Below, in pieces: positions 1-64,000 of a stretch of DNA of 64,000 nt. Both the position numbers and the translations under genes were made by a program. The notes beneath the pieces are model-generated. The model was not told the DNA's origin. It ran no database searches and worked only from the letters and a program-made list of their open reading frames with translations. Within the stretch, counting starts at the first letter, position 1. Each line of letters opens with the position of its first letter. This DNA is from a virus: the IMG/VR virus record IMGVR_UViG_3300044712_001509, positions 1 through 64,000 of that record; one strand, written 5' to 3'.

Positions 1-153
1 GCGGCGACGGCTCGCCCGTCTTCTCTCGCGCCACCCGACACCGGCTCGCCTCCGGGTCTGTCGTCTCCCCGTCGGGGTGGAACCGCGACACCGGCCCGCG
101 GGGCGCGGGATGGCCGGCTCTCTTCGCGCCTGGCTTCTACTCGGGAGGACGCC
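1..153. other. Left edge of window, no gene assigned
   Basis: All three forward frames are open here because of the extreme GC content, so a gene entering from the left cannot be separated from noise. The frame starting at base 3 runs into the 294-653 gene without a stop. I see no ribosome-binding site until base 143. Confidence 0.3.
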
Positions 154-297
154 ATGCGCCGGGCCGGGGAAATCCCGGCCACCCTTCTCCTCGCCGCGCG
201 CGACCTCTCCGAGTGCGAGCCCTTCGCGTTCGTGGGCGCCTGCGTCCCGCCGCCCCTCGACCCCGGGCCGCGGGTCCGACGGAGGGCCGCACCGTGA
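154..297 (+). CDS. Small hypothetical protein (47 aa)
   Basis: ATG at 154 follows a strong Shine-Dalgarno (GGGAGGA, 143-149), and the stop overlaps the GTG of the next gene (GTGA), as in a translationally coupled phage operon. The product has no recognisable domain and an Arg/Pro-rich end. Support is position and ribosome-binding site only. Confidence 0.45.
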   Translation: MRRAGEIPATLLLAARDLSECEPFAFVGACVPPPLDPGPRVRRRAAP

Positions 298-653
298 GCC
301 CCCGCCCCGTCGACCCGGCCCTGGTCGAGGTCCTCGGCCACCTCCTCGTCGACCGCCACCTCGGCACCGGCTCCGCCGCGACCTGGGAGGCGCTGCGCCG
401 CGAGCTCGAGCGCGAGGGCGTCCACGTCAACGCGGTCAGGCGCTTGCAGGAGGCGGCAGCCGTCCTCCGCGCCCGCAGGGTCCCCGTGATCGGCCTCTCC
501 GGCGGAGGCGTGTGCATCGCCCGCGACGTGGACGAGGTCGATGCGGCCATCGGCGAGAAGCGGCGCCGCGCCATCGCCACCCTCGGCGACCTCCGGACCC
601 TCAAGCGGATCCGCCTCACCATGCTGGGCCAGACGGAGGCGCGCGCGTCGTGA
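294..653 (+). CDS. Hypothetical protein, possible winged-helix fold (119 aa)
   Basis: The GTG start at 294 has GGAGGG about 8 bases upstream. A longer frame exists upstream but has no ribosome-binding site. The middle (WEALRRELEREGVHVNAVRR) reads as two helices of a possible winged helix, followed by a turn and a basic C-terminal helix, so a DNA-binding role is possible but not shown. It overlaps the downstream methylase start by GTGA, which makes co-translation likely. Confidence 0.6.
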   Translation: MSPRPVDPALVEVLGHLLVDRHLGTGSAATWEALRRELEREGVHVNAVRRLQEAAAVLRARRVPVIGLSGGGVCIARDVDEVDAAIGEKRRRAIATLGDLRTLKRIRLTMLGQTEARAS

Positions 654-2050
654 GCTTCCGGGTCCTGCACTCCGACTGCGTCGAGGCGCTCCGCGCGATG
701 CCGGAGGCCTCGGTCGACGCGATCGTGACCGATCCCCCCTACGAGCTCGGGTTCATGGGCCGCCGTTGGGACTCGAGCGGGATCGCCTACTCGGTCGATC
801 TCTGGCGCGAGGCTCTCCGCGTCCTGAAGCCCGGCGGCCACCTCGCCGCGTTCGGCGGGACCAGGACCTATCACCGAATGGCCTGCGCGATCGAGGACGC
901 CGGGTTCGAGATCCGGGACTCGCTGCACTGGATCTACGGCTCCGGGTTCCCGAAGTCGCTGGACGTGTCGAAGGCGATCGACGCGCACCTCGGGGCGGAG
1001 CGTCCGGTGGTCGGCATCGCGAAGGGCGCAGGGTCCGCGAACACCGAGAGCCTCGGGGAGTTCCGAGCGGAGTACGCCGCTACCGCCCCGGCTACCGCCC
1101 CGGCTACCGCCTGGGACGGTTGGGGGACGGCGCTGAAGCCCGCTCACGAGCCGATCGTCCTCGCCCGCAAGCCCCTCGGTATGACGGTGGCCGCATGCGT
1201 CCTGCAGCACGGGACCGGGGCGCTCAACGTGGACGGGTGCAGGGTTTCTACGGACGATGACCTGAACGGCGGCGCCTACTCGCCCGGGGACCGCGAGCGG
1301 GGCGGCGCAGCGTGGGGCAATGGAAGCGGCGGAGGGGTCATGCGCGGCGCCGCGGGAAACTTCTCGCAGCCCTCCGGCCGCTGGCCCCCGAACGTCCTCA
1401 TGAGCCATGACCCGGGGTGCAACGGGACGTGCGCCCCCGGGTGCCCCGTCGCCGAGCTCGACCGGCAGAGCGGGGAGGCGGGCGGCGGGTTCGGCGTCCG
1501 CGGTTCCGGCCCGCTCGACGGGCGCACCTCGTTCGCGCTTCCCGGGCAGGGGCAGGTCGTTGGGTTCGGGGACGCGGGCGGCGCCTCGCGGTTCTTTCCG
1601 ATCTTCCGCTACGTCGCGAAGCCGGCCCGCTCGGAGCGGGACGCCGGCCTCCACGACCTCGAGGCGAAGTCCGGCGGCGACGCGACCGACCGCGAGGACG
1701 GGTCCGCGGGCCTGCGCTCCCCCCGCGCCGGGGCCGGCCGCAACGGCGGCGCCCGCAACCACCACCCCACCGTCAAGCCGGTGGAGCTCATGGAGTGGCT
1801 CTGCCGCCTCGTCACGCCGAAGGGCGGCACCGTCCTCGACCCCTTCCTCGGCTCCGGGACGACCGGGATGGCCGCTGTCCGGATGGGCTTCGACTTCATC
1901 GGGATCGAGCGCGAGGCCGAGTACGTCGAGCTCGCGACCCGGCGCATCGCCCTCGCCGCCAACGCGCCCAGGTCCAAGCCCGTCGGCGCCCTCGAGCGGG
2001 CCGAGGCGGCCGACCCTCGCCAGCCCTCGCTGTTCGGAGACGCCGCATGA
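650..2050 (+). CDS. Site-specific DNA methyltransferase (N4-C/N6-A class)
   Basis: It transfers a methyl group from S-adenosylmethionine to an exocyclic amino group of adenine or cytosine. The catalytic motif DPPY is at residues 28-31 and the AdoMet-binding motif DPFLGSGTTG starts at residue 397. Catalytic-first order is typical of the beta class. The roughly 300 residues between them would hold the target-recognition region, which contains an in-frame tandem ATAP repeat (bases 1080-1112). The GTG start at 650 overlaps the previous stop; the same frame is open far upstream, but that is shadow coding. No cognate restriction gene is adjacent, so a protective anti-restriction role is the likely use. 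Confidence 0.9.
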   Translation: MSFRVLHSDCVEALRAMPEASVDAIVTDPPYELGFMGRRWDSSGIAYSVDLWREALRVLKPGGHLAAFGGTRTYHRMACAIEDAGFEIRDSLHWIYGSGFPKSLDVSKAIDAHLGAERPVVGIAKGAGSANTESLGEFRAEYAATAPATAPATAWDGWGTALKPAHEPIVLARKPLGMTVAACVLQHGTGALNVDGCRVSTDDDLNGGAYSPGDRERGGAAWGNGSGGGVMRGAAGNFSQPSGRWPPNVLMSHDPGCNGTCAPGCPVAELDRQSGEAGGGFGVRGSGPLDGRTSFALPGQGQVVGFGDAGGASRFFPIFRYVAKPARSERDAGLHDLEAKSGGDATDREDGSAGLRSPRAGAGRNGGARNHHPTVKPVELMEWLCRLVTPKGGTVLDPFLGSGTTGMAAVRMGFDFIGIEREAEYVELATRRIALAANAPRSKPVGALERAEAADPRQPSLFGDAA

Positions 2051-2244
2051 CCCCCAAGGAAGTCGAGAAGGTCCTCAACCTGGCGGCGACGTGCGCGTCG
2101 GAGGGGTACCCGGCCATCGCGCTCCGGTACCTCGCCACGGCGGAGCGGGCCCTCTGGGCGCAGCTCGGCCGCCAGATGGAGGCGAGGGAGGCGGCGCGCG
2201 GGCGCCCGGGGCTGCGGCTCGTGGCTGGCGGAGGGGAGGGGTAG
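2047..2244 (+). CDS. Small hypothetical protein (65 aa)
   Basis: ATGA overlap with the methylase stop, and the stop directly abuts the next ATG. The sequence looks like an all-helical protein (KEVEKVLNLAATCASEGYPA) with a TPR-like flavour and a Gly-rich tail. No function is recognised. Confidence 0.6.
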   Translation: MTPKEVEKVLNLAATCASEGYPAIALRYLATAERALWAQLGRQMEAREAARGRPGLRLVAGGGEG

Positions 2245-2724
2245 ATGGGACGCAGGGACCCCGACCTGTGCCAGTGGGCCGACTGCGCCGTCTCTCGCAT
2301 GTGGGGCCGGGACTGCTGCCGAGCGCACCTACGCGAGTGGGAAGACGCGGTGTTCCGGGCCCAGGTGGCGGCGCTGGAGCACGGAGACGCCATCCCCGGG
2401 CACTGGGACTCCGTCGATGCGGACCCTGCCTGGCGTAAGCGGTGGTGGGAGCCGAAGCCGCTCGGGCGGCGCCCTCTGCCCGCAGAGACGCGACGCGACC
2501 TCGCCGCCAGGTACGGCGGGCGAGAGGGATCGGTCACGACCATCGTATGCGCGCGCTGTGGGGCGGTCGGCGAACTCCAGTGGACCTCGGCGCGCCCTCG
2601 CTTCTCCGGGCTGCACATCGACCACGTCTACCCCGTGCTTCATGGCGGCGGAAACGAGGTCGCGAACCTCCAGCTTCTCTGTCCGACCTGCAACCTCAAG
2701 AAGCACGCGAAGGTCGGGGGGTAA
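2245..2724 (+). CDS. HNH endonuclease
   Basis: A metal-dependent nicking or cutting nuclease of 159 residues. The HNH module is C-terminal: zinc-binding Cys pairs C102/C105 and C146/C149, the catalytic HIDH stretch at 124-127, and Asn 137, 141 and 150. The N-terminal 90 residues carry a second Cys/His cluster (C9, C14, C24, C25) that may bind zinc. It starts directly after the preceding stop. HNH proteins near terminase genes often help packaging, but this one lies 4 kb upstream of terminase, so a free-standing or homing role is equally possible. Confidence 0.85.
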   Translation: MGRRDPDLCQWADCAVSRMWGRDCCRAHLREWEDAVFRAQVAALEHGDAIPGHWDSVDADPAWRKRWWEPKPLGRRPLPAETRRDLAARYGGREGSVTTIVCARCGAVGELQWTSARPRFSGLHIDHVYPVLHGGGNEVANLQLLCPTCNLKKHAKVGG

Positions 2725-2728
2725 GGCG

Positions 2729-3805
2729 ATGGGCTTCTCGATGCCGTTCTTCCCCATCTACGCCGCCGAGATGCTTGCGGACGGCCGGTTCCAGGGGTGG
2801 TCGCTCGAGGAGCGCGGCGCGTGGGTGACGCTCCTCGCGTACGCCTGGAACGACGGCTCGATCCCTGCCGCGCACACCCAGCTCGCCAGGCTCCTCCGCG
2901 TCGAGAGCGGGGAGATGGCTCGCATTTGGTCTGCCATCGGCGACCGCTTCGCGGCGCACCCGACGGAGCAGGGCCGGCTCATCTCTCCGCGCCTGGAGGA
3001 CGAGCGAGACAAGGCGGTCCAGATCGGCCGCAAGAGGGCGGCGGCAGGACGGGAGGGGGCTAAGGCCCGGTGGGGAGAGAAGAATCGGCGCCGTGGCAAG
3101 CGCATGCGTTTGCCATCCGAGACGCATAGCGGAGCCGATGGGTCGGCCACTGCGGTCGCAGTGGCAAAAAATAGCACTCCACCTTCACCACCACCTCCAC
3201 CTCCACAAGAAGCAGCAGCAGCGGTCGCGCCGGCTCGGGTCGCTGCCGGTGCCCCCGATGATGACCTGCCCCCTCGGAGCCTCGGGGTCGTCGACGAGGG
3301 CGGAGGCGCGCCGCCCCCGGAGCGGTGGCCGAAGGCGCGGTCGTTCCGGGAGGCGCTCACCGCGTCGATGGCCCGGACCGCGCTCTACCCGATCGGCGGG
3401 AACGAGCCGACGGTCCTGACGTCGCTTGAGGCCTCCCTCGGCGTCATCCCCGAGGCCGACGCGGTCGCCATCTGCCGGCAGCGGATCCTCGACGCCATCG
3501 CCGCTCGGAAGCCGCAGCCCGGTTCCCTGGCCTACTTCGCCCAGGTCCTCGCGGACGAGGCGGTCCGCCGACGCGCGGTCGCCGCGGCGGCGCCCCCGCC
3601 CGCGCCGGTGGTGGAGCTCGATGCCGGGTGGCTGGCGCACCTCGGGCCGCGGCGCGCGGCCGCCGAGGAGGCGTGGGACGAGCTCCGCGAGCGCGTGGCT
3701 CGCAGCGCCTACCCGGACGCCCTGCCTCGGCTCCTCGGTGAGGCGCGGGCTCAGCTCATGGCCGAGTTCTCGGAGGCGCCCGTCGGCGCCGCAGGGGGTG
3801 CGTGA
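2729..3805 (+). CDS. DUF1376 (YdaU-like) replication-associated protein
   Basis: The N-terminal 60 residues (FFPIYAAEMLADGRFQGWS... and ERGAWVTLLAYAW) match the DUF1376 pattern found in phage replication-initiator or helicase-loader type proteins, a winged-helix-like domain. A basic segment and a Pro/Ala-rich linker (about 105-185) follow, then a helical C-terminal half. The 358-residue length and two-domain layout fit a replisome organiser. The ATG at 2729 follows the HNH stop by four bases. The biochemical role is inferred from family context only. Confidence 0.75.
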   Translation: MGFSMPFFPIYAAEMLADGRFQGWSLEERGAWVTLLAYAWNDGSIPAAHTQLARLLRVESGEMARIWSAIGDRFAAHPTEQGRLISPRLEDERDKAVQIGRKRAAAGREGAKARWGEKNRRRGKRMRLPSETHSGADGSATAVAVAKNSTPPSPPPPPPQEAAAAVAPARVAAGAPDDDLPPRSLGVVDEGGGAPPPERWPKARSFREALTASMARTALYPIGGNEPTVLTSLEASLGVIPEADAVAICRQRILDAIAARKPQPGSLAYFAQVLADEAVRRRAVAAAAPPPAPVVELDAGWLAHLGPRRAAAEEAWDELRERVARSAYPDALPRLLGEARAQLMAEFSEAPVGAAGGA

Positions 3806-4008
3806 TGCTCGAGACGTTCGAGGCGGTGTTGCGGTTCGGCGGCCTGTGGTTCCTCGTGGCCCTGGGTGTCGCCGCGCCGTTCGCGGTCGCGTCCTGGTGG
3901 CGGGACGAGGATCCCGACTACCACCTCCCGGCGCCCGAGGAGCCGCTCGACTGGCGGGCGCGGCGCTACCACCGCGGGAACGTGATCTTCCTCGGGAGGC
4001 GGCCGTGA
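3802..4008 (+). CDS. Small membrane protein (68 aa)
   Basis: One clear transmembrane helix (GGLWFLVALGVAAPFAVAS, residues about 13-31) with a charged cytoplasmic tail. GTG at 3802 follows GCAGGGGG and overlaps the upstream stop; an ATG one codon later is an alternative start. It overlaps the next gene by GTGA. Function unknown. Confidence 0.65.
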   Translation: MMLETFEAVLRFGGLWFLVALGVAAPFAVASWWRDEDPDYHLPAPEEPLDWRARRYHRGNVIFLGRRP

Positions 4009-4211
4009 ACGGTCTCGGCGGGAAGGTGAAGCTCTGCCAGCACGTCCTCACCGACGGGCCGCGCGCGGGCCAGGTCTGCGGGCGGCGGTATCAGGCCGGA
4101 ACGCGGCCGGACGGGACGGAGCGCGACGCCTGCCAGAACCACCGGCCGCCGCCCCCGTCGCGGCCGGTCCACCCCTCGGCGCCCCGCGGGCCGCGGCTGG
4201 GGGCGCCGTGA
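4005..4211 (+). CDS. Small Cys/His hypothetical protein (68 aa)
   Basis: Two cysteines and two histidines around residues 11-45 (CQH, VCGRR, ACQNH) could form a single zinc knuckle; the tail is Pro-rich. It is locked into the operon by four-base overlaps on both sides. No family recognised. Confidence 0.6.
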   Translation: MNGLGGKVKLCQHVLTDGPRAGQVCGRRYQAGTRPDGTERDACQNHRPPPPSRPVHPSAPRGPRLGAP

Positions 4212-5038
4212 CCGTCTCGTTCACTGTCCCCGGCCCGTCGGACCTCCGCGCTGTCGCCGCTCTCCTCGCTCCGGACTTCACCGAGGTTGCGTTTGTCGAC
4301 GTCCCTGGCGAGCCGCCATCGAAGCGCCGTCCCCGGTTCGGAGCCGGTCGCGGCTATGCGGATGCGGAGCAGTCGACCGCGGAGACGCGGACCGCCGCCT
4401 ACTTGCGCCAGAAGATCCGCGGGACGCTGGATGGTTCAGTGGTGCTCGTGTGCCGGTTCGTTCGGGGGTCGTACCAGCGAATCGACGTCGACAACCTCCT
4501 CAAGCACGTCTGCGATTCGGCGAACCTTGCACGGATCTGGCGCGACGACTCACAGGTGAAGGTGATCGTCGGGACCCTATCGTTCGCGCCCGGGCAAGCC
4601 AAGACCGAGATCCTGGTGGGACGTACTGCCGCTGCGACGCGACCCGCGGAGGCGCCCAAGACCTGCGGACACTGCGGGAAGGCGTTCCGGTCCTTCATGC
4701 CGAACGCCAAGCACTGCTCAGTGGAGTGCGCGAACAAGCACCGGGGGACCGACCTCACGCAGCCGCGGACGTGTTTCACCTGCGGGATCGCGTTCCGGGC
4801 CCGAAACGGAGGGCAAAGATACTGCGGTGATGCATGCAGACTGGTGGGCCTGCACAAGCATATCCGCCGCAACACACGTGCGAATCCCCGCCCCGCTTCC
4901 CGCTGTGCGCTGTGCGGTAGTCCCGTGAGCCGGCCCGAGTATCGCCGGTGCCGCGCGTGCTGGAAGAAGAACGCAGGTCGTCCCCGCACCGAGATCACGC
5001 TCACGCCGCTGCCCAACCCCTCACCGCCGGAGGTCTGA
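4208..5038 (+). CDS. RusA-type Holliday junction resolvase fused to zinc fingers
   Basis: The first 140 residues are RusA-like. GEPPSKRRPRF starts the fold, and the metal site is read from D93, D95/N96, K99, D103 and the DD pair 113-114 followed by V117. RusA enzymes resolve four-way DNA junctions before packaging. The remaining 136 residues are unusual: three CxxC-type clusters (C153/156/170/174, C189/192/206/210, C233/236/248/251) that should bind three zinc ions. Ordinary RusA proteins are about 120-140 residues and lack this tail. The GTG start overlaps the previous stop. The extra domain probably adds DNA or protein binding. Confidence 0.85.
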   Translation: MTVSFTVPGPSDLRAVAALLAPDFTEVAFVDVPGEPPSKRRPRFGAGRGYADAEQSTAETRTAAYLRQKIRGTLDGSVVLVCRFVRGSYQRIDVDNLLKHVCDSANLARIWRDDSQVKVIVGTLSFAPGQAKTEILVGRTAAATRPAEAPKTCGHCGKAFRSFMPNAKHCSVECANKHRGTDLTQPRTCFTCGIAFRARNGGQRYCGDACRLVGLHKHIRRNTRANPRPASRCALCGSPVSRPEYRRCRACWKKNAGRPRTEITLTPLPNPSPPEV

Positions 5039-5040
5039 CC

Positions 5041-5475
5041 TTGCGCCTCGTCATCCTCGAGTCGCCGTTCGCCGGGCGCCCGAAGGGCTGGATCGCTCGG
5101 GTCCCCGGCCTCCGCCGCCTCGCCGCCGCCGTGCTCCGGTGGCGCAACATCCGGTACGCCCGCGCCGCGGTGCGGGACTCCATCCTCCGGGGCGAGTCGC
5201 CGATCGCGAGCCATCTGCTCTTCACCCAGCCCGGGATCCTGCGGGACGACCGCGTCGGCGAGCGCGCCCTCGGCATCGCGGCGGGCCTGATCTGGGGGGA
5301 GACGGCGCTCTACTTCAGCCGGCACGACGCCCCCCTCTCGGCCTTCTACATCGACCTCGGGATCACCGAGGGGATGCTCCTCGGCGCGGAGCGCGCGGCG
5401 CGGCAGGGCCGGGCCGTCGATCACCGCCGGGTGAGGGGCTGGCGGACCCCGTGGTGGGCGAGGTGGGCGGCGTAG
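5041..5475 (+). CDS. DUF4406/DUF7768-like nucleotide-deoxyribosyltransferase-fold protein
   Basis: 144 residues from a TTG start preceded by GGAGG. The pattern LVILESPFAG, then NIRYARAAVRDSI, SHLLFTQPG and an acidic YIDLGITEGM stretch fits the small phage proteins related to nucleoside 2-deoxyribosyltransferases. Family members are thought to act on nucleotides or related small molecules, but no activity is established for this subgroup. Confidence 0.65.
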   Translation: MRLVILESPFAGRPKGWIARVPGLRRLAAAVLRWRNIRYARAAVRDSILRGESPIASHLLFTQPGILRDDRVGERALGIAAGLIWGETALYFSRHDAPLSAFYIDLGITEGMLLGAERAARQGRAVDHRRVRGWRTPWWARWAA

Positions 5476-5489
5476 CCCCGGAGGCGGCG

Positions 5490-5750
5490 ATGCGCGATCA
5501 CGCGGTGCAGCGACTCGCAGAGCGGCACGGGATCCGGCGGAACCCCGAGGGCATCATCGCGGCGGCGCGGGCCCGCATCCTCGCCGGCGAGGCGAAGTTC
5601 ATCGGCCCGGCGAAGGCCGGCCGCTCCCTCTGGTCCGTCTACGTCGCCGGGCGCCGCATCCGGGTGATCTGGGAGGAGGCCGCCCTGACCATCGTCACGG
5701 TCCTGCCCGCGCGCCGCCGCGGCCGGGCCAGCGATGCGGAGGCCGCCTGA
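5490..5750 (+). CDS. Hypothetical protein (86 aa)
   Basis: GGAGGCGG lies just upstream of the ATG. An N-terminal helix (HAVQRLAERHG) is followed by strands ending in RIRVIWEEAALTIVTVLP, resembling the beta-sheet core of small RelE/DUF4258-type proteins. No partner antitoxin is apparent, so a toxin role is only a possibility. Confidence 0.55.
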   Translation: MRDHAVQRLAERHGIRRNPEGIIAAARARILAGEAKFIGPAKAGRSLWSVYVAGRRIRVIWEEAALTIVTVLPARRRGRASDAEAA

Positions 5751-6112
5751 TGTTCTCCGAGGCCCAGCTCGTGCTCGTGCTCGCCCACCTCGCGGCGACG
5801 CTCCCCCGCCACGTCTTCCGGTGCCCCCGGTGCTGGCAGGAGTTCATCGACTGGGCACCCGACGCGGTGGCCTGCCACGAGTGCCGCGGCCGGGACCGGC
5901 GCGCCGCCGCCGCGGCCTTCGACCGGGCCCACACGGCGGAGCCGGAGCGCCGGGCCGGCCACTTCCCGGACCTCGGCTCGCCCCTCGCCTCGTGCTGGAG
6001 CGTCGTCCCGCTCCCGCCGAGCGGCCGCGTCCGGCCTCACCCGACCCTCGACCAGCTCGACCGGATGCCCGCGCCGCGGCGCGTCCGCGTCGAGTGCGCC
6101 TGGGAGGCCTGA
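5750..6112 (+). CDS. Hypothetical zinc-ribbon protein (120 aa)
   Basis: A CPRCWQEF...CHECRGRD zinc ribbon (two CxxC pairs, residues about 25-48) is followed by a His/Pro-rich region. Start and stop overlap the neighbours (TGATG type). Function unknown. Confidence 0.6.
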   Translation: MFSEAQLVLVLAHLAATLPRHVFRCPRCWQEFIDWAPDAVACHECRGRDRRAAAAAFDRAHTAEPERRAGHFPDLGSPLASCWSVVPLPPSGRVRPHPTLDQLDRMPAPRRVRVECAWEA

Positions 6113-6663
6113 TGTACGTCCCCGCCGCCGCCGAGTCCGCCCTCTGGGCCCTGGTCCGCCTCGGGATCCGCCGCGGCGGGCCGGACCAGCGCATCGCCGA
6201 GGCCGCCGCCGACGTCCTGCGCCCGCCGCCGCCCCCTCTCGCCCACGGCAGCGCTCAGCGGGTCTTCTGGGGGGTGGACGCGGACGGCCTCCCGGTCCGC
6301 CCGTGGCGGGTGGACCCCGCCGACATCGTCCAGTGCGTCGCGCTGCACGGGGACGTCCCCGCTCATATCTGCGTCGCCCGCCAGGTCGCCTCGGACGCCC
6401 AGCGCACCACCGACCTAGAGCGCGGCCAGGCCTCCGACTACCCCCACTGCGTCACCGCGCGGTGCGCCCAGGGTCGCGGCATCCGCGAGGCCCTCGACCC
6501 GACCTGTCGGCCCACCTGGCGCGGCGCCGGGCCCAACGGCCGGTTCGACCGCGGGAGGCACGACGCCCCCGAGCAGCGCGAGGCCTACCAGCGCAAGGCC
6601 GCCGTCGGTCTGGTCGACGCCGTGCCATCCATCGATGAGGAGCCCCCCGAGGAGGGGGAATAG
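6112..6663 (+). CDS. Hypothetical protein (183 aa)
   Basis: The last gene of the left accessory run, immediately before the packaging genes. It has a helical N-terminus, then a region with several Cys/His residues (QCVALHGD, HICVARQ, HCVTARC) that may bind metal. No homologous family recognised. Confidence 0.6.
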   Translation: MYVPAAAESALWALVRLGIRRGGPDQRIAEAAADVLRPPPPPLAHGSAQRVFWGVDADGLPVRPWRVDPADIVQCVALHGDVPAHICVARQVASDAQRTTDLERGQASDYPHCVTARCAQGRGIREALDPTCRPTWRGAGPNGRFDRGRHDAPEQREAYQRKAAVGLVDAVPSIDEEPPEEGE

Positions 6664-6666
6664 GTC

Positions 6667-7080
6667 ATGGCGAAGCGAAGCAAGGACAAGGCCAAGTCCC
6701 GACCGCCTGAGAACAGGGGGTCTGAGGGTACCCGCAACGCGGCGGGCCAGTTCGTCAAGGGCGTCTCCGGGAATCCCGGCGGCCGCCCTCGAGGCCAGCG
6801 AGAGTTCGCCGAGCTCCTCCGGTCGATGACCGGCGACATGCAGCTCCAGGCGAAGTTCTGCGTCGACCTCGTCGACGGGAAGGTCAAGAAGGCGCCGGCG
6901 ATGGTGCGGCTCATGGCGGCGCAGTGGCTCACCGACCGGACCATCGGCAAGGCGCCCGACAAGCTCGAGCTCACCGGGAAGGACGGCGGCCCGGTCGAGG
7001 TGAACGACGCCCGCGAGCGCCTGGCGCAGCGCATCGCCGCGCTCCTAAAGGCCACGGGCGAGAAGCCTCCGACCGGATGA
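6667..7080 (+). CDS. DUF5681 protein, putative terminase small subunit
   Basis: The signature GQFVKGVSGNPGGRP (residues about 27-41) is the DUF5681 motif found in phage proteins encoded just before the large terminase. At 137 residues, basic and N-terminally disordered, and overlapping the large subunit by ATGA, it is most likely the small terminase or DNA-recognition subunit. The function is inferred from position and family. Confidence 0.75.
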   Translation: MAKRSKDKAKSRPPENRGSEGTRNAAGQFVKGVSGNPGGRPRGQREFAELLRSMTGDMQLQAKFCVDLVDGKVKKAPAMVRLMAAQWLTDRTIGKAPDKLELTGKDGGPVEVNDARERLAQRIAALLKATGEKPPTG

Positions 7081-8546
7081 CGGACCGCCTCGCCGAGCTC
7101 GCCGCGGAGGTGGCGCGCCTGCGCCGCGCACCGCCGGCGGCGCCGCCCCGCGCGGTCGTGCCCCCGCCCCCGCCGCCCCCGGTCGAGGAGCCGGACGACC
7201 CCGGGCCACCGACGCGGCCGCACGCTCTCGCCTCGGGGTTCGTCGAGGGTCTCCGGGGCGCGCCGCCGTCCGTTGTCGCCTCCGCCATCGCGGACCTTTC
7301 GGACAAGGAGGCCGAGGCCCTGCTCTACGACTGGCGGGGGATCTGGGCCCGCCCGGATCAGGTCACGCCCCCCGGCGAGTGGCTGACCTGGCTCATCCTC
7401 TCCGGCCGCGGGTGGGGCAAGACGCGGACCGGCGCGCAGTGGGTGATCGAGAACGCCCGCGCGCACCCGGGGTGGCGGTGGTCCCTGATCGCCCGCACCG
7501 CGGCCGACGTGCGCGACACCATGGTCGAGGGGGAGTCGGGGCTCATCGCGTGCTCGCCGCCGGACTTCACGCCCGAGTACGAGCCGTCGAAGCGCCGCCT
7601 CACATGGCCGAACGGGTTCATCGCGACGACGTTCACGGCCGAGGAGCCCGACGCCCTCCGCGGCCCCCAGCATCACGGCGCCTGGGCCGACGAGCTCGCC
7701 TCGTGGAAGTACCTCGAGGACACCTGGGACAACATGCAGTTTGGCCTCCGCCTCGGCGAGCGGCCGCGCGTCCTCGTGACGACGACGCCGCGTCCGGTGA
7801 AGGTCCTCCGGGAGCTCATGGCGGACCCGACGACGGTCATCACCCGGGGCTCCACCTTCGACAACGCGGCGAACCTCGCCGCGCCGCAACTCGCCAAACT
7901 CCGCGCCAAGTATGAGGGGACGCGCCTCGGCCGCCAGGAGCTCAACGGCGAGGTCCTCGACGACGTGCCCGGCGCGCTCTGGACGCGGGCCATCATCGAC
8001 GCGGCCCGGGTCAAGAAGGCGCCCGAGCTCGTGCGGATCGTCGTCGCGATCGACCCGGCGGTGACCAGCGGCGAGGAGTCCGACGACACCGGCATCATCG
8101 TGATCGGGAAGGGGACGGACGGGCACCTCTACGTCCTCGCCGACCGGACGTGCCACCTGTCGCCCGATGCCTGGGCGCGCCGCGCCGTCGTCGCCTATGA
8201 CGAGTTCCGGGCGGACCGCATCGTCGGCGAGGTCAACAACGGCGGGGACCTCGTCGAGCACACGATCCGCACCGTGCGGAAGACGCTCCCCTTCAACGCG
8301 GTCCGGGCGAGCCGCGGCAAGCGGGTGCGCGCCGAGCCGGTGTCGGCTCTCTACGAGCAGGGGAAGGTCCACCACGTCGGCTCGTTCGCCGAGCTCGAGG
8401 ACCAGATGTGCACCTTCCTCCCCGAGGGGAACGAGAAGAGTCCGGACCGCGTGGACGCCCTGGTCTGGGGCGCGGCCGAACTGATCGAGGGTCTCATCCC
8501 CACGTTCGGTGACGTCGAGAAGCCGAAAATGCCGCGCCGGTGGTGA
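7077..8546 (+). CDS. Terminase large subunit (packaging ATPase and nuclease)
   Basis: It pumps phage DNA into the prohead and cuts it. The ATPase has a Walker A SGRGWGKT at residues 109-116 and a Walker B ending AWADE (202-206). The RNase H-like nuclease begins at AIDPAVTSG, with the first metal-binding Asp at 326, and has acidic residues near EVNNGG and DALVWG. 489 residues is normal length. A Pro-rich stretch (28-46) precedes the ATPase. It starts at the ATG overlapping the small-subunit stop. Confidence 0.95.
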   Translation: MTDRLAELAAEVARLRRAPPAAPPRAVVPPPPPPPVEEPDDPGPPTRPHALASGFVEGLRGAPPSVVASAIADLSDKEAEALLYDWRGIWARPDQVTPPGEWLTWLILSGRGWGKTRTGAQWVIENARAHPGWRWSLIARTAADVRDTMVEGESGLIACSPPDFTPEYEPSKRRLTWPNGFIATTFTAEEPDALRGPQHHGAWADELASWKYLEDTWDNMQFGLRLGERPRVLVTTTPRPVKVLRELMADPTTVITRGSTFDNAANLAAPQLAKLRAKYEGTRLGRQELNGEVLDDVPGALWTRAIIDAARVKKAPELVRIVVAIDPAVTSGEESDDTGIIVIGKGTDGHLYVLADRTCHLSPDAWARRAVVAYDEFRADRIVGEVNNGGDLVEHTIRTVRKTLPFNAVRASRGKRVRAEPVSALYEQGKVHHVGSFAELEDQMCTFLPEGNEKSPDRVDALVWGAAELIEGLIPTFGDVEKPKMPRRW

Positions 8547-8548
8547 GG

Positions 8549-8590
8549 GTGCAACCGCGCAGGGTTGTGCAACGCGCGCAAGCGTGCAAC
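8549..8590 (+). promoter_or_regulatory. Three direct GTGCAAC repeats before the portal gene
   Basis: GTGCAAC occurs at 8549-8555, 8567-8573 and 8584-8590, spaced 18 and 17 bases, in the only gap of the packaging gene cluster. The spacing is close to two helical turns, as in operators. The downstream protein begins with a helix-turn-helix, so an autoregulatory DNA or RNA site is conceivable. No function shown. Confidence 0.4.
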
Positions 8591-8598
8591 CCGCACCC

Positions 8599-10578
8599 GT
8601 GAGCGACGACATCCGGGGACTGAGGGAGCGGGCGGGGCTGACGCAGGCCGCGCTCGCCGAGCGCGCGGGCGTCTCCCGCCGCACGGTGGCGACGGTCGAG
8701 GCGGGCGGGGCTATCTCCCGCCGCAGCGAGGGCCGGCTCCTCGCCGCGCTCGCCGCCAAGGGCCCGCCGCCCGCGCTCCGGAACGACGCCATCGTCGCCC
8801 CCGCCGCGGCCGCCGCGCCGGCGCTCCCCGAGCCCCCGCCCGAGCAGACCGTCAAGGTCGAGGGCCGCACCATCCGGATCCAGGTCCAGCGGTACCAGGA
8901 CCTCCCCGTCGTCTCCGCGGAGACCCAGTACGACACCGTCGTCGCCGTCCGCGCCGCGCTGACGCAGCTCATGCAGGGGAGCTTCGCGGGCGCCTCCGAG
9001 ATGATCGAGGCGATGATCGCCGACGACCGGATCGCCGGCGTCACCTCCCAGCGCATCGACGGGCTCTTCGGCCTCCCGTTCGAGCTCGCGCCCGCCCTCG
9101 AGGACGACGCCTTCGCCTCCGCCCTCGCCGAGCAGGTCGGGACGCTCTGGCCCCGCATCGCCCCCGACGCCGTCCTCCGGGATCTCTGGCTGTGGGGTCG
9201 CTTCCTCGGGTACGGCGTCGCGGAGAAGCTCTACGACACCGAGTCGCCCGATGGCTGGGTGCCGACGCTCAAGTTCTGGCACCCGCGCTACATGTACTGG
9301 CGGTGGCCCGCCGGCGACGAGCGCGAGGGGCGCCTCGTCATCAACACGCGCACGGGCCCGGTCGAGGTGTGGATCAGCGAGTCCGACGGCCTCGTCCACT
9401 CCAAGGGGCCCGACGGCCTCGAGCAGATCGGCCACTGGGTCATCTACGCGCCGTTCGGATGGTCGCGCGGGTGGGTCAAGGCGATGGTGCGGTCGCTCGC
9501 GATCCCCTGGCTCTTCCGCCAGTTCGGATACCGCGACTGGGGCCGCTACAACGAGGTCCACGGCCTTCCGATCCGCGGCATCATCGAGCCCGCCGAATGG
9601 GACGACGCCGAGAAGAAGAAGGCGCTCCGCGAGGTCGCCTCCCTCGCCGGCGAGTCGGTGGTGCGGCTCCCGCAGCGCGCCGACGGGAAGGGCTTCGACC
9701 TCAAGTTGATCGAGGCCTCGGCGCAGACCTACGACTCGTTCAAACTCGCGCTCGAGCAGGCCAACTCCTCCGTCGCGATCGTCATCCTCGGCCAGAACCT
9801 CACCACCGAGGTGAAGGGCGGCGCCTACTCCGCCGCCCAGGTGCACGAGCGGGTCGCCGCGGCGATCCTCCGCTCCGACGCGACCACGCTCTCCGCCACC
9901 CTGCGCGCCCAGGTCCTCGTCGAGTGGGCCGCGCTCAACCACGGGCCGAAGGCCGACGGGAAGGCGCCGCGGCCGGCCTGGGACACCGAGCCGCCCGAGG
10001 ACAAGAAGGCGGCCGCCGAGGCGCTCAACACGACGGCGACGGGCCTCGCCACCCTCCGGAAGACGCGGCTCCCGGTCGACTACGCGAAGCTCTGCGAGCA
10101 GCGCGGGATCCCCGTCCTCGCCGGCGCGCCGTTCCCCGAGCCGGACGACGTCGACGGCGGCGGGGACGCCGGAGGCGCGGGCGAGGACGACGACCCCAAG
10201 GCGAAGAAGGGCAAGGCGGCGCTCTCGGCGGTCCGCCGCCACGCGAAGGCGATCCGGGTGGCGCTGGGCGCCGGCGGGCTGAGCCGCCGGGACCGGGCGC
10301 CGCTGCAGGGGCAGGCCTACGTCGACGAGCTCGCCGAGGCCGGGCGGGACGAGGCGGCCAAGGTCCTCCGCGGGGACGTGAAGGCGCTCCGGGCGGTGGT
10401 GATGGCGGCGAAGGCCGGGCCGGACGGGAAGGTCGACGCCGCCGCCCTGCGCGCCGAGCTCGCCCGCGTCCTGGGCGAGATGGAGCCGGCCGCCCTCGCC
10501 GCGGTGCTGGGGCGGTGCATGGTCCTGGCGAACCTATCCGGGCGCTACGCGGTGACCAAGGAGGTCATCTCCGAGTGA
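8599..10578 (+). CDS. Portal protein (DUF935, Mu gp29-like) with N-terminal XRE domain
   Basis: The portal is the dodecameric DNA gate at the capsid vertex. Residues about 95-480 match the DUF935 family (QRIDGLFGLPFEL, WPRIAPDAVLRDLWLWG, YNEVHGLPIRGI, GQNLTTEVKGGAYSAAQVH). The C-terminal 150 residues are Ala/Lys-rich. The oddity is the N-terminus: residues 3-50 (LRERAGLTQAALAERAGVS...) are a textbook XRE/Cro helix-turn-helix, joined by an Ala/Pro linker. From the GTG at 8599 there is no good start between the two parts: the first in-frame ATG lies inside the portal domain and an internal GTG at 8686 lacks a ribosome-binding site. The fusion therefore appears real. Confidence 0.88.
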   Translation: MSDDIRGLRERAGLTQAALAERAGVSRRTVATVEAGGAISRRSEGRLLAALAAKGPPPALRNDAIVAPAAAAAPALPEPPPEQTVKVEGRTIRIQVQRYQDLPVVSAETQYDTVVAVRAALTQLMQGSFAGASEMIEAMIADDRIAGVTSQRIDGLFGLPFELAPALEDDAFASALAEQVGTLWPRIAPDAVLRDLWLWGRFLGYGVAEKLYDTESPDGWVPTLKFWHPRYMYWRWPAGDEREGRLVINTRTGPVEVWISESDGLVHSKGPDGLEQIGHWVIYAPFGWSRGWVKAMVRSLAIPWLFRQFGYRDWGRYNEVHGLPIRGIIEPAEWDDAEKKKALREVASLAGESVVRLPQRADGKGFDLKLIEASAQTYDSFKLALEQANSSVAIVILGQNLTTEVKGGAYSAAQVHERVAAAILRSDATTLSATLRAQVLVEWAALNHGPKADGKAPRPAWDTEPPEDKKAAAEALNTTATGLATLRKTRLPVDYAKLCEQRGIPVLAGAPFPEPDDVDGGGDAGGAGEDDDPKAKKGKAALSAVRRHAKAIRVALGAGGLSRRDRAPLQGQAYVDELAEAGRDEAAKVLRGDVKALRAVVMAAKAGPDGKVDAAALRAELARVLGEMEPAALAAVLGRCMVLANLSGRYAVTKEVISE

Positions 10579-10769
10579 CCACCATCCCCGTCCGGTTCGC
10601 GGTCTGCTCCCCCGACGGCGATGTCCGCGAGGAGCTGCGGGAGATCGAGGTCACCACCGACGGCGACCTCCGGTTCCCGCCGATCGCCGTGCGGCCCGGG
10701 GACCGGGTGTACTGGATCACGGCGCTGCCGGGCGTGTTCGGCGGCTTCACCGTGCAGCCGATGGCGTGA
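10575..10769 (+). CDS. Small hypothetical protein between portal and MuF (64 aa)
   Basis: A GTG start overlaps the portal stop. The protein is short and beta-rich (REIEVTTDGDLRFPPIAV, RVYWITALPG) with no recognised family. The position suggests a minor head component, but this is inference. Confidence 0.6.
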   Translation: MTTIPVRFAVCSPDGDVREELREIEVTTDGDLRFPPIAVRPGDRVYWITALPGVFGGFTVQPMA

Positions 10770-10775
10770 GGACCG

Positions 10776-11459
10776 ATGGCCCGCAAGACGCCCGACCGCC
10801 CCGCCGCCGACCCCCGCGCCCTCGACGAGGCCGTCCAGTGGTTCCGTGACCGCCTCATCATGGACGACGAGGAGTTCCAGGTCCTCGAGGACGTCACCCA
10901 CGACCAGGCCTTCACCCTCGCCGGCGTCGCCCAGCTCGACCTCGTGACCGAGGTCTGGGAGGCGCTCGACCGCGCCGTCGCCCACGGCGAGACGTTGCGG
11001 GACTTCCAGGCGCGGGTCTCCGACCGCCTCGCCGCGGCGTGGGGCATGGAGCGCCCCTGGCGCGTGGAAACGATCTACCGGAACAACGTGCAGCGCGCCT
11101 ACAGCGCCGGCCGGTGGCAGCAGATGAACGAGCCCGCGATCAAGGCGGCGCGCCCCTTCCGCCGCTTCTCCGCGATCCTCGACCTCCGCACCACCACCCT
11201 GTGCCGCGGCCTCGACGGGACGGTCCGCCCGGCCGATGACCCGTGGTGGGACACGCACTGCCCACCTCTCCATCACCAATGTCGCAGCGCGGTGGTGACC
11301 CTGTCGAAGAGCGAGGCCGGGGACGCGCCGCTGCCGCCGCCGCCCGACATCCCGCCGGCGGAGGGGTTCGGGTCGGCGCCCGCGCTCGAGGGCTGGGAGC
11401 CTGACCTCGGCGAGTACCCCGCCGAGCTCGCGCAGCGGTTCCGGAGGACCGGCACATGA
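10776..11459 (+). CDS. Phage minor head protein, MuF/SPP1 gp7 family
   Basis: 227 residues ending in the MuF pattern: VETIYRNNVQRAYSAGRWQQ, then RFSAILDLRTTTLCRGLDGT and a CPPLHHQCRS motif (residues about 165-172). MuF proteins are injected or head-internal proteins needed for head assembly. It overlaps the next gene by four bases. The family's optional C-terminal toxin domain is absent. Confidence 0.9.
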   Translation: MARKTPDRPAADPRALDEAVQWFRDRLIMDDEEFQVLEDVTHDQAFTLAGVAQLDLVTEVWEALDRAVAHGETLRDFQARVSDRLAAAWGMERPWRVETIYRNNVQRAYSAGRWQQMNEPAIKAARPFRRFSAILDLRTTTLCRGLDGTVRPADDPWWDTHCPPLHHQCRSAVVTLSKSEAGDAPLPPPPDIPPAEGFGSAPALEGWEPDLGEYPAELAQRFRRTGT

Positions 11460-11788
11460 GCACGACCCAGGAGCAGACCGCCGCGGCGAACGCCCGCGGC
11501 GAGGGGTTCAAGGCCGACATGGGGAAGCTCGACTGGACGCTCTTCCCCTTCGACGGCGCCGAGGAGATCGTCCGCGTCCTCGAGGACGGCGCGCGCAAGT
11601 ACGCCCGCGACAACTGGCGCAAGGTCCCGGAGGCGACGACGCGCTACCGCGCCGCGGCCCTCCGGCACTTGATCGCCGACGCGCGCGGCGAGCGCCTCGA
11701 CCCCGAGACGGGCCGGCCGCACCTCGCGCACGCCGGGTGCTGCCTGCTCTTCGTCCTCGCCCTCGAGCGCGCGGGGCGCGTGCCATGA
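11456..11788 (+). CDS. DUF5664 dATP/dGTP diphosphohydrolase-like protein
   Basis: 110 residues. KADMGKLDWTLFPFDGAEEI, VLEDGARKYARDNW and the acidic/His stretch RHLIADARGERLDPETGRPHLAH match the family annotated as dATP/dGTP diphosphohydrolase N-terminal. Members are all-alpha and would cleave purine dNTPs to dNMP and pyrophosphate. It is the first gene of an accessory insertion between the head genes. No PurZ or DatZ partner is seen, so any link to 2-aminoadenine DNA is unproven. Confidence 0.8.
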   Translation: MSTTQEQTAAANARGEGFKADMGKLDWTLFPFDGAEEIVRVLEDGARKYARDNWRKVPEATTRYRAAALRHLIADARGERLDPETGRPHLAHAGCCLLFVLALERAGRVP

Positions 11789-11904
11789 GCGCCTTCCTCC
11801 AGCCGGATTCGGACTACATCCCCGACGGCGATCCGGACGAGGAGGACCCGGCCCCCGAGGGCGTGCTCGGAGACCTGGGTCTCCCCGACGGGCGGGGCAA
11901 CTGA
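11785..11904 (+). CDS. Tiny acidic protein (39 aa)
   Basis: ATGA overlaps at both ends tie it into the operon. The product is strongly acidic (PDGDPDEEDPAPEG) and lies just before an extremely basic protein, so a charge-neutralising pair is an idea worth noting. No homology known. Confidence 0.5.
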   Translation: MSAFLQPDSDYIPDGDPDEEDPAPEGVLGDLGLPDGRGN

Positions 11905-12212
11905 TGCCGAAGGGCTCACCCCGCGAGCTCGCGCGCCGGCGCCGCTGGAACCACTCGCCGCGCGGCCGCGCCGCGCAACGCCGGTATGACCGCAGCGCCC
12001 GGGGGCGCGCCCGGGCCAACCGCTACAGCCGCAGCGCCAAGGGAGCGGCGCGGGCAGCGCGCTACGACCGGACCGCGAAGGCCCGACTCAGGTACCAGCG
12101 CTACGAGGCGACCCCGGCCGCGAAGCTCAGGTCCCGGCGCTACCGGGAGTCGGCGCAGGGCCGCGCGACGCGCCAGAAGACCCGAGCCCGCAAGGGCAGG
12201 AGGACCCCGTGA
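11904..12212 (+). CDS. Highly basic protein with six 13-residue repeats (102 aa)
   Basis: About a third of the residues are Arg or Lys. From residue 16 the chain is six tandem 13-residue units of the type RSAKGxARxxRYx, with Tyr or an equivalent every 13 residues. Similar Arg/Lys/Tyr repeats occur in uncharacterised phage proteins. The composition fits nucleic-acid binding or condensation. It is joined to its neighbours by four-base overlaps. No enzymatic motif. Confidence 0.7.
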   Translation: MPKGSPRELARRRRWNHSPRGRAAQRRYDRSARGRARANRYSRSAKGAARAARYDRTAKARLRYQRYEATPAAKLRSRRYRESAQGRATRQKTRARKGRRTP

Positions 12213-13387
12213 AGCCCGACCCCACGATCGCAACGCTCCTCGAGGAGAACAAGGCGCTGCGCGCCGAGATGCGCAAGCCGAAGGACGACGCGACCGCCCG
12301 GGCGCTGTTCGAGGAGGCGAAGACCCTCCGCGCCAAAGTGAAGGGCCTCGAGCGCGAGCTCGCGCCGCTCAGGGCCGACGCGGAGGCTCGCGCGGCGGTG
12401 CAGCACGTCGTCACGGAGATGGACGTCCCGCGCTGGGCGGTCGAGCCCTCGACGCGCGCCGGGGAGCACGGCGTCCCGAGCATCCTCGCGACCGACTGGC
12501 ACACGGGCGAGACCATCAACGAGCGCCTGATCGGCGGCGTGAACCGCTACAGCCGCGCGATCCAAGAGGAGCGCGTCCGCCTCCTCGCCGCGAACGGGAT
12601 CGAGATGCTCACCCGCCACACAACGAACCCCCGGTACCCCGGCCTCGTCCTCGCCGTCGGCGGCGACATGGTCTCCGGCGGGATCCACGAGGAGCTCGAG
12701 GTCACCAACTGGTGCGACATCCGCGACGCCGTCCGCATCACCGCCCGGCTCCTCTGCGGCGTGATCCGGGCGTTCGCTGAGAAGGTGACGCCCAACATCC
12801 TCGTCCCGATGGTCACCGGGAACCACGGGCGCCTGACGAAGTTCACGCAGCACAAGCGCCGCGTCGGGACGAGCGCCGATGCGATGGTCTACGACTCGGT
12901 CGCGGAGTACTTCCACCGGGACCGCTCGATCACCGTCGCCATCGCCGAGGGCGTCTCGTTGCGCTATCGGATCTTCGATCACCGCTACCTGCTCCTCCAC
13001 GGCGACAAGGACTCGATCGGCCAGAAGGGCGGGGACGGGATCATCGGCGCGATCGGGCCGCTCATGCGCGGCAAGAAGAATCTGCGCGCCCGCAACGCCG
13101 AGATCGGGCAGGACTTCGACACGCTGATCACGGGGCACTGGCACACCCGGTATCCGATCCCGGGGCTCATCGTCGGCCAGGCGCTCAAGGGGTACGACGA
13201 GCTGGCATGGGGGTGGGGGTTCCCCTTCGGCGAACCGACGCAGGAACTCTGGTTCACGCACCCCGACCGCGGGGTGACGAGCCACCACCCGATCTACCTC
13301 GAGCCGAAGCGCGCCCGGAAGAAGGGCGAGCCCTGGGCGACCATCGACCCGCGCGGCGTTTCCACCCGCGGCGAGGAGGCCGCCTAG
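12209..13387 (+). CDS. Calcineurin-like metallophosphoesterase with coiled-coil N-terminus
   Basis: Residues about 8-65 form a coiled coil (LLEENKALRAEMR, KTLRAKVKGLERELAPL). The phosphoesterase follows with all metal-site motifs: DWH (D96, H98), GGDM (151-154), GNHG (204-207), HGD (264-266) and GHWH (309-312). It should hydrolyse phosphodiesters (nucleic acid or nucleotide) with two metal ions. Its place in the late operon suggests a DNA-processing or accessory role. It starts at a GTG overlapping the previous stop, and its stop shares a CTAG with the convergent minus-strand gene. Confidence 0.85.
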   Translation: MKPDPTIATLLEENKALRAEMRKPKDDATARALFEEAKTLRAKVKGLERELAPLRADAEARAAVQHVVTEMDVPRWAVEPSTRAGEHGVPSILATDWHTGETINERLIGGVNRYSRAIQEERVRLLAANGIEMLTRHTTNPRYPGLVLAVGGDMVSGGIHEELEVTNWCDIRDAVRITARLLCGVIRAFAEKVTPNILVPMVTGNHGRLTKFTQHKRRVGTSADAMVYDSVAEYFHRDRSITVAIAEGVSLRYRIFDHRYLLLHGDKDSIGQKGGDGIIGAIGPLMRGKKNLRARNAEIGQDFDTLITGHWHTRYPIPGLIVGQALKGYDELAWGWGFPFGEPTQELWFTHPDRGVTSHHPIYLEPKRARKKGEPWATIDPRGVSTRGEEAA

Positions 13388-13686
13388 CACGCGCCTGCGC
13401 GGGCGAGCGCGGCCATCAGCGGCGCGTACAGGTGGGCGGGGAGGAGGTTCCCCTCTCCGTCCCGCTTCTGGATCTCGCGGACGAGCGCCGCCGCCGCGGA
13501 GGCGATGGCGGGCGCCTCGGAGATCAGCGCGGCGTTCGCGGCCCTCTCCTCGCTGGACGTGTCGCCGAACGAGAGGTCCGCGATCTCCCGGTACCCGCCG
13601 CGAGGGCTCGACACGACCACGCGCACCTCCTCGCCGTTGTGCCGCGGCTCCCACTTCCCCGCCGTCCACCTCGTCTCGTTCGTCAT
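13384..13686 (-). CDS. Hypothetical phage protein (100 aa)
   Basis: It begins at the ATG with GGAG six bases upstream; another ATG four codons earlier lacks a site. The C-terminal half (ERAANAALISEAPAIASAAAAL) is the ANAALIAEAP pattern common in small phage proteins of unknown role. Second gene of the minus-strand pair driven from about 14.37 kb. Confidence 0.65.
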   Translation of the reverse strand: MTNETRWTAGKWEPRHNGEEVRVVVSSPRGGYREIADLSFGDTSSEERAANAALISEAPAIASAAAALVREIQKRDGEGNLLPAHLYAPLMAALARAGAC

Positions 13687-13699
13687 GGCGGGCTCCATG

Positions 13700-14317
13700 C
13701 TACGCGGTGGCGGGGCGCATCGGGAAGGAGGCGGGGACCACGAGCGGCGCGGACTCCTGCGTCTCCCGCTCGATCACGTACCGGACGAAGTTGCGGGCGC
13801 GGTCCGCGTAGTCGAGGGCGGGGGCGGCGGGCCGCTTGTGGCAGCCGGTGCGGGAGCCGTCGCACTCGGAGACGCGGCGACCGCAGGCGCAGAACGGCTC
13901 GCCCGAGTGCTCGGCGGCGTCGACCGGGTCCGCGGAGGGGAGCGGCGCCTCGGCGCACTCCGGCGCGGCGGCGCGGCGCTCCTGCTCCTCGCGCTCCACC
14001 TCCCACGCGCGGCGGGACTCGAAGTCCTCGTCCTTGAAGAGCCCGAGGGCGCGGGAGACCATCACCTCGCGGGCCTCGGGGGAGACGCTCTCGCCCTGGA
14101 AGTGGACGGAGCGGGAGAGGCCGAGGAGGTCGGCGAGTTCGCGGCACTCGGCGGGGGTCATGTAGCCGTCGGGGCCGAGGCGGGCCGCGGGGCTGGCGAT
14201 GGTGAACCAGCCGTAGGCGGTACCGGTGTGCCCGTAGACCCGCCACGCCTTCCCGGACCGCGCCTTGAGAGCCTGCCGGATCGCCTTCGTCGCCTCGTTC
14301 CGGTTCATGTAGGCCAT
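13700..14317 (-). CDS. Conserved hypothetical protein (205 aa)
   Basis: The N-terminus (MNRNEATKAIRQALKARSGKAW, then a GHTGTAYGWFTI strand region and MTPAECRELADLLGL) resembles a small protein family common in high-GC bacteria and their mobile elements, of unknown function. A CDG-type Cys/His cluster (CACGRRVSECDGSRTGCH, about 145-165) probably binds metal. The ATG at 14317 has a GGGGAAGAG ribosome site. First gene of a minus-strand moron operon inside the late region. Confidence 0.7.
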   Translation of the reverse strand: MAYMNRNEATKAIRQALKARSGKAWRVYGHTGTAYGWFTIASPAARLGPDGYMTPAECRELADLLGLSRSVHFQGESVSPEAREVMVSRALGLFKDEDFESRRAWEVEREEQERRAAAPECAEAPLPSADPVDAAEHSGEPFCACGRRVSECDGSRTGCHKRPAAPALDYADRARNFVRYVIERETQESAPLVVPASFPMRPATA

Positions 14318-14340
14318 CGCTCTTCCCCTCGTTGGCGTCC

Positions 14341-14364
14341 GGCTCCATGCCGTCCGTCGATGAT
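14341..14364 (-). promoter_or_regulatory. 24-bp leader element shared with the 48.5 kb operon
   Basis: The 24 bases at 14341-14364 are identical to 48512-48535. In both places they lie immediately downstream of a predicted minus-strand promoter, covering the expected transcript start, and contain an ATGGAGCC that could begin an upstream open frame overlapping the first gene. A shared leader implies common post-transcriptional or promoter-proximal control. Confidence 0.7.
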
Positions 14365-14367
14365 TAG

Positions 14368-14396
14368 AAGGTACGTCAACACGCGGCGCACGTCAA
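14368..14396 (-). promoter_or_regulatory. Sigma70-like promoter for the minus-strand pair
   Basis: Read on the minus strand: TTGACG (14396-14391), exactly 17 bp, then TACCTT (14373-14368). The alignment with the second promoter at 48539-48567 is gap-free from the -10 to the shared leader. Two 16-bp repeats overlap it, so it is probably repressible. Confidence 0.7.
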
Positions 14397-14458
14397 CAGA
14401 CGGCGCATATCCCAGATGGGTACGCTGCGACGCCTATTGACGCCGACAACAGACGGCG
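14373..14458. repeat. Three 16-bp operator-like direct repeats
   Basis: Consensus ACGTCAACAGACGGCG at 14373-14388 (with ACGC for AGAC), 14390-14405 (exact) and 14443-14458 (CCGACAAC...). The first two are 17 bp apart and cover the minus-strand promoter; the third lies in the spacer of the plus-strand promoter. A single regulator could control both directions. The winged-helix gene at 14472 is the nearest candidate. Confidence 0.6.
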
Positions 14459-14465
14459 GTAATGG
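14437..14465 (+). promoter_or_regulatory. Possible divergent promoter
   Basis: TTGACG at 14437-14442, 17 bp, then TAATGG at 14460-14465. The -10 is weak and lies only six bases before the ATG at 14472, which would make the transcript nearly leaderless. Confidence 0.4.
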
Positions 14466-14471
14466 TGAGCC

Positions 14472-14714
14472 ATGCCCAAGAAGGCGAAGGCCCCCCGAGG
14501 GGACTACAGGCAGGCGATCCGGGCGATGAGGCTGCTTCGGGAGGCGCCCCGGCGCCCCGGGGACCTCGCCGAGGCGCTGGGGTGCTCGCGGCGGACCGCG
14601 GAACGGTTCCTGCGGGTGCTGGAGGACGAGGGGGAGCCGCTCGAGCGAGAGGAGCGGGGCCGGGAGGCCTGGTACTCGCTCCCGGAGGCCCGCCGCGCGA
14701 AGGCGGGGAGGTGA
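14472..14714 (+). CDS. Small winged-helix DNA-binding protein (80 aa)
   Basis: YRQAIRAMRLLREAPRRPGD, LAEALGCSRRTAERFLRVLE and a wing ending WYSLPEARR form one compact winged helix, of the kind seen in IclR/HTH_11-type regulators, with nothing else attached. As the first gene beside the repeat-bearing divergent promoter it is a good candidate for local autoregulation. Confidence 0.75.
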   Translation: MPKKAKAPRGDYRQAIRAMRLLREAPRRPGDLAEALGCSRRTAERFLRVLEDEGEPLEREERGREAWYSLPEARRAKAGR

Positions 14715-14717
14715 CCC

Positions 14718-14939
14718 GTGGCCGCCGTCTGCCCGTTCTGCAGCATCGCGCACGACCATCCGCCCGGGGTGACGGCCCACATGGCGTGCATCATGGCGGT
14801 GAGCGCCCGGGTCGCGCTCCACGGCGAGCTCATCCCGAAGATCGCCGCCGACCTCGGGATGACGGCCGATCACTTCAACGGTCTGGTGAACGAGGCCTAC
14901 GCGCGGATCCTCGAGGTCCGCGAAAAGCGGGGAGAGTGA
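14718..14939 (+). CDS. Small hypothetical protein (73 aa)
   Basis: GTG start with GGGAGG upstream. The N-terminal CPFCSIAHDHPPG is a probable zinc knuckle; the rest is helical. No family recognised. Confidence 0.6.
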   Translation: MAAVCPFCSIAHDHPPGVTAHMACIMAVSARVALHGELIPKIAADLGMTADHFNGLVNEAYARILEVREKRGE

Positions 14940-14941
14940 CC

Positions 14942-15211
14942 ATGGCCGAGTACGAGTGGATCCGCAACCTGCCGCCCCTGCGCGAGTGGATCGGACTGGC
15001 CTTCGCGGTCGCCGCCCCCGAGCCGCAGCGGTTCCGCGTCTTCTCCCGGCGCGACGAGCACGGGCGGACGGTGATCGAACTCCACGTCCCTGCCGGCGAG
15101 TCGCTGGAGCAGGTCGCGGCCAGCGCGGCGATGGCGGTCGCCATGGAGCGGGACGGGTTCGGGATCGGCGAGGGCGCCCGCGCGCTCGTTCGCCGGATCC
15201 TCGGGGGGTGA
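14942..15211 (+). CDS. Small hypothetical protein (89 aa)
   Basis: An alpha/beta pattern with a Leu/Ala-rich C-terminal helix. It begins two bases after the preceding stop. No recognisable domain. Confidence 0.55.
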   Translation: MAEYEWIRNLPPLREWIGLAFAVAAPEPQRFRVFSRRDEHGRTVIELHVPAGESLEQVAASAAMAVAMERDGFGIGEGARALVRRILGG

Positions 15212-15213
15212 CC

Positions 15214-16176
15214 ATGGTCACGATGGCGCAGATCGACGAGGCGCGGGGAAGGGCGAACGAAGCGCTGGAGGCGTACCGGGCCGCTCTCCGCGCCGCGGCG
15301 GCCGAGTGGTCGTGGCCGAGGGAGGCGGGCCGCATCGCTTCCGAGCAGCGCCTCGCGGAAGCCCGCGCGGAGGTCGAGACGCTCCTCGCCGCCTGGTGGG
15401 CGCAGGGGTGCCGGGAGGCGTTCGTGCCCTACGACCAGACGATCAGGGTGGCGCTGCGCGAGCCGGTGGAGTTCGGCGACCTCGTCACGGTGGATGGGCG
15501 CCGCGCCGCGGGACCGCTCCGGGAGGACGGGACCGTCCGGACGCATGACCCGCGCTGCGCCCGGTACCCAGTGCACGCCCCGCCGTGCCGCGACGCGGCG
15601 GGAGCCGACCTCCCGGGAGCGCCGGTGGAGCGAACCGAGGTCCAGACCTGGGGCGATGAAGAGGCGTGGAAGCCGGCGAGCGGCGAGGCCTTGGACCGGA
15701 TCGCCCTGGACCTCGGCGTGCGCCGGCGGGGCTGGCGCTGGCTGCCCGCCTGGCTCCGGCGGTGGCTGGAGCCCGACCAGAAGTTCCGCCGCCGCGTGAT
15801 GGACGTCTTCCGCAAGGGGGGCAGCGTGATGCCGACCATCGACCCGAAGACGATCGCCAAGGCCGAGGCGAGGGCGCTCTTTGTTGCGACGCTCGCGATC
15901 TCGCGCGAGGCGGGGACGTTCGTCCGCATGAAGGCCGACGCCCGCACGCTCCAAGCCCTGCAGGCAATGGGTCGCGCGAGACTGGCCGAGCACGCGCGCA
16001 CGTTCGACCCGATCGACCCGCCGCGCTGGGAGGACGACCTCGACTTCGAGGTGCTGGGCCCGGAGAAGCGCGACCCGCTGCTCGCGCAGGATCACAGCTA
16101 CGTGCTGAACCTCGTCCCGATGACCCCGCGCGGCGAGGCGCTGCTCGCCGCGATCAACCCGCTGGGGGCACGATGA
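15214..16176 (+). CDS. Hypothetical multi-part protein (320 aa)
   Basis: The N-terminal third is helical. The middle contains HDPRCARYPVHAPPCRDA, a possible metal site, then GEALDRIALDLGVRRRGW, a motif often seen in tail or baseplate-associated phage proteins. The last 110 residues start at a second possible ATG (15830, preceded by GGGGGGCAGC) and could be a separate polypeptide. Function unknown. Confidence 0.5.
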   Translation: MVTMAQIDEARGRANEALEAYRAALRAAAAEWSWPREAGRIASEQRLAEARAEVETLLAAWWAQGCREAFVPYDQTIRVALREPVEFGDLVTVDGRRAAGPLREDGTVRTHDPRCARYPVHAPPCRDAAGADLPGAPVERTEVQTWGDEEAWKPASGEALDRIALDLGVRRRGWRWLPAWLRRWLEPDQKFRRRVMDVFRKGGSVMPTIDPKTIAKAEARALFVATLAISREAGTFVRMKADARTLQALQAMGRARLAEHARTFDPIDPPRWEDDLDFEVLGPEKRDPLLAQDHSYVLNLVPMTPRGEALLAAINPLGAR

Positions 16177-16682
16177 TCGACCCGAAGAAGATCGAGGAGT
16201 GGGACCGGCTCGCGAAGGCGGCCTCGCCCGGCCCCTGGGAGGCGGGAGACGGATACGAGCAGGAAGACGGCGCCTGGTGGGTGGCGGACGCGAACGGGCT
16301 GATGGTCGCATGCCCCGACCAGGGCCCCGAGGAGAATGACGCCCGCTTCATTGCCGCCGCCCGCGTGGCGGTCCCCGCCCTCCTCGACGAGGTGGAGCGC
16401 CTGCGCGGCGCCGCCGCCGCCGAGGAGGCCGAGGTGGTCCGGCTCGCCGAGCTCGCCCAGGTCCGCCAGGGCGAGCTCGACCTCGCCCGGTCCGCGCTCT
16501 CCGCCATGGGCACCGAGGTCCAGACCCTCCGGTGGGAGGCCAGGCAGGCGCGCCGCCTCGCCGCGGTCCTCCTGCAGCGCCTCGGGGGCGAGGTGTCGAT
16601 CTCCCTCGACGAGGCCCGCGCCGCCGAGGCCCTGGAGCTGCACCAGGACGGCGACCGGGTGTCGGTGAGGGCCGCCAAGTGA
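16173..16682 (+). CDS. Ea22-like hypothetical protein with coiled coil (169 aa)
   Basis: The SPGPWE start, NDARFIAAARVAVPALLDEV and a long coiled coil (about 70-125) match the loose Ea22-type group of phage accessory proteins. It overlaps the previous stop by ATGA. Role unknown. Confidence 0.6.
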   Translation: MIDPKKIEEWDRLAKAASPGPWEAGDGYEQEDGAWWVADANGLMVACPDQGPEENDARFIAAARVAVPALLDEVERLRGAAAAEEAEVVRLAELAQVRQGELDLARSALSAMGTEVQTLRWEARQARRLAAVLLQRLGGEVSISLDEARAAEALELHQDGDRVSVRAAK

Positions 16683-16721
16683 GCGGGGGCGGGCGTCAGG
16701 CGTGACGGGTAGTATGGGGCC

Positions 16722-16871
16722 GTGGTCGCAAGGCTCCTGATCTACGCCCTCACGGAACCGGACACGGGGTCGGTCCGCTACGGTGCTCTCGGATTGGGCA
16801 TGGGGACGGTCAGCCGGGTCGTGAGCGGGGAGCGGCCGGCCGCGAAGGGCCACCGTTTCGTCCGCGTCTAG
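16722..16871 (+). pseudogene. Possible remnant of a GIY-YIG homing endonuclease (49 aa)
   Basis: The start, LLIYALTEPDTGSVRY, looks like the first strand pair of a GIY-YIG nuclease, and the end, VSRVVSGERPAAKGHRFVRV, looks like a C-terminal NUMOD-type DNA-binding element. The catalytic middle is missing. This suggests an internal deletion that joined the two ends in frame. The ribosome-binding site is weak. It may be non-functional, or chance similarity in so short a frame. Confidence 0.35.
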
Positions 16872-16890
16872 GCGGTTCCCGGCGGTCCCT

Positions 16891-16920
16891 CTTGCGCTCG
16901 TCCGGCGGGCGTGCCAACCG
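16891..16920 (+). promoter_or_regulatory. Late-promoter-like motif, copy A
   Basis: CTTGC at 16891-16895, 15 bp, then GTGCCAACCGC at 16911-16921. Copies B (33904) and C (34523) have the same two blocks at the same spacing. It lies at the start of the head-gene operon after a roughly 200-base non-coding stretch. If a promoter, the start would fall near the GTG at 16926. Confidence 0.55.
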
Positions 16921-18044
16921 CCGGTGTGAGCGGATCCCGCGTCGACGTCGACACCCGCATCGCCTGCCTCTCCGCGTCCCCGCTCGAGGAGCGACCGGAT
17001 GTCGCGATGCTCGCGCACCCCGTCGCCCTCCTCGCCGAGGGCGCGACGGAGGCGCCGAAGGAGCTCCGCCTGTTCGCGGCAGGGCTCATCGAGACGACGA
17101 AGGGCATCTTCAAGTTCGACGATGACTCGGGCGCCAGCGTTCTCCGGTGCTGGGCGGACGTCGCGCACGACTACCCGTTCGACTACGAGCACGCCTCCGC
17201 CTTCGCGATGTTCGCGCCGGACCCCGCCGAGGCAGGCAAGGCCGCCGGGTGGTTCAAGCCCGCGATCCGCAACGGCGAGTGCTGGGCGACCGAGATCGAG
17301 TGGACCCCCAAGGCGCGCGAGAAGATCCTCGCCAAGGAGTTCCGCTACACGTCGCCGACCTTCCGGCACGACGACGAGGGCCGCGTGCTCGAGCTGTACG
17401 CCTGCGCCCTCACGAACATCCCCGCCACCAAGGGCGCGAAGCCCGTCATCAACAGCCGCGGCGAGCCCGCGGCGAAGGAGCCGACCATGCTGAAGCTGCT
17501 CGCCGCCCGCCTGGGCCTGCCCGGTACCGCCACCGAGGACGAGATCATCGCCGCCCTCTCTCGCCACCAGGACGAGTCCAAGGCGACCGCGTCCGCCCTC
17601 GCCGGCCTCATCGCGCTGTCGGGCAAGCCCACCGCGAACGAGGCCTCCGGCGTGTTCCAGGCGTGGAAGTCCGGCGCGGAGCAGGTCCCCGCCCTCTCCG
17701 CCAAGGTGACCGACCTCTCCGGTCGGCTCGACGAGGTCGAGAAGGCCAAGGCCGCGGTCGAGATCGACACGATCGTCAAGGCCGCGATGGCGGCCGGCAA
17801 GATCGCCCCGGCGAGCGAGAAGCTGGCCCGCGAGATGGGCGCGAAGGACCTCGCGATGCTCAAGGCGTGGGTCGAGACGCTCCCCGTCATCGTCACCCCG
17901 GCCGCCGGCGCCGCCGCGCCGCCCCCGGGCGCCCCGCCCCCGGTGGTCCAGCTCACCGCCGACCAGGCCAAGATCGCGGCGACCCTGGGCGTGAAGCCCG
18001 AGGACGTCCTCAAGCACATGCCGGGCGCCGCGCCGGCGAAGTGA
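16911..18044 (+). CDS. Mu I-like prohead protease/scaffold
   Basis: 377 residues. The N-terminal 190 match phage Mu gpI-type protease (RLFAAGLIETTKGIFKF, YPFDYEHAS, AAGWFKPAI, FRYTSPTFRHD, LTNIPATKG). The C-terminal half is Ala/Lys-rich and helical, like a scaffold, which in Mu can also be made separately from an internal start; the Met at TMLKLLAARLG (about residue 193) would suit. It processes the prohead and is then lost. The 5' end is uncertain: the GTG at 16911 is inside the late-promoter-like motif, and the GTG at 16926 is an alternative. Confidence 0.88.
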   Translation: MPTAGVSGSRVDVDTRIACLSASPLEERPDVAMLAHPVALLAEGATEAPKELRLFAAGLIETTKGIFKFDDDSGASVLRCWADVAHDYPFDYEHASAFAMFAPDPAEAGKAAGWFKPAIRNGECWATEIEWTPKAREKILAKEFRYTSPTFRHDDEGRVLELYACALTNIPATKGAKPVINSRGEPAAKEPTMLKLLAARLGLPGTATEDEIIAALSRHQDESKATASALAGLIALSGKPTANEASGVFQAWKSGAEQVPALSAKVTDLSGRLDEVEKAKAAVEIDTIVKAAMAAGKIAPASEKLAREMGAKDLAMLKAWVETLPVIVTPAAGAAAPPPGAPPPVVQLTADQAKIAATLGVKPEDVLKHMPGAAPAK

Positions 18045-18072
18045 TCCACCCCTCGTCGAAGGAGAACCATCC

Positions 18073-18510
18073 ATGGCCGCCCTCTCTGCAGCCCGCAACA
18101 CCGTCCGCCGGGGCGATCACGCCTACGGCGCCCTCGTCGAGTTCAAGGTCGCGACGAACACCACCATCTATCAGGGCGGCATGGTCGCCCTGAACTCCAG
18201 CGGCTACGCGAAGGCCGCGGCCGCCGGGGACAACATCGTCGTCGGGGTCGCGACCGAGACCGTCGCCAACACCGGCGCGGACGGCGCGGTCAGCATCATG
18301 GTCCGCCGCGGCGCCTTCTGGCTCGCCAACAAGGGCACCGACCTCGTCACCCAGGCCGACATCGCGGTGAAGGCGGCCGCGGGTCTGCCCGCGGGCCCCT
18401 GCTACGTCGAGGACGACCAGACCGTCCGTCACACCTCGACGTCGTCCATCCTCGCCGGTCGCGCGCTCGCCGTGGACAGCACCCTCGGCGTCCTCGTGGA
18501 GATCGTCTAG
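18073..18510 (+). CDS. Capsid decoration protein, DUF2190-like
   Basis: 145 residues, beta-rich and Ala/Gly-rich (YGALVEFKVATNTTIYQGGM, VVGVATETV, ILAGRALAVD), lying directly between protease and capsid, the usual position of the head-stabilising decoration protein. GAAGGAGAACC precedes the ATG. Confidence 0.75.
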   Translation: MAALSAARNTVRRGDHAYGALVEFKVATNTTIYQGGMVALNSSGYAKAAAAGDNIVVGVATETVANTGADGAVSIMVRRGAFWLANKGTDLVTQADIAVKAAAGLPAGPCYVEDDQTVRHTSTSSILAGRALAVDSTLGVLVEIV

Positions 18511-18539
18511 CGCGCCCGCGCTGACGCAAGGAGAACGTC

Positions 18540-19475
18540 ATGCTGATCACGCCCGCCAACCTCGCCTTCGCCTTCTACGGCATGAAGCAGCTCTTCCAGG
18601 CTGCCATGGCCGAGTCCCCCGTCCACTGGCCCGACCTCGCCACCGAGATCAAGTCGGAGACGGAGGAGGAGTTCTACCCCTGGCTCAAGCGGATCCCCGA
18701 GCTCCGCGAGTGGATCGGGGAGCGCCAGGTCAACAACCTGTCCGCGAACGTCCAGCGCCTCAAGAACCGGCTTTTCGAGGACACCTTCGGCGTCAAGCGC
18801 ACGAAGTTCGAGGACGACAAGTACGGCATCTTCACCGGCCCCGCGGTGAGCGAGCTCGGCCGCGCCGCGAAGCTCTGGCCCGACAAGATCCTCGCCGAGG
18901 CGATCATCGCCGGCGGGACCGCGCTCGCCCACGACGGCCAGGCCTACTTCTCCGCGTCGCACCCGGTCAACCCGGACGACGCGAGCCTCGGCACCCAGGC
19001 GAACCTCCAGACCTCGAAGGCCCTCTCCTTCGAGAACCTCCGCCTGGTCCGCGCCGCCGGCCGCAACTTCAAGGCTGAGAACGGCGTGCCGATGGAACTC
19101 GTCCACGACACGCTCATCGTGCCGCCGGCGCTCGAGACCGTCGCCGAGCAGCTCTGCAACACGAAGCAGATCGCCCCCGGCGCGACGTTCGGCGCGGGTT
19201 CGACCTACACCCAGGAGAACCCGTTCTACGGGAAGCTGAAGTACAAGGTCTTCCCCCGCCTCACCGCCGACAGCGAGACCTCCTGGTACCTCGCCTGCAC
19301 GAACCGCGCGGTGAAGCCGTTCGTCTTCCAGAACCGCGAGGCCGCCGAGTTCTCGTGGCTCAACAAGCCGGACGACGAGAACGTGTTCATGCGGGACGAG
19401 TACCTCTACGGCGTCCGCGCCCGCGGCGCTGCCGGGTACGGCCCGTACTTCCTCTGCATCAAGTGCACGGCGTAG
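18540..19475 (+). CDS. Major capsid protein, Mu gpT-like
   Basis: 311 residues. LRLVRAAGRNFKAENG, PMELVHDTLIVPPAL and the N-terminal FYGMKQLFQAAMAE with EEFYPWLKRIPELREWIGER are typical of the Mu major head subunit (HK97 fold). AAGGAGAACGTC precedes the ATG. A strong hairpin follows the gene, as expected for very high expression. Confidence 0.93.
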   Translation: MLITPANLAFAFYGMKQLFQAAMAESPVHWPDLATEIKSETEEEFYPWLKRIPELREWIGERQVNNLSANVQRLKNRLFEDTFGVKRTKFEDDKYGIFTGPAVSELGRAAKLWPDKILAEAIIAGGTALAHDGQAYFSASHPVNPDDASLGTQANLQTSKALSFENLRLVRAAGRNFKAENGVPMELVHDTLIVPPALETVAEQLCNTKQIAPGATFGAGSTYTQENPFYGKLKYKVFPRLTADSETSWYLACTNRAVKPFVFQNREAAEFSWLNKPDDENVFMRDEYLYGVRARGAAGYGPYFLCIKCTA

Positions 19476-19500
19476 TCGCCGCCGCCTGACGCACCCATCG

Positions 19501-19533
19501 GCGCCGGGCGGTTCCTCGTGAGCCGCCCGGCGC
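19501..19533 (+). terminator. Hairpin after the capsid gene
   Basis: Perfect 11-bp inverted repeat GCGCCGGGCGG / CCGCCCGGCGC (19501-19511 and 19523-19533) with an 11-base loop, 26 bases after the capsid stop. There is no U-run, so it may be a partial terminator or an mRNA-stabilising 3' hairpin. Confidence 0.6.
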
Positions 19534-19573
19534 TCGCCCCTCGCCGCCCCTCAACGTGAAGGAGATGGACCCC

Positions 19574-19981
19574 ATGACCGAGCCCGCCGAGAAGATCCCC
19601 GTCACCGTCGTCGTCCCCAAGCGCGAGGAGTTCAAGGGGTACTGGTCCCTCGGCCGCTCGCGCCCGGGCCGCGGCGTCTTCTTCGAGACCGGCCGCACCG
19701 ACATTGAGGTGACCGCCGCCGAGCTCGCCGAGCTCAAGGAGGACGAGGCGGCGAAGCACCTCGTCGTCGTCGAGTACAGCCCCGCGGAGCGCGCCGCACG
19801 CCTCGCCGCCCAGGCCGAGGACGACGCGAAGAAGGCCGAGGACGCCGCGGCCTCCGCCCTCGAGGAGGCCCAGCGCAAGGCCGACGCCGCCGCGAAGGCG
19901 AAGGCGGACGCGAAGGCCGCCGCCGACGCTGCCGCCGCGAAGGCCGGCAAGGGCAAGAAGTCCGACAAGCCGGCCGAGTAG
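19574..19981 (+). CDS. Hypothetical head-region protein with Ala/Lys tail (135 aa)
   Basis: It starts at the ATG nine bases after AAGGAG; an earlier in-frame GTG at 19556 overlaps that ribosome site and is rejected. The N-terminal 60 residues (REEFKGYWSLGRSRPGRGVF, DIEVTAAELAELKED) resemble the HI1506-type proteins found after the capsid gene in Mu-like phages. The rest is a long Ala/Lys/Asp helix. Role unknown. Confidence 0.6.
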   Translation: MTEPAEKIPVTVVVPKREEFKGYWSLGRSRPGRGVFFETGRTDIEVTAAELAELKEDEAAKHLVVVEYSPAERAARLAAQAEDDAKKAEDAAASALEEAQRKADAAAKAKADAKAAADAAAAKAGKGKKSDKPAE

Positions 19982-19996
19982 CCCCCGGGACGGGCC

Positions 19997-20467
19997 GTGT
20001 CGAGCTACGCCACCCCCGCGGACCTCTACGCCTACGGCGCGCCCGAGAGCGCGTTCGGGGACGTCGATCCGACCGCGGTGCAGGCGGCGCTCGACGCGGC
20101 GTCCACCCAGGCCGACGGGTACCTGGCGAACCGCTTCACCCTCCCGGTCGTCACCCCGAGCCAGGACCTCAAGGCGGCGGTCTGCCAGATCGCCGCATGG
20201 AACCTCCTGCGCCGGCGGGGCTTCAACCCCGAGGACCTCGGCGCCCAGGCGATCCGCACCGGGTACGAGGACGCGGAGCGGTGGCTCCGGGGCGTCTCCA
20301 AGGGCGAGATCACCCCCCAGCTCACCGACTCGAGCGCCGGTGTGGCGCCGCCGGGCGGCTCCGGGGGTGGCGCGTTCGTGGTGCAGCCCCAGGCGACCGG
20401 CCAGACCGACTCGGCCGGGTACCCCGTCTACACCGCGGGCGTCCCGCGCCACCGCGGGTGGAGGTAG
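19997..20467 (+). CDS. DUF1320 head-tail connector, Mu gp36-like
   Basis: YATPADLYAYG, then AALDAASTQADGYLANRFTLP and DLKAAVCQIAAWNLLRRRGF fit the gp36/DUF1320 family of head-tail joining proteins. 156 residues with a Gly/Pro-rich C-terminal tail. GTG start just after GGGACGGGCC. Confidence 0.85.
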   Translation: MSSYATPADLYAYGAPESAFGDVDPTAVQAALDAASTQADGYLANRFTLPVVTPSQDLKAAVCQIAAWNLLRRRGFNPEDLGAQAIRTGYEDAERWLRGVSKGEITPQLTDSSAGVAPPGGSGGGAFVVQPQATGQTDSAGYPVYTAGVPRHRGWR

Positions 20468-20470
20468 GCC

Positions 20471-21004
20471 GTGCTCGTCGGTGGCGACGGGATGCGCGGC
20501 CTCGAGGACCTGCGGCGCCGCATGAACGCGGTCGCGACGGGGGGCCTGCGCGAGCTCGTGAAGCGCAACTGCGCCGAGGCCTCGGTGAAGATCCTCGACG
20601 ACGAGTTCCGCACCAGCACGGACCCCTACGGGAACCGGTGGCCGGCGCTCACCTCGCGGCAGGGGATGCCGCTCCTCGACACCGGGACGCACCTCCGGGC
20701 GACGCTGACGCCCAAGGTCACGCCCGCCGGGTTCGAGGTCTCGACGCACTTCATCGGCGCCGCGGTCCACCAGTACGGCGCCACGATCCGGCCGGTCCGG
20801 GCGAAGAAGCTCGCGTTCAAGGTCCGCGGCGCGCCGACGAAGCGGAGCCCGCGCGGCAAGCTCTCGGGGACCATCTTCGCGGACGAGGTCACCATCCCGC
20901 GGCGCCAGTACATGCCCGAGGGCGACGCCGGCCCGCGCTGGACGCGCGGCCTCAACGACGCCGCCACGGACATGCTCATGCTCGTGATGGGGGGGGACTT
21001 CTAG
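20471..21004 (+). CDS. Virion morphogenesis protein, Mu gpG-like
   Basis: 177 residues. DPYGNRWPALTSRQGMPLLDTGTHLRATLT, AVHQYGATIRP and RRQYMPEG are the conserved pieces of the phage virion-morphogenesis (tail completion/neck) family. GTG start three bases after the gp36 stop. Confidence 0.88.
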   Translation: MLVGGDGMRGLEDLRRRMNAVATGGLRELVKRNCAEASVKILDDEFRTSTDPYGNRWPALTSRQGMPLLDTGTHLRATLTPKVTPAGFEVSTHFIGAAVHQYGATIRPVRAKKLAFKVRGAPTKRSPRGKLSGTIFADEVTIPRRQYMPEGDAGPRWTRGLNDAATDMLMLVMGGDF

Positions 21005-21505
21005 GTGGCCCTCTCCGCGATCTTCGCCGACGTGAAGGCCCAGTACCTCCGGATCCGTCCCGGCGAGGAGTGGCTCGACGGCGGCGAGCACCTCGCCGCG
21101 AACCACGCCCCGCCGCGCGTCGTCTGGGTCCCGAACCTCGACGGCGAGGACACTTACGGGCCGCCCGAGGTCCACGACCTGACGCCCGGCGCCCCGCGCA
21201 CGCTCCTCGAGTGCACCGCCCAGGTCGCGATCCACCTCTGGGGCAAGGACCCGGACACCGTCGAGGCGATGCGGAACGCCGTCATCGTCGCCCTGCGCCG
21301 CTCCGCCGCGGCGGCCCACAAGGTCGTTCGGGGGTGGTGGCTCGGGCCCGCGCGCACGGTGATGCAGGCCGGCCGCGTCTACGTCCTGATCGTCACGTTC
21401 CCCATCCCGATCCGCGACGTCGAGACGTTCGCGACCGTCACCGACGTCCCGGGCACCGCGACGGACCCCATCGACCTCGGCTTCGACCCGCCCCCCGCAC
21501 CGTGA
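21005..21505 (+). CDS. Putative tail terminator / gp37-type protein (166 aa)
   Basis: Position after gpG and an alpha/beta pattern with CTAQVAIHLWGKD and VYVLIVTFPIPIRD, as in tail-terminator folds that cap the tail tube. Starts at the GTG directly after the preceding stop. Family assignment is from order and length. Confidence 0.65.
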   Translation: MALSAIFADVKAQYLRIRPGEEWLDGGEHLAANHAPPRVVWVPNLDGEDTYGPPEVHDLTPGAPRTLLECTAQVAIHLWGKDPDTVEAMRNAVIVALRRSAAAAHKVVRGWWLGPARTVMQAGRVYVLIVTFPIPIRDVETFATVTDVPGTATDPIDLGFDPPPAP

Positions 21506-21512
21506 GGACCCC

Positions 21513-21713
21513 ATGAGCGAGTTCGCCGCCGAGGAGATCCAGACCCCCGCCGACCCGCGGCGCCCGTTCGAGGAGTGGGTCGCTGCCAAGAAGCCCGCGG
21601 CGTGGCTCGCCGCCGCCGCCCGTGCCATGCAGGGGTGGGCCATCGGGCGCGAGGTCACGGAGCACCAGTTCGACAAGGCGCTCGAGGCCGCCGGCGCCGT
21701 CACGATGAGGTGA
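21513..21713 (+). CDS. Small tail-region protein (66 aa)
   Basis: Helical, with PFEEWVAAKKPAAWLAAAARAMQGWAIG cut here into helix-like segments. It has its own ATG shortly after GAGGACCCC and lies directly before the sheath gene. Short proteins of this type occur at the same place in Mu-like phages; role unknown. Confidence 0.6.
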   Translation: MSEFAAEEIQTPADPRRPFEEWVAAKKPAAWLAAAARAMQGWAIGREVTEHQFDKALEAAGAVTMR

Positions 21714-21717
21714 GACC

Positions 21718-23145
21718 ATGTCCATCCCCGACGTCAAGACGACCATCCTCGACGGCGCCCTCGGCCTCTCCCCGGGCTCGTCCTCCCGCATCCAGGTCAA
21801 GCTCGGCACGTCCTCCATCGGGACGGTGAACGAGCTCGTCTCGATCTCGGACATCTCGACCCTCGTCTCGACCTTCGGCCAGGGGCCGCTCGTCGAGGCC
21901 GCGGCGCGGGTGCTCTCGATCGCCGGCGGGCCGGTGCTGTGCATGCGGGTCACCGGGTCGACCGCCGGCGCGGTCGGGACGCCCACGGCGTCGAAGACCG
22001 GCACCGCCACCCTCGCCATCGCGGGCGCCGCCTACGACGCCTACGAGATCGTCCTCCAGATCATCCAGGGCGGCGCCACCCTCGCCGCCGGCACCGCGAC
22101 GTTCAAGTACAGCCTCGACGGCGGGAACACCTACTCCGCCGAGCTGGCGGTCCCGACCTCCGGCGTCTACGCGATCCCGAACAGCAACGTCACGCTGACC
22201 TGGACGTACTCCACCGGGACGGCGTTCGTCGCGGCCGACTCCTGGACGGCGACCTGCACCGCGCCGGCCTACACGACCTCGGACCTCGCCAACGCGGTGA
22301 CGGCGCTCCTCGCCGACCCGCGGACGTGGTTCATGCTGCACGCCGTGGGCGTCCCGGCGGACCTCGCGGGCGCGCGCGCCCTCTACGCCGCCCTCGCGAC
22401 CCACATGGCGTCGGCCGCCAGCGGGTACCGCTACGCCTTCGCCCTCATGGAGGCGCCGTCGGGCACCGATGCGGCCCTCCTCGCCAGCACGACCGGGTTC
22501 GGGGACCTGGGCGACACCCGCGTCGCCGTCGGCGCCGGGTTCCTCGACGTGATCTCCCCCGTCTCGGGCCGGTCCTACACCCGGAACGTGGCGTGGGAGG
22601 CGGCGGCGCGCGCCTCCAAGGTCCAGCCGTCCCAGGACCTCGGCGCCGTCGAGGACGGGCCGCTCTCCGGCGTCGTGAGCCTCGCCCGCGACGAGCGCGC
22701 GACCGAGGGGCTCGACGCGGGCCGGTTCACGACCGCGCGCACGATCGTCGGGCGCCAGGGCTACTACCTGACCCGCGGCCGCATCCTCGCGCCGGCGGGC
22801 TCCGACTACTCCCTGATCCAGAACCGCCGCGTGATGGACATCGCGAGCGCCGTCGCGCGCGACCGCGCGCTCCGGTTCCTCAACGCGAAGGTCCCCGTCA
22901 ACGCCGACGGGACCATCCAGGAGAAGGCCGCGAAGGCGATCGAGGCCTACATCGAGGCCGGCCTCCGCGGCGAGCTCACGCAGAAGGACGACGCGGTGGA
23001 CGTCTCCGTCACCGTCGACCGCACCGTCAACATCCTCTCGACCGGCCGCCTGGTGGTTCGCGTCCGCGTGCGCCCCTTCGGCTACGCGAGCGACATCGAG
23101 GTCGAGCTCGGGTTCACCTCGCCCGCCATCGCGGCGGCCGCGTAA
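21718..23145 (+). CDS. Contractile tail sheath protein
   Basis: 475 residues, the size of short Mu/P2-class sheaths. It has an N-terminal strand exchange arm, VTGSTAGAVG insertion beta domain, and a C-terminal core (RTIVGRQGYYLTRGR, QNRRVMDIASAVARDRALRF, EAYIEAGLRGEL) in DUF2586/sheath style. This shows the phage is a myovirus. Confidence 0.9.
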   Translation: MSIPDVKTTILDGALGLSPGSSSRIQVKLGTSSIGTVNELVSISDISTLVSTFGQGPLVEAAARVLSIAGGPVLCMRVTGSTAGAVGTPTASKTGTATLAIAGAAYDAYEIVLQIIQGGATLAAGTATFKYSLDGGNTYSAELAVPTSGVYAIPNSNVTLTWTYSTGTAFVAADSWTATCTAPAYTTSDLANAVTALLADPRTWFMLHAVGVPADLAGARALYAALATHMASAASGYRYAFALMEAPSGTDAALLASTTGFGDLGDTRVAVGAGFLDVISPVSGRSYTRNVAWEAAARASKVQPSQDLGAVEDGPLSGVVSLARDERATEGLDAGRFTTARTIVGRQGYYLTRGRILAPAGSDYSLIQNRRVMDIASAVARDRALRFLNAKVPVNADGTIQEKAAKAIEAYIEAGLRGELTQKDDAVDVSVTVDRTVNILSTGRLVVRVRVRPFGYASDIEVELGFTSPAIAAAA

Positions 23146-23157
23146 GGAGGGCACGCC

Positions 23158-23646
23158 ATGGGTCTCGCAGTCCCGATCATCAACGGCCGCCGGTACGACT
23201 ACACCGCGATCGACATCCTGATCGACGGCCTCCCGGTCCTCGGCCGCGCTCCGTCGTCCATCAGCTACGACCACTCCCTCAAGCCCGGGATCGTGAAGGG
23301 CGGGAGCCCGCTCCCCCTCGGCCTCACCCGCGGCGACTACGAGGCCTCGGCGACGATCGAGATGCCGAAGGAGGAGGCCGACACCTTCCGCACCCTCCTC
23401 GCCGCGACCTCCGCCGGCGCCGGCTCGGCTGGCGGCTACATGGAGGCGCGCTTCGAGATGACGGTCGCCTTCGCCGAGCTCGGCGGCCCGATGCAGATCG
23501 ACCACCTCAACGGCTGCCGCGTGACCCACGACTCCGAGTCGCACAGCAAGGGCGGCGACGGCCTCACCGTGAAGTTCGAGCTCTTCGTCCAGTACATCAT
23601 CAAGAACGGCAAGATGCCGCTGGGCGTGGACGCGATGATCAAGTAG
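23158..23646 (+). CDS. Tail tube protein
   Basis: 162 residues directly after the sheath. NGRRYDYTAIDILIDG, GDYEASATIEMPKEEA and CRVTHDSESHSKGGDGLTV correspond to the tube subunit of Mu-like phages. AAGGAGGGCACGCC precedes the ATG. Confidence 0.88.
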   Translation: MGLAVPIINGRRYDYTAIDILIDGLPVLGRAPSSISYDHSLKPGIVKGGSPLPLGLTRGDYEASATIEMPKEEADTFRTLLAATSAGAGSAGGYMEARFEMTVAFAELGGPMQIDHLNGCRVTHDSESHSKGGDGLTVKFELFVQYIIKNGKMPLGVDAMIK

Positions 23647-23677
23647 CAGCCCACCCGCAACGGAGACCCCGACCCCC

Positions 23678-24037
23678 ATGTCCGACCCCGTCCAGAGCAC
23701 CCCCGACCTCGACCCCGAGGTCGAGGCCCGTCTCGTCGAGCTCGCGGCGAAGCACAACGTCCCCCGCGAGAAGGTCCACCAGCTCACCGCCGGCAAGTTC
23801 GTGATCGTCGTGCGCGAGCCCGCGCGCATGGTCTGGCGCCGCTTCATCGAGTCCGTCTCGGCGGACCCGAAGAACCGGCCCACCGCGCTCGAGACCATGG
23901 TCCGCGACTGCCTCCTCGACCCCGACCGGAAGGCGTTCGAGGCGATGCTCGACGACAAGCCGGCGCTGGGGATGATCTTCGGGGGCGAGGTCGCCGATCT
24001 CGCGGGCGACGGCCTGGTGGCTGCAAAAAACGGCTGA
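23678..24037 (+). CDS. Tail assembly chaperone, upstream frame (gpG-type)
   Basis: 119 residues, helical, with REKVHQLTAGKFVIVVREP near residue 27-45. It sits between tube and tape measure, where tail chaperones coat the tape-measure protein. Near its end the mRNA holds a canonical A AAA AAC slippery site in the correct phase, so a fraction of ribosomes should continue into the next frame and make a 171-residue fusion. The ordinary stop is at 24035-24037. Confidence 0.88.
   Translation: MSDPVQSTPDLDPEVEARLVELAAKHNVPREKVHQLTAGKFVIVVREPARMVWRRFIESVSADPKNRPTALETMVRDCLLDPDRKAFEAMLDDKPALGMIFGGEVADLAGDGLVAAKNG
24025..24031 (+). promoter_or_regulatory. Programmed -1 ribosomal frameshift site
   Basis: The heptamer AAAAAAC is read GCA AAA AAC in the zero frame, exactly X XXY YYZ, four codons before the upstream stop. 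After the shift, translation runs from CGG at 24031 to the TAG at 24190-24192. A run of six A is striking in DNA this GC-rich. The arrangement matches the conserved tail-chaperone frameshift of Mu and lambda-like phages. Confidence 0.9.
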
Positions 24038-24192
24038 TGGGGCGGTTCGAGCAGGCGTGCTCGAGCCTCCCCCTCGCCGGCGACGCGGTGCATGCGCTGT
24101 TCCGCGGAGAGGAGTCGGAGGACGCAGAACTCGGGGCGATGATCCTGGCGGCCGGTGCGCTCGTCTGGTTCGCGCCCGCGAAGAAGGGGTAG
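24037..24192 (+). CDS. Tail assembly chaperone, downstream frame (gpT-type extension)
   Basis: The -1 frame adds 53 residues after the slippery site (RLMGRFEQACSSLPLAGDAV onward, ending WFAPAKKG). An ATG overlapping the upstream stop at 24037 could also give a separate 51-residue product, but the phase-perfect heptamer favours expression as a fusion. The extension is thought to contact the tube in related phages. Confidence 0.8.
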   Translation: MGRFEQACSSLPLAGDAVHALFRGEESEDAELGAMILAAGALVWFAPAKKG

Positions 24193-24196
24193 CGAC

Positions 24197-25801
24197 GTGG
24201 CCGGCAAGAAGCTGTCTTGGATCTTCGAGCTGATCGATAAGATGACCGGCCCCGGCCGGCGCATCAACGACACGCTCAAGAAGACCGACGAGACGCTCGA
24301 ACGCGTCACCGGCAAGGCGAAGAAGCACACCGACGCGCTCGGGCGCGCGGCGGGCGCGACCCGCAAGCTCGGGGACGCGCACCGTCACGCCGGCATCGAG
24401 GGCGACCACTTCTTCCGCAAGCTCACCGCCTGGTACCTCGGGGTCCAGGCGTTCCAGGGCACGGTCGTGGGGATCGCGGAGTCCCTGCTCCGGCTCCCCT
24501 ACGCGTTCGCGAAGGCGGGCGTCGCCGCGGCATCGTTCAAAGAGAACACGATGCTGGGGCTCAACATGATGCTGCGCGACCCCAAGAAGTCGAAGGCCCT
24601 GTACGAGGAGGCCGTCAACTTCGCGGACATCTCGCCCTTCGAGACCCAGGAGACGCTCCAGTGGTACCGGCAACTCCTCGGAGCCATGGGGCCGAGCGGG
24701 CTCACGGGGATCGGCACGCCCGGCGGTACGCGGATCCTCAAGATTCTGGCCGGCCTCGGCGACATTGCGTCCACGCAGCCCTCCCCGTCCCTCGCGATGG
24801 GGCGGATCCTGATGCAGGTCACGCAGATGCTCAACAAGCCGCACGCGCTGATGTCGGACTTGCGCGTGATGGCTGAGTCGGGCCTTCCCCTGAACGCGAT
24901 GTACGGGAAGCTCGCGCAGCGGCACGGCATCACGCTGGCGGAAGCGCAGTCGTCCAAGTGGGAGGGCAAGTTCGGGTCGGCGGAGGCGCTCCAGGCGATC
25001 CTCGAGGTCTCCGCGGAGCGGTTCGGGGGCGGCGTGCTGGGCGGCGGCATGGGCCCGGCGTCGCACACCCTCACCGGCCTGTGGTCGACCCTTGTCTCGC
25101 GGCCGTACCGCATGATGGAGGACCTCGGGAACACCGCCGGCTTCAAGTCGATGAAGGCGGCGCTCGAGAACCTCGTCGCCGTCCTCGACCCGGCGTCGCC
25201 CTCGGGCAAGCGGATCAAGGCCAACGTCGAGCTTCTCTTCGACAAGATCCTGGGCGGCGTCTTCAACCGGTTCCAGGACCCCAAGTCGGTCGAGGCGTGG
25301 GTCAACAGCGTGCTCGACGGCCTCACCAAGATCATCCCGCGCATGGAGGCGCTGGCGAAGGCGGTCGGGTCGATCGCGGAGAACCTCGGGAAGATCGGCA
25401 CGGCGAGCAAAATCTGGTCGGAGGAGGGGCCGTTCACGGGGCTGTGGAACGCCATCGTCGCAGAGCGCCGAGCGAAGGGCGGCGCCGTGAGCGGCGGCGA
25501 GATCCCCGAGACGATCGCGAACCTGCGCCGGCTCTACGGCCAGAAGTCCCTCACGCCGTGGGATCGCGTGATGCTGCAGCAGTACGAGGCCCGCGCGCGC
25601 GAGCTCGGGATCCCGATGCAGAATTTCGGCTTCCCCGCGCCGACTTCCACTCCCGCGGAGAAGAAGCCCACCGGGTTCAACAACGAGGGCGGGATCCACA
25701 TCCACATCGACGGGGCGCAGGACCCGCGCGCCGTCGCTGACGAGCTCGAGGACCGCCTCGCCTCGCTCACCGAGCGTTGGGCGATCGGGGCGGGTGCGTG
25801 A
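24197..25801 (+). CDS. Tail tape measure protein
   Basis: 534 residues, so a fairly short tail, perhaps 75-80 nm at about 1.5 A per residue. Helical N-terminus (FELIDKMTGPGRRINDTLKK), hydrophobic patches (FQGTVVGIAESLLRLPYAF), and a TMP-like core with GLNMMLRDPKKSKALYEEAV and VMAESGLPLNAMYGKLAQRHG. The C-terminus has a HIHIDGAQDPRAVADELEDR segment typical of baseplate-anchored ends. GTG at 24197, five bases after the chaperone stop. Confidence 0.88.
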   Translation: MAGKKLSWIFELIDKMTGPGRRINDTLKKTDETLERVTGKAKKHTDALGRAAGATRKLGDAHRHAGIEGDHFFRKLTAWYLGVQAFQGTVVGIAESLLRLPYAFAKAGVAAASFKENTMLGLNMMLRDPKKSKALYEEAVNFADISPFETQETLQWYRQLLGAMGPSGLTGIGTPGGTRILKILAGLGDIASTQPSPSLAMGRILMQVTQMLNKPHALMSDLRVMAESGLPLNAMYGKLAQRHGITLAEAQSSKWEGKFGSAEALQAILEVSAERFGGGVLGGGMGPASHTLTGLWSTLVSRPYRMMEDLGNTAGFKSMKAALENLVAVLDPASPSGKRIKANVELLFDKILGGVFNRFQDPKSVEAWVNSVLDGLTKIIPRMEALAKAVGSIAENLGKIGTASKIWSEEGPFTGLWNAIVAERRAKGGAVSGGEIPETIANLRRLYGQKSLTPWDRVMLQQYEARARELGIPMQNFGFPAPTSTPAEKKPTGFNNEGGIHIHIDGAQDPRAVADELEDRLASLTERWAIGAGA

Positions 25802-26490
25802 TGGCGGACGACGCGAGCATCACCTCCCCGACCGCCGGCGCCTCGCCGCGCACGCCGTTCTGGGACCACGCCCCGGTCCGGCCCGACGAGACCGGCGACC
25901 AAGACGTCTACGTCGAGTTCAACCCGCTGCGCCTCACCGACTGGGAGCGCGTGACGCTGGGCGGGATCGAACTCCCCGGCGTGTGCCGCGTCCGCACGCC
26001 CGGGCGCCAGCGCCGGGTCGACGTGGCGAACGCGCCCGGCGAGGACGTCTCGGCGCTCATCGACGTCGGGGCAATGGCGGCCGAGGTGGTCATCTCCTGC
26101 ACCATGTGGACCCCGTCGCACCTGGCGCGGTGGGAGAATTTCTGCGAGGTCGCCCGCGAGTGGTTCGGCGCGGCCTCCGCGGCGGTGGCGGCCACGGCGG
26201 CGGGCGAGAAGACGCCGCCCCCGGCGATGGACGTCTACCACCCCGGGCTCGCGCTGGTGGGCGTGACTTCGCTCTACCTGCGGCAGGTCAGCCCCCCGGA
26301 GCCGGGCGCCGTCACCGGGACGATGACGGCGACGATCACGGCCGTGGAGTGGCGCCACCGCCCGAAGCCGAAGAAGAACCAGGCGGTGAAGACGGTCGAC
26401 ATCTCGCTCGACGGCCTCGACAAGAAGAGCATCGCGAAGGAGCTCCAGCCGAAGGCGTCCACGCCCTCGCAGACCGAGGTCAAGCCGTGA
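25801..26490 (+). CDS. Baseplate/tail protein after tape measure (229 aa)
   Basis: Mixed alpha/beta with Pro-rich ends. It is located where Mu encodes its DNA-circularisation/LysM-type baseplate initiator. GTG-ATG pair at the start overlaps the tape-measure stop; I chose the ATG. The middle (ERVTLGGIELPGVCRVRTPG, SHLARWENFCEVAREWFG) gives no firm family. Confidence 0.6.
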   Translation: MADDASITSPTAGASPRTPFWDHAPVRPDETGDQDVYVEFNPLRLTDWERVTLGGIELPGVCRVRTPGRQRRVDVANAPGEDVSALIDVGAMAAEVVISCTMWTPSHLARWENFCEVAREWFGAASAAVAATAAGEKTPPPAMDVYHPGLALVGVTSLYLRQVSPPEPGAVTGTMTATITAVEWRHRPKPKKNQAVKTVDISLDGLDKKSIAKELQPKASTPSQTEVKP

Positions 26491-27644
26491 GCGCCGTCAC
26501 CGTCAACGGCCGGGCCGCCCTCTGGGGCGAGTTCCACCTGCCGCGCATCGGCGTGTGGTACGGGGACTTCGGCCTCGCCCGCGACACCGAGGCCCTGGCG
26601 CTCACCGGCGCCGTCGAGGTGCAGATCGGCTCCCTGATCTGGCGGGGGACGGTCCGCCGCTCGGGCGAGAACAAGGGCGCGATCGTCGCGCGGGTGGTCG
26701 GCGGCGGCGACGGCCTCCGCACCACGGTCCCGGCGAAGGCGTACCAGGGCGTCCCGATCCGGATCCCGCTCGAGGAACTCCTCGCCGAGGTCGGCGAGAC
26801 TCTGGCGCCGACGACCGACCCGACGTTCCTCGCGACCGTCCTGCCTCAGTGGACGCGCACCGAGGGCCCAGCGAGCGCCGCGCTGACCGACCTCCTCGAC
26901 GCCGGCAACGCGGCGGCCTGGCGCATCCTGCGGGACGGGACCCTCTGGATCGGCTCCGAGACGTGGCGGCCGAGCGAGATCATCGCCTACACCTACCTGC
27001 AGAACAGCCCCGGAGCCGGGTTCATCGACATCAGCCCCCAGGGCGATCCCGCGATCTTCCCCGGGGAGGTCTTCCGGGACAGGCCCGTCTCCACGGTCAT
27101 CCACCGCCTGTCCGGCCGCAGGTTCCGGACGCGGATCTGGGTCGAGGACTACCTCGACGCCACCACGGACCGGATCCGGGCCGGGATCTCCGCGTTCGTG
27201 AAGTCGCAGCTCCCCAACTTCGACTTCCTCGCGGCGCACTGGGCGCGCGTCGTGGCGCAGAACGCGGACGGCACCCTCGAGCTCGTGCCGGACGACAGCC
27301 GGATCCCGGGCCGCTCCAACGTGCCGATCCGCTACGGCGTCCCCGGGGTGAAGGCGACCGTCGCGCCGGGCGCGCGCGTCCTCCTCGAGTTCGCCGGCGG
27401 CGATCCCTCCAAGCCGTTCGCGACGGTGTGGGAGTCGGCCGCCGTGACGAAGATGGAGATCACCGCGACCGAGGTGGACGTCACCGCGACGACCGTGAAG
27501 GTGGACGCCACCCAGGTCACCATCAACAGCGGCGTGCTGCCGGTGGCGAAGGAGGGGAGCGCGCTGGCGGGGACCGCCGGCCCCTTCGCCATCGTCGGAA
27601 CCGTCGCCGTGGGCGCCGGGTCTCCCACCGTGAGGGTGCCCTAA
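26487..27644 (+). CDS. Baseplate hub with C-terminal spike-like segment
   Basis: 385 residues. The first 250 look like a gpD/gp44-type hub (VQIGSLIWRGTVRRSGENKG, VIHRLSGRRFRTRIWVEDYL). After residue 250 an OB-fold-like strand set (HWARVVAQNADGTLELVPDD, GARVLLEFAGGDPSKPFATV) is followed by short T/V repeats (TATEVDVTATTVKVDATQVT) typical of trimeric beta-helical spikes. Hub and puncturing spike thus seem fused. GTG start overlaps the previous stop. Confidence 0.75.
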   Translation: MSAVTVNGRAALWGEFHLPRIGVWYGDFGLARDTEALALTGAVEVQIGSLIWRGTVRRSGENKGAIVARVVGGGDGLRTTVPAKAYQGVPIRIPLEELLAEVGETLAPTTDPTFLATVLPQWTRTEGPASAALTDLLDAGNAAAWRILRDGTLWIGSETWRPSEIIAYTYLQNSPGAGFIDISPQGDPAIFPGEVFRDRPVSTVIHRLSGRRFRTRIWVEDYLDATTDRIRAGISAFVKSQLPNFDFLAAHWARVVAQNADGTLELVPDDSRIPGRSNVPIRYGVPGVKATVAPGARVLLEFAGGDPSKPFATVWESAAVTKMEITATEVDVTATTVKVDATQVTINSGVLPVAKEGSALAGTAGPFAIVGTVAVGAGSPTVRVP

Positions 27645-27645
27645 G

Positions 27646-28167
27646 ATGCCCCTCGTCCTCGCCGGCGCTTCCGACTGCTCCACCGGGCTTGCGAAGCGGG
27701 TCTATGACCAGCTCCTCGGCGACACCGCGCGGAACGGGCTCCAGGGGAACACGCCGCCGGCCGACTGGCACGACATCATCCGGGCGATCTGCTACGCCGC
27801 GGCGAAGGGCGTCGCCGACGAGGTGAACGCGCGGAGTTCGCGCGCCACCGCCGCGGTGACCGGAGGCGCGCCCGGCAGCGTCGCCCTCGCCGGCGCCGCC
27901 GAGGGGATCTCGGGCGTCTCCCTCGAGACCGTCAACGCCTTCCGCTGCGTCCGGTTCACGTTCGCGACGGCGATGACGGACACCGACTACGTCGCGGTGC
28001 CCTGCGAGGACTTCTCGGCGGGGCTCCCGGGCAACTCGTCCCGCGCGCTCTACATCGCCGAGAAGGCGGAGGGCTACGTCTCGATCGGCTGGTACGCGAC
28101 GGGCTCCGAGGCATTCGACCACATCGACGGATGGTCGCACCGCGTCGCCGTCCTGGTGGTGAGGTGA
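27646..28167 (+). CDS. Hypothetical baseplate-region protein (173 aa)
   Basis: The first 70 residues are helical (DWHDIIRAICYAAAKGVADE); the remainder is a beta-sandwich-like strand series (FRCVRFTFATAMTDTDYVAV, SVGW-type aromatic strands). This is the look of a small receptor-binding or gp10-like baseplate module. No firm family. Confidence 0.55.
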   Translation: MPLVLAGASDCSTGLAKRVYDQLLGDTARNGLQGNTPPADWHDIIRAICYAAAKGVADEVNARSSRATAAVTGGAPGSVALAGAAEGISGVSLETVNAFRCVRFTFATAMTDTDYVAVPCEDFSAGLPGNSSRALYIAEKAEGYVSIGWYATGSEAFDHIDGWSHRVAVLVVR

Positions 28168-28169
28168 CC

Positions 28170-28640
28170 ATGGACTCCGACTACGGCGTCGACATCTCCG
28201 CGACCTCGGGACTGGACCCCAACTTCACGCTCGTGAGCGGGACGCGCGTCGTGTGCGAGGCGCTGTTCCGCCGGCTCACCACCCCCCGCGGCGAACTCTT
28301 CTACGCCCCGAGCTACGGGAAGGACGTCCGCGAGTTCCTCAACGGTCGGGTCGACCAGCGCCGGCTCGACGCCGCGCGCGCGTCCATCGAGGCCGAGTGC
28401 CGGAAGGATGACCGGGTCGACACGGTGAAGGCGGCGCTCGCCTTCGACCCACGGACGGAGAAGCTCCGGATCCGGATCGAGGGCACCACGGCGGCCGGCC
28501 CGTTCACGCTCACCATGTCCGTCACCGCGTTCGCGGCGACGATCGAAGTGGCGCCGCTCGAGGTCGCCGCCCCCGCCGCCGCGGCCGCCACCACCGAGCC
28601 CAACACCACGATCATCTACGCGGAGGGGGGGCTCTACTGA
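28170..28640 (+). CDS. Baseplate wedge protein, gp25/GpW-like (Mu gp46)
   Basis: 156 residues. VCEALFRRLTTPRGELFYAP, YGKDVREFLNGRV and a C-terminal strand region match the gp25-like wedge lysozyme-fold family that seeds the sheath. Ends in an Ala-rich tail, and its stop is joined by TGATG to the tailspike gene. Confidence 0.82.
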   Translation: MDSDYGVDISATSGLDPNFTLVSGTRVVCEALFRRLTTPRGELFYAPSYGKDVREFLNGRVDQRRLDAARASIEAECRKDDRVDTVKAALAFDPRTEKLRIRIEGTTAAGPFTLTMSVTAFAATIEVAPLEVAAPAAAAATTEPNTTIIYAEGGLY

Positions 28641-30415
28641 TGGGCATCTTCGCGCGAAAGGTGCGGCTGCGGACGCTGGGCGCCGGCGACAACCCGGACC
28701 AGTTTCCGCTCGCCTCCGACTTCAACGCCATCCTCGACCACACCGAGGGATGGGCGAACGCGAGGCGACACGCCGCGGGCGATGGCGTCGCCGACGACAC
28801 GCAGGGCCTCCGGGACGCGAACACGGAGGCCGCGGGGCGCCACCTGATGATCCCGGCGGGGACGCACGTCGTGTCCGACGACGTCACGTTCACGTGCCAC
28901 GTGCAGATGCTCAAGGGCGCCGTGCTGCAGATCGCGAGCGGCAAGACGGTGACCTTCAACGGCGGGTTCTCGGCCGGGGTCGACCCCGTCTTTTCTGGCG
29001 GCGGGACGGTCGTCTTCGCGAGAGCCCACACCACCGTCGGGCACCCGGAGTGGTGGGGGGCGGTTGCTGGCCCGGGCGATACCACCACCGCCGAGGCGAA
29101 CCTTGTCGCGTTCCAGAAGGCGGTCGCGGCCCTTCCCGTGGTGCAACTCCAGGCGGCGGACTACTTCATCAGCAACACGCTCGCGATTCCGGTCTCGCAC
29201 CGAGTGCTGCGCGGCCACTCGCGTCGGTGGGCGCCCACGCTTCCCGCGACGCGACTCATCGTCAAGGGAGGGACCGCCGACGTGCTGCTCGTGGGCACCG
29301 CGGCGGATCCGGGCAGCATCAACGGGTACGTGACGTGTGTCGAGGTCCGCGACCTCGACCTGGCGCGCGATGCCGCCCCCACGCCGCCACCGATCGGTCA
29401 GGACACCTCCGGGCCCGCCGGCATGCGGATCCAGCACGCCCTCCTCACCGTCGTCGAGCGCGTCCAGAGCACGGATAGCTACCTGGGGTTCATCGCCTAC
29501 GCGACCGTGAGGACGGCCTTTCGCTACGCGCACGCGAAGCGAGACTCCGCGGGATCCTCGCCGACAAACGACAAGTTCTATGGCTTCTTCCTCGACGGCA
29601 CGGCGCCGAACAACGGCGCGGCCGGGGGGAACGCCTCGACGTACCTGACCGACTGCTCGGTCGAGTTGACCATCGGATCGCTGAGCGACTCGTACGGTTT
29701 CGCGCTCTCGGGCAAGCCGGTGGACACGTTCGTTCTGCGCCCCGAGACGCTGGGCGTCAGCACCGGGATCATCATCACCGGGGACTCGAGTCCGTCCGGG
29801 AACGTCGACGTGCACATCACGGACGCGATCGTCGACGGGTTCGGATCTCACGGTCTGTACATCTCGGGCGTGGGGAACTGGGGCGCCATCGATGTGAAGG
29901 GCGGGTACTTCGCGCCATCGGGCGGCGCCTCGACCACGTACGGGATCAGGGTGGTCGGCACGACCGGGATGATCGCGCTCACGAACAACCAGACGGCCTG
30001 CTCGCCGAACAGCCTGTGCATGGGGCTGTACATCGAAGACTCGCAGGGGGTCGTCGCGCGCTCGAACATGCACATGGGGTCGAACCGCCCGATCATCCTC
30101 GACGCCTCCTCGAGTTGCGTGGTCGAGGACATCATCGCGAACCCGGGCCAGACCCCGACCCAGGCCGCCGTGTGCCTCATCAACGCGAGCACCAGGAACA
30201 GGATCGCCCCCGTGGTCAAGGGCCAGAGCGCCAACAAGTTCCCGCAGGGCGTCAACCTGATGAGCACCGGTAACGAGTACAACGAGATCAACTGCACCGG
30301 CATCGACCCCGCGGCCATCACCGGGGGCGCCACGGACAAGTTGCACATCAACGGGAGCGCGGTCACCACGACCGGGCTTTCCGGAACGAACCTCGTCTCC
30401 GGGGTGATGGCGTGA
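28640..30415 (+). CDS. Tailspike with pectate-lyase-like beta-helix
   Basis: 591 residues. A short N-terminal anchor is followed by GDGVADDTQGLRDAN, the classic entry to right-handed beta-helix tailspikes that bind or degrade surface polysaccharide, and long runs of strand-turn repeats (SSSCVVEDIIANPG, NSLCMGLYIEDSQG). It is inserted between the gp25 and gpJ baseplate genes, an uncommon place for a receptor-binding gene. The local GC looks slightly lower than in its neighbours, hinting at acquisition. Confidence 0.82.
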   Translation: MGIFARKVRLRTLGAGDNPDQFPLASDFNAILDHTEGWANARRHAAGDGVADDTQGLRDANTEAAGRHLMIPAGTHVVSDDVTFTCHVQMLKGAVLQIASGKTVTFNGGFSAGVDPVFSGGGTVVFARAHTTVGHPEWWGAVAGPGDTTTAEANLVAFQKAVAALPVVQLQAADYFISNTLAIPVSHRVLRGHSRRWAPTLPATRLIVKGGTADVLLVGTAADPGSINGYVTCVEVRDLDLARDAAPTPPPIGQDTSGPAGMRIQHALLTVVERVQSTDSYLGFIAYATVRTAFRYAHAKRDSAGSSPTNDKFYGFFLDGTAPNNGAAGGNASTYLTDCSVELTIGSLSDSYGFALSGKPVDTFVLRPETLGVSTGIIITGDSSPSGNVDVHITDAIVDGFGSHGLYISGVGNWGAIDVKGGYFAPSGGASTTYGIRVVGTTGMIALTNNQTACSPNSLCMGLYIEDSQGVVARSNMHMGSNRPIILDASSSCVVEDIIANPGQTPTQAAVCLINASTRNRIAPVVKGQSANKFPQGVNLMSTGNEYNEINCTGIDPAAITGGATDKLHINGSAVTTTGLSGTNLVSGVMA

Positions 30416-30473
30416 GGCGCCGCCTCGCCACGCCCCGCTCCTCCGTGCCACGGTTGGTGGTTGGGGATCTGAC

Positions 30474-31595
30474 ATGACCACGCTCGCGGAACTGACCACG
30501 CCGACCACCGAGGACGCCGAGTTCGCGTCGCTCCTCGCCGTCTTCGCCGCGCGCAACTTCCCGGTCACGACCTGGCGCGACGGCGATGTCGCGTACACGC
30601 TCGCCCGCGCCGACGCGAAGGCGCTCGCCGAGTTCACGACGCTGCGCCAGGCCATCGCCGCGGGGACGCTGCTGCGGTCTGCACTCGATCTGGGCCTCTC
30701 GGACTGGCTCACGCTCCGTGCCGCCGAGGGATTCAACGTGACCCGCAACGCGGCCGTGGCGACGAAGGGCACCGTCCACCTCGTTGCCGCGGCCGACGCC
30801 GGGCCCTACACGATCACCCCGGGCCAGCTCCGTTTCGCCTCCACGGGGGGGCTCCGGTTCCAGAGCGCGAATACCGCGAACGTGACGCTGGCGAAGGGCG
30901 GGACCCTCGACGTTGCGGTCCAGGCGGAGAGCCCGGGCGCGGCCTACAACGTCGCGAACGGCACGATCGCGACCATGCTGACGCCGCTCGCCGGCGTGAC
31001 CTGCTCGAACCCCGACGCGGGGAGCGGGACCTGGATCACGACCTCCGGCGTCGATCAGGAGTCGGACGCCTCGTTGGTCTCGAGGTGCGAGGCGCGGTGG
31101 CCGGAGTCCGGGTTCGGTTCGCCTGGCGCCTCCTACGACCTCTGGGCGCGCACCGCGGACCCGACCATCACCCGGACCAAGGTGGCCGCCTCGGGCACGG
31201 TCGCGGGCCAGGTGGACGTCTTCGTCGCCGGCGTGGCGGGCCCGGTGGGCGCCGGCGCCGTCACGAACGCCCAGGACTACATCACGCCGCGGGCGCCTCT
31301 CGGGATCGTCCCCGTCGTCTCGAACGTCACCGCGACCGCGCTCTCGATCACCGCGACCCTCTACGGGAAGGCGCAGTACCAGGCTGCCGCCACGGCTGCG
31401 GCGACCTCGGCGATCCAGGCGCTCGTCGCCGCGACGGCGATCGAGGGGACCGTCTACGGCGCCGCCAAGATCGAGGCCCTGATGAGCCCAGAGGGCGTCG
31501 AGAACGCGGTTATTTCGGTGGGCGGCGGCGACACGGTCCTGACCGCCGGGCACGTCGCCACGCTCACGCTGAGCCTGTCGTGGAGCAACACCTAG
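30474..31595 (+). CDS. Baseplate J-like protein (Mu gp47)
   Basis: 373 residues. LRSALDLGLSDWLTLRAAEG, KGTVHLVAAADAGPYTITPG, SLVSRCEARWPESGFGSPGA and a final LTAGHVATLTLSLSW fit the gpJ/gp47 family of wedge proteins. The 58 bases upstream hold no clear promoter. Confidence 0.88.
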   Translation: MTTLAELTTPTTEDAEFASLLAVFAARNFPVTTWRDGDVAYTLARADAKALAEFTTLRQAIAAGTLLRSALDLGLSDWLTLRAAEGFNVTRNAAVATKGTVHLVAAADAGPYTITPGQLRFASTGGLRFQSANTANVTLAKGGTLDVAVQAESPGAAYNVANGTIATMLTPLAGVTCSNPDAGSGTWITTSGVDQESDASLVSRCEARWPESGFGSPGASYDLWARTADPTITRTKVAASGTVAGQVDVFVAGVAGPVGAGAVTNAQDYITPRAPLGIVPVVSNVTATALSITATLYGKAQYQAAATAAATSAIQALVAATAIEGTVYGAAKIEALMSPEGVENAVISVGGGDTVLTAGHVATLTLSLSWSNT

Positions 31596-31598
31596 CCC

Positions 31599-32333
31599 AT
31601 GCCAAACTTCGAGACGTACCAGAGCGTCGACCTTGCCCCGGGGTGGCTCCGGGACGAGTGGGGAACCGCCCTGCTCGGCGGACTCGGAGCCCGCAAGGAC
31701 GCTCACGTCGCGCTGCTCAAGGAGGCGGCGAAGTGCGGGGCCCCGAGCCTATGCCCCGCCGACGCCCTGGGACTGCTCGGCGCGGAGCGCGGCATCGACC
31801 GGGGCCTGACGGAGAGCGAGGCGTCCTACCGGGTCCGCGTGAAGGCAGCCTGGGACATCTGGCGATGGGCGGGAACGCCCTACGGCCTCCTCGCCGCGTT
31901 CTACTGGGCGGGATACCGCCCGACCTCGGGCAAGGTGATCCTGCAGACGCAGGGCGACTCGGTCGCGGGCGGGCACCAGTACGAGCTCCGCGCCGACTTC
32001 GATCCGGCGGTCCACGCGCCCGAGGATGCGGTGGTGGTCACGAGCCTGGGCGTGGTCCACCTCGGCGGAGCGCCGGCTGAGCTCTGGCAAGACTTCGGCG
32101 TCTTCTTCGTGCCACCCCTTCCGACCGCCTGGGACCCGAGCCCGCCCGCCGACGGATCGCTCGAGGTGAACGGCATCCGCTCGCTCATCACCCGGTGGAA
32201 GCCGGGGCACGAGCGGTGCGTGGTGCTCAAGGCGCTGCCCGGCCTCGCATGGGGGATCGGGTCCCACACCTGGGGCGACGGCTCGACGTGGGGGCAGGGC
32301 GCCTCCGAAACCGTCTGGACCCCGCCCACCTGA
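31599..32333 (+). CDS. Tail protein I-like baseplate protein (Mu gp48 position)
   Basis: 244 residues following gpJ, the conserved order J-I-fibre. LGLLGAERGIDRGLTESEASYRVRVKAAWDIWRWAGTPYG, cut here, is the recognisable core of tail protein I-type wedge proteins. The C-terminus is Trp/Gly-rich (HTWGDGSTWGQGASETVW) and may mediate fibre attachment. Confidence 0.78.
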   Translation: MPNFETYQSVDLAPGWLRDEWGTALLGGLGARKDAHVALLKEAAKCGAPSLCPADALGLLGAERGIDRGLTESEASYRVRVKAAWDIWRWAGTPYGLLAAFYWAGYRPTSGKVILQTQGDSVAGGHQYELRADFDPAVHAPEDAVVVTSLGVVHLGGAPAELWQDFGVFFVPPLPTAWDPSPPADGSLEVNGIRSLITRWKPGHERCVVLKALPGLAWGIGSHTWGDGSTWGQGASETVWTPPT

Positions 32334-32346
32334 TAGGAGCACGACC

Positions 32347-33141
32347 ATGTCGACGACCTACAGCGGCAACCCGGCGAGCGGCGCGCAGAGCCCCGCGATC
32401 CAGATCACGCGCCCCTCGGACGGGGATGCGCTCAACGCGGCCAGCATCAACGCGACGCTGCAGAAGATCGCCGACTACATCGCGTTTCTCCAGGCGCACG
32501 TGGCTCTGATCGACGTCGGTCAGAGTTTCACGGCCGCCCAGGCGTTCCTCGACGCCATCCAGCTCAGCAAGTCGGGCGACCAGTCGATCTTCAAGTATGG
32601 CAGCGGCGCGCTGGAGATCGGTACCCTCATCAACTCGGATCTCGGCTTCAAGACGAACGGCGTCACCAGGGCAGTCCTTCGCGCGTCGGATGGGCGGATC
32701 GGGTCGCTCGCCGATCCGGTTCAGAACCAGGACGCCGACACGATGGCGGCGCGGAACGCGGCGATCACGGCCGGGTTCAACATCTCGACCGCAGCGATCA
32801 CCCCGGGATCGAACTGGTCCGGGGCGCAGTCGATCGTCAAGAAGAGCGGTAGGACCGTCACGGTCATCATCTCCGCGATGGGAGGCGTCGGCGCCTCGTG
32901 GGGTTCCGTCGCCAACGTCCCGGCGGGCTTCCGACCCGGCGCGGACTGGGGATGGCGGTTCCGGGGTGCCATCATCAATTACACTGGGCCCGGGCATTCC
33001 TACGACGCAGACATCTCGATCGAGTCGAACGGAAACGTTTCCGTGGTGGGGTACGACAGCGGAACCGAGTACGCCCCTCCGTTCACCATCGCGAACAGCG
33101 TCGGCGTCCTCGCCTTCGCGACCTATCTGGCCGAGAACTAG
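32347..33141 (+). CDS. Tail fibre protein (264 aa)
   Basis: The N-terminal 60 residues (SDGDALNAASINATLQKIAD) form the baseplate-binding start seen in short fibres, followed by a shaft-like region and a beta-rich globular C-terminus (GRTVTVIISAMGGVGASW, DISIESNGNVSVVGYDSG). No adjacent fibre chaperone was found. Its stop shares CTAG with the convergent minus-strand lipoprotein gene. Confidence 0.78.
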   Translation: MSTTYSGNPASGAQSPAIQITRPSDGDALNAASINATLQKIADYIAFLQAHVALIDVGQSFTAAQAFLDAIQLSKSGDQSIFKYGSGALEIGTLINSDLGFKTNGVTRAVLRASDGRIGSLADPVQNQDADTMAARNAAITAGFNISTAAITPGSNWSGAQSIVKKSGRTVTVIISAMGGVGASWGSVANVPAGFRPGADWGWRFRGAIINYTGPGHSYDADISIESNGNVSVVGYDSGTEYAPPFTIANSVGVLAFATYLAEN

Positions 33142-33473
33142 TCCGCGATCGACGCGCACTGCTCCGTCCGGCTGTACTCGACGGAGATGTCCGGTCCCGT
33201 CCACGGGTCGGCTGCGCTGACGCGCGCGTAGTGCACGTAGAACCACCGCGCCGCCTGGCCGTCCACGCGCAGGCACTCCCAACCGCAGGTCACCTCGACC
33301 GCCGGCCCGCCCGGCGGGGCCTCATCGCGGACCGACGGCGCGTCGCACACGACCACTCCGCCGGTGACGCGCGAGACGGCGGCGGCCTTCGCGGAGAGCC
33401 CGCCGTGGACGTACTCGGTGCCACCGCACGCCACCATCGCCATCGCAGCCAGGGTCACGAGCGCCGTCTTCAT
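33138..33473 (-). CDS. Small lipoprotein (111 aa), moron
   Basis: Signal peptide with lipobox (LAAMAMVAC, Cys 16) followed by 95 residues with three further cysteines. It is transcribed against the late genes, so it could be expressed in the lysogen. Outer-membrane phage lipoproteins of this kind can block superinfection; that role is only an inference here. Confidence 0.72.
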   Translation of the reverse strand: MKTALVTLAAMAMVACGGTEYVHGGLSAKAAAVSRVTGGVVVCDAPSVRDEAPPGGPAVEVTCGWECLRVDGQAARWFYVHYARVSAADPWTGPDISVEYSRTEQCASIAD

Positions 33474-33536
33474 GTACCCACGCTAGCAGTACACGCGCGG
33501 CGCGTGAACCGCACATCCGTCCACGCCGCCCCCGAT

Positions 33537-33860
33537 CTAACCCTTCGGGCGTATCCGCTCTCGTAGGAGGCGGAGTTCGGCGAGGAGGTGGTCGACGCGG
33601 TCGCGGCGGTCAGGGCGGACATCCGGGCGGGGCCCGCGGGCGTCGCCGGGTAGGGCGAGCCACCGCGCCACCGCCGGCGCGAGCTCGCGCAGTTCATCGA
33701 GGAGCGCCAGCGCGCGGGCCTGGGGCTGGGTGAGGACGTTCTCGATGGGGATGGTCGCGCGGGCCTCCGCCGGCGCGCCGCGAGCGTCGGAGCCGCAGAA
33801 CCGGCACCGGAGGGCGCCCGCGGCGAGGTCGCGGCCGCAGCAGGGGCACCGGCATGGCAC
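33537..33860 (-). CDS. Zinc-ribbon hypothetical protein (107 aa)
   Basis: Starts with CRCPCCGRDLAAGALRCRFC, a double-zinc-ribbon module, then a helical Arg-rich tail. The GTG start lacks an obvious ribosome site. Possibly co-transcribed with the lipoprotein gene downstream. Function unknown. Confidence 0.55.
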   Translation of the reverse strand: MPCRCPCCGRDLAAGALRCRFCGSDARGAPAEARATIPIENVLTQPQARALALLDELRELAPAVARWLALPGDARGPRPDVRPDRRDRVDHLLAELRLLRERIRPKG

Positions 33861-33903
33861 GGGCCCACGGTAGCGAGGCGGGGGAGTCCGGGCAAGCCCC
33901 CGC

Positions 33904-33933
33904 CTTGCCGCGGTCCCCCGACCGTGCAAACCG
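33904..33933 (+). promoter_or_regulatory. Late-promoter-like motif, copy B
   Basis: CTTGC at 33904-33908, 15 bp, then GTGCAAACCGC from 33924. It is the first possible promoter after the two convergent minus-strand genes and precedes the secreted-protein block by 44 bases. Confidence 0.55.
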
Positions 33934-33976
33934 CGGACGTTGGGGCACGTCCTCCGTGCGCCCCGAAAGGAACGCC

Positions 33977-34489
33977 ATGCGCCGCTTCCCTGGTCTCCTC
34001 GCATTCGCGGTCGCCGCCGGCCTCTTCGCGGCCGCCTCGCTCGCCTCCCCTGCCTTCGCCGCCAGCGCGGCCGTCCCCTCGTCCACGGCGCAGTCCTCCT
34101 CGTGGAACCCGAGCCCCTCCGCTGCGACGTTCGCGCCGGACGCGATCACCACCGGCGCGCTGACCTCGGGGAACCTCGACACGGGCACGGCCCGCGCGGT
34201 CGACTGCGAGGTCCAGAACGGCCCCTCCGCCGGCGCGCGCACCGTCCAGGCGCAGTGCTGGGATCCGACCTTCACCTCGACCGTGGGCCAGTACCCGACG
34301 ACCCTCGCCGTCGCGACCGGCCAGACCGGATTCCTGCTCTTCGACCCCGCCGCGCCGGGCACGTCGCAGACGAACGTCTACGGCTCGTCGATGCTGGTGT
34401 ACCCGGTCCGGCCGTGCCGCTACCTCACCGTCGGCGCGGCGGCGGCCGCCGGGCCCGCTCGCATCCTCTGCACGCTCCGGTCGCACTGA
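33977..34489 (+). CDS. Secreted protein of unknown function (170 aa)
   Basis: A clear Sec signal peptide (RRFPGLLAFAVAAGLFAAAS, then SPAFA cleavage) is followed by about 135 residues with three cysteines and a beta pattern (CEVQNGPSAGARTVQAQCW, GQYPTTLAVATGQTGFLLF). GAAAGGA precedes the ATG. First gene of the secretome block. No family recognised. Confidence 0.72.
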   Translation: MRRFPGLLAFAVAAGLFAAASLASPAFAASAAVPSSTAQSSSWNPSPSAATFAPDAITTGALTSGNLDTGTARAVDCEVQNGPSAGARTVQAQCWDPTFTSTVGQYPTTLAVATGQTGFLLFDPAAPGTSQTNVYGSSMLVYPVRPCRYLTVGAAAAAGPARILCTLRSH

Positions 34490-34507
34490 GCGGCAAGGGC
34501 TGACGCC

Positions 34508-34538
34508 CGCGCGCCCGGTGGACTTGCCCGGGCGCGCG
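34508..34538 (+). terminator. Perfect inverted repeat before the endolysin gene
   Basis: CGCGCGCCCGG / CCGGGCGCGCG, 11 bp each (34508-34518, 34528-34538), 9-base loop. It could terminate the 33977 transcript, but its loop contains the CTTGC block of motif C, so terminator and promoter functions would overlap. Confidence 0.5.
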
Positions 34539-34552
34539 CGGCGTGCCAACCG
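34523..34552 (+). promoter_or_regulatory. Late-promoter-like motif, copy C
   Basis: CTTGC at 34523-34527, 15 bp, then GTGCCAACCGC from 34543. It overlaps the proposed GTG start of the amidase gene; a second in-frame GTG at 34558 stands at the same distance as the GTG at 16926 stands from copy A. Confidence 0.55.
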
Positions 34553-35145
34553 CTGACGTGGACGCCCCGGCCCGCACGTATCTGCCGATCGAGACGAACC
34601 CGGCGAAGCCCGGCGACTACGCGTCCGGGCGGAAGCTGACGCCCGTCGACACGATCGTCCTGCACACGACCGAGGGCGGGTCGATCGAGGGTGCAACGGA
34701 GTGGTGGGACCGCGAGGACGTCGTCGCGTCCGCGCACTTCGTCATCGACGGCAAGCGGATCGTGCAGCGGGTGGCGGAGGGCGACCGCGCCTACCACTGC
34801 GGGAACGCCGCTATGCACCTCCGGTCCATCGGGATCGAGGTCGTCGGGCACTGCGCCGATCCGCGGATGTGGACCCCGGCGGTGATGGCCCAGCTCGTCG
34901 AGCTCTGCGCCTACCTCATCGGGAACCACCCTCGCATCCCGATCCTGCACCAGGCCGGGCCCGGCATCTGCGGGCACTGCGACGTCCCCGACCCCAAGCA
35001 CCAAGGGCTCTACGGCGGCGCCTCGCACCACACCGACCCCGGGCGCGGCTTTCCCTGGGACCCGTTCCTCCACGCCCTGCGCGTCGCGGTGACGCGCACC
35101 ACCCCGCCCGCGGCCGGGGAGTCCGCCGCGAAGGAGACCCCATGA
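34543..35145 (+). CDS. Endolysin, N-acetylmuramoyl-L-alanine amidase (Amidase_2)
   Basis: 200 residues. It cleaves the lactyl-amide bond between MurNAc and the peptide stem. Catalytic residues read from LHTTEGG (H41), GIEVVGHC (E99) and SHHTDPGRGFPW (H163, D165). No signal peptide or wall-binding domain, so it needs a holin. The GTG at 34543 or 34558 are both possible starts; the fold itself begins at about residue 30. The holin/spanin candidates follow immediately. Confidence 0.9.
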   Translation: MPTADVDAPARTYLPIETNPAKPGDYASGRKLTPVDTIVLHTTEGGSIEGATEWWDREDVVASAHFVIDGKRIVQRVAEGDRAYHCGNAAMHLRSIGIEVVGHCADPRMWTPAVMAQLVELCAYLIGNHPRIPILHQAGPGICGHCDVPDPKHQGLYGGASHHTDPGRGFPWDPFLHALRVAVTRTTPPAAGESAAKETP

Positions 35146-36014
35146 CCCCCCTCGTCGCAGTCCTGTTCGGCCCCTCGTGGAAGACCTCCCTCGCCGGCCT
35201 CCTGAGCGGCGCCGCCGTGGCGGCGGTCGCCTTCGCCCAGAAGACGGGCGGCCTCGCCTGGTACGCCATCGCTGGCGCCCTCGTCCTCGCCGGTCGCCTC
35301 CTCGGGGACTCATCGCCGGGACTGAAGGGCGGCGTCCTCGAGCTCCTCCTCGGCTCGGCGCCCACGAGTTCCGCCGTCGGCGCCCTCACGGCCATCGGGA
35401 CCGCCGTCTACGGCTTCGCGCAGACCCAGAACGGCCTCGGGTGGGCGGCCGTCGCCGCCGGCGTCGCCGCGGTGCTCCGCTTCGCCAAGGTTCCGGGCGT
35501 GGACCGGCCGCAGCTCGCGGCGGTGCCGAGCGACCCGCCCAAGGGGTTCATCCTCCCCCGCGTCGAGCTCGCGGTCGCGGTCCTCATCCTCGCCCTCATG
35601 GCCGCCGCGTTCCTCGTCCTCCCGAGCCGCGCGCGCGGGCAGGAGACGCAGCCGGCCGCCGCGCCCACCGCGCCCCTCGCCATCCAGGTCACGCCGGACC
35701 TCTCGCTCCGCCTCAACGTCTCCGTGGTCGCGGGGTCCTACGACCTGACCCACCGGGCGTGGCTGGGCCAGGCGCCGATCACGGGCCTGTACGCCCTGAC
35801 GTCGAAGCGGCTCCTCGACGCGGGCGTCGCCGTCGGCGGGTCGCTCGCGTTCGACACCTCCTCGAGGCCGTCCGGCGAGCTCAACGGCGGCCTCGTCAGC
35901 CCCAAGCTCGTGATCTCGCCGGCGCTCGCGCTCCACGGCGCGGTGCTCTACGCGAGGCGGTTCGGCCCCGACGCGGCGAACCTGCTCCGCATCGCGCCCA
36001 CGCTCGAGTTCTAG
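35142..36014 (+). CDS. Multi-span membrane protein, holin-like with outer-membrane-like C-terminus
   Basis: 290 residues. Four short hydrophobic helices occupy residues about 12-115 (LAGLLSGAAVAAVAFAQK, LAWYAIAGALVLAGRLL and two more), as in holins. A fifth (AVAVLILALMAAAFLVLPSR, about 145-165) resembles a signal peptide. The last 110 residues have alternating-hydrophobicity strands and end in Phe (APTLEF), the mark of outer-membrane beta-barrels. The ATG overlaps the endolysin stop by four bases. Holin is likely; the C-terminal part is unexplained. Confidence 0.65.
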   Translation: MTPLVAVLFGPSWKTSLAGLLSGAAVAAVAFAQKTGGLAWYAIAGALVLAGRLLGDSSPGLKGGVLELLLGSAPTSSAVGALTAIGTAVYGFAQTQNGLGWAAVAAGVAAVLRFAKVPGVDRPQLAAVPSDPPKGFILPRVELAVAVLILALMAAAFLVLPSRARGQETQPAAAPTAPLAIQVTPDLSLRLNVSVVAGSYDLTHRAWLGQAPITGLYALTSKRLLDAGVAVGGSLAFDTSSRPSGELNGGLVSPKLVISPALALHGAVLYARRFGPDAANLLRIAPTLEF

Positions 36015-36017
36015 GCC

Positions 36018-36350
36018 GTGGACGCCGCCGTCGTCACCACCATCGCCAGCTCGGTTCCGGACTCCGGGGCCGCGGTCGCCATCGTCTTCGGCGTGCTGGC
36101 GGTGCTGGGCGGCGCGTTCGGCTTCCCGTGGTGGTGGGGCCCGGCGTGCAGCCTCGCCCGGGCCGCCTGGCAGGGCCGGCGTGCGCTTGCGGACGTGAAG
36201 GTCGAGCAGGCCCCGGAGCCGATCTCCGACGGCGGCGCCGCCGAGGATCGCCTCATCCGGCCCGCGCCCGCGCCGGCGCCCCACTACGAGGTGACCGACC
36301 CGCTGCGGCCGATCGAGCCCGGCGGCGGGTCGACCGGGGGGATGAGCTGA
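36018..36350 (+). CDS. Single-span membrane protein, candidate inner-membrane spanin
   Basis: An N-terminal transmembrane helix (AVAIVFGVLAVLGGAFGFPW, residues about 19-38) with a 70-residue Pro-rich periplasmic or cytoplasmic tail. Located in the lysis cassette directly before a lipoprotein gene, it is the best i-spanin candidate, though it lacks the usual coiled coil. Confidence 0.55.
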   Translation: MDAAVVTTIASSVPDSGAAVAIVFGVLAVLGGAFGFPWWWGPACSLARAAWQGRRALADVKVEQAPEPISDGGAAEDRLIRPAPAPAPHYEVTDPLRPIEPGGGSTGGMS

Positions 36351-36748
36351 TGCCCCGCCTCCTCGCCGCCATCGTCCTGCTCGCCGGGTGCTCGAGCGCG
36401 CGCGTCGCGAGCAGGTCCGAGCTCGACCGCTCGCCGGTCGGGCAGTTCGGGATCGTGCGGCCGCCGCCCATCGGGTGCTCGGAGACGTCCGGCTCGCCCT
36501 GGAACGCCGCGCGGTGGGTCTCGATCTGGGACGGCGACCACGGCTGGGGCTACTGCTCCGTCAACGCCGTCACCCCCGACCGCGTGCGGTGCGTCTTCGA
36601 CCACTGCGAGCGCCTCGAGTCCGGCGCGTGGCGCTGCGGCGCGCCGTCCACCTTCCCCGCCTGGGCGGCGGCGGCTCCAGGGTCTCACCCCGGGGTCGGT
36701 GCGGCGAGTGGGTCGCCGCCGCCCTCTTCCTCCGCGAGGAGCCCATGA
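36350..36748 (+). CDS. Lipoprotein, candidate outer-membrane spanin
   Basis: Lipobox LLAGC (Cys 14) near the N-terminus, then 118 residues with several Cys and Trp and a Pro/Ser-rich end. TGATG overlap with the preceding single-span protein suggests a paired function such as Rz/Rz1. It is longer than most o-spanins, so other envelope roles are possible. Confidence 0.6.
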   Translation: MPRLLAAIVLLAGCSSARVASRSELDRSPVGQFGIVRPPPIGCSETSGSPWNAARWVSIWDGDHGWGYCSVNAVTPDRVRCVFDHCERLESGAWRCGAPSTFPAWAAAAPGSHPGVGAASGSPPPSSSARSP

Positions 36749-37011
36749 AGTTCAACCCGCGCTCGTTCCTGTTCGGTGTCCTCGCCGCGATCGTCCCCAC
36801 CGTCGGCGCGGCCTGGGCGTTCGCCACCCTCGCCGCCGATCACGTCCTGCAGCCCCACCTCGAGGGCGCGAAGGCGCGCATCGGCGTCATGTGCACGCTC
36901 GCGGACGTCCAGAACCGGAAGCTGAAGGCGATCTGCGATCGAACCCAGGCCGCCTGCGACACGTCGATGGACGAGGCGCTGGTGGCCGCCTGCCACGAGG
37001 CCACGAAGTAG
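36745..37011 (+). CDS. Small exported or membrane-anchored protein (88 aa)
   Basis: N-terminal hydrophobic stretch (SFLFGVLAAIVPTVGAAWAF) then a periplasm-type helical domain with four cysteines (CTLADV, ICDR, ACDT, ACHE), probably two disulfides. ATGA overlap with the lipoprotein gene. Unknown role in lysis or envelope. Confidence 0.6.
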   Translation: MKFNPRSFLFGVLAAIVPTVGAAWAFATLAADHVLQPHLEGAKARIGVMCTLADVQNRKLKAICDRTQAACDTSMDEALVAACHEATK

Positions 37012-37020
37012 GAGGACACC

Positions 37021-37359
37021 ATGGGCGCAGTCGATCTCCAGGAACTCCACGTCCGCGCGATGCGCGGCACCGCCCAGCGGCTAGGGCCTCCCGTCGCCGG
37101 CAAGGGCTTCACGCTCACGATGGGCGCCGGCGACGCCACCCAGGACCTCGAGGCCGGCGCCGTCTACCGGATCGCCACCGGCGCGCAGCCCGCCTTCATC
37201 GGCGTCGCCGACCAGGCGACCGCGTCGAATCGCGAGTACCTCGCCGCCAACTCCGAGACGTTCTGGCAGACCCCGGCCGCCGGGACCGTGACCCTCCACT
37301 ACCTGCAGGCCGGCACCGCCGGCTCGCTCTACGTCTCGAAGCACGACGACGTCGGCTGA
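37021..37359 (+). CDS. Hypothetical protein, possible virion component (112 aa)
   Basis: No signal peptide. Beta-rich with GKGFTLTMGAGDATQDLEAG, VYRIATGAQPAFIGVADQ and GTVTLHYLQAGTAGSLYVSK, in the style of a capsid-decoration or fibre-tip sandwich. GGAGGACACC precedes the ATG. Confidence 0.6.
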   Translation: MGAVDLQELHVRAMRGTAQRLGPPVAGKGFTLTMGAGDATQDLEAGAVYRIATGAQPAFIGVADQATASNREYLAANSETFWQTPAAGTVTLHYLQAGTAGSLYVSKHDDVG

Positions 37360-37422
37360 CCGCTCACCCGGGCCCACGGCCCATCCCGCAGGGCGCAAGC
37401 CCGGAAGCGAAAGGAGCAGCAC

Positions 37423-38070
37423 ATGAAGCGCATCGCCCTCATCGCCATCGCCGCCGCGGCCCTCATCGGGCCCGGCCTGTCCGTCCACTTCCTCCCCGAG
37501 CCGACCGCGGACCAGCTCGTGGCTCCCTTCGCGACCATCAGCGCCAGCTTCGACGCCTACGCGGTTCCGACCGCGGGCATGACCGACCAGGGCAAGAAGG
37601 ACTACCTGGACGGCATGAACGTCACGACCAACGCCTTCGCCGTGATGTTCCTGACGAGCGCCTCGACGGCCTGGTCGGGGTCCACCACGATCGCCAGCAT
37701 CTCCGGGGCGGAGGTCGCGTCCTTCGGGTCGAACGCGTCCTGCACTGGGAGCGGCTCCCCGATCGCGTGCTGCACCGGCACCGGCACCGGCAACTGCGTG
37801 TACACCGCGGGCGGCACCGGGTATCCGCTCTCCGGCCGGTCGTCCTCGATCTCGGCGAACCACGCCTGCGTGACCTGGAACAACCTCCTGTTCAGCGCGA
37901 CTCCTTCCCAGGTCCGGGCCATGGCGCTCGTCAATCCGGCCACGAGTCACGTCCTGAGCATCCACTGCACGGACGGCACGGCGAGCGGCTCGCCCTGCGC
38001 GGCGGACACCACGAACCAGGGCGGCACCCTCGGCATCACGATGCCCAGCGGCCTCAACTGCGTGAACTGA
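37423..38070 (+). CDS. Secreted Cys-rich protein (215 aa)
   Basis: Signal peptide (KRIALIAIAAAALIGPGLSV) after a strong GAAAGGAGCAGCAC site. The mature part has a vicinal Cys cluster (CTGSGSPIACCTGTGTGNC) and a strand-rich C-terminus. In composition it resembles pilin-like or surface proteins of proteobacteria, but no family is certain. Confidence 0.65.
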   Translation: MKRIALIAIAAAALIGPGLSVHFLPEPTADQLVAPFATISASFDAYAVPTAGMTDQGKKDYLDGMNVTTNAFAVMFLTSASTAWSGSTTIASISGAEVASFGSNASCTGSGSPIACCTGTGTGNCVYTAGGTGYPLSGRSSSISANHACVTWNNLLFSATPSQVRAMALVNPATSHVLSIHCTDGTASGSPCAADTTNQGGTLGITMPSGLNCVN

Positions 38071-38080
38071 GGCGGCCCCA

Positions 38081-38266
38081 GTGCTCAGGACCGCGCTCGT
38101 CGCGGTGGCGCTCCTCGCCGGGTGCGCCACCGCGAAGCCGCAGCATCAGGTCGCCACCATCGCCCCGGCGAGGGCAGAGGCGGTCGCGGGGCAGGTCTTC
38201 GGGCCGCCCCGCGACGTGGTGGTCAGGATTCAGCCGGCCTACGCTACCGGCGCCCAGAACCGCTGA
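38081..38266 (+). CDS. Small lipoprotein (61 aa)
   Basis: GTG start, lipobox VALLAGC (Cys 15), and only 46 mature residues. It lies between the Cys-rich secreted protein and the SGNH esterase. The size suits an o-spanin-like or anchor role. Confidence 0.6.
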   Translation: MLRTALVAVALLAGCATAKPQHQVATIAPARAEAVAGQVFGPPRDVVVRIQPAYATGAQNR

Positions 38267-38277
38267 CGGAGGACACG

Positions 38278-41130
38278 ATGCGCCGCCTCGCCCTTCTCGC
38301 GCTGGCCGCAGGGGCGGCCATCGTCGCCCTCTCGACCTCGGCGCTCCAGCCCTACAAGGCGCCGGTCGACTACCACGACCCGACCGCCGTCTCGAACGAG
38401 CCCATCACCGTCACGACCGAGGACGGCGTGCCGGTGGCCTATCTCGCCGAGGCGCCGCTCGACCCGGCGCAGGGCGGGACCATCTCGGTCACGCTCGGCG
38501 GCGCGGGATTCACGCGCGTCACCGGGACGCCGGCCGCGGGCCAGTACCGGATCCGAACCCAGGTGCTCCCGGGCGGTGCCTTGGAGTACATGCCGGTCCT
38601 GGTTCTCAACGCGGCCGACCTCGGCAAGACCGGGACGGCCTCGTACTGGGGCACCGGTTCCATCGTTCACCGCGGCACGTTCCGCTCGCTCATCGGCAAC
38701 GCGTGGGACCTGATGGGCGTGGCGGTGCAAACCGCCGACTGCACGACCTCGCCGCCAGCCGACCAGATCACCTACGACCAGTGGAAGTCGGGGGTCTCCG
38801 GCCACTGGGCGTGCTGGCAGATCCCGTCCTCGAGCGGCTCCTCGACCTCCACGGTGACGGTGGCCTACGGCGCCGGGTACGCCGGGGTCATCTCGGTCCA
38901 GGCCAACGACGCCGTGACGCTGCTCCAGGCAGCCGGGACGGGCGTGGCGGGCGCTATCACGGCGACCGCCAGCTCCGCCGGAGGTTCGAACGCGACCATC
39001 CTCGTGAGCTACGCCGCCGGCGCTGCCGGGATCGTCACGGCGGTCGTGTCGGCGTCTCGCGCGATGCCGGCGGCGACCGGAACGGGGGCCGCGGGGGTGC
39101 TCTCGACCTCGCTGGGGTTGGCGCGCACGCTCGTGGGCGCCACGGGGGCGGGGGCCGCGGGCACCATCACGGCCACGGCGAACAGCAGCGGAACCGCGCT
39201 CGCGATCCGCTCGGGCTTCCCGGTGGTCGTGAGCCAGGACACGCGGTCGGTCCCGTACACGATCACCACGGCGAGTTTCAACGCCAACGCGGGAGACACC
39301 CTCGTCGCGTTCGGCACGGCGTACACGCTCCCGGTCCTGACCGGCTCCTCGCTGCGCTGGGTGCCCCGTGCGCTCGCGCGTGCGCAGAACGACCAGGCGC
39401 GCCAGGTGGCGGTCTACACGGCGGTCGTCCCGGCCGGCGGCGTGACCGGCGAGACCATCTCATTGACGGTGCCCACCGTGCAGGAGTGGGACACCTCGCC
39501 CATCACGTCCACGACCGCGTCGGCCTCGCAGATCCAGGTCTTCGCGTTCGACAACTCGGCGGGCGTCGGGAGCGTGAAGTGGCGCGGGGACGTGGTGGCC
39601 GGCGACACGCCCGCGCTCACGATGAAGGCGAACGCTACGGGGTCGATGTTCCTCGTGGGCGGCGGGATCTGGGACATCGCGTGGACGCCAGACGCGAACA
39701 CGACGCTGGTGGGGTCCGCGTTCAACGGGCACCTAGGTGTGATGCGGCGGACCGCTGCGGCGCCCGGAAACGTCACCATCGGAGCCACTGGCACGGCCGC
39801 CTACTGGGCGCTGGCCGGCATCGAGGTTCTCCCGTCCACGGCGACGGCACCGACAAAGAAACTCCTCGTGTTGGGCGACTCGGGGGTGGAGTCGAACAAC
39901 TCCACGACCCCGTGGCCCCCGCTGGTGCAGGAGTCCCTCGGCGCAGACTGGGCGCTCTACGATGGCGGCGTGTGGTGGGCTGTCTCCCCGCACGTCCGCA
40001 CGCGCTGGGCGAGCACCTGGAGCAAGGAGACGTGGGATATGGTGGTGCTGCACGTCGGTTCGAACGACGTGACCAACCACGGCGTGCTCTACACGACCGA
40101 CTGGGCAGCGGTCGCCTCGTCCATTGCGACCGCGGTCGGTCAGAACCGCTACATCGTGCAGACGATCCAGGCAACGCAGTGGTACGGGATGTCGGGGGCG
40201 GGGGCCTACGACACGGCCGACGCCGCGCAGCGCTCCAACGCGCCCTCCGGCGCGCACTTCTTCGACTGGGCGGCTGCGCTCGGGACGAGCGGCCCCACGG
40301 TGATGTCCACGTACATGTCTTCGGACGGCCAGCACTGGAACGACTCGGGCAACGCGCACATCGCGGACGAGTTTGTCACGGAGATCAACTCGCTGATGGC
40401 GCTGCCCGCGAACCCAGTTCAGCCGGCATGGGGTGCAGCCGGTGCCGTTGCCAACGTGGACGGCTCGGGGAGCATCAGTCTGGCCAGTCCCACCGGCGTG
40501 ACTGCCGGGGACATCCTCATCGCGGCCATCGGTGGGGGTTACACGTCGCTACCGCCATCCACGATCACGGACGGAAACGGCAAGGCGTGGGCGCGCAAGG
40601 GCGCCATCAGTGGAGATGCGGGCGCCGGGATGGTCGTGTACTCGCGGCGCGCGGACGGCGGGGAAGCGTCCAGCACCACGTTCACGGGGCTCAGCACCGC
40701 GGGTCTGGAGGGGGTGGCGTTCCGGGTCAGCGGTGTCACGGCAACAGGTGACGGGTTTGATCCTGGGTTCAACTCCACGGGCGCCGCCCCGGGCCTCGGC
40801 TCGTTCTCGGACAAGCTGGATTTCTCTGCCTCTGCCGCAGGCGCGGTCGCGGCGGACAAGGATCTCATCGTCGTGGCCTGCGCGGTGCGGGCGACCGACA
40901 GCGGTGCTACCGGTTCCATCACCAGCGTCACCCCGCCGACGGGACCAGCGACGACCCTTGGCGCGAGCGGGTGGACTGGGAGCGCTGTCTCAGGCTTCGG
41001 CATGATCGGAATTGGCGTCTGGTATGGCACGAAGTCGGGCTCGGGCAACTCGCTGAACGCCCCGTTCTCGTGGGTGGGCCAGGGGGACGGGCCAGGTACA
41101 ACCTGCGTGCAGATGGCGTTGAAGCAGTGA
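38278..41130 (+). CDS. Secreted SGNH/GDSL esterase with repeat module (950 aa)
   Basis: Signal peptide (residues 1-24). Residues about 190-310 contain several Ala/Gly/Thr repeats of the type GATGxGAAGTITATA. A jelly-roll-like region leads to an SGNH hydrolase: GDS with catalytic Ser 535, GSND at 594-597, and the D683-x-x-H686 pair (DGQH). The C-terminal 250 residues form another beta domain. SGNH enzymes in phages deacetylate polysaccharides. An intact triad is visible. A Sec signal on a depolymerase-type phage protein is unusual; export by the host is implied. Confidence 0.82.
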   Translation: MRRLALLALAAGAAIVALSTSALQPYKAPVDYHDPTAVSNEPITVTTEDGVPVAYLAEAPLDPAQGGTISVTLGGAGFTRVTGTPAAGQYRIRTQVLPGGALEYMPVLVLNAADLGKTGTASYWGTGSIVHRGTFRSLIGNAWDLMGVAVQTADCTTSPPADQITYDQWKSGVSGHWACWQIPSSSGSSTSTVTVAYGAGYAGVISVQANDAVTLLQAAGTGVAGAITATASSAGGSNATILVSYAAGAAGIVTAVVSASRAMPAATGTGAAGVLSTSLGLARTLVGATGAGAAGTITATANSSGTALAIRSGFPVVVSQDTRSVPYTITTASFNANAGDTLVAFGTAYTLPVLTGSSLRWVPRALARAQNDQARQVAVYTAVVPAGGVTGETISLTVPTVQEWDTSPITSTTASASQIQVFAFDNSAGVGSVKWRGDVVAGDTPALTMKANATGSMFLVGGGIWDIAWTPDANTTLVGSAFNGHLGVMRRTAAAPGNVTIGATGTAAYWALAGIEVLPSTATAPTKKLLVLGDSGVESNNSTTPWPPLVQESLGADWALYDGGVWWAVSPHVRTRWASTWSKETWDMVVLHVGSNDVTNHGVLYTTDWAAVASSIATAVGQNRYIVQTIQATQWYGMSGAGAYDTADAAQRSNAPSGAHFFDWAAALGTSGPTVMSTYMSSDGQHWNDSGNAHIADEFVTEINSLMALPANPVQPAWGAAGAVANVDGSGSISLASPTGVTAGDILIAAIGGGYTSLPPSTITDGNGKAWARKGAISGDAGAGMVVYSRRADGGEASSTTFTGLSTAGLEGVAFRVSGVTATGDGFDPGFNSTGAAPGLGSFSDKLDFSASAAGAVAADKDLIVVACAVRATDSGATGSITSVTPPTGPATTLGASGWTGSAVSGFGMIGIGVWYGTKSGSGNSLNAPFSWVGQGDGPGTTCVQMALKQ

Positions 41131-41138
41131 GGGACGCG

Positions 41139-42614
41139 ATGCGCGCGCTCGCCACGGCTCTCCTGATCTCGTTCGCCACGGTCGCGTCCGCCGCGCCCGC
41201 CACGGCGCACGACGAGATATGGCAGGGGTACGTCCCGGCCTTCGACGACACCACGACCGCCGTCCGGCTGGGGATGGACCCGGCTCCGGCCGGGACCTGG
41301 GCTGGCGGCGCCTACAAGGACTCGCGCACAGTCTGGGGCACGATCGCCGGGCGGGGCCCGATGTACGTCGTGAGCCGGAAGCGCGGGTTCACGAACATGG
41401 CGCCGGCCATCGCGACGGTCGGGCCTCTCGACGCCAACGGCTACGGGCGTTCCGTGGCGCCGTTCTACGGCGCGAACAAGTGGATCGGGTCCACCTTCGC
41501 GCCTGACCAGATCAGTGAGGTGACCTACAACCCGATGTTCGACGCCGACTCGGGGAACGCTGTCCGCATGAGCGACGCCGGGTTCTACGGGTCGGCCATG
41601 TGGTACTCGAACACGAACGGCCCCTACGACCCTGGCGCCCTGGGGCAGCTTGAGTCCGGGTGGGTGGTCTGCCAGGTCTTCCGCTACAACGGCTCGACCA
41701 AGACCGTCCTCGCGCAGTTCCTCGTCAACGGCTGGCTCTACGCCTCGGACTGGACATCGTTCCTGTCGCTTCAGGTGTGGGGCCACAACCCGGTCCACCT
41801 CCGGCTCGTGCTGAAGCAGGCGAACGAGCTGGCTCTCGCCGGCGCCGGCCTCGACGATGGCACGAGCCACGGAACGCTGCCGGGGCCGGGGACGCTGCTG
41901 CCCTACGCCCCGTGGGGCTCGGGCGGCGTCTACTTTACCTATGCCGGCTCGAATCATGCGTGGGCGACGGGGGACTACACCACCGGCGGCGGCGGGACGG
42001 TCGGAGGCGACGGGACGCACTGGACTGGCTGGGCGAACGCGCAGGCCCCGATCACCATGCGCGACGGGTACGTGATCGTGCCCTACGGCGACCCGCAGAC
42101 GATCCTCCCGCAGATCGCCTCCCCGCCCGACGACTCCGCGATCATCCCGATCGGCGACCCACTGTGGAACATCAACGGCCAACGCAGCCTCGTGGTCTGG
42201 GAGGGGACCGACTCGTCGGCCGGCGCCCTGCTCTCGGGGCAGCCCGGCATCTGGGGCGACCCGTTGACCACGAGTTCCGGACCCAACGGCGGCGTGATGA
42301 AGTTCTGGGCGCGCGACATAGCGGACCGCCTCACGGCGAGGTACGTCTCGACCGTCGGCAGCACGAAGACCATCGGCGGCTACCGCGCGCCGGGCGACAC
42401 GATCACGGTCTCGGGCTGGACGGTCTCCTACCCCGACTCGATCTCCTGGCAGGCGACGACCACGGCTACCGTCTCCTCGGCCACAGCTACCGACGCTGCC
42501 ACGAGCGAGTCGGCCACGGTGAGCATCCCATCGGCCTCGGGCATCACCGGAGTGCAGGACTCGCGTGTGTTCGACGGCTCCTCGTGGGCGCCGTCCTGGC
42601 CCAAGGCGCTCTGA
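41139..42614 (+). CDS. Secreted protein of unknown function (491 aa)
   Basis: Signal peptide (RALATALLISFATVASAAPA, cleavage about 20). The mature protein is Trp/Tyr/Gly-rich and strand-rich throughout (GPMYVVSRKRGFTNMAPAIA, VHLRLVLKQANELALAGAG), similar in feel to carbohydrate-binding or concanavalin-like folds, and ends in a Thr/Ser-rich stretch. It lies between the esterase and the lyase candidate, so a glycan-related role is a reasonable inference only. Confidence 0.7.
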   Translation: MRALATALLISFATVASAAPATAHDEIWQGYVPAFDDTTTAVRLGMDPAPAGTWAGGAYKDSRTVWGTIAGRGPMYVVSRKRGFTNMAPAIATVGPLDANGYGRSVAPFYGANKWIGSTFAPDQISEVTYNPMFDADSGNAVRMSDAGFYGSAMWYSNTNGPYDPGALGQLESGWVVCQVFRYNGSTKTVLAQFLVNGWLYASDWTSFLSLQVWGHNPVHLRLVLKQANELALAGAGLDDGTSHGTLPGPGTLLPYAPWGSGGVYFTYAGSNHAWATGDYTTGGGGTVGGDGTHWTGWANAQAPITMRDGYVIVPYGDPQTILPQIASPPDDSAIIPIGDPLWNINGQRSLVVWEGTDSSAGALLSGQPGIWGDPLTTSSGPNGGVMKFWARDIADRLTARYVSTVGSTKTIGGYRAPGDTITVSGWTVSYPDSISWQATTTATVSSATATDAATSESATVSIPSASGITGVQDSRVFDGSSWAPSWPKAL

Positions 42615-42625
42615 TCGGAGGATGC

Positions 42626-45600
42626 GTGAAGCGGCTCCTCATCGCCCTGCTCCTCCTGGCTCCGGCCGCGGCGTCGGCGCAGACGACCACGCACGGGATC
42701 ACGATCCCCTCGGGGCACCCGCGCATCCTGTTCTCGGACCCGACGCGGCTCGCGGCAGCGCGCGCGTGGTACGCCGCGCACCCGTTCACCCGCGACGGCG
42801 ACCCGGTGTGGAAAGGCCCCTACGTCTACGGGCAGATGGCGCTTCGCTCCCTTCTCAGCCAGAACGCCGCGGACGGATGCACCGAGGCGATCGTCTGGCT
42901 CAAGGCGTACGACATCACGAACCCGCAGCACCTCACCGCCTACAACTACCTCGGCGGACAGGACTACGTGCGGTGGGCGCTGCCCTACGGCCCGATGGTC
43001 TACGATTGGTGCTACCAGTGGATGACCCCGGCGGACCGCGCCGCCGCGATCACGATGTGGAACGCGAACCAGACCGCCGCGGAGGCGTACGACCAGCCGC
43101 TCTTTGACCTTGGCGGGATCGACTTCAACAACGGCTCCCGCGCCGGCCCGTTCGGCAACTACTACACCGGCATGGAGGCGGCGCATTGGTACTGGGCGCT
43201 GGCGTCCTACGATCCCGACCTGAACGCGACGGTGGCCGAGTCGTGGCTCCACAACGCCGCAGACCTCCGCATGGTCGGGGAGTTCGAGCCCTACGCGAAC
43301 ACGAGCATGGCGGGCGGCATCAACTCCGAGAGCGGCCATTACGGGCAGTACGCCCGCGACTACCGGTTGATCCCGCTGGAGTCCGCGCGGCAGATGGGGC
43401 GCGATGTCTTTGCGGAGACGCCTTGGTGGCTCGCGTCGGTGTACGCGATGGTCTACGCGGCCCCACCCGCGCAGAGCACCCAGTACCACGGGCCGTGGGG
43501 GACCACGCCAGCATCCACGACCGCTTCATGGGACTACTTCCCGTTCGGAGACGAGGAGTTCTGGAACACGAACGACGGTGGCGGCGATCAGGCGAAGTAC
43601 GCCTCGCTCGGCAACTTCATGACGTGGGCAGCGACGCGCTGGAACGGCACGAACGCGGGCGGCTTCGCTGCGCAGTTCCTCGCGTCCGTCGCGCCCAGCG
43701 CGGACTACTATCACCAAGCGTACGCCAACCTCCCGGCGGCACGCTCGTTCACGAACCTACCGCTCGACTACTACGCGAAGGGCCCGGGATTCTTCTACGG
43801 GCACTCGCACAGACCGTGGACGAGCGGCACCTCATTCGCGATCCAGATGGGATGGGGCTGGGTTGAGTCGGGGCACGGTCACGCCGACTATGGGACGTGG
43901 CAGCTCTGGCGCGGCGGTCGCTGGGTCAGCCGCGAGACGACCTACTTCGCGGGTACTGGGCTCGCGGGCTACGGCGGGTCGGGCACGGCGACGACCTTTG
44001 ACACGGTCATGCACAACGGTTTGCTCGTCGGGGGCCAGGGGAGCAGCACGAGCCAGCCCGGCCGCAACCGACAGTTCCCGGTCCCGACGCGCGTCGAGTC
44101 TCAGCCGGGCTACGCCTTCGCCTCGGTGAACATCGGGCCGACCTATACGAACGTCACGAGCGCGGTTCGCGATTTCGTCTTCGTCCGCGATCTGGAGGCA
44201 CTGATCATCCTCGACCGCGTGAACGCCTCGTCAGCCCTGACGCGCGCCTCGACGGTCCACTGCGAGCAGCAGTGGGCATCCACGAGTTCCTCGCGTCGGA
44301 CGTGTTCGCTCACGACCGGGACTGCCCAGACTCTCGTGGTGGACTCCCTCCTCCCGGCGGCGCCGACCTTCCGCTCCATCTACGAGAACGGCGGCAGCGA
44401 GTCGAACCATATCGGGCAGTACCGCCTGGAGATCGAGGACAGCCCCGGCACCGCACAGTCCTACCTGCTGACCGTGGTGCAGGCCAACGGAGCGTCGCCG
44501 TTCACGCCGACGATCACCACCAACGACACGACGACCATCGTCGTCGACCTCAAGAGCGACGGCACACACCTCGTCACGTTCGCCAAGGGCATGACGAGCA
44601 CGGGCGGCAGCGTCACGATCTCGGGCACGACAACGAACCTCCGCTCCGACGTCCAGGGGATGACGGTCTCGACCGACGGCGTGGTCTGGGACGGCCAGGC
44701 GCCCACCACCACGAACGTCACCGTGTCCATCGTCGGCGCCTCCGGGGCGGGCGTGGCGGGGCAGATCGTGACGCCGAACCGCACCGCGACGCTCGTGGGC
44801 GCGACTGGCACGGGCGTGGCCGGAACGGTGACGGCGACGGCCTCCGGCAGCGGGACCGGGACGACGTGGTACGTGGGGCCCGGCCGGACCTACACCACCG
44901 TCGCCGCAGTGCAGGGTCTCGTCCAGCCCGGGGACCTCGTCCTCATCGACGGCGGGAACACCTACGGCTCGACCACGATCACCGGCGGCGGCACGGCCGG
45001 CAACCCGGTGACCTACCGCGGCACAGGCAGTGGAGCCGGGCGCCCCACCTTCTCGGGCGGCACGAACACGATCCAGATCGACGCCGATCACGTCGTGGTG
45101 GACAACGTCATCGTGACCGGCGGATCCTCGCGCTGCATCTTCTACACGAGCGACGACGTCACGGTGCGCAACTCGCACATCACCGCCTGCCCGCAGCACG
45201 GCATCCTGTCCTCGGACCTCGGCTCGGGCTCGGCCGTGGTCGAGTACAACGAGATCGACCACTGCGGCTCGGGCTCGACGCGCCACCCCGTGTACGTCAC
45301 CTCCGACCAGTCGGCGCACCCGGGCGCGGTCTTCACCTTCAGGTACAACTACACGCACGATCAGAACGGCGGCCACACGCTCAAGACGCGCGCCCAGCGC
45401 ACCGAGATCCTCTACAACTGGATGGAGGGCTCGTTCTACCGCGACCTCGAGTGCGTCGGCGCCGACACCCAAGGCACGGGGGCGGTGAAGCTCTACCCCC
45501 AGCACTGCGAGCTCATCGGCAACGTGATCCGCAAGACGACGGCGAACGTGCAGGCGGGGCTCCGCTTCGGCACCGACGGCACGAGCGGCAGCAACGGCCA

Positions 45601-47173
45601 GGTCCGCCTCGTGAACAACACGATCCTACGGGAAGCCGGGACGGGGCCGACCATCTACCTGATGGGCGACACCACGGGCGGGCTGGAGTCCATCGAGCTG
45701 CACAACAACGTCTTCTACGCGACGAACGGCACGCCCGACGTGCTCTCCGACGTCGACCTCGGCGCGTACTGGGTCGCGGGTCGTCAGGTCGCCGGGTCGA
45801 ACAACTGGACGGAGACGGGGAGCACCGAGGTCCCGAGCGAGTGGACCGGCACGGTCACGGGTGCCGACCCCGGGTTCACGACCTACCTGTCGAACATGAC
45901 GCCGACCTCGGGGAGCGCGCTGCGCGACGCGGGCGGCTCCGCCACATCCTACCCGGCGGGCCACCAGTTCCCCTCGCCGCTCACGACGCTGCCGCAGTAC
46001 ATGCCCGCTACGCAGACCGTCGTCGCCTCCGCCGCGGCGCGGCCGACGAGCGGGACCATCGACATCGGCGCGTTCGAGTACAACGCCGGCGGCGGCACGA
46101 ACGTGACCGCGAGCCCGGCCGGCGCAACGGGGACGGGCGTCGCTGGCGTCCTATCGTCCGCGGGCGGCGCGACGCGCACCCTGGCCGTCGCCGCGGGGGC
46201 GGGGGCTTCGGGGACGCTCGTCACCGCGGCGGGTGCGACGAGCGCCATCGCCTCGGCCGCCGGGGACGGCACCGCGGGCCAACTCTCCGTCGTGGCCCAG
46301 GGCACCGCCGCCTGGTCGGGCCCTGTGATCCCGCGCGGGGCCCGCGTCGGGCTGTCCTACCTCGCCGGTCCCTGGTCCGCCCCGATCCCGGTCAGCTCGA
46401 GCCCCGCCGGCGCGGTCGGCACCGCGGTGGCGGGCGTCATCACCAGCTCCGCCGGCGCCGTCTCGGCGCTCGCGGGCGCGAGCTCCACGGGCGCGGCGGG
46501 CGTCATCGTCGCCGCCGTCTCGGCGCTCGCCCCCCTCGTGGCCGCGGCGGGCGTCGGCACGGCGGGCGCCCTCTCCACCTCCGTCGGGATCGTCGCGACG
46601 CCGGCCGGGGCTTCCGCGGCGGGGCTCGCCGGCATCATCACGGCGGTCGGCAACACGGTCGGCGGATCCACCGCTGTTCTCTCCGGTGCGTCGGCGACCG
46701 GGGCGGCGGCGTCGGTGCTCTCGGCGGCCGGGGCGCTCAACTCTGTGGCGGGCGCCTCTACGACCGGGGCGGCATCAACGATTGCCTCGGTGGCCAGTGC
46801 TGTTGCCCCGATCGCCGGCGCAGGTGGAGTCGGCTCGGCGGGGGTCCTGACCAGCATCAGCTCGGCCGTCGCCACCGTGGTTGGAGCGTCCGCTCCGGGC
46901 TACGCTGGAACGGTGACGACCACCGCGAGTGGCCCGACCGGCGCAGTGACGGTCAGCATCGCCGCCGCGATCTCCGTGGGGGTCGCTGGACAGGCGGTAA
47001 CCGCCGCCGGAGCCGTCGTGACCCTGGCTGGCGCCGCCGGAACCGGGTATGCCGCAGCGCTGCCCAGCCCTTGGGGCGACCTCGACCACGCGCCGAGGTT
47101 CATCGTCAAGACGCCGCGCCCGGGCATCACCGTGCCGGTCCCGCGCCCGGCCATCACCGTCGAAGGGAGGTAG
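42626..47173 (+). CDS. Giant secreted heparinase-II/III-like and beta-helix protein (1515 aa)
   Basis: GTG start with GGAGGATGC. Signal peptide 1-19 (LLIALLLLAPAAASAQ). Residues about 25-690 resemble heparinase II/III-type lyases: an alpha toroid with NYYTGMEAAHWYWALAS, then GHGHADYG (H417, H419, D421) and WRGGRWVSRETTYF. Two repeat units follow (about 700-742), then a right-handed beta-helix (750-1155; GPGRTYTTVAAVQGLVQPGD, closing GTIDIGAFEY), then about a dozen Ala/Gly repeats (1160-1475) and a Pro tail with PGITVPVPRPAITV. The likely role is breakdown of an acidic surface polysaccharide. Confidence 0.78.
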   Translation: MKRLLIALLLLAPAAASAQTTTHGITIPSGHPRILFSDPTRLAAARAWYAAHPFTRDGDPVWKGPYVYGQMALRSLLSQNAADGCTEAIVWLKAYDITNPQHLTAYNYLGGQDYVRWALPYGPMVYDWCYQWMTPADRAAAITMWNANQTAAEAYDQPLFDLGGIDFNNGSRAGPFGNYYTGMEAAHWYWALASYDPDLNATVAESWLHNAADLRMVGEFEPYANTSMAGGINSESGHYGQYARDYRLIPLESARQMGRDVFAETPWWLASVYAMVYAAPPAQSTQYHGPWGTTPASTTASWDYFPFGDEEFWNTNDGGGDQAKYASLGNFMTWAATRWNGTNAGGFAAQFLASVAPSADYYHQAYANLPAARSFTNLPLDYYAKGPGFFYGHSHRPWTSGTSFAIQMGWGWVESGHGHADYGTWQLWRGGRWVSRETTYFAGTGLAGYGGSGTATTFDTVMHNGLLVGGQGSSTSQPGRNRQFPVPTRVESQPGYAFASVNIGPTYTNVTSAVRDFVFVRDLEALIILDRVNASSALTRASTVHCEQQWASTSSSRRTCSLTTGTAQTLVVDSLLPAAPTFRSIYENGGSESNHIGQYRLEIEDSPGTAQSYLLTVVQANGASPFTPTITTNDTTTIVVDLKSDGTHLVTFAKGMTSTGGSVTISGTTTNLRSDVQGMTVSTDGVVWDGQAPTTTNVTVSIVGASGAGVAGQIVTPNRTATLVGATGTGVAGTVTATASGSGTGTTWYVGPGRTYTTVAAVQGLVQPGDLVLIDGGNTYGSTTITGGGTAGNPVTYRGTGSGAGRPTFSGGTNTIQIDADHVVVDNVIVTGGSSRCIFYTSDDVTVRNSHITACPQHGILSSDLGSGSAVVEYNEIDHCGSGSTRHPVYVTSDQSAHPGAVFTFRYNYTHDQNGGHTLKTRAQRTEILYNWMEGSFYRDLECVGADTQGTGAVKLYPQHCELIGNVIRKTTANVQAGLRFGTDGTSGSNGQVRLVNNTILREAGTGPTIYLMGDTTGGLESIELHNNVFYATNGTPDVLSDVDLGAYWVAGRQVAGSNNWTETGSTEVPSEWTGTVTGADPGFTTYLSNMTPTSGSALRDAGGSATSYPAGHQFPSPLTTLPQYMPATQTVVASAAARPTSGTIDIGAFEYNAGGGTNVTASPAGATGTGVAGVLSSAGGATRTLAVAAGAGASGTLVTAAGATSAIASAAGDGTAGQLSVVAQGTAAWSGPVIPRGARVGLSYLAGPWSAPIPVSSSPAGAVGTAVAGVITSSAGAVSALAGASSTGAAGVIVAAVSALAPLVAAAGVGTAGALSTSVGIVATPAGASAAGLAGIITAVGNTVGGSTAVLSGASATGAAASVLSAAGALNSVAGASTTGAASTIASVASAVAPIAGAGGVGSAGVLTSISSAVATVVGASAPGYAGTVTTTASGPTGAVTVSIAAAISVGVAGQAVTAAGAVVTLAGAAGTGYAAALPSPWGDLDHAPRFIVKTPRPGITVPVPRPAITVEGR
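46108..47060 (+). repeat. Degenerate Ala/Gly-rich coding repeats
   Basis: In frame, the end of the giant protein repeats units of about 27-28 residues built round GATGTGVAG / GASSTGAAG followed by a short Val/Ile-Ser/Thr-Ala strand. About a dozen copies are visible. The same unit occurs in the SGNH protein (DNA about 38850-39200) and once before the beta-helix (44728-44850). Confidence 0.75.
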
Positions 47174-47178
47174 CCTCC

Positions 47179-47694
47179 ATGCGCCGTCTCGTCATCGCCG
47201 CCGTGCTCGCCCTCGCCGCCAACGCGGCCCGGGCCGACACCTACGTCTTCCCGACCCTTCGCATCGCCCGGGGCTACCAGGGGCCGGTCGTCGTCGACGT
47301 CCAGTGGTCGGACGGCACCCCGCGGCCGGCCGCCGCCATCGTCGGGGTCCTGAACGTCTACCGCTCGAGTTCGACGTCGGGGGCGACCGGGGCCCTGCTC
47401 CTGACCAAGGACATCGACCCCGCCGGCGGGTCCAACCCCACGAACCGGATGGTGATCTCCATCGCCTCGACCGACCTGACGGCGCCCGGGACCTACTACG
47501 CCGAGATCCAGCTCGCGGAGGCGCTCGTCACCGACGTCCTGCACGGTCTCGTGACGGTGGAAGGGCAGCGGGTACCGGCGGGCGTCGGGCTCCTCGATGA
47601 TCCGGGGCCGGTGCGCGAGGCGGTAGCGTTCGCGACCCCGCCCGAGGTTGAGCGGCGGTGGCGCGGCGGAGGTCCCACCGGCGGGATGGGGTGA
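47179..47694 (+). CDS. Secreted protein closing the late operon (171 aa)
   Basis: Signal peptide (RRLVIAAVLALAANAARA). The mature part is one beta-sandwich-like domain (PVVVDVQWSDGTPRPAAAIV, GTYYAEIQLAEALVTDVLHG), similar in layout to fibre or baseplate-upper modules, with a basic tail ending in Gly. Starts after GGGAGGTAGCCTCC. Unknown function. Confidence 0.65.
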   Translation: MRRLVIAAVLALAANAARADTYVFPTLRIARGYQGPVVVDVQWSDGTPRPAAAIVGVLNVYRSSSTSGATGALLLTKDIDPAGGSNPTNRMVISIASTDLTAPGTYYAEIQLAEALVTDVLHGLVTVEGQRVPAGVGLLDDPGPVREAVAFATPPEVERRWRGGGPTGGMG

Positions 47695-47697
47695 CGC

Positions 47698-47874
47698 TCA
47701 GGTCGTCGGCGCGCGGGCGGCGAGGAGGAGGATCCGGCGCGCCCACGCCGCGAGCGGTCGGTCGTCACGCTGGGCGGCGGCTCGGAGCTCCTCCCGCTCC
47801 TCGGGGGTGAGGGCGAGGAGGATCGCCCCGGCGCGGCGGGGGCCGCGGGCGGGCTTCATCTTGGGCCGGGCCAC
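47698..47874 (-). CDS. Small ribbon-helix-helix/antitoxin-like protein (58 aa)
   Basis: GTG start overlapping an excellent GGAGGAG site within the end of the upstream gene. RPKMKPARGPRRAGAILLAL then TPEEREELRAAAQRDDRPLA and a terminal WARRILLLAA helix fit small RHH-type DNA-binding proteins. Last gene of a three-gene minus-strand operon. Confidence 0.65.
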   Translation of the reverse strand: MARPKMKPARGPRRAGAILLALTPEEREELRAAAQRDDRPLAAWARRILLLAARAPTT

Positions 47875-48156
47875 CTACTCCTCCTCGCGCAGCGAGACGC
47901 CGCGGCGGGAGACGGAGAGATCCGAGGAGGGGGCGCCGCCGTAGGTCTCGACGTAGCGGGCGGCGTCGGCGGTGCACGGGACGGTCTGGAAGTGGTCCTC
48001 GGGCCGGTGGCTCGGATCGCGCTCCTCATGCGACACGCAGGGGTCTCCGCCGCGCAGGGCCTCGGCGAGGGCGGCGGCCGGCGTCGTGCCGACGCCGTAG
48101 ATGCAGCCGGTGAGGTTCGTCGCGTCGATCGCTGCGTAGTGGGTCGTGGTCGTCAT
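47875..48156 (-). CDS. Hypothetical protein (93 aa)
   Basis: YAAIDATNLTGCIYGVGTTP followed by AAALAEALRGG and a region ending in RYVETYGGAP, a pattern shared by small proteins on high-GC mobile elements. ATGA overlap with the upstream gene. Function unknown. Confidence 0.6.
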   Translation of the reverse strand: MTTTTHYAAIDATNLTGCIYGVGTTPAAALAEALRGGDPCVSHEERDPSHRPEDHFQTVPCTADAARYVETYGGAPSSDLSVSRRGVSLREEE

Positions 48157-48488
48157 GGCGGGGGTTCTCCTATGGCGGCGATGCGGGCGATCTCGGCGCG
48201 CAGCGTGACGGCGCGCGGGTCTTCGTTGCGGGCGAGGGCGTCGACGAGGTTGGCCGGCGTCCAGCGGGACGAGGGGCAGCCGTTGACCGGCCACGAATCG
48301 TCCGGGCGGAGATCGCGCACGTCGCGGATCGCGTCCGGCGGGAACGGTCCCCACGATCCCGAGCCCCAGGGCGTCGGGCCGGTGGCGATGGCGAACGGCC
48401 TGCCGGGCTCGTAGAGGAACACGAGCGAGGTGCCGCCGCAGTTGGCGTGCTTCCAGGTGATCACCTTCCAGGGTCCAGGGGTCGTCAT
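48153..48488 (-). CDS. Hypothetical protein (111 aa)
   Basis: First gene of the operon. TPGPWKVITWKHANCGGTSL matches the TPGPW start common in small phage proteins. It is preceded by GAGGAGAGACGCC. No function known. Confidence 0.6.
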   Translation of the reverse strand: MTTPGPWKVITWKHANCGGTSLVFLYEPGRPFAIATGPTPWGSGSWGPFPPDAIRDVRDLRPDDSWPVNGCPSSRWTPANLVDALARNEDPRAVTLRAEIARIAAIGEPPP

Positions 48489-48511
48489 GGCGTCTCTCCT
48501 CGTGTCGGCGG

Positions 48512-48535
48512 GGCTCCATGCCGTCCGTCGATGAT
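48512..48535 (-). promoter_or_regulatory. Shared 24-bp leader element, second copy
   Basis: Identical to 14341-14364 and placed the same way, spanning the expected transcript start of the minus-strand operon. Confidence 0.7.
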
Positions 48536-48538
48536 GAG

Positions 48539-48567
48539 AGTATATGCGCGGCATATGCGGCGCGCAA
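48539..48567 (-). promoter_or_regulatory. Sigma70-like promoter of the 48.5-47.7 kb operon
   Basis: On the minus strand TTGCGC (48567-48562), 17 bp, TATACT (48544-48539). The spacer carries two CATATGC/GCATAT elements that may be an operator. The -10 is the best match to consensus in the window, which suits expression from the prophage by host polymerase. Confidence 0.78.
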
Positions 48568-48654
48568 GGGGACGGTCCGTCCCTGGTGGGGCGCACCCCG
48601 TACTCGCGCCGTACTCGCGCTGCTCGGCGAGCCTCGCCACCAGCGGTTTCAGAG

Positions 48655-48700
48655 TGAGGCGCCTGGGAATCGAACCCAGAACCACAGACCCTATAGGGGC
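48655..48700 (-). other. Putative attP core, tRNA 3'-end-like sequence
   Basis: Read on the minus strand this gives a complete T-arm (CTGGG-TTCGATT-CCCAG, 48679-48663), a 7-base acceptor strand GCGCCTC and discriminator A (48662-48655), preceded by a variable loop and an anticodon-stem 3' strand (48689-48680). The 5' half of a tRNA is missing. It lies 100 bases beyond the integrase stop, the classic attP arrangement for tRNA-site integration. Confidence 0.7.
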
Positions 48701-48800
48701 CATGAGCGTCAGAAAAGGCCAATGATTCCGCGGTGGCCTGTCCCTCGTGTCCGTACCTGGGACGCCCGTGGGATCGGAGCGCGAGCAGCCGTACTCGCGC

Positions 48801-49982
48801 TCAGCGCCGGCGCGGCTTCAGCGCCACCACCGCGGCGCGCGCGGCGCGGGCGCTCAGCTTCCCGACCTCGGCGCAGAGCTTCGCCCACTCCATCTCCGTG
48901 TACGCGCCCAGGACGTCGCCCGGGCGGCCGTGGCTGGCCCACCGGAGCGTCTCCCGGTCCGCGCCGTCGCTCAGGCAGAGGGAGATCCACGTCCGGCGGA
49001 GGTCGTGGACCCGACGCGGCCGCAGGCCCAGCGCGGCAAGGGCGCGGTGCAGCCGGCGCAGCGTGTGCCCCTTGGAGCGCATCCTGGGCTCCGGGGAGCC
49101 CCGCAGGCCGCGGAGGGGTAGCACGAGGTCGTCCGGGCCCGGCGCGCGCCCCAGGAACCGCTCCCAGCCGGTCAGGCGCCACGCCGCGAGCACCGCCGCG
49201 AGGGCGGGGAGCACGGGGACCTGGCGCGTCTGGCCGGTCTTGGTGCGCCCGCGCCGGTTCGACCGGGCGATGAGGAGCGACCCGAGGGGCTCCCGCTCGG
49301 CGTCGTAGTGCCGCCACCGCAGCGCGGCGAGCTCGCCGTGACGGAGGCCGGCGAGGGCGAGGAGGTGCCAGGCCACCCGGGAATCGGCCGGCCCGCCGGC
49401 GCCGAGGAGCCGCTCGACCTCGGCCCGCTGGAGCACCGCCGAGGCGCGCCACTCCGGGTCCACGTCCTCGATCGCGGGGAGGTGCGCCGGACGGGACAGG
49501 ATCGCCGGGCTCTGGGGGATGAGGCCCCGCACCGCGGCGTCCCGGCACATGGCGTGGACGGTGGCGTACCTGTTGCGGATCGTCCGCGCGGCCGCGCCCG
49601 CCGCGCGCCAGGCGTCCACCAGCTCGAGGAGGTGGCGCGGCTCGAGCCGGCGCAGGGGCATGGACCCGATGACCGGCAGGACGTGGAGGGTGAGGTGGAT
49701 CCGGTCGTAGGTGGGGTCCCGGCGCGTCTCGAGCCAGGTCTCCGCCCACCGCTCCACCGTCAGGGGGGCGTCGGCGGCTCCGGCGGCCTCTTCCGCCTGG
49801 AGCTGGGAGCGGAGCGCGGCGAGCATCCGGCCGGCGAGCTCTCGGCCCTCGGGCGTGTCGGGGTAGGGGGTCGCCTTGGAGCGCCAGCGACCGGCGACGC
49901 GGACGGAGAGGTGCAGGCGCGTTCGGCCGGCCGGGAGGTAGACCGACCCGGACCACTCAGCGCGGGGCATGTCGGGACCCAT
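48801..49982 (-). CDS. Tyrosine recombinase integrase
   Basis: 393 residues. Inserts and excises the phage at attP/attB. Catalytic residues visible: R214 (GLRHGE), K248, H326 and R329 (HDLRR), H351, and the nucleophile Y361. An SAM-like core-binding domain (about 70-165) and an N-terminal arm-binding region precede them. It is the last gene of the long early operon, so integration may depend on that transcript or on a nearer promoter I could not identify. Confidence 0.93.
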   Translation of the reverse strand: MGPDMPRAEWSGSVYLPAGRTRLHLSVRVAGRWRSKATPYPDTPEGRELAGRMLAALRSQLQAEEAAGAADAPLTVERWAETWLETRRDPTYDRIHLTLHVLPVIGSMPLRRLEPRHLLELVDAWRAAGAAARTIRNRYATVHAMCRDAAVRGLIPQSPAILSRPAHLPAIEDVDPEWRASAVLQRAEVERLLGAGGPADSRVAWHLLALAGLRHGELAALRWRHYDAEREPLGSLLIARSNRRGRTKTGQTRQVPVLPALAAVLAAWRLTGWERFLGRAPGPDDLVLPLRGLRGSPEPRMRSKGHTLRRLHRALAALGLRPRRVHDLRRTWISLCLSDGADRETLRWASHGRPGDVLGAYTEMEWAKLCAEVGKLSARAARAAVVALKPRRR

Positions 49983-49989
49983 AGCAGGA

Positions 49990-50292
49990 TCAGCCGCCGC
50001 GGTGGAGCGCCAGGACGGCGACGCGGGCGTGCTCCTCGGGGGACGCGGGTTTAGGAGCCGGAAGGCCCGCCCGGTCGATGCGCCACGTCCGGCCGTGGCG
50101 GGTGGCGCGCAGACGGCCCGCGGCGGCCCAGCGCCCCACCGTCTTGGGGGTGACGCCGAGCAGTTCCGCGGCCTGCTCCGTCGTGGCCCACCCCTCGCCG
50201 GCGGCGGGCGGGCGGACCTCGGCGAGGGCGCGCGCGAGCTCCTCGCGAACCATGGCGCGGATCTCCTCGAGGCTGGGGACCACGGCGCCCAC
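49990..50292 (-). CDS. Excisionase-like HTH_17 protein
   Basis: 100 residues. WATTEQAAELLGVTPKTVGR with WAAAGRLRATRHGRTWRID is the MerR-like winged HTH of Xis/helix-turn-helix domain-17 proteins. Its stop is 7 bases before the integrase start. It probably sets recombination direction or regulates int. Confidence 0.82.
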   Translation of the reverse strand: MGAVVPSLEEIRAMVREELARALAEVRPPAAGEGWATTEQAAELLGVTPKTVGRWAAAGRLRATRHGRTWRIDRAGLPAPKPASPEEHARVAVLALHRGG

Positions 50293-50294
50293 GG

Positions 50295-50462
50295 CTAGTC
50301 AGACCCTCCGGGGCGCGCGGCGCGCCAGTCGTTGTAGAGGTCGGTCGCGATCCAGGCGGTGAGACCGAGTTGGAGCACGCACAGCCGCCACGACCCCTCC
50401 GCCGCGGCGACGACGGCGGAACCGGCGGCGAGGATGAGCATGAACAGGCCGAACCCGCTCAC
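50295..50462 (-). CDS. Small membrane protein (55 aa)
   Basis: Two hydrophobic helices (LFMLILAAGSAVVAA and LCVLQLGLTAWIATDLY). GTG start overlaps the upstream stop (GTGA). Unknown. Confidence 0.6.
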   Translation of the reverse strand: MSGFGLFMLILAAGSAVVAAAEGSWRLCVLQLGLTAWIATDLYNDWRAARPGGSD

Positions 50463-50701
50463 CGCCCCTCCCGTTTGCGAGAGGCGCGGCGCAGGCGGGC
50501 GAGGGCGCGGCACATCGGGCAGCGCTCGCGCATCGGCTTCGCCTGACAGCCGCGGTCGCTGGCCGTCTCGTCCTCGCAGGCGCGCGCCACGGCCTTGAGG
50601 TCGCGGAGCTGGCGGCGCACCGCTCGCGCTCCCTTGCCGTCCATGTAGAGCGCCCCCTCCACGAAGGCGGTCAGATCCGGCGCGATCGTCCTACGTCCCA
50701 T
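50459..50701 (-). CDS. Small hypothetical protein (80 aa)
   Basis: Begins RRTIAPDLTAFVEGALYMDG and ends with a CPMCRALARLRRASRKR zinc/basic tail. The IAPDL start is shared with the next upstream gene, suggesting an old duplication. Confidence 0.55.
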   Translation of the reverse strand: MGRRTIAPDLTAFVEGALYMDGKGARAVRRQLRDLKAVARACEDETASDRGCQAKPMRERCPMCRALARLRRASRKREGR

Positions 50702-50942
50702 CGCTCCCCTCCTGCCGGCTGGCTCGCACGAGTCGACCGAGGGCCTTCCCCAGCCGCTCCTCCGACTTGTTCTGGTGCCGCGTCCACTGCCGCAGGTAGC
50801 GGGCGTGGACGGCCTGTGCCGCCTCAACCACCCGACACATTGCTGAGAACTGCTCCCGCTCCGCGGCCGACAGCATGAGCGCCGACGCCCGCTCGCGTAG
50901 CAGGGCCTCAAGATCGGGCGCGATCTTCGCCTTGGTCTTCAT
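50691..50942 (-). CDS. Small helical protein (83 aa)
   Basis: KTKAKIAPDLEALLRERASA then a long helix. It overlaps the next gene by 11 bases and is related in its first 15 residues to the 80-residue neighbour. No family. Confidence 0.55.
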   Translation of the reverse strand: MKTKAKIAPDLEALLRERASALMLSAAEREQFSAMCRVVEAAQAVHARYLRQWTRHQNKSEERLGKALGRLVRASRQEGSDGT

Positions 50943-51382
50943 CGCTGCCCCCCGAGGTCCCAGTCCTGACCGTCCTCGCGCCAGAAGGCTCCGCACACGT
51001 CGCAACGCACGCCGTCAGGACCGCCGAGGAGTCTGCCGACGTGCCTGCACTCCGGGGCCGCGGGGGACGAGGGGCGCGGCCAGCGGTCCACCTCCTCGCC
51101 GTTCGCCCCGTTGATCGCGATGTGGTCGCAGAGGTGGCCCCGTGGCAGCGAGCACGCGAAGTCGGCCTCGCTGAGCACCGAGCACACCCGCAGGTGATGC
51201 TCCGTGGTCGCGGAGCGGTCCGCCGCCAGCAGGTCCGCGAGCCGGATCGAGTCCAGCGTCTCGGTGATGTCCCGCGCGAGGCCCGGGTAGTCCTTCGCGA
51301 TGTCGCCTGCCACGTCGCGCATGAGGGCGACGCAGCGGATCAGCGAGTTCCGCATCGAGCGGGGCGCCTCGGTCCTCGTCAT
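50939..51382 (-). CDS. Hypothetical protein with C-terminal zinc ribbon (147 aa)
   Basis: Helical N-terminal half (NSLIRCVALMRDVAGDIAKD), a CSLPRGHLCDH cluster, then CRHVGRLLGGPDGVRCDVCG, a probable zinc ribbon. The operon overlap is ATGA. Function unknown. Confidence 0.6.
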   Translation of the reverse strand: MTRTEAPRSMRNSLIRCVALMRDVAGDIAKDYPGLARDITETLDSIRLADLLAADRSATTEHHLRVCSVLSEADFACSLPRGHLCDHIAINGANGEEVDRWPRPSSPAAPECRHVGRLLGGPDGVRCDVCGAFWREDGQDWDLGGQR

Positions 51383-51582
51383 GGCGTCGCTCCTCGCGGC
51401 ACCCAGCCGCGGATCTCCACCGGACCGACGAACGCCTGCCACCGCCACACGTCCGCCATCGGGTTCGATTGGGGGATCCAGTAGAACGCGCCGAACGGGA
51501 CCCACTTCCGCCAGCCCATCCAGACGATCTCCACGTTCTCGCCCAGCCACAGCGCCGGTCGGCCGAAGGCGTCGCGCCTCAC
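51379..51582 (-). CDS. Small Trp-rich protein (67 aa)
   Basis: The GTG start overlaps the preceding stop; a longer frame upstream is shadow. Nine Trp in 67 residues (VEIVWMGWRKWVPFGAFYWI). No function known. Confidence 0.5.
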   Translation of the reverse strand: MRRDAFGRPALWLGENVEIVWMGWRKWVPFGAFYWIPQSNPMADVWRWQAFVGPVEIRGWVPRGATP

Positions 51583-51812
51583 GTCCCACCTCCCGTGCTG
51601 GGGTCGCGCAGCCAGTAGTGCGCGTGACCGTCGGAGCGAACGTCGCTGCGTCCGTGCAGTATCGCCTGCACCGCGTAGCCGTCGAGCCCCGACTCCAGGC
51701 CGGTGATCTGCTTCCATGCCCACGAGAAGCCGGCGGCGTTGAACAGCCCGTCGCTGCCGCCGAACCGGCGCGCCGCCCGGATGCACACGTAGTGGATCAG
51801 GTCCACGCTCAC
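51579..51812 (-). CDS. Small hypothetical protein (77 aa)
   Basis: GTG start after GGAGGGGAC, overlapping the upstream stop. Contains FSWAWKQITGLESGLDGYAV. No recognised family. Its translation start lies in a 46-bp duplicated junction. Confidence 0.5.
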   Translation of the reverse strand: MSVDLIHYVCIRAARRFGGSDGLFNAAGFSWAWKQITGLESGLDGYAVQAILHGRSDVRSDGHAHYWLRDPSTGGGT

Positions 51813-52063
51813 GTCCCCTCCCTCTCTCCGCCGTGGTCCCCGGGGGCGGGGGCGCGCTCCGGGAACAGCATCGCGTTCTGGATGGCGAGCAGTTCGTGCA
51901 TCCGCCGCGAGTCGATGACCCCCGCCGTGTAGCCCTCGCCGATCACGCGGTCGCAGACCCGCAGGACATGACGCCGGAACACCCGCACCACGAGCCAATG
52001 CCACAGCGGGGCGCGCTGGAGGTACCCCGCCGCCCACCGCTTCACCTCGACCATCTCACCCAC
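51809..52063 (-). CDS. Small hypothetical protein (84 aa)
   Basis: GTG at 52063 has AAGGAGG six bases upstream. A helical body (WHWLVVRVFRRHVLRVCDRV) and C-terminal tail APAPGDHGGEREGT, which is also found at the end of the methylase at 52253, encoded by the duplicated 46-bp junction. Confidence 0.5.
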   Translation of the reverse strand: MGEMVEVKRWAAGYLQRAPLWHWLVVRVFRRHVLRVCDRVIGEGYTAGVIDSRRMHELLAIQNAMLFPERAPAPGDHGGEREGT

Positions 52064-52256
52064 GTCCGTCCTCCTTGTCGCTGGGGTCGCGCGCAGCGTC
52101 GTCGTCGCTGTCGTAGTCGTCGTCGCGGTGCTCGTCATCGAAAGGGTCGCAGTGCATGCACGCGTCCTGCTCGGGCGTGTCATCGAAGCAGCAGTCGTCG
52201 ATGTCTCCGCCGCAGTGGCACAGCATCCAGCAGTGGGGGCACGAGTGGGCCATCAC
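52056..52256 (-). CDS. Small Cys/Asp-rich metal-binding-type protein (66 aa)
   Basis: Nine cysteines and several His in the first 40 residues (HSCPHCWMLCHCGGDIDDCC) followed by an acidic tail (DDEHRDDDYDSDDDAA). Likely a zinc-binding miniprotein. GTG-ATG start after GGAGGGGAC. Confidence 0.55.
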   Translation of the reverse strand: MMAHSCPHCWMLCHCGGDIDDCCFDDTPEQDACMHCDPFDDEHRDDDYDSDDDAARDPSDKEDGRG

Positions 52257-52882
52257 GTCCCCTCCCTCTCTCCGCCGTGGTCCCCGGGGGAGGGGGCGGA
52301 ATCGACGGCGAGTTGTGCAGCCTCGATGACATGCGGAGCGGCGTGGAGGTCGCGGAGCGTCTGGACGAACCCGGCGCCCACCGACTCCCGCATCCGCTCG
52401 TCCTGCCACTCCTTCCATGTCGCGCCGACGATCCCGGTCCCTGGGAACAGGTCGACGAGGGAATCGCCGAGCTGCGCGCCGACCATCTCGAACGCCCATC
52501 GGACGACCTTCGGCGGCTTCGCCCCGGTGAGCCCCTTCTTCAGCGTGATGGACTCCGCGATCCAGTCGCGCATGACGACGCGCTTGGTCACCACCGGCTT
52601 GCGGCACGCCTTCACGATCACCGGCTCCCAGGCGTAGGCCACGGAGACGTTGCGCTTGAAGGCGGCGAACGGCTTAACCCACGCCATGACGCGCTCCCCC
52701 CCCAGCAGCTTCGGTGCCAACTGCACGAGTCCGGGAACGTGGGTGTGCAGCACGAAGCCGTCGAAGTCGGAACGGAGCCGCGCCAGGAGCGCGTCGTGGT
52801 CCACCTCGCCCGCATAGTCCGGGTGGCCCTCGTAGTAGTGCGCGCACCCGGGATAGGGCGGGTCGGCGTAGGCGATCCTCAC
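52253..52882 (-). CDS. DNA methyltransferase (DPPY type, 209 aa)
   Basis: RIAYADPPYPG at the N-terminus holds the catalytic motif (DPPY at about 7-10) and LVDLFPGTGIVG near residue 150 is the AdoMet-binding motif, the order of beta-class methylases. It is compact, so the target-recognition part must be small. GTG start overlaps the previous stop. Likely shields phage DNA from restriction. Confidence 0.82.
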   Translation of the reverse strand: MRIAYADPPYPGCAHYYEGHPDYAGEVDHDALLARLRSDFDGFVLHTHVPGLVQLAPKLLGGERVMAWVKPFAAFKRNVSVAYAWEPVIVKACRKPVVTKRVVMRDWIAESITLKKGLTGAKPPKVVRWAFEMVGAQLGDSLVDLFPGTGIVGATWKEWQDERMRESVGAGFVQTLRDLHAAPHVIEAAQLAVDSAPSPGDHGGEREGT

Positions 52883-53952
52883 CGTCCATCCTCCTTGTCC
52901 TGGTCCCCGATCCCCGGGGTGGGGGCGGCGAGGGCGTCGAGTGCCTCGGCGAGGGCCCAGAGGCCGGGGAAGAACACGCAGCCCTCGTTCGCGCGCCTGA
53001 GCGTTCGTGCGGCGTCCAGCACCTTCGCCGCGAGCTTGCGGCGCCGCTCCACCTCCTCGGCCGGGAGCATCACCGTGGAGCCGTCCGCCTCGTACCAGGG
53101 CGCCAGCGCGGGGGCCGGGGTGGGGGCGGCGAGGGACCGCACGTGGCGAACCTCGTTGTCGATCCAGTCCAGCCACGGGGAACGTGTACCGTTGTCCCGC
53201 TCGCGCTTGACCCTGGCCTCGAAGTGGTCCGCTACCTCCCTGCGTCCCTCCTCGCGGCCCTTGGCGCGCGCCTGGTCGTAGAGGTTCACCACCGTCTCGC
53301 CGGGCGCGTACTCGACGGAATCGAGGTCGAGGTCGGCGTCCGGCGCCCCCGTGTTCTCCCTGGCGCGGGCGGAGCGACGCTTCGACGGGTAGAACTTCTC
53401 CAGCGGGACGCACCACCCGTCCTCGTTGCCGTGGCCGCAGCAGTCGTCGCACATGACGGCGAGGGTCTCGATCCGGCCCTCGCCCCACCCTACGCACACC
53501 GCGTCCTTGCCGCACTCGCAGGTCGGGAGATCACCGAAGGCCAGCACGCAGATCACCTCGCGGATGATCTGCTCCACCCGCTCTCGCTCCTCATCGGGGT
53601 CCGGCGCCGCGGTCGCGTGGGTCCCGGTGGAGGAGAGGGCGCGAAGCTTCGCGGCGTGGTCGCGGATGATGTGCCGCCTGGAGCGGCCGTGCGAGTTGCT
53701 CGCTGTGATCGAATCGGCGTGAGCCTCCCACTCCTTCGCCAGCGCCTCGACGGCCTCCCTGAGCCCCGGCGACGAGGGGGAGGAACGGGAGGCCCGGACC
53801 TCGGCAAGCAGAGACGGGAACAGGCGGATGGCGGCGTCGTAAAAGACCGTGGCCTGGAGCACGGCGGCCCCTTCCTCCACCTCTATGTGGTTGGGCGCGT
53901 AGCCGTAGACCTCGGTCAGCTCGTCGAGTTGGTTCTGCGTCAGCCTCGTCAT
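52879..53952 (-). CDS. Hypothetical multi-segment protein (357 aa)
   Basis: Several repeated themes of this operon in one chain: helical N-terminus (QNQLDELTEVYGYAPNHIEV), an Arg/Asp helix, a zinc cluster (CECGKDAVCVGWG, CDDCCGHGNEDGWC), a second helical region and a final Leu/Ala-rich segment. Probably a fusion of small early-gene modules. No activity recognised. Confidence 0.55.
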   Translation of the reverse strand: MTRLTQNQLDELTEVYGYAPNHIEVEEGAAVLQATVFYDAAIRLFPSLLAEVRASRSSPSSPGLREAVEALAKEWEAHADSITASNSHGRSRRHIIRDHAAKLRALSSTGTHATAAPDPDEERERVEQIIREVICVLAFGDLPTCECGKDAVCVGWGEGRIETLAVMCDDCCGHGNEDGWCVPLEKFYPSKRRSARARENTGAPDADLDLDSVEYAPGETVVNLYDQARAKGREEGRREVADHFEARVKRERDNGTRSPWLDWIDNEVRHVRSLAAPTPAPALAPWYEADGSTVMLPAEEVERRRKLAAKVLDAARTLRRANEGCVFFPGLWALAEALDALAAPTPGIGDQDKEDGR

Positions 53953-54158
53953 CGCGTCCTCGTGGGCTTCTCGTTGTAGAAGGGGCACAGGTTCTCGGGG
54001 CAGGTTCCGTCCTTCGCGAGCTTCGTCCCGCACTTTCCGCAGTAGACCGGCTCGGGCGCGGGGCTCGGGGGGAATGGGGGCGTCTTCCCGCAGCTCGGGC
54101 AGCGCGTCGTGTCGATGAAGGGGAACGCGGCGCGGCAGTGGGGGCAGGTCAGCGTCAT
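53949..54158 (-). CDS. Double zinc-ribbon protein (69 aa)
   Basis: TCPHCRAAFPFIDTTRCPSC and YCGKCGTKLAKDGTCPENLC are two complete zinc-ribbon halves. Small zinc-ribbon proteins often act as adaptors. ATGA overlaps on both sides. Confidence 0.65.
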   Translation of the reverse strand: MTLTCPHCRAAFPFIDTTRCPSCGKTPPFPPSPAPEPVYCGKCGTKLAKDGTCPENLCPFYNEKPTRTR

Positions 54159-54346
54159 CGTTCCCCCTTGGAGGCACGGTCACCGTCACTCGGTCCCACG
54201 ATGCGCAGAAACGCGGTCCGGGGTCCCTTCGGCGCCAGCGCAGAGCACTCGTCGCACGGAAAGACGCGCGTTCGCCCGTCCACGCCCGTCACCCGGATGA
54301 CCCTGCTCCCGCCGCAGAGGCCGCACTGGGGCTCCGTCATCGTCAT
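54155..54346 (-). CDS. Zinc-finger protein (63 aa)
   Basis: QCGLCGGSRVIRV...FPCDECSAL is a DnaJ-like CxxCxG zinc element. Starts at an ATG downstream of a GGGGGAGCACGCC ribosome site. Confidence 0.6.
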   Translation of the reverse strand: MTMTEPQCGLCGGSRVIRVTGVDGRTRVFPCDECSALAPKGPRTAFLRIVGPSDGDRASKGER

Positions 54347-54726
54347 GGCGTGCTCCCCCTCTCTCCCTTGGCGCGCGCCTCGTCCCAGGAGCGGAGGGCC
54401 CCGGCCACGGGCTGCGCGACGTGCGCGAGAGCGAGCCGCACGCACTCAGCGATGGCGGAGGCGGCCGTCTCCTCCGTCTCCGGGAGGCCGTTCACCTTCG
54501 GGGTCACGGGCAGCGAGGCGCGGCGCCCCACCTCCCGCAGCGCATCCGCCAGCCCGGAGGCTGCGGCCTCGGCGGACCTGCACCGCTGGCAGAGCGCCAT
54601 GATCACGTCGGCGTACTCCTGCTCTCGGCTCGACGGGTCGTCGCGCTGATCCGCCGTCCGCTCGTAGACGGCGCGGTGCAGCTCGTCGAGGTCGCCCTTC
54701 AAGACCGCTTCCCAGTTCGTGCTCAT
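54343..54726 (-). CDS. Hypothetical protein (127 aa)
   Basis: Helical, beginning STNWEAVLKGDLDELHRAVY and containing ADVIMALCQRCRSAEAAASG. It ends in a tail (AKGERGSTP) like that of its neighbour. No function. Confidence 0.55.
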   Translation of the reverse strand: MSTNWEAVLKGDLDELHRAVYERTADQRDDPSSREQEYADVIMALCQRCRSAEAAASGLADALREVGRRASLPVTPKVNGLPETEETAASAIAECVRLALAHVAQPVAGALRSWDEARAKGERGSTP

Positions 54727-55082
54727 CGCGCACCCCCTGCCCTGCGAGACCAGGCGTCGGGCACGGCCACGGTTTTGGAGTCGCCGCACTCGCACTCGCG
54801 GACGATGACGACCCGCTGACGGTCCCCGTGGCCGCACTTGAGCGGTCCCGGTAGCGCGAGGTCCGGCCCCCGCAGGGCATCGAGGAGCGCGGCGAAGGCG
54901 TCCTTGGCCGGGAGGTTGATGTAGCTCCGCTCCTCGCCGGTTCCGCGTCGGTCATTGATGAATCGGACGTGCTCGTCGCGGAAGTTCCCCGCGCCGACTC
55001 GGGCCTCGATGTACCAAGTCCGCTTCCCATCCAGCGGTCCCAGCGCGTCCACCAGCCCCTCGAACGCCTTGAGGTCGCTCAC
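54723..55082 (-). CDS. Hypothetical protein (119 aa)
   Basis: RTWYIEARVGAGNFRDEHVR then RSYINLPAKDAFAALLDALR, an alpha/beta unit, and a C-terminal CECGD zinc knuckle. GTG start overlaps the preceding stop. Confidence 0.55.
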   Translation of the reverse strand: MSDLKAFEGLVDALGPLDGKRTWYIEARVGAGNFRDEHVRFINDRRGTGEERSYINLPAKDAFAALLDALRGPDLALPGPLKCGHGDRQRVVIVRECECGDSKTVAVPDAWSRRAGGAR

Positions 55083-55627
55083 GGTGCCTCCCCGGGCTTG
55101 AGTGTGGGGCTCGATCCGGGCGTGGGCTGCGGCCCCCTCGGCGGCATCCCGCTGGCGATCAAGGCGATGTCGCCCATGGTCTGGGCGAGGTACCGCCACG
55201 CCTCGGGCCCGATCCGGTCCACCTGCGCCGGCCACGGGGCAAGCGCAGCGATGGAGGAGAGGGCTCGGCGGAGGTTCTGAGGCGTCTTGTAGAACGTCCC
55301 GGCGAGACGGCTCACGGGCGGGGACGGGGGAGAGGAGGGGGCGGCGAGTTCTCTGGCGATGCCGTCGTGGAGGGCGATGCCTACCTCCCGTCGCACGAGC
55401 GCGAGCACCTCGCGGCGCCCCTCCTCGATGCCCTGGGTGTAGGCTGCCTGCGCGGCCTCCAGCGGGACCCGGAGGCTGATACCGGCTCCGGGCGCGTCCT
55501 GCGGGGTCGCCGCGGGGGCAGAGTCCGGGGAGGGCTTGCACGGGAATCGCAGCCACGCCTCCACGGTGGCCCGCCTGTCGCCGCCGCGGTCCAGCGCGGC
55601 GAGCAGCTCGTCGATGCGGTCGATCAT
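55079..55627 (-). CDS. Hypothetical protein (182 aa)
   Basis: N-terminal helix IDRIDELLAALDRGGDRRAT, central QAAYTQGIEEGRREVLALVR, Pro-rich C-terminus. No recognisable domain. Confidence 0.55.
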   Translation of the reverse strand: MIDRIDELLAALDRGGDRRATVEAWLRFPCKPSPDSAPAATPQDAPGAGISLRVPLEAAQAAYTQGIEEGRREVLALVRREVGIALHDGIARELAAPSSPPSPPVSRLAGTFYKTPQNLRRALSSIAALAPWPAQVDRIGPEAWRYLAQTMGDIALIASGMPPRGPQPTPGSSPTLKPGEAP

Positions 55628-55806
55628 GGCGTCCGTCCCTCTGCCGGCTCGGGCCGGCGCTCGTACTCGGTGCAGGCCGTCCCCCACCAGGTGGTGCCCA
55701 CCCAGGCGACGACGTCCTTGGCGCAGGTGAGCTCCTCGTCCTTGCGGCAGAGGTGGGCGCAGGTGCCGCAGCACCGCTGGTCGGGGGCCGGGGTCCAGCT
55801 AGCCAC
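55624..55806 (-). CDS. Small Cys-rich protein (60 aa)
   Basis: CCGTCAHLCRKDEELTC and a later ACTEYERR give a four-to-five Cys metal site in a 60-residue chain. Operon overlaps on both sides. Confidence 0.55.
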   Translation of the reverse strand: MASWTPAPDQRCCGTCAHLCRKDEELTCAKDVVAWVGTTWWGTACTEYERRPEPAEGRTP

Positions 55807-56335
55807 GGGGCGCCTCCGGGTCGTTTCGCCAATTCCGCCCGTTGTGGATCCACTGGACGGTGGTCCTCGCGACCCTAAATCGAGCGGCGATCCGGCGCTG
55901 TCCGACCTTGCCCTTCAGCGCCCGGATCTCCGCTACCTGTTCGGCGGTGAGCTTCGCGCGGCCGTTCTCCTCGCCACTCAATGCGGGAACGAGGCCGAGG
56001 CTCCGGGCGTGAGCGTTGTTCTGCGGGACGGTGAGCCACTCGAGGTTCGCCACCGAGTTGTTCGTCTTGTCGGCGTCGATGTGGTTCGGGTGGTGCTCAG
56101 CGGACGGCCGCGCGGGAAGGAACGCCTCCGCGACGAGCTGATGGACGAGGCGACGGATCTTCCGGTCGTCGCGGGAGAGATCGGCGTACTGGTAACCCTT
56201 CTTGTTGCGCTTCGCCGTGATGATGCGGCCTGCGACCGCTCCACGGCCTCCGGCGTCGCGCCGGATGCGACCGAGGTCAGACACGGAGTAGACGCCCTCC
56301 CAGCCCACGACGGGCCTCCATCGCTCACCGGCCAT
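55799..56335 (-). CDS. NUMOD4-HNH homing endonuclease
   Basis: 178 residues. NUMOD4 (RWRPVVGWEGVYSVSDLGRI), then an HNH_3 core (VHQLVAEAFLP, HHPNHIDADKTNNSVANLEW) and a C-terminal helix-turn-helix (LTAEQVAEIRALKG, RRIAARFRVARTTVQWIHNG). All parts look intact. Free-standing HNH homing genes spread into phage genomes, and its position in a tight operon is consistent with insertion at a gene junction. Confidence 0.88.
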   Translation of the reverse strand: MAGERWRPVVGWEGVYSVSDLGRIRRDAGGRGAVAGRIITAKRNKKGYQYADLSRDDRKIRRLVHQLVAEAFLPARPSAEHHPNHIDADKTNNSVANLEWLTVPQNNAHARSLGLVPALSGEENGRAKLTAEQVAEIRALKGKVGQRRIAARFRVARTTVQWIHNGRNWRNDPEAPRG

Positions 56336-57257
56336 TGGGGAGCTCCCGCACGCGGAGGTCCGATGGCCATTCCTGTGGATCAGCCCCCTTCCGGTCGCGC
56401 AGGGCGAGGCGGACCAGCCCGGCGGGCGCGCCGGGGCCGATGAGGGGCGCCGGGCCGCGAGCGCTCATCTCGCGCCACGTCAGCTCGGGCATGACGGGCA
56501 TCGCCCCGAGCTGCTTCACGAACGCATGCGCGCCGAACGTCCGGCAGCGGGCGACGAGAGAGCGGATCCACGCCACGTCGCAGGGTCGAGCTCCCGGCCC
56601 GCTCTCCCCGCCGATCGCCGCCACGTCGATGCCGCGGAGGTCGACGTCGCCCAGGTCCTCGAGGAGCGGCTCGAACGAGACCATCCGGCCGGCCGCCGGC
56701 GTCGCGCGCAGGTCGTCGATGTCGCCGCGCCGGTCGAGGGTGCCGACCGAGACGCCCACGGTGAGGTTCGTCAGGGAGCGGGCGAGCGCGTAGCCGTCGC
56801 CGCGAGGGGCGAAGCCGGCCGGCGTCGCGTGGCGGTCGCTGAGCCAGAGGCGGCCCTCGCCGTCGCTGTCCCATCTGAGCCGGGCGAGGAAGTCCCGCAT
56901 CCTCGCCGCCCGCTTCGTCAGGAGGATGAACCGGTGGCCGCGCAGGCTCAGGCACGACCGGATGACGTCGATCACCTGGAGCACGTAGGCGTCCGGGAAC
57001 GCCTCATGGAAGAGGTCGGACATCGAGTTGACGAAGATGGTCCGGGGCTTCGTCCACCGGAGGGGCAGGTCGAGGGCGTCCGGCACGGTGCGCGGGTCGA
57101 AGCCCTGCTCGTAGGCGTGGCCGGGGATGCCCCGCCACCGCTCGGCGAAGGTGCGCGCGTAGCACCTGGCGCACTCCGGCGCGCAGGGGGTACAGCCCCG
57201 CGTCGGATTCCAGGTCGCGCCGCCGTCGAGCCACTCGATCGAGCTCTTGTCACCCAC
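56325..57257 (-). CDS. DUF5131 (Gp37/Gp68) radical-SAM-like protein
   Basis: 310 residues. The start WNPTRGCTPCAPECARCYAR holds the family's iron-sulfur-type cysteines (C22, C25 or C29, C32), followed by FVNSMSDLFHEAFPDAYVLQ, RFILLTKRAARMRDFL and AAIGGESGPGARPCDVAWIR. Phage Gp37/Gp68 proteins are thought to be radical SAM enzymes; their substrate is not established, though nucleic-acid modification is a plausible guess. Confidence 0.88.
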   Translation of the reverse strand: MGDKSSIEWLDGGATWNPTRGCTPCAPECARCYARTFAERWRGIPGHAYEQGFDPRTVPDALDLPLRWTKPRTIFVNSMSDLFHEAFPDAYVLQVIDVIRSCLSLRGHRFILLTKRAARMRDFLARLRWDSDGEGRLWLSDRHATPAGFAPRGDGYALARSLTNLTVGVSVGTLDRRGDIDDLRATPAAGRMVSFEPLLEDLGDVDLRGIDVAAIGGESGPGARPCDVAWIRSLVARCRTFGAHAFVKQLGAMPVMPELTWREMSARGPAPLIGPGAPAGLVRLALRDRKGADPQEWPSDLRVRELPNGR

Positions 57258-57723
57258 GGTCGCCTCCCTTCAACGCCTCGAGCTTCCGGAACCGCTCCGG
57301 GACGGGGTATCCGTGCCGCTCCGCCCACGCCTTCACCTCCGCGAGCCACGCGAGCGGCTTGTTGTCGAACCCGAGTGGCCCCTGGTGGTGCTCGGGGTGC
57401 TCCATGACGCAGTTCTCGACGGACTGGAGTTGGCGGCGCTTTCCGCTCCCGCCGTCCAGGTGGCAGAGCTGCGCCTCCTCGGGGTGGAGGGGATGGCCGC
57501 AGAGCTCGCCGACGCCGGCCGCCCGCCTCTCGCAGTAGGCGCGGATCCGGGCGGTGTCGGCGGCGTGGCGCGCGGCCTTCGCCGCCTTCGCCTTGAGCCG
57601 GTCGGCGCGCCGCGGGGCGGTCCGGCGCTTGCGGGCCTGAGCCGCCGCGAGGACGCGAGCCGCTTCCGCCCTCACCCGTGGGTCGATGCTGTGCTGGTGG
57701 CGCTTCGCCTCGGCCGTTGTCAT
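57250..57723 (-). CDS. Putative HNH-like nuclease (157 aa)
   Basis: Basic helical N-terminal half. In the second half CERRAAGVGELCGHPLHPEE, LCHLDGGSG and VENCVMEHPEHHQGPLGFDN give Cys/His spacing like an HNH fold (His-Leu-Asp, then Asn, then His). The assignment is tentative. Start at ATG 57723. Confidence 0.55.
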   Translation of the reverse strand: MTTAEAKRHQHSIDPRVRAEAARVLAAAQARKRRTAPRRADRLKAKAAKAARHAADTARIRAYCERRAAGVGELCGHPLHPEEAQLCHLDGGSGKRRQLQSVENCVMEHPEHHQGPLGFDNKPLAWLAEVKAWAERHGYPVPERFRKLEALKGGDRG

Positions 57724-58271
57724 GCGGCCCTCCCGGGCTCGGCGAGGCGGTTCACGGGCCACCCGAGCTTGATGCGCTGCCGGATCGCGTTCAGGGAGAC
57801 GCCGGCGACCTCGGCCCACTCCGACACGAGGCGCCCGCCGTACCGGGGCGCCCGGCCCTGCTCGCGCTCGCGCCGGGTGCAGGCCCCGCACTTCTCGCCG
57901 CGGTCGTGGAGTTTGTCGCAGGGCACCACCCGTGGCGTCCCGCAGGAGCAGCGGAGCACCCAGCACCGGAGGGCGCGGCCGTTGCGGCGCTGGCGGTAGG
58001 TGACGCCCGTGACCGTCCACCGTCCGACCCGGGTCCCGATGAGGTTCGGGAGGCGCTTCTGGTAGCGCGGCTCGAAGGCGTCGCCGGCGACGGGGAGGGG
58101 CGGGATCCCCGCCGCCATGAGCATCCGCCGCTCGTCCTCTGCGTCGGCGGCATCGAAGCACGCGCGGCACGCGGTGAGCTCGGTCTGGGTCCCGTCGTCC
58201 TCCACGCGCCAGAGGGAGCGGGGAGGGATCGGGTTCACCGGGGTCCCGTGGCAGTAGTGGCAGCGCGTCAC
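57720..58271 (-). CDS. Hypothetical zinc-binding protein with C-terminal HTH (183 aa)
   Basis: N-terminal CHYCHGT and TACRACF zinc pairs, a middle GRWTVTGVTYRQRR then CSCGTPR, CGACTRRE zinc pairs, and a C-terminal helix-turn-helix (SEWAEVAGVSLNAIRQRIKL). The layout resembles phage AP2/HNH-associated DNA-binding proteins that have lost the nuclease core. GTG start with GGAGGTCCG. Confidence 0.6.
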   Translation of the reverse strand: MTRCHYCHGTPVNPIPPRSLWRVEDDGTQTELTACRACFDAADAEDERRMLMAAGIPPLPVAGDAFEPRYQKRLPNLIGTRVGRWTVTGVTYRQRRNGRALRCWVLRCSCGTPRVVPCDKLHDRGEKCGACTRREREQGRAPRYGGRLVSEWAEVAGVSLNAIRQRIKLGWPVNRLAEPGRAA

Positions 58272-58501
58272 CGACGGACCTCCTTGAGAGCGGCGGCGCG
58301 CGCCTCGCGCTCCGTGGCGCGGAACAGGAAGCAGACCTTCCCGGTGGACCGGAGGACCATCGCCTCGAACCCGTCCCGGATTGGCGGCCACTCGTCGCGG
58401 ACCGTCTTAACGTGGACGATCCGAGCGGGCGGCGGCTTGGCGCGGGCTGGCGCGTGCGAGTACCCGAGATCCTCTCGGACGGAAGTCCCGTCGGTCGTCA
58501 C
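58268..58501 (-). CDS. Small hypothetical protein (77 aa)
   Basis: Contains RDGFEAMVLRSTGKVCFLFR. GTG start overlapping the previous stop. No family recognised. Confidence 0.5.
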   Translation of the reverse strand: MTTDGTSVREDLGYSHAPARAKPPPARIVHVKTVRDEWPPIRDGFEAMVLRSTGKVCFLFRATEREARAAALKEVRR

Positions 58502-58710
58502 AGCGGATCCTCCGGGTCCCGGGTGACGAGGCGCGGGGTCAGCCCGCACGCGGCGCGCTCCAGAGCCGACGCGATGGAGCCCCCGAAGAAATGCCGCGGC
58601 CCCGCCGACGTGTGCACGGTCACGCACGTCGGCGACTCCAGGTCGTCGATCAGCACGCGGCGGCCGTGGGCGACGGCGAGCACGAGGTCGGTGGGGGTGG
58701 GGTCAGGCAC
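58498..58710 (-). CDS. Small hypothetical protein (70 aa)
   Basis: Strand-rich (VAHGRRVLIDDLESPTCVTV). Overlaps the ATPase gene end by eight bases. Unknown. Confidence 0.5.
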   Translation of the reverse strand: MPDPTPTDLVLAVAHGRRVLIDDLESPTCVTVHTSAGPRHFFGGSIASALERAACGLTPRLVTRDPEDPL

Positions 58711-59977
58711 GAGCGGTCTCCGCCGGCGCGGCCGCGCCCTCGACCTGGCCGTCCTCGATCACCACCGCGTCGCCGGCCGGCCCGACCATCTCGAGCCAGA
58801 CCTGGGCGCCCGCCGCCTCCGCCATCTCGCCCACCAGCGCGAGGGCGTCACCGTCGAGGAGGGAGGCGTCCCGGATCAGCGCGATCGGAAGCTTCGGGTG
58901 GGTCGCGAGCGCCACCGCCATCGACACCCGGAGCTGCTCCGACGCCGCGGCCTGCTCGAACGGCAGATCGTTGAGGAGCACCCCGTCGGCGGTGAACGAG
59001 AGCCCCGGGACTGGGAGCTTCGCTGCGGCGAGGGCGGCGGCCTTCTCGGCGTCCACCTGCTCGATCGCCTCGGTGAGCTGCGCGGCCTGCTCGTCGAGAT
59101 CCAGGGCCTTTCCGGCGAGGGCGGCTCGCTCCTTCTTCGCCCGGACGGTGCGGTTCGTCGCCTCGATCTCCCGGAGCTTCCCGGGGATCTCGGTCATGTC
59201 CGGGTCGGTGAGGGCCTCGACCTCGGCCTTCGCCGCCTTCCCGGTGGTCCGCAGGTCCTCGAGGCGCGACCGCGCGGTGGCGAGGGCGGCCTCGAGCCGC
59301 TCGACCTCGGCCGCGGCCGCGTTGAAGTCGCCACCGAGCTTCCGGAGCCGGGCGCGGGCCTGGTCGTTCGCGGCGAGCGCGGCGGCGCGCCGGTTCTGCT
59401 CATCGAGGAGGTCGGCCGCGCTGACCTCGGCGTCGGGCGCCTCGACGGCGGGGAGGGTGGCGAGGCGGGCCTTCGCCGCGGCGAGCTCGCGGTTGACCTC
59501 GGTCCGCCGGTCATAGGCGGCCTGGCGCCGCGCGTCGAAGGGGGAGAGGTCCACCCCGGCGATCTCGCGGATGGTCTCCGCCTGCTTCTTCGGCTCGTAC
59601 CGGAGGAACGCGAGGGGGTCGAAGGCGATCTTCCCGACGAGGGCGTCGAGGGTCGCCTGGGGCTTCTTGACGTTGAAGCCGTCCTTCCGGGTGAGCTTGA
59701 GGGTGGAGGTCACCGCGCCGTCGGCGGCGACGCGGAAGCGCCGCTCGACCACGAGGTCCTCGTCCATCTCGGCGCGAAGCAGGGCCTCCGTCTCGCCGCG
59801 GCGGATCGGCTCCCTCGGGCAGAGGCGCTCGCCGCCGAGGAGGGCGGCGATCCCGTCGAGGGTGGAACTCTTCCCCTGCCTGTTCCGGCCGGAGATCCGG
59901 ACGATGGAGCCGTCGGGGGCGATGGAAACGGCGCGCAGCCGCTTGAAGTTCTGGGCCTCGAACCTGACGATACGCAT
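58703..59977 (-). CDS. RecF/SMC-like recombination ATPase
   Basis: 424 residues. ABC-type ATPase with Walker A GRNRQGKSS (30-38) after a beta-rich start, a coiled-coil middle (about 160-300) and a C-terminal lobe with SEQLRVSMAVALATHPKLPI (signature-type) and ALIRDASLLDGDALALVGEM (Walker B region). Such short AAA_23/RecF-like ATPases accompany phage recombination nucleases. The ATG follows GGAGACCCCC. It likely partners the YqaJ nuclease. Confidence 0.83.
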   Translation of the reverse strand: MRIVRFEAQNFKRLRAVSIAPDGSIVRISGRNRQGKSSTLDGIAALLGGERLCPREPIRRGETEALLRAEMDEDLVVERRFRVAADGAVTSTLKLTRKDGFNVKKPQATLDALVGKIAFDPLAFLRYEPKKQAETIREIAGVDLSPFDARRQAAYDRRTEVNRELAAAKARLATLPAVEAPDAEVSAADLLDEQNRRAAALAANDQARARLRKLGGDFNAAAAEVERLEAALATARSRLEDLRTTGKAAKAEVEALTDPDMTEIPGKLREIEATNRTVRAKKERAALAGKALDLDEQAAQLTEAIEQVDAEKAAALAAAKLPVPGLSFTADGVLLNDLPFEQAAASEQLRVSMAVALATHPKLPIALIRDASLLDGDALALVGEMAEAAGAQVWLEMVGPAGDAVVIEDGQVEGAAAPAETARA

Positions 59978-59988
59978 GGGGGTCTCCT

Positions 59989-61419
59989 CTACCGGTCGAA
60001 GTCGAAGGTCTCGGTGGTGGGCGGGCCGGCGCGGCGCGCCGCGGTGTCGTCGGGGGCCTTCCGCTCGCCGGCGGCGGGCGTCGGCGCGGCAGCGTCCCAC
60101 CGCTGGGCGCGCATGGCGGCCTTCACCCCCTCGGCGCCGAGGGCGGACTTCGGCGGCGCCGAGGGGGTTGCGGCGGGCGGGGCGGGCGGGGGCGTCTGGT
60201 TCGCGGGCGGCGCGGCCGCGGCGCGGCGCTGGGCGGCGTCGGGCGAGTCGCAGTCGGCGGCGTGGGGCGGGTTGGCGTCGGCGCGCGTCCCGCAGCTCGG
60301 GCAGAAGGTGACCCGCTTCGCCGGCGCGGCGGCGGGGGGCTGCGCCGCCTGGGGCTGGGCGCCGGGCTGCGCCGGCGCGGCGGGCTCGCCCTGCGCGGGC
60401 GCCTGGGCCGCGGCGGGGGCCTGCGCGGGCGCGGGCGCGGGCGCGGCCGCCTGGGCGCCAGGGTTCCGCGCCGCGACCTCCTCGATCTTCTTCTGGACCT
60501 CGGGCTTGCCCTCGAGGATCTCGTCCCAGGTCGCGAGCCCCTCGCGCAGGGCAACGAACGTCCCGCGGAGCCGCTGGATCTCCTTCGGCGTCCACTCGGC
60601 GCGGTCGTGGCCCAGGAGCTCGGCGACCATGTCGGCGTCCACGCCGATCGCGAAGAAGTTGTCGAGGATCTTCCGGCGCGCAGCGGAGGGCGAGACCGCC
60701 TGGTCCTGCTTCGCGAGCGTCGCGCGGATGGTCCGCTCCGCCTCGGCGCGGATGTCGGCGGGGATCAGCCGCTTCCCGGCCTCGCGGATCGCCTTCGAGG
60801 TGAGGGCGTTGACCTTGTCGAGGATCTCCTCGTCGGTCGCCCACCGGATATAGACGGGCTTCCCCCAGGAGTTCGTCCGCTGGCGGATGACGAGGTCCTC
60901 CTCGCCGCGCCGCAGGGACCGCCGCTCGACCGTCTTCTTGATCGTGACGTCGGTCGAGAACGCGACGTTCTCCTCCATGTCCGCCACGGTGATCCGGACG
61001 ATCCGCTTCTCGTGGTCGTCGTAGATGGCGGTAGAGGAGGTGTCGACGTTGCGGAGGATCTGCAGCGCGGCCTCGACGAAGCGGATCGAGAGCCCCTCGA
61101 CGCCGCCGCCACGCCGCTCGTCGCCGTCCTCCTCATCGTCGCGCTTGCCGCCCATCGGCTTGCAGTACAGGGCCTCCTCGGAGAAGCCCGGGTCCTTGCA
61201 GAGGTTGAGGAGCCGCTGGCGGACCGACTCCAGGTTGCGCGGCTTGTGGTGCGCGATCGTGAACCGCGCCTCGACCAGGGCCTTCGCCTGGGCGGCGAGG
61301 ACCATAGCGGAGGTCTCGTTCGTCGCGGCGACCGCGAGCGGAGCGCCGGGCGCCGCCGTCGCGAGGGCGGTCGTGGGGGTGTAGCTGCCGGCCTGGTTCG
61401 AGCCGTTGGTCTGGGCCAT
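59989..61419 (-). CDS. Recombination-cluster protein, possible ssDNA annealase role
   Basis: 476 residues. The first 300 form a conserved phage domain (RFTIAHHKPRNLESVRQRLL, GLSIRFVEAALQILRNVDTS, DVTIKKTVERRSLRRGEED, GKRLIPADIRAEAERTI), followed by an Ala/Pro/Gln-rich linker (about 330-385), a zinc ribbon (CPSCGTRADANPPHAADC) and a disordered tail ending TFDFDR. It sits between exonuclease and ATPase, where RecT/Erf annealases normally are, and no other annealase is present. The function is inferred from position. The acidic tail resembles tails of SSB-interacting proteins. Confidence 0.7.
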   Translation of the reverse strand: MAQTNGSNQAGSYTPTTALATAAPGAPLAVAATNETSAMVLAAQAKALVEARFTIAHHKPRNLESVRQRLLNLCKDPGFSEEALYCKPMGGKRDDEEDGDERRGGGVEGLSIRFVEAALQILRNVDTSSTAIYDDHEKRIVRITVADMEENVAFSTDVTIKKTVERRSLRRGEEDLVIRQRTNSWGKPVYIRWATDEEILDKVNALTSKAIREAGKRLIPADIRAEAERTIRATLAKQDQAVSPSAARRKILDNFFAIGVDADMVAELLGHDRAEWTPKEIQRLRGTFVALREGLATWDEILEGKPEVQKKIEEVAARNPGAQAAAPAPAPAQAPAAAQAPAQGEPAAPAQPGAQPQAAQPPAAAPAKRVTFCPSCGTRADANPPHAADCDSPDAAQRRAAAAPPANQTPPPAPPAATPSAPPKSALGAEGVKAAMRAQRWDAAAPTPAAGERKAPDDTAARRAGPPTTETFDFDR

Positions 61420-61422
61420 GGG

Positions 61423-62433
61423 TTACTCCTCTCCCTTCGGGAGCAGCAGGGGCCGGTTGCCCGGCTTCGTGGTCTGGTACGCCTTGCGGAAGGTGGCGAG
61501 GTCGACGCCTGCGCGGCGCGCGAGCTCGGCGAGCTCGGCGTCGAGGTCCTCCTGGACGCCGTCCTTGTTCGGCTTGAAGTGGACCTTCTTCCCGTTCGGG
61601 AGGATGAGCCCGTGGTGCTCGCCGATGGCGGCGCGGAGGTGGTTCCCCCAGAGCGCCTCGGCCTCCTTCCCGCGCTTGCCGACCGCCTTCGCCGCCTTGA
61701 GCTTCCGGTAGGCGCGGAGGATCGCCGCCTGGTCGGCCTCGGCGAGCTTCGAGACCTCGATGTAGTCGGAGAACCGCGGCTTCCGGGAGGCGAGGAACCG
61801 GGTCCACTCGTCCGAGCCGTCCACCGGCGGCGGGACGTCGGCGAGGACGTACCGCTCCATGAAGACGGTCGCGGCCTCGCGGGCGCCGGCGATGATCTCC
61901 TCGTCGCGCTCGGTCCGGAAGATCCCCTGCTCGCGCCCGCCGAAGAGGACCGCGAGGTCGGCGACCTGGGTCTCGGTCACGTCCATCTGGACGTGGAGCT
62001 GGACGATGTAGCGGCCCGGCATCTCGTCCGTGAGGTCCTCGCCCCACTGGTCGTCGCGGAAGCCGATGTTCTTCGCGTCGACCGGGCGGCGGTCCCCGAG
62101 GCTCCACCGCGCGTCGAGGGAGGCGCCGAGGTACCGGCACGCCGGCGAGACGTAGAAGTCGAACTCGTCGACGAAGTCGATCGGCGCGCCGACCCGCTCC
62201 GAGTAGCCGATGAGGATCGGCCCCTGCAGGCGCTTGCCCCACTCCATCCACTCGGGGGTCTCGCCCTCCTCGACGGCGTTCTTCGCGTGGAGCCAGGCGG
62301 CCATCGGGGAGCCGTAGGCGCCCGGGAGGCCCATCACGGCCGGGAGCAGGGTGGAGGGGATGACACCGCGGCGCCTCTCGCGCCACTCGAGTTCGCGACG
62401 CTTCCTCTCGACGTCCAGAGAGACGACGGACAT
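61423..62433 (-). CDS. YqaJ-family recombination exonuclease
   Basis: 336 residues. RRGVIPSTLLPAVMGLPGAY and AAWLHAKN begin the lambda-exonuclease/YqaJ fold; WMEWGKRLQGPIL, LGASLDARW (D108), VDAKNIGF (D119, K121) and YIVQLHVQMDVTE supply the PD-(D/E)XK site. It degrades one strand from a double-strand end to give single-stranded DNA for annealing. Confidence 0.9.
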   Translation of the reverse strand: MSVVSLDVERKRRELEWRERRRGVIPSTLLPAVMGLPGAYGSPMAAWLHAKNAVEEGETPEWMEWGKRLQGPILIGYSERVGAPIDFVDEFDFYVSPACRYLGASLDARWSLGDRRPVDAKNIGFRDDQWGEDLTDEMPGRYIVQLHVQMDVTETQVADLAVLFGGREQGIFRTERDEEIIAGAREAATVFMERYVLADVPPPVDGSDEWTRFLASRKPRFSDYIEVSKLAEADQAAILRAYRKLKAAKAVGKRGKEAEALWGNHLRAAIGEHHGLILPNGKKVHFKPNKDGVQEDLDAELAELARRAGVDLATFRKAYQTTKPGNRPLLLPKGEE

Positions 62434-62435
62434 GG

Positions 62436-62612
62436 TCAGTTCCTCGCCCGGCGGTCCTGCTTCACGCCGTCCCAGAAGTCCTCGGACATCGCCGACAGGC
62501 ACTCGCGGCAGTAGTCGCTCCCGGGCTCCGCGGGCTTCGTGCAGCGGGTCGTCTCGCAGGCGCGGACCGCGTCGTCCTCGGCCTGCTCCCGGGTCTCCGC
62601 CTCGGAGTTCAC
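62436..62612 (-). CDS. Small zinc-finger protein (58 aa)
   Basis: RACETTRCTKPAEPGSDYCRECL is a single zinc finger of the C-x4-C-x9-C-x2-C kind, given here for its spacing, with acidic flanks. GTG start overlapping the previous stop. Confidence 0.6.
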   Translation of the reverse strand: MNSEAETREQAEDDAVRACETTRCTKPAEPGSDYCRECLSAMSEDFWDGVKQDRRARN

Positions 62613-62884
62613 GGCCGGGCCTCCCCGTAGAACGCGGCGAGCCCCGCCTCGACCTCGGCGGTGTCGCGCTCCATGTCGCCCAGTGCCTCGGCGTACTCGG
62701 ACTCGATCGCCTCGGCGCGGCACGCGGGGCAGTCGTCCGCCGCCCGCTTCTCCTCGAGCAGCCGCGTGATCTCGGTCTCGATGCAGAGGACCGATGCGTA
62801 CTCGTGCGCGGCGGCGACGGTCTGGCCGCAGCCGCACTCGCACAGGAACTCCTCCGGGACCACCACCAGCATCGCGCTCGCCAT
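62609..62884 (-). CDS. First gene of the early operon (91 aa)
   Basis: VVVPEEFLCECGCGQTVAAA followed by a coiled coil and a CPAC element. A leader of about 150 bases separates it from the promoter at 63039-63067. The ATG has a GGGGGAAGCG site. Function unknown; as the most immediate-early gene it could be regulatory or anti-host. Confidence 0.65.
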   Translation of the reverse strand: MASAMLVVVPEEFLCECGCGQTVAAAHEYASVLCIETEITRLLEEKRAADDCPACRAEAIESEYAEALGDMERDTAEVEAGLAAFYGEARP

Positions 62885-63032
62885 CGCTTCCCCCTGTTTC
62901 TGTTCGCGCTGCTCCGCGTCAGCCCGCCGCCGCGCTGCGCCCGGCGTCCACCGGGCTTCGCTTCCGGCTCGCTCGGCGGGTTGGGTGCTGGCGTCCGAAG
63001 ACCGTCTCCCGTGCCGCTCCGCGATGCTGATA

Positions 63033-63049
63033 ATGTGCAGTATGCACAT
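63033..63049. promoter_or_regulatory. Operator palindrome 1
   Basis: ATGTGCA-GTA-TGCACAT, a perfect 7-bp inverted repeat with a 3-bp centre, covering the -10 of the early-operon promoter. It is identical in both arms to operator 2. Confidence 0.85.
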
Positions 63050-63067
63050 CGTCCGGACACTTTGCAA
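63039..63067 (-). promoter_or_regulatory. Early-operon promoter
   Basis: On the minus strand TTGCAA (63067-63062), 17 bp, CATACT (63044-63039). The palindrome covers the -10, so binding would shut off the whole recombination-integration operon. Confidence 0.75.
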
Positions 63068-63164
63068 GAAGAAAAGCGGCTGGACAGGAACGGACGGTGC
63101 GTCGCCGGGCCCGAGTGGGGCCCGGGACGTCCGGTGACGCCCGGGGTGGTGAGACCTGCGGGGG

Positions 63165-63386
63165 CTAGTCGGAGACCAGCGCCCGGAGCGTCGTCAGCTC
63201 GGGCGCCAGGTCCTCCATCGCGGCAAGCAGGTAGCCTGCGGCCGTTCGCGCGTCGCCGCGCTCGGCATGGAGGTCAGCGAGGGCAAGGCAGCGGCGGAGT
63301 CCGTCCGCGGCGGTCCGGTAGTCCTTCAGGCCCTCCGCCGCGCGCTCCGGATGCGCAGTGGCGCAGGTCTCCCCCGTGATCGACAT
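63165..63386 (-). CDS. Small helical protein (73 aa)
   Basis: Starts at the ATG of SITGETCATAH. Ala/Leu-rich helices (GLRRCLALADLHAERGDART) look like one TPR-type hairpin pair. Lies between the two regulatory sites on the minus strand. Confidence 0.6.
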   Translation of the reverse strand: MSITGETCATAHPERAAEGLKDYRTAADGLRRCLALADLHAERGDARTAAGYLLAAMEDLAPELTTLRALVSD

Positions 63387-63450
63387 GCGCGGCAGTCTAC
63401 CGCACACCCCGGGCGGGATCGGAATGGGTCAAATCGCGTCACACCGCGCG

Positions 63451-63783
63451 TCAAGGCCGCCAGCCGCCTACTTTCCGGTCGCAGCTTTCCATAAGGGTCC
63501 AGTCCAAGTGAGGAAATCCAATGAGGGGTCGACCGGTCCTCTTTCTGAACCAGGCGGCCAGTTTCTCGAACTCGTCCTCGTAGAAGTGGGACCGGACGCC
63601 ACGCATTTTCTGGGAGAACACGCTTTCGCTCAGCCCGACGCCGAAGGCGATCTCCTTCTGCTGGAGCTCGCTCCCTTCGCGGTCGCCAACCTCGAGGCGC
63701 ATGCGTTCGATGTTCTCCACGGCGCGGGTGTAACCGGCCCCCGCGCGGGCCGTCTTTCCGGAAGGTGACACAGGTAGCGGCAT
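63451..63783 (-). CDS. Helix-turn-helix regulator, repressor/Cro candidate (110 aa)
   Basis: ELQQKEIAFGVGLSESVFSQ with KMRGVRSHFYEDEFEKLAAW forms an XRE-like helix-turn-helix; the N- and C-terminal arms are short. It is transcribed divergently from the XRE gene at 63866 across an operator-bearing spacer, the arrangement of a lysis-lysogeny switch. A longer upstream reading frame would cross the operator and is rejected. Confidence 0.75.
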   Translation of the reverse strand: MPLPVSPSGKTARAGAGYTRAVENIERMRLEVGDREGSELQQKEIAFGVGLSESVFSQKMRGVRSHFYEDEFEKLAAWFRKRTGRPLIGFPHLDWTLMESCDRKVGGWRP

Positions 63784-63829
63784 CTTACGCACGCCTCGCC
63801 GCCGTCGTCGCCTGCGCCCGCTGTGCATG

Positions 63830-63857
63830 TTGAAAACCGTCTCCGGATGTGCATAAT
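63830..63857 (+). promoter_or_regulatory. Promoter of the divergent XRE gene
   Basis: TTGAAA (63830-63835), 16 bp, CATAAT (63852-63857). The start of transcription should fall at about 63864-63866, on or just before the ATG, so the message would be leaderless, as for lambda cI from its maintenance promoter. No Shine-Dalgarno is present. Confidence 0.72.
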
Positions 63858-63863
63858 GCACAT
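63847..63863. promoter_or_regulatory. Operator palindrome 2
   Basis: ATGTGCA-TAA-TGCACAT, same arms as operator 1, covering the -10 of the rightward promoter. A half site (TGTGCATGT) lies at 63822-63830 over the -35. Confidence 0.85.
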
Positions 63864-63865
63864 TC

Positions 63866-64000
63866 ATGGAGACCGGCGGCACCAACCTGTTCGGTACGAC
63901 CATCAAGGCCGCGCGTGAGCGCAGGGGCCTCACCGGAGAGGACCTCCGGGAGCGCGCCGGCATCCACCCCACGTCCCTGTCGTTCCTTGAGCGCGGGCAG
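63866..64000 (+). CDS. XRE-family regulator, cut by the window end
   Basis: 45 codons visible, no stop before base 64000. FGTTIKAARERRGLTGEDLR and ERAGIHPTSLSFLERGQ are the first four helices of an XRE/Cro DNA-binding domain. Its own promoter carries operator 2, so it is probably autoregulated and may be the prophage repressor. Confidence 0.8.
   Translation, partial: METGGTNLFGTTIKAARERRGLTGEDLRERAGIHPTSLSFLERGQ

Follow-up and report, generated by a model that had tools for sequence, protein, structure and literature searches.

Predicted Sec-exported fibre-type modules and polysaccharide enzymes behind the lysis genes of a tailed phage

Genes at the late end of the phage

The window, a 64,000-nucleotide stretch of viral DNA (IMG/VR record IMGVR_UViG_3300044712_001509, positions 1 to 64,000), carries a block of 13 genes (33977-47694) after its tail module. 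The boundaries of the genes were verified on the sequence itself and from GC content at third codon positions. Features are listed below, with amino acid identities to a related phage, L001, where given.

32347-33141, + strand: tail fibre, encoded at the end of the tail module; weak match to PHROG minor tail (5.8e-4)
33138-33473, - strand: lipoprotein with lipobox MVAC, abutting the fibre gene
33977-34489, + strand: signal-peptide protein with 4 Cys, no assigned function; no counterpart in L001
34543-35145, + strand: endolysin, N-acetylmuramoyl-L-alanine amidase (Pfam Amidase_2, 4.5e-21; PHROG endolysin families); 80%
35142-36014, + strand: holin-like protein with several transmembrane (TM) segments and a C-terminal beta-rich extension; 54% over the C-terminal part
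36018-36350, + strand: single-TM lysis-cassette protein with C terminus GGGSTGGMS; 67%
36350-36748, + strand: Cys-rich lipoprotein with lipobox LAGC; 77-80%
36745-37011, + strand: protein with 4 Cys that begins with a membrane anchor or a signal; 90%
37021-37359, + strand: small protein without a signal; no counterpart in L001
37423-38070, + strand: signal-peptide protein (rule-based call) with 8 Cys, no assigned function
38081-38266, + strand: small lipoprotein with lipobox LAGC, weakly Rz1-like (Pfam LysC, E 0.03, below cut-off)
38278-41130, + strand: signal peptide, 22-residue repeats, beta domain and SGNH/GDSL hydrolase
41139-42614, + strand: signal-peptide protein of 491 residues, no assigned function; no counterpart in L001
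42626-47173, + strand: signal peptide (GTG start), heparinase II/III-like domain, beta-helix and 22-residue repeats
47179-47694, + strand: signal peptide, BppU_N-type baseplate Ig domain and C-terminal GGGPTGGMG
48653-48690, - strand: partial tRNA 3' end (TpsiC arm) beside the integrase, from sequence
48801-49982: integrase

The genes from 35142 to 47694 form a same-strand operon with gaps mostly of -4 to 11 nt, and the cargo genes are continuous in this late operon, directly behind the lysis genes. No internal promoter or terminator was recognisable in the operon by a consensus scan, which is weak at 72% GC. The partial tRNA is probably the attP.

The original prediction treated the whole 13.7 kb as one secreted system. 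For 37423-47694 this stands, as a set of predicted Sec-exported cargo genes, but 34543-37011 reads as a lysis cassette, in which membrane proteins are expected. Within it, the genes at 36350-37011 are of lysis type and do not encode secreted effectors: the 36350 lipoprotein is a candidate outer-membrane (spanin-like) lysis protein and the 36745 product a candidate inner-membrane spanin-like protein. Cys-rich proteins could belong to lysis instead of the exported cargo. The GGGxTGGMx C terminus is common to the 36018 and 47179 products; in 36018 it may simply encode the ribosome-binding site of the next gene.

On the opposite strand, 33138-33473 encodes a further lipoprotein that the original prediction had overlooked. 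Its relative in L001 is 33% identical, and it is a candidate receptor-blocking or exclusion moron.

Export signals and cargo domains

All nine N termini proposed to carry a signal peptide or lipobox passed a rule-based test (either a lipobox, or a charged n-region followed by a hydrophobic core and by small residues ahead of the cleavage site), with the 36745 segment equally likely to be an uncleaved membrane anchor and the 37423 cleavage site weak. Counting the holin-like 35142 product as the tenth, 10 of the 13 block genes pass, compared with 0/24 genes upstream of the block in the same phage (Fisher P = 8e-7) and 3/133 genes, annotated or inspected, from nine phage loci used for comparison (Fisher P = 9e-11); among other open reading frames of the window, 7 of 299 pass. 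When the first 40 residues were shuffled, pass rates were 0 to 22% per gene. Shine-Dalgarno-like sequences lie 5' of 35142, 36745, 37021, 37423, 38278, 41139, 42626 and 47179, and the signals are therefore translated. By these sequence criteria, the enrichment of export signals in the block is confirmed. A general excess of cysteine in exported proteins was considered and dropped, as only the small ones are Cys-rich. Because late products begin with export signals, the infected cell probably ships tail-fibre- and baseplate-like parts, together with enzymes acting on sugar polymers, out of its cytoplasm before it bursts.

The two polysaccharide-active candidates of the original prediction remain plausible, with intact catalytic motifs. 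The 38278 product matches Pfam Lipase_GDSL_2 (E 1.8e-5; 25.7 bits, below the gathering score of 32.9), and its GDSG, GSND and DGQHW motifs correspond to the GDS, GxND and DxxH blocks in the correct order, as they also do in L001. The 42626 product matches Hepar_II_III_C (PF07940) with 26.8 bits against a cut-off of 24, and with 30.6 bits in a DNA search; its Beta_helix match is slightly under the gathering score, as is the Pfam match of its L001 relative. It carries the motif GHGHADYG, the HxH part of which is present in both phages, and ends in the tail TPRPGITVPVPRPAITVEGR; its predicted structure (pLDDT 32.6) is too poor for use. Searches of named phages by tblastn found no relatives of the heparinase, SGNH or BppU-type proteins, scans of bacterial genome contigs found none of the heparinase protein or the BppU alignment, and PDB sequence searches with all three gave nothing informative. 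The 41139 product gave only chance-level matches in a search of named phages.

The gene ahead of 47179 encodes a product that has 22-residue repeats and ends in a PRPxITV tail. The 47179 protein itself has no match to Pfam BppU_N (PF10651) up to E 10, but a chain of relatives leads there: it is 41% identical to a protein of a third phage (L003), which is 34% identical to one of a fourth (L012), which matches PF10651 with 30.7 bits (cut-off, 23.1). Its predicted fold is an Ig-like beta-sandwich (AlphaFold2 mean pLDDT 61.6, about 72 in the core), and its viral Foldseek matches include BppU_N and phage minor tail proteins. No BppU-type relatives were found on plasmids. The repeat protein and BppU-type protein also occur together in L003 and L012, with a repeat period of 20-23 residues in all four phages and a C-terminal RPxIxV tail just ahead of the BppU-type gene in the window, L001 and L003; we infer that the two act as a pair. 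In L012 the pair lies in a virion operon, flanked by the gene of a tail-fibre assembly chaperone on one side and by head genes on the other. The pair lacks a clean signal in both L003 and L012.

L001 keeps signals on the SGNH, heparinase and BppU-type proteins and on the lipoproteins. It also encodes a signal-peptide protein (3982-4656 of L001) in which the Pfam domain Gp80, fibre I of podophage GP4, begins at residue 26, directly after the predicted cleavage point. A viral scan for relatives of this protein returned only itself. The 37423 gene occupies a similar slot, and its product has no Pfam or PHROG match; matches to the Gp80 family (PF23140) are absent from the window's own exported proteins and present only in proteins of L001 and L003.

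Between the window and L001, the exported enzymes and the tail fibre are 32-52% identical, against 74-90% for their neighbours. The two enzymes are 37-38% identical overall; in the identity profile both the heparinase and the fibre are at 32%, the latter beside baseplate genes at 81-82%. The exported enzymes thus appear to diverge like the tail fibre, as host-surface determinants do. The full cassette is common to these two phages only, and this turnover therefore rests on one pair.

Possible roles of the exported cargo

The signals had been taken to mark a secreted, hence non-virion, system. The signals hold, but several of the exported proteins resemble families of virion fibres or baseplates, so that "exported" and "virion-type" are not opposites here. 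Lysis frees cytoplasmic proteins anyway, and export therefore implies action before lysis or periplasmic folding. We tentatively favour, as possible rather than probable, a reading in which this late Sec-exported cargo is a kit that destroys or masks the receptor. The cargo proteins would leave the cytoplasm in the latent period, then bind and cut, on the infected cell itself, the same surface glycan to which the phage adsorbs, with the repeat protein and its BppU-type Ig partner cooperating. The infected cell would be stripped or masked ahead of the burst, which would spare progeny from being lost on debris and shut out superinfecting relatives. The Llp lipoproteins with which T5 and BF23 block the receptor, or a receptor-destroying enzyme, would follow the same logic; here the kit would be made from fibre parts. 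This agrees with the export signals, the single late operon, the intact enzyme motifs, the likeness to virion parts and the fibre-like turnover. On the other side, the purpose of export might be folding and not early action, the periplasm of a diderm host may retain large proteins barring a second export step, and the predicted SGNH and beta-helix domains match under Pfam gathering scores.

Alternatively, the exported proteins may be virion parts that fold in the periplasm, perhaps with disulfides; assembly would then end with their joining a fibreless virion once lysis has brought the compartments together. We regard this as unlikely, though credible. In relatives, modules of the BppU_N, Gp80 and repeat types form part of the virion, including the pair in the L012 virion operon; the window's tail module has a single short fibre gene (32347); and the fibres and tailspikes of T4 and P22 join finished particles. 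However, we know of no tailed phage whose tail is made from Sec-exported parts, and literature searches found none with exported fibre parts; moreover, the BppU-type protein lacks a signal in L003 and L012, and the 47179 product has no cysteines. The general proposition, that appendages of a dsDNA tailed phage are Sec-exported, folded outside the cytoplasm and added to the virion after export, with assembly split over two compartments, is in our view doubtful. The false-signal explanation, in which most of the N-terminal segments would be false positives, or anchors that stay uncleaved, on ordinary intracellular virion proteins, draws on the purely rule-based prediction and on GC-rich, Ala/Leu-rich coding, which favours hydrophobic stretches and lets shuffles pass at up to 22%. 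We consider it highly improbable given the rarity of passes in upstream and comparator genes, the retention of signals on diverged L001 proteins and the start of the Gp80 match right past the predicted cleavage point.

Lysogenic conversion, with enzymes and adhesins made by the lysogen to alter its surface or aid polysaccharide feeding, is distinctly unlikely. The site between the lysis genes and the attP and integrase is usual for conversion genes, signal peptides are present and gene content varies between relatives, but the virion-type modules are left unexplained, and surface remodelling by the lysogen seems weakened because the genes follow the lysis genes on the same strand at tight intervals, in a late operon with no recognisable internal promoter or terminator. 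A release aid, as in the original prediction, would have the enzymes act with the spanins to loosen the outer envelope or the matrix, helping progeny to escape and spread. This fits the adjacent lysis genes, the conserved lipoproteins and the lyase and esterase motifs. The late position beside the lysis genes stands as one operon; release-stage action does not follow from it, as lysis would free enzymes lacking a signal peptide too, and fibre-type modules suggest binding rather than diffusion. We find this role improbable.

Tailed phages are thought to build their tails entirely inside the cytoplasm, and the polysaccharide enzymes of phages are taken to work from the virion. The export of fibre-type modules from a conserved late cassette would mean one of two things: phages use parts of their own adsorption apparatus to alter the host surface before lysis, or the tails of some phages are completed outside the cytoplasm. 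Fibre-like or enzyme domains in phage genomes could then not be assigned to the virion before a signal-peptide check, and a signal peptide with a fibre domain behind lysis genes would be a simple marker for further cases.

Comparison with known systems

Myxococcus phage Mx4 and Meiothermus phage MMP7 have a related contractile-tail module (sheath identities, 43% and 46%), and the Mx4 capsid is 43% identical to that of the window phage. Unlike the window, their inspected late regions hold no equivalent exported cargo; only an MMP7 holin-like protein scores. Siphophage baseplates (TP901-1; the FibU/FibL rings of 80alpha) have the BppU N-terminal domain (PF10651), which is Ig-type and about 110 residues long, like the domain in 47179; the window and L001 versions differ in carrying a Sec signal and lying behind lysis genes. 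Gp80 fibre I of podophage GP4 (PF23140; PDB 8jou) is matched in Pfam by the L001 exported protein and by an L003 protein, the latter also matching chain 8jou_a; the L001 copy has an N-terminal signal peptide, which comparator Gp80 genes in phage records lack. Virion-bound depolymerases and tailspikes likewise aim lyase, esterase and beta-helix parts at polysaccharide, but work from the virion without a Sec signal.

Exported phage proteins in our literature searches were endolysins, plus the Llp precedent. The Llp lipoprotein of T5 and BF23 blocks the receptor in infected cells, and llp adjoins the receptor-binding gene (PMC4728585). Llp is likewise an exported protein that the phage encodes and the infected cell makes, and the 33138-33473 gene adjoins the 32347 fibre gene in the same manner. 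The likeness shown is one of arrangement rather than sequence, and here enzymes and fibre-type modules are added.

Phage layout and the late gene block

The window covers 64,000 of the record's 65,278 bases, has a GC content of 72%, and holds a temperate contractile-tail phage. Its head module includes a portal, a Mu-type head protease, and a gpT capsid; its tail module includes baseplate wedge J, tail protein I, and a sheath 43% identical to that of Myxococcus phage Mx4 and 46% identical to that of Meiothermus phage MMP7. Behind the tail fibre gene lie the block, a tRNA fragment from the 3' end, and a gene for a tyrosine integrase.

Features around and within the block
32347: short tail fibre, ahead of the block
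33138-33473, minus strand: lipoprotein, overlapping the end of the fibre gene
33537-33857, minus strand: zinc-ribbon protein, adjoining the lipoprotein gene
34543: amidase (Pfam Amidase_2, 4.5e-21)
35142-36014: holin-like multi-TM protein
36018-36350: small TM protein
36350: Cys-rich lipoprotein
36745: anchored protein
37423: Cys-rich protein
38081: small lipoprotein
38278: SGNH protein
41139: protein of unknown function
42626: heparinase/beta-helix protein
47179: BppU-type protein, last cargo gene
48653-48690: tRNA 3'-end fragment, between late genes and integrase, ~1 kb past the cargo

ARAGORN found no complete tRNA; the fragment is probably attP. A tRNA-like sequence closes the contig of L001, the closest relative, at the matching relative place.

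Genes 34543-37011 look like lysis genes, for which membrane insertion or export is expected; 37423-47694 is a distinct functional part. The 35142-36014 product joins a holin-like N-terminal part to a beta-rich C-terminal region with an aromatic last residue, which hints at a domain in the outer membrane or periplasm; MMP7 seemingly encodes comparable parts in two separate genes (L008 18534 and 18988). The otherwise unrelated 36018-36350 and 47179-47694 products share a C-terminal GGGxTGGMx peptide, also found in L001. Between 34543 and 47694, gaps are -4 to 11 nt, except for 63 nt ahead of 37423, and a scan found no promoter-like or forward terminator-like site; thus, these genes are most simply read as late-transcribed.

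Gene starts were set from sequence and third-position GC, and most have a Shine-Dalgarno-like site (GGGAGGT at 47179, AAAGGAG at 37423). N termini were scored by rule for Sec signals and lipoboxes, so all signal calls are rule-based predictions. The original prediction that nine block proteins carry a signal peptide or lipobox was borne out by this rule: all nine pass, as does multi-TM 35142 (10 of 13 block genes). The rule was passed by 0/24 upstream genes, 7/299 other window ORFs, 3/133 genes across nine comparator loci, and 0/31 coding ORFs taken from upstream regions in the closest relative.

Virion-type modules and enzymes

The 47179 protein had no Pfam match. It is linked to BppU_N through a 41% identical relative in L003; this relative is in turn 34% identical to a protein of the L012 phage locus (E 9e-5, computed within the candidate set) that scores over the BppU_N cut-off. 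Modelled in its mature form, the 47179 protein folds as an Ig-like sandwich with a mean pLDDT of 61.6 and about 72 in the core. Minor tail and BppU_N proteins are its top viral hits by structure, and its PDB matches include the Douge and 80alpha baseplates, with generic Ig folds scoring equally. Immediately 5' of the BppU-type gene in all four phages lies a repeat-protein gene (period, 20 to 23 residues), whose product ends in RPxIxV in the window, L001, and L003; the two proteins may pair. The L012 pair sits, without signals, between tail-fibre assembly chaperone and major capsid genes. L003 is an unrelated phage whose tail protein is of the DUF2163 type. Its pair again lies downstream of lysis-type genes; a signal is absent from the BppU-type protein and doubtful in the repeat protein, and two other fibre-like genes close by, with clear signal peptides (6085-7809 and 7806-8549), follow M15-endolysin and holin-like genes. 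In L001, an exported protein carries a Gp80 fibre domain (5.6e-14) from residue 26, right past the predicted cleavage point. Sequence relationships therefore indicate that modules belonging to virions elsewhere are fused here to predicted Sec signals.

The heparinase/beta-helix protein scores over the heparinase II/III cut-off, and its GHGHxD motif is kept in the window phage and L001, as are the GDSG, GxND, and DxxH blocks of the SGNH protein, whose Pfam score is under the gathering level. Enzyme gene order differs between the two phages, and the RPxIxV tail is on the heparinase protein in the window and on the SGNH protein in L001; thus, these parts are swapped as modules.

The full cassette occurs in two phages and related pairs in two more; for those cargo proteins that were searched, neither named phages nor plasmids nor the genome collection gave any relatives. 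A search of openly available papers turned up no account of a tailed phage that exports fibre modules.

Divergence from the closest relative

Identity to the L001 contig is 81 to 82% for baseplate J and tail I, 80%, 77%, and 90% for the lysis amidase, lipoprotein, and anchor, and 74% for the BppU-type protein. Identity falls to 32% for the tail fibre, 33% for the opposite-strand lipoprotein (L001 308-601, minus strand), 32% for the heparinase protein, and 52% for the SGNH core; 33977, 37021, 37423, 38081, and 41139 have no counterpart. The zinc-ribbon protein is conserved in L001 at 39% identity. From baseplate to BppU-type gene, the drops hit fibre, lipoprotein, and exported enzymes, as would be expected of genes facing the host surface. 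Head genes are likewise low (34 to 41%), and the pattern is thus not unique. When the window is set against G001, the head genes at these values lie far below baseplate and lysis genes (80 to 90%). The low head and high baseplate and lysis identities suggest that the segment from tail tip to lysis genes was exchanged between phages as one unit.

Possible roles of the exported proteins

Late position and export had been taken to favour action at release. Lysis, however, sets cytoplasmic proteins free, so release-stage action needs no signal peptide. Export points to proteins that act outside the cytoplasm ahead of lysis or that fold there. We therefore favour a kit that, if secreted, would bind and trim, on the infected cell, the glycan that the phage itself uses as receptor, to the phage's presumed benefit. 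The sequence itself shows the signals, the operon, the enzyme motifs, the virion-type modules, and their turnover; secretion, the pairing of repeat and BppU-type proteins, the glycan target, and the benefit are inferred. The main rival, in which the exported proteins may attach to virions after export, would be the more surprising outcome. The receptor-glycan kit would follow, by analogy, the logic of Llp, the receptor-blocking lipoproteins of phages T5 and BF23 (PMC4728585). The lipoprotein at 33138-33473, which diverges together with the tail fibre, is a possible receptor-blocking or superinfection-exclusion protein, and its position abutting the fibre gene fits an Llp-like picture.
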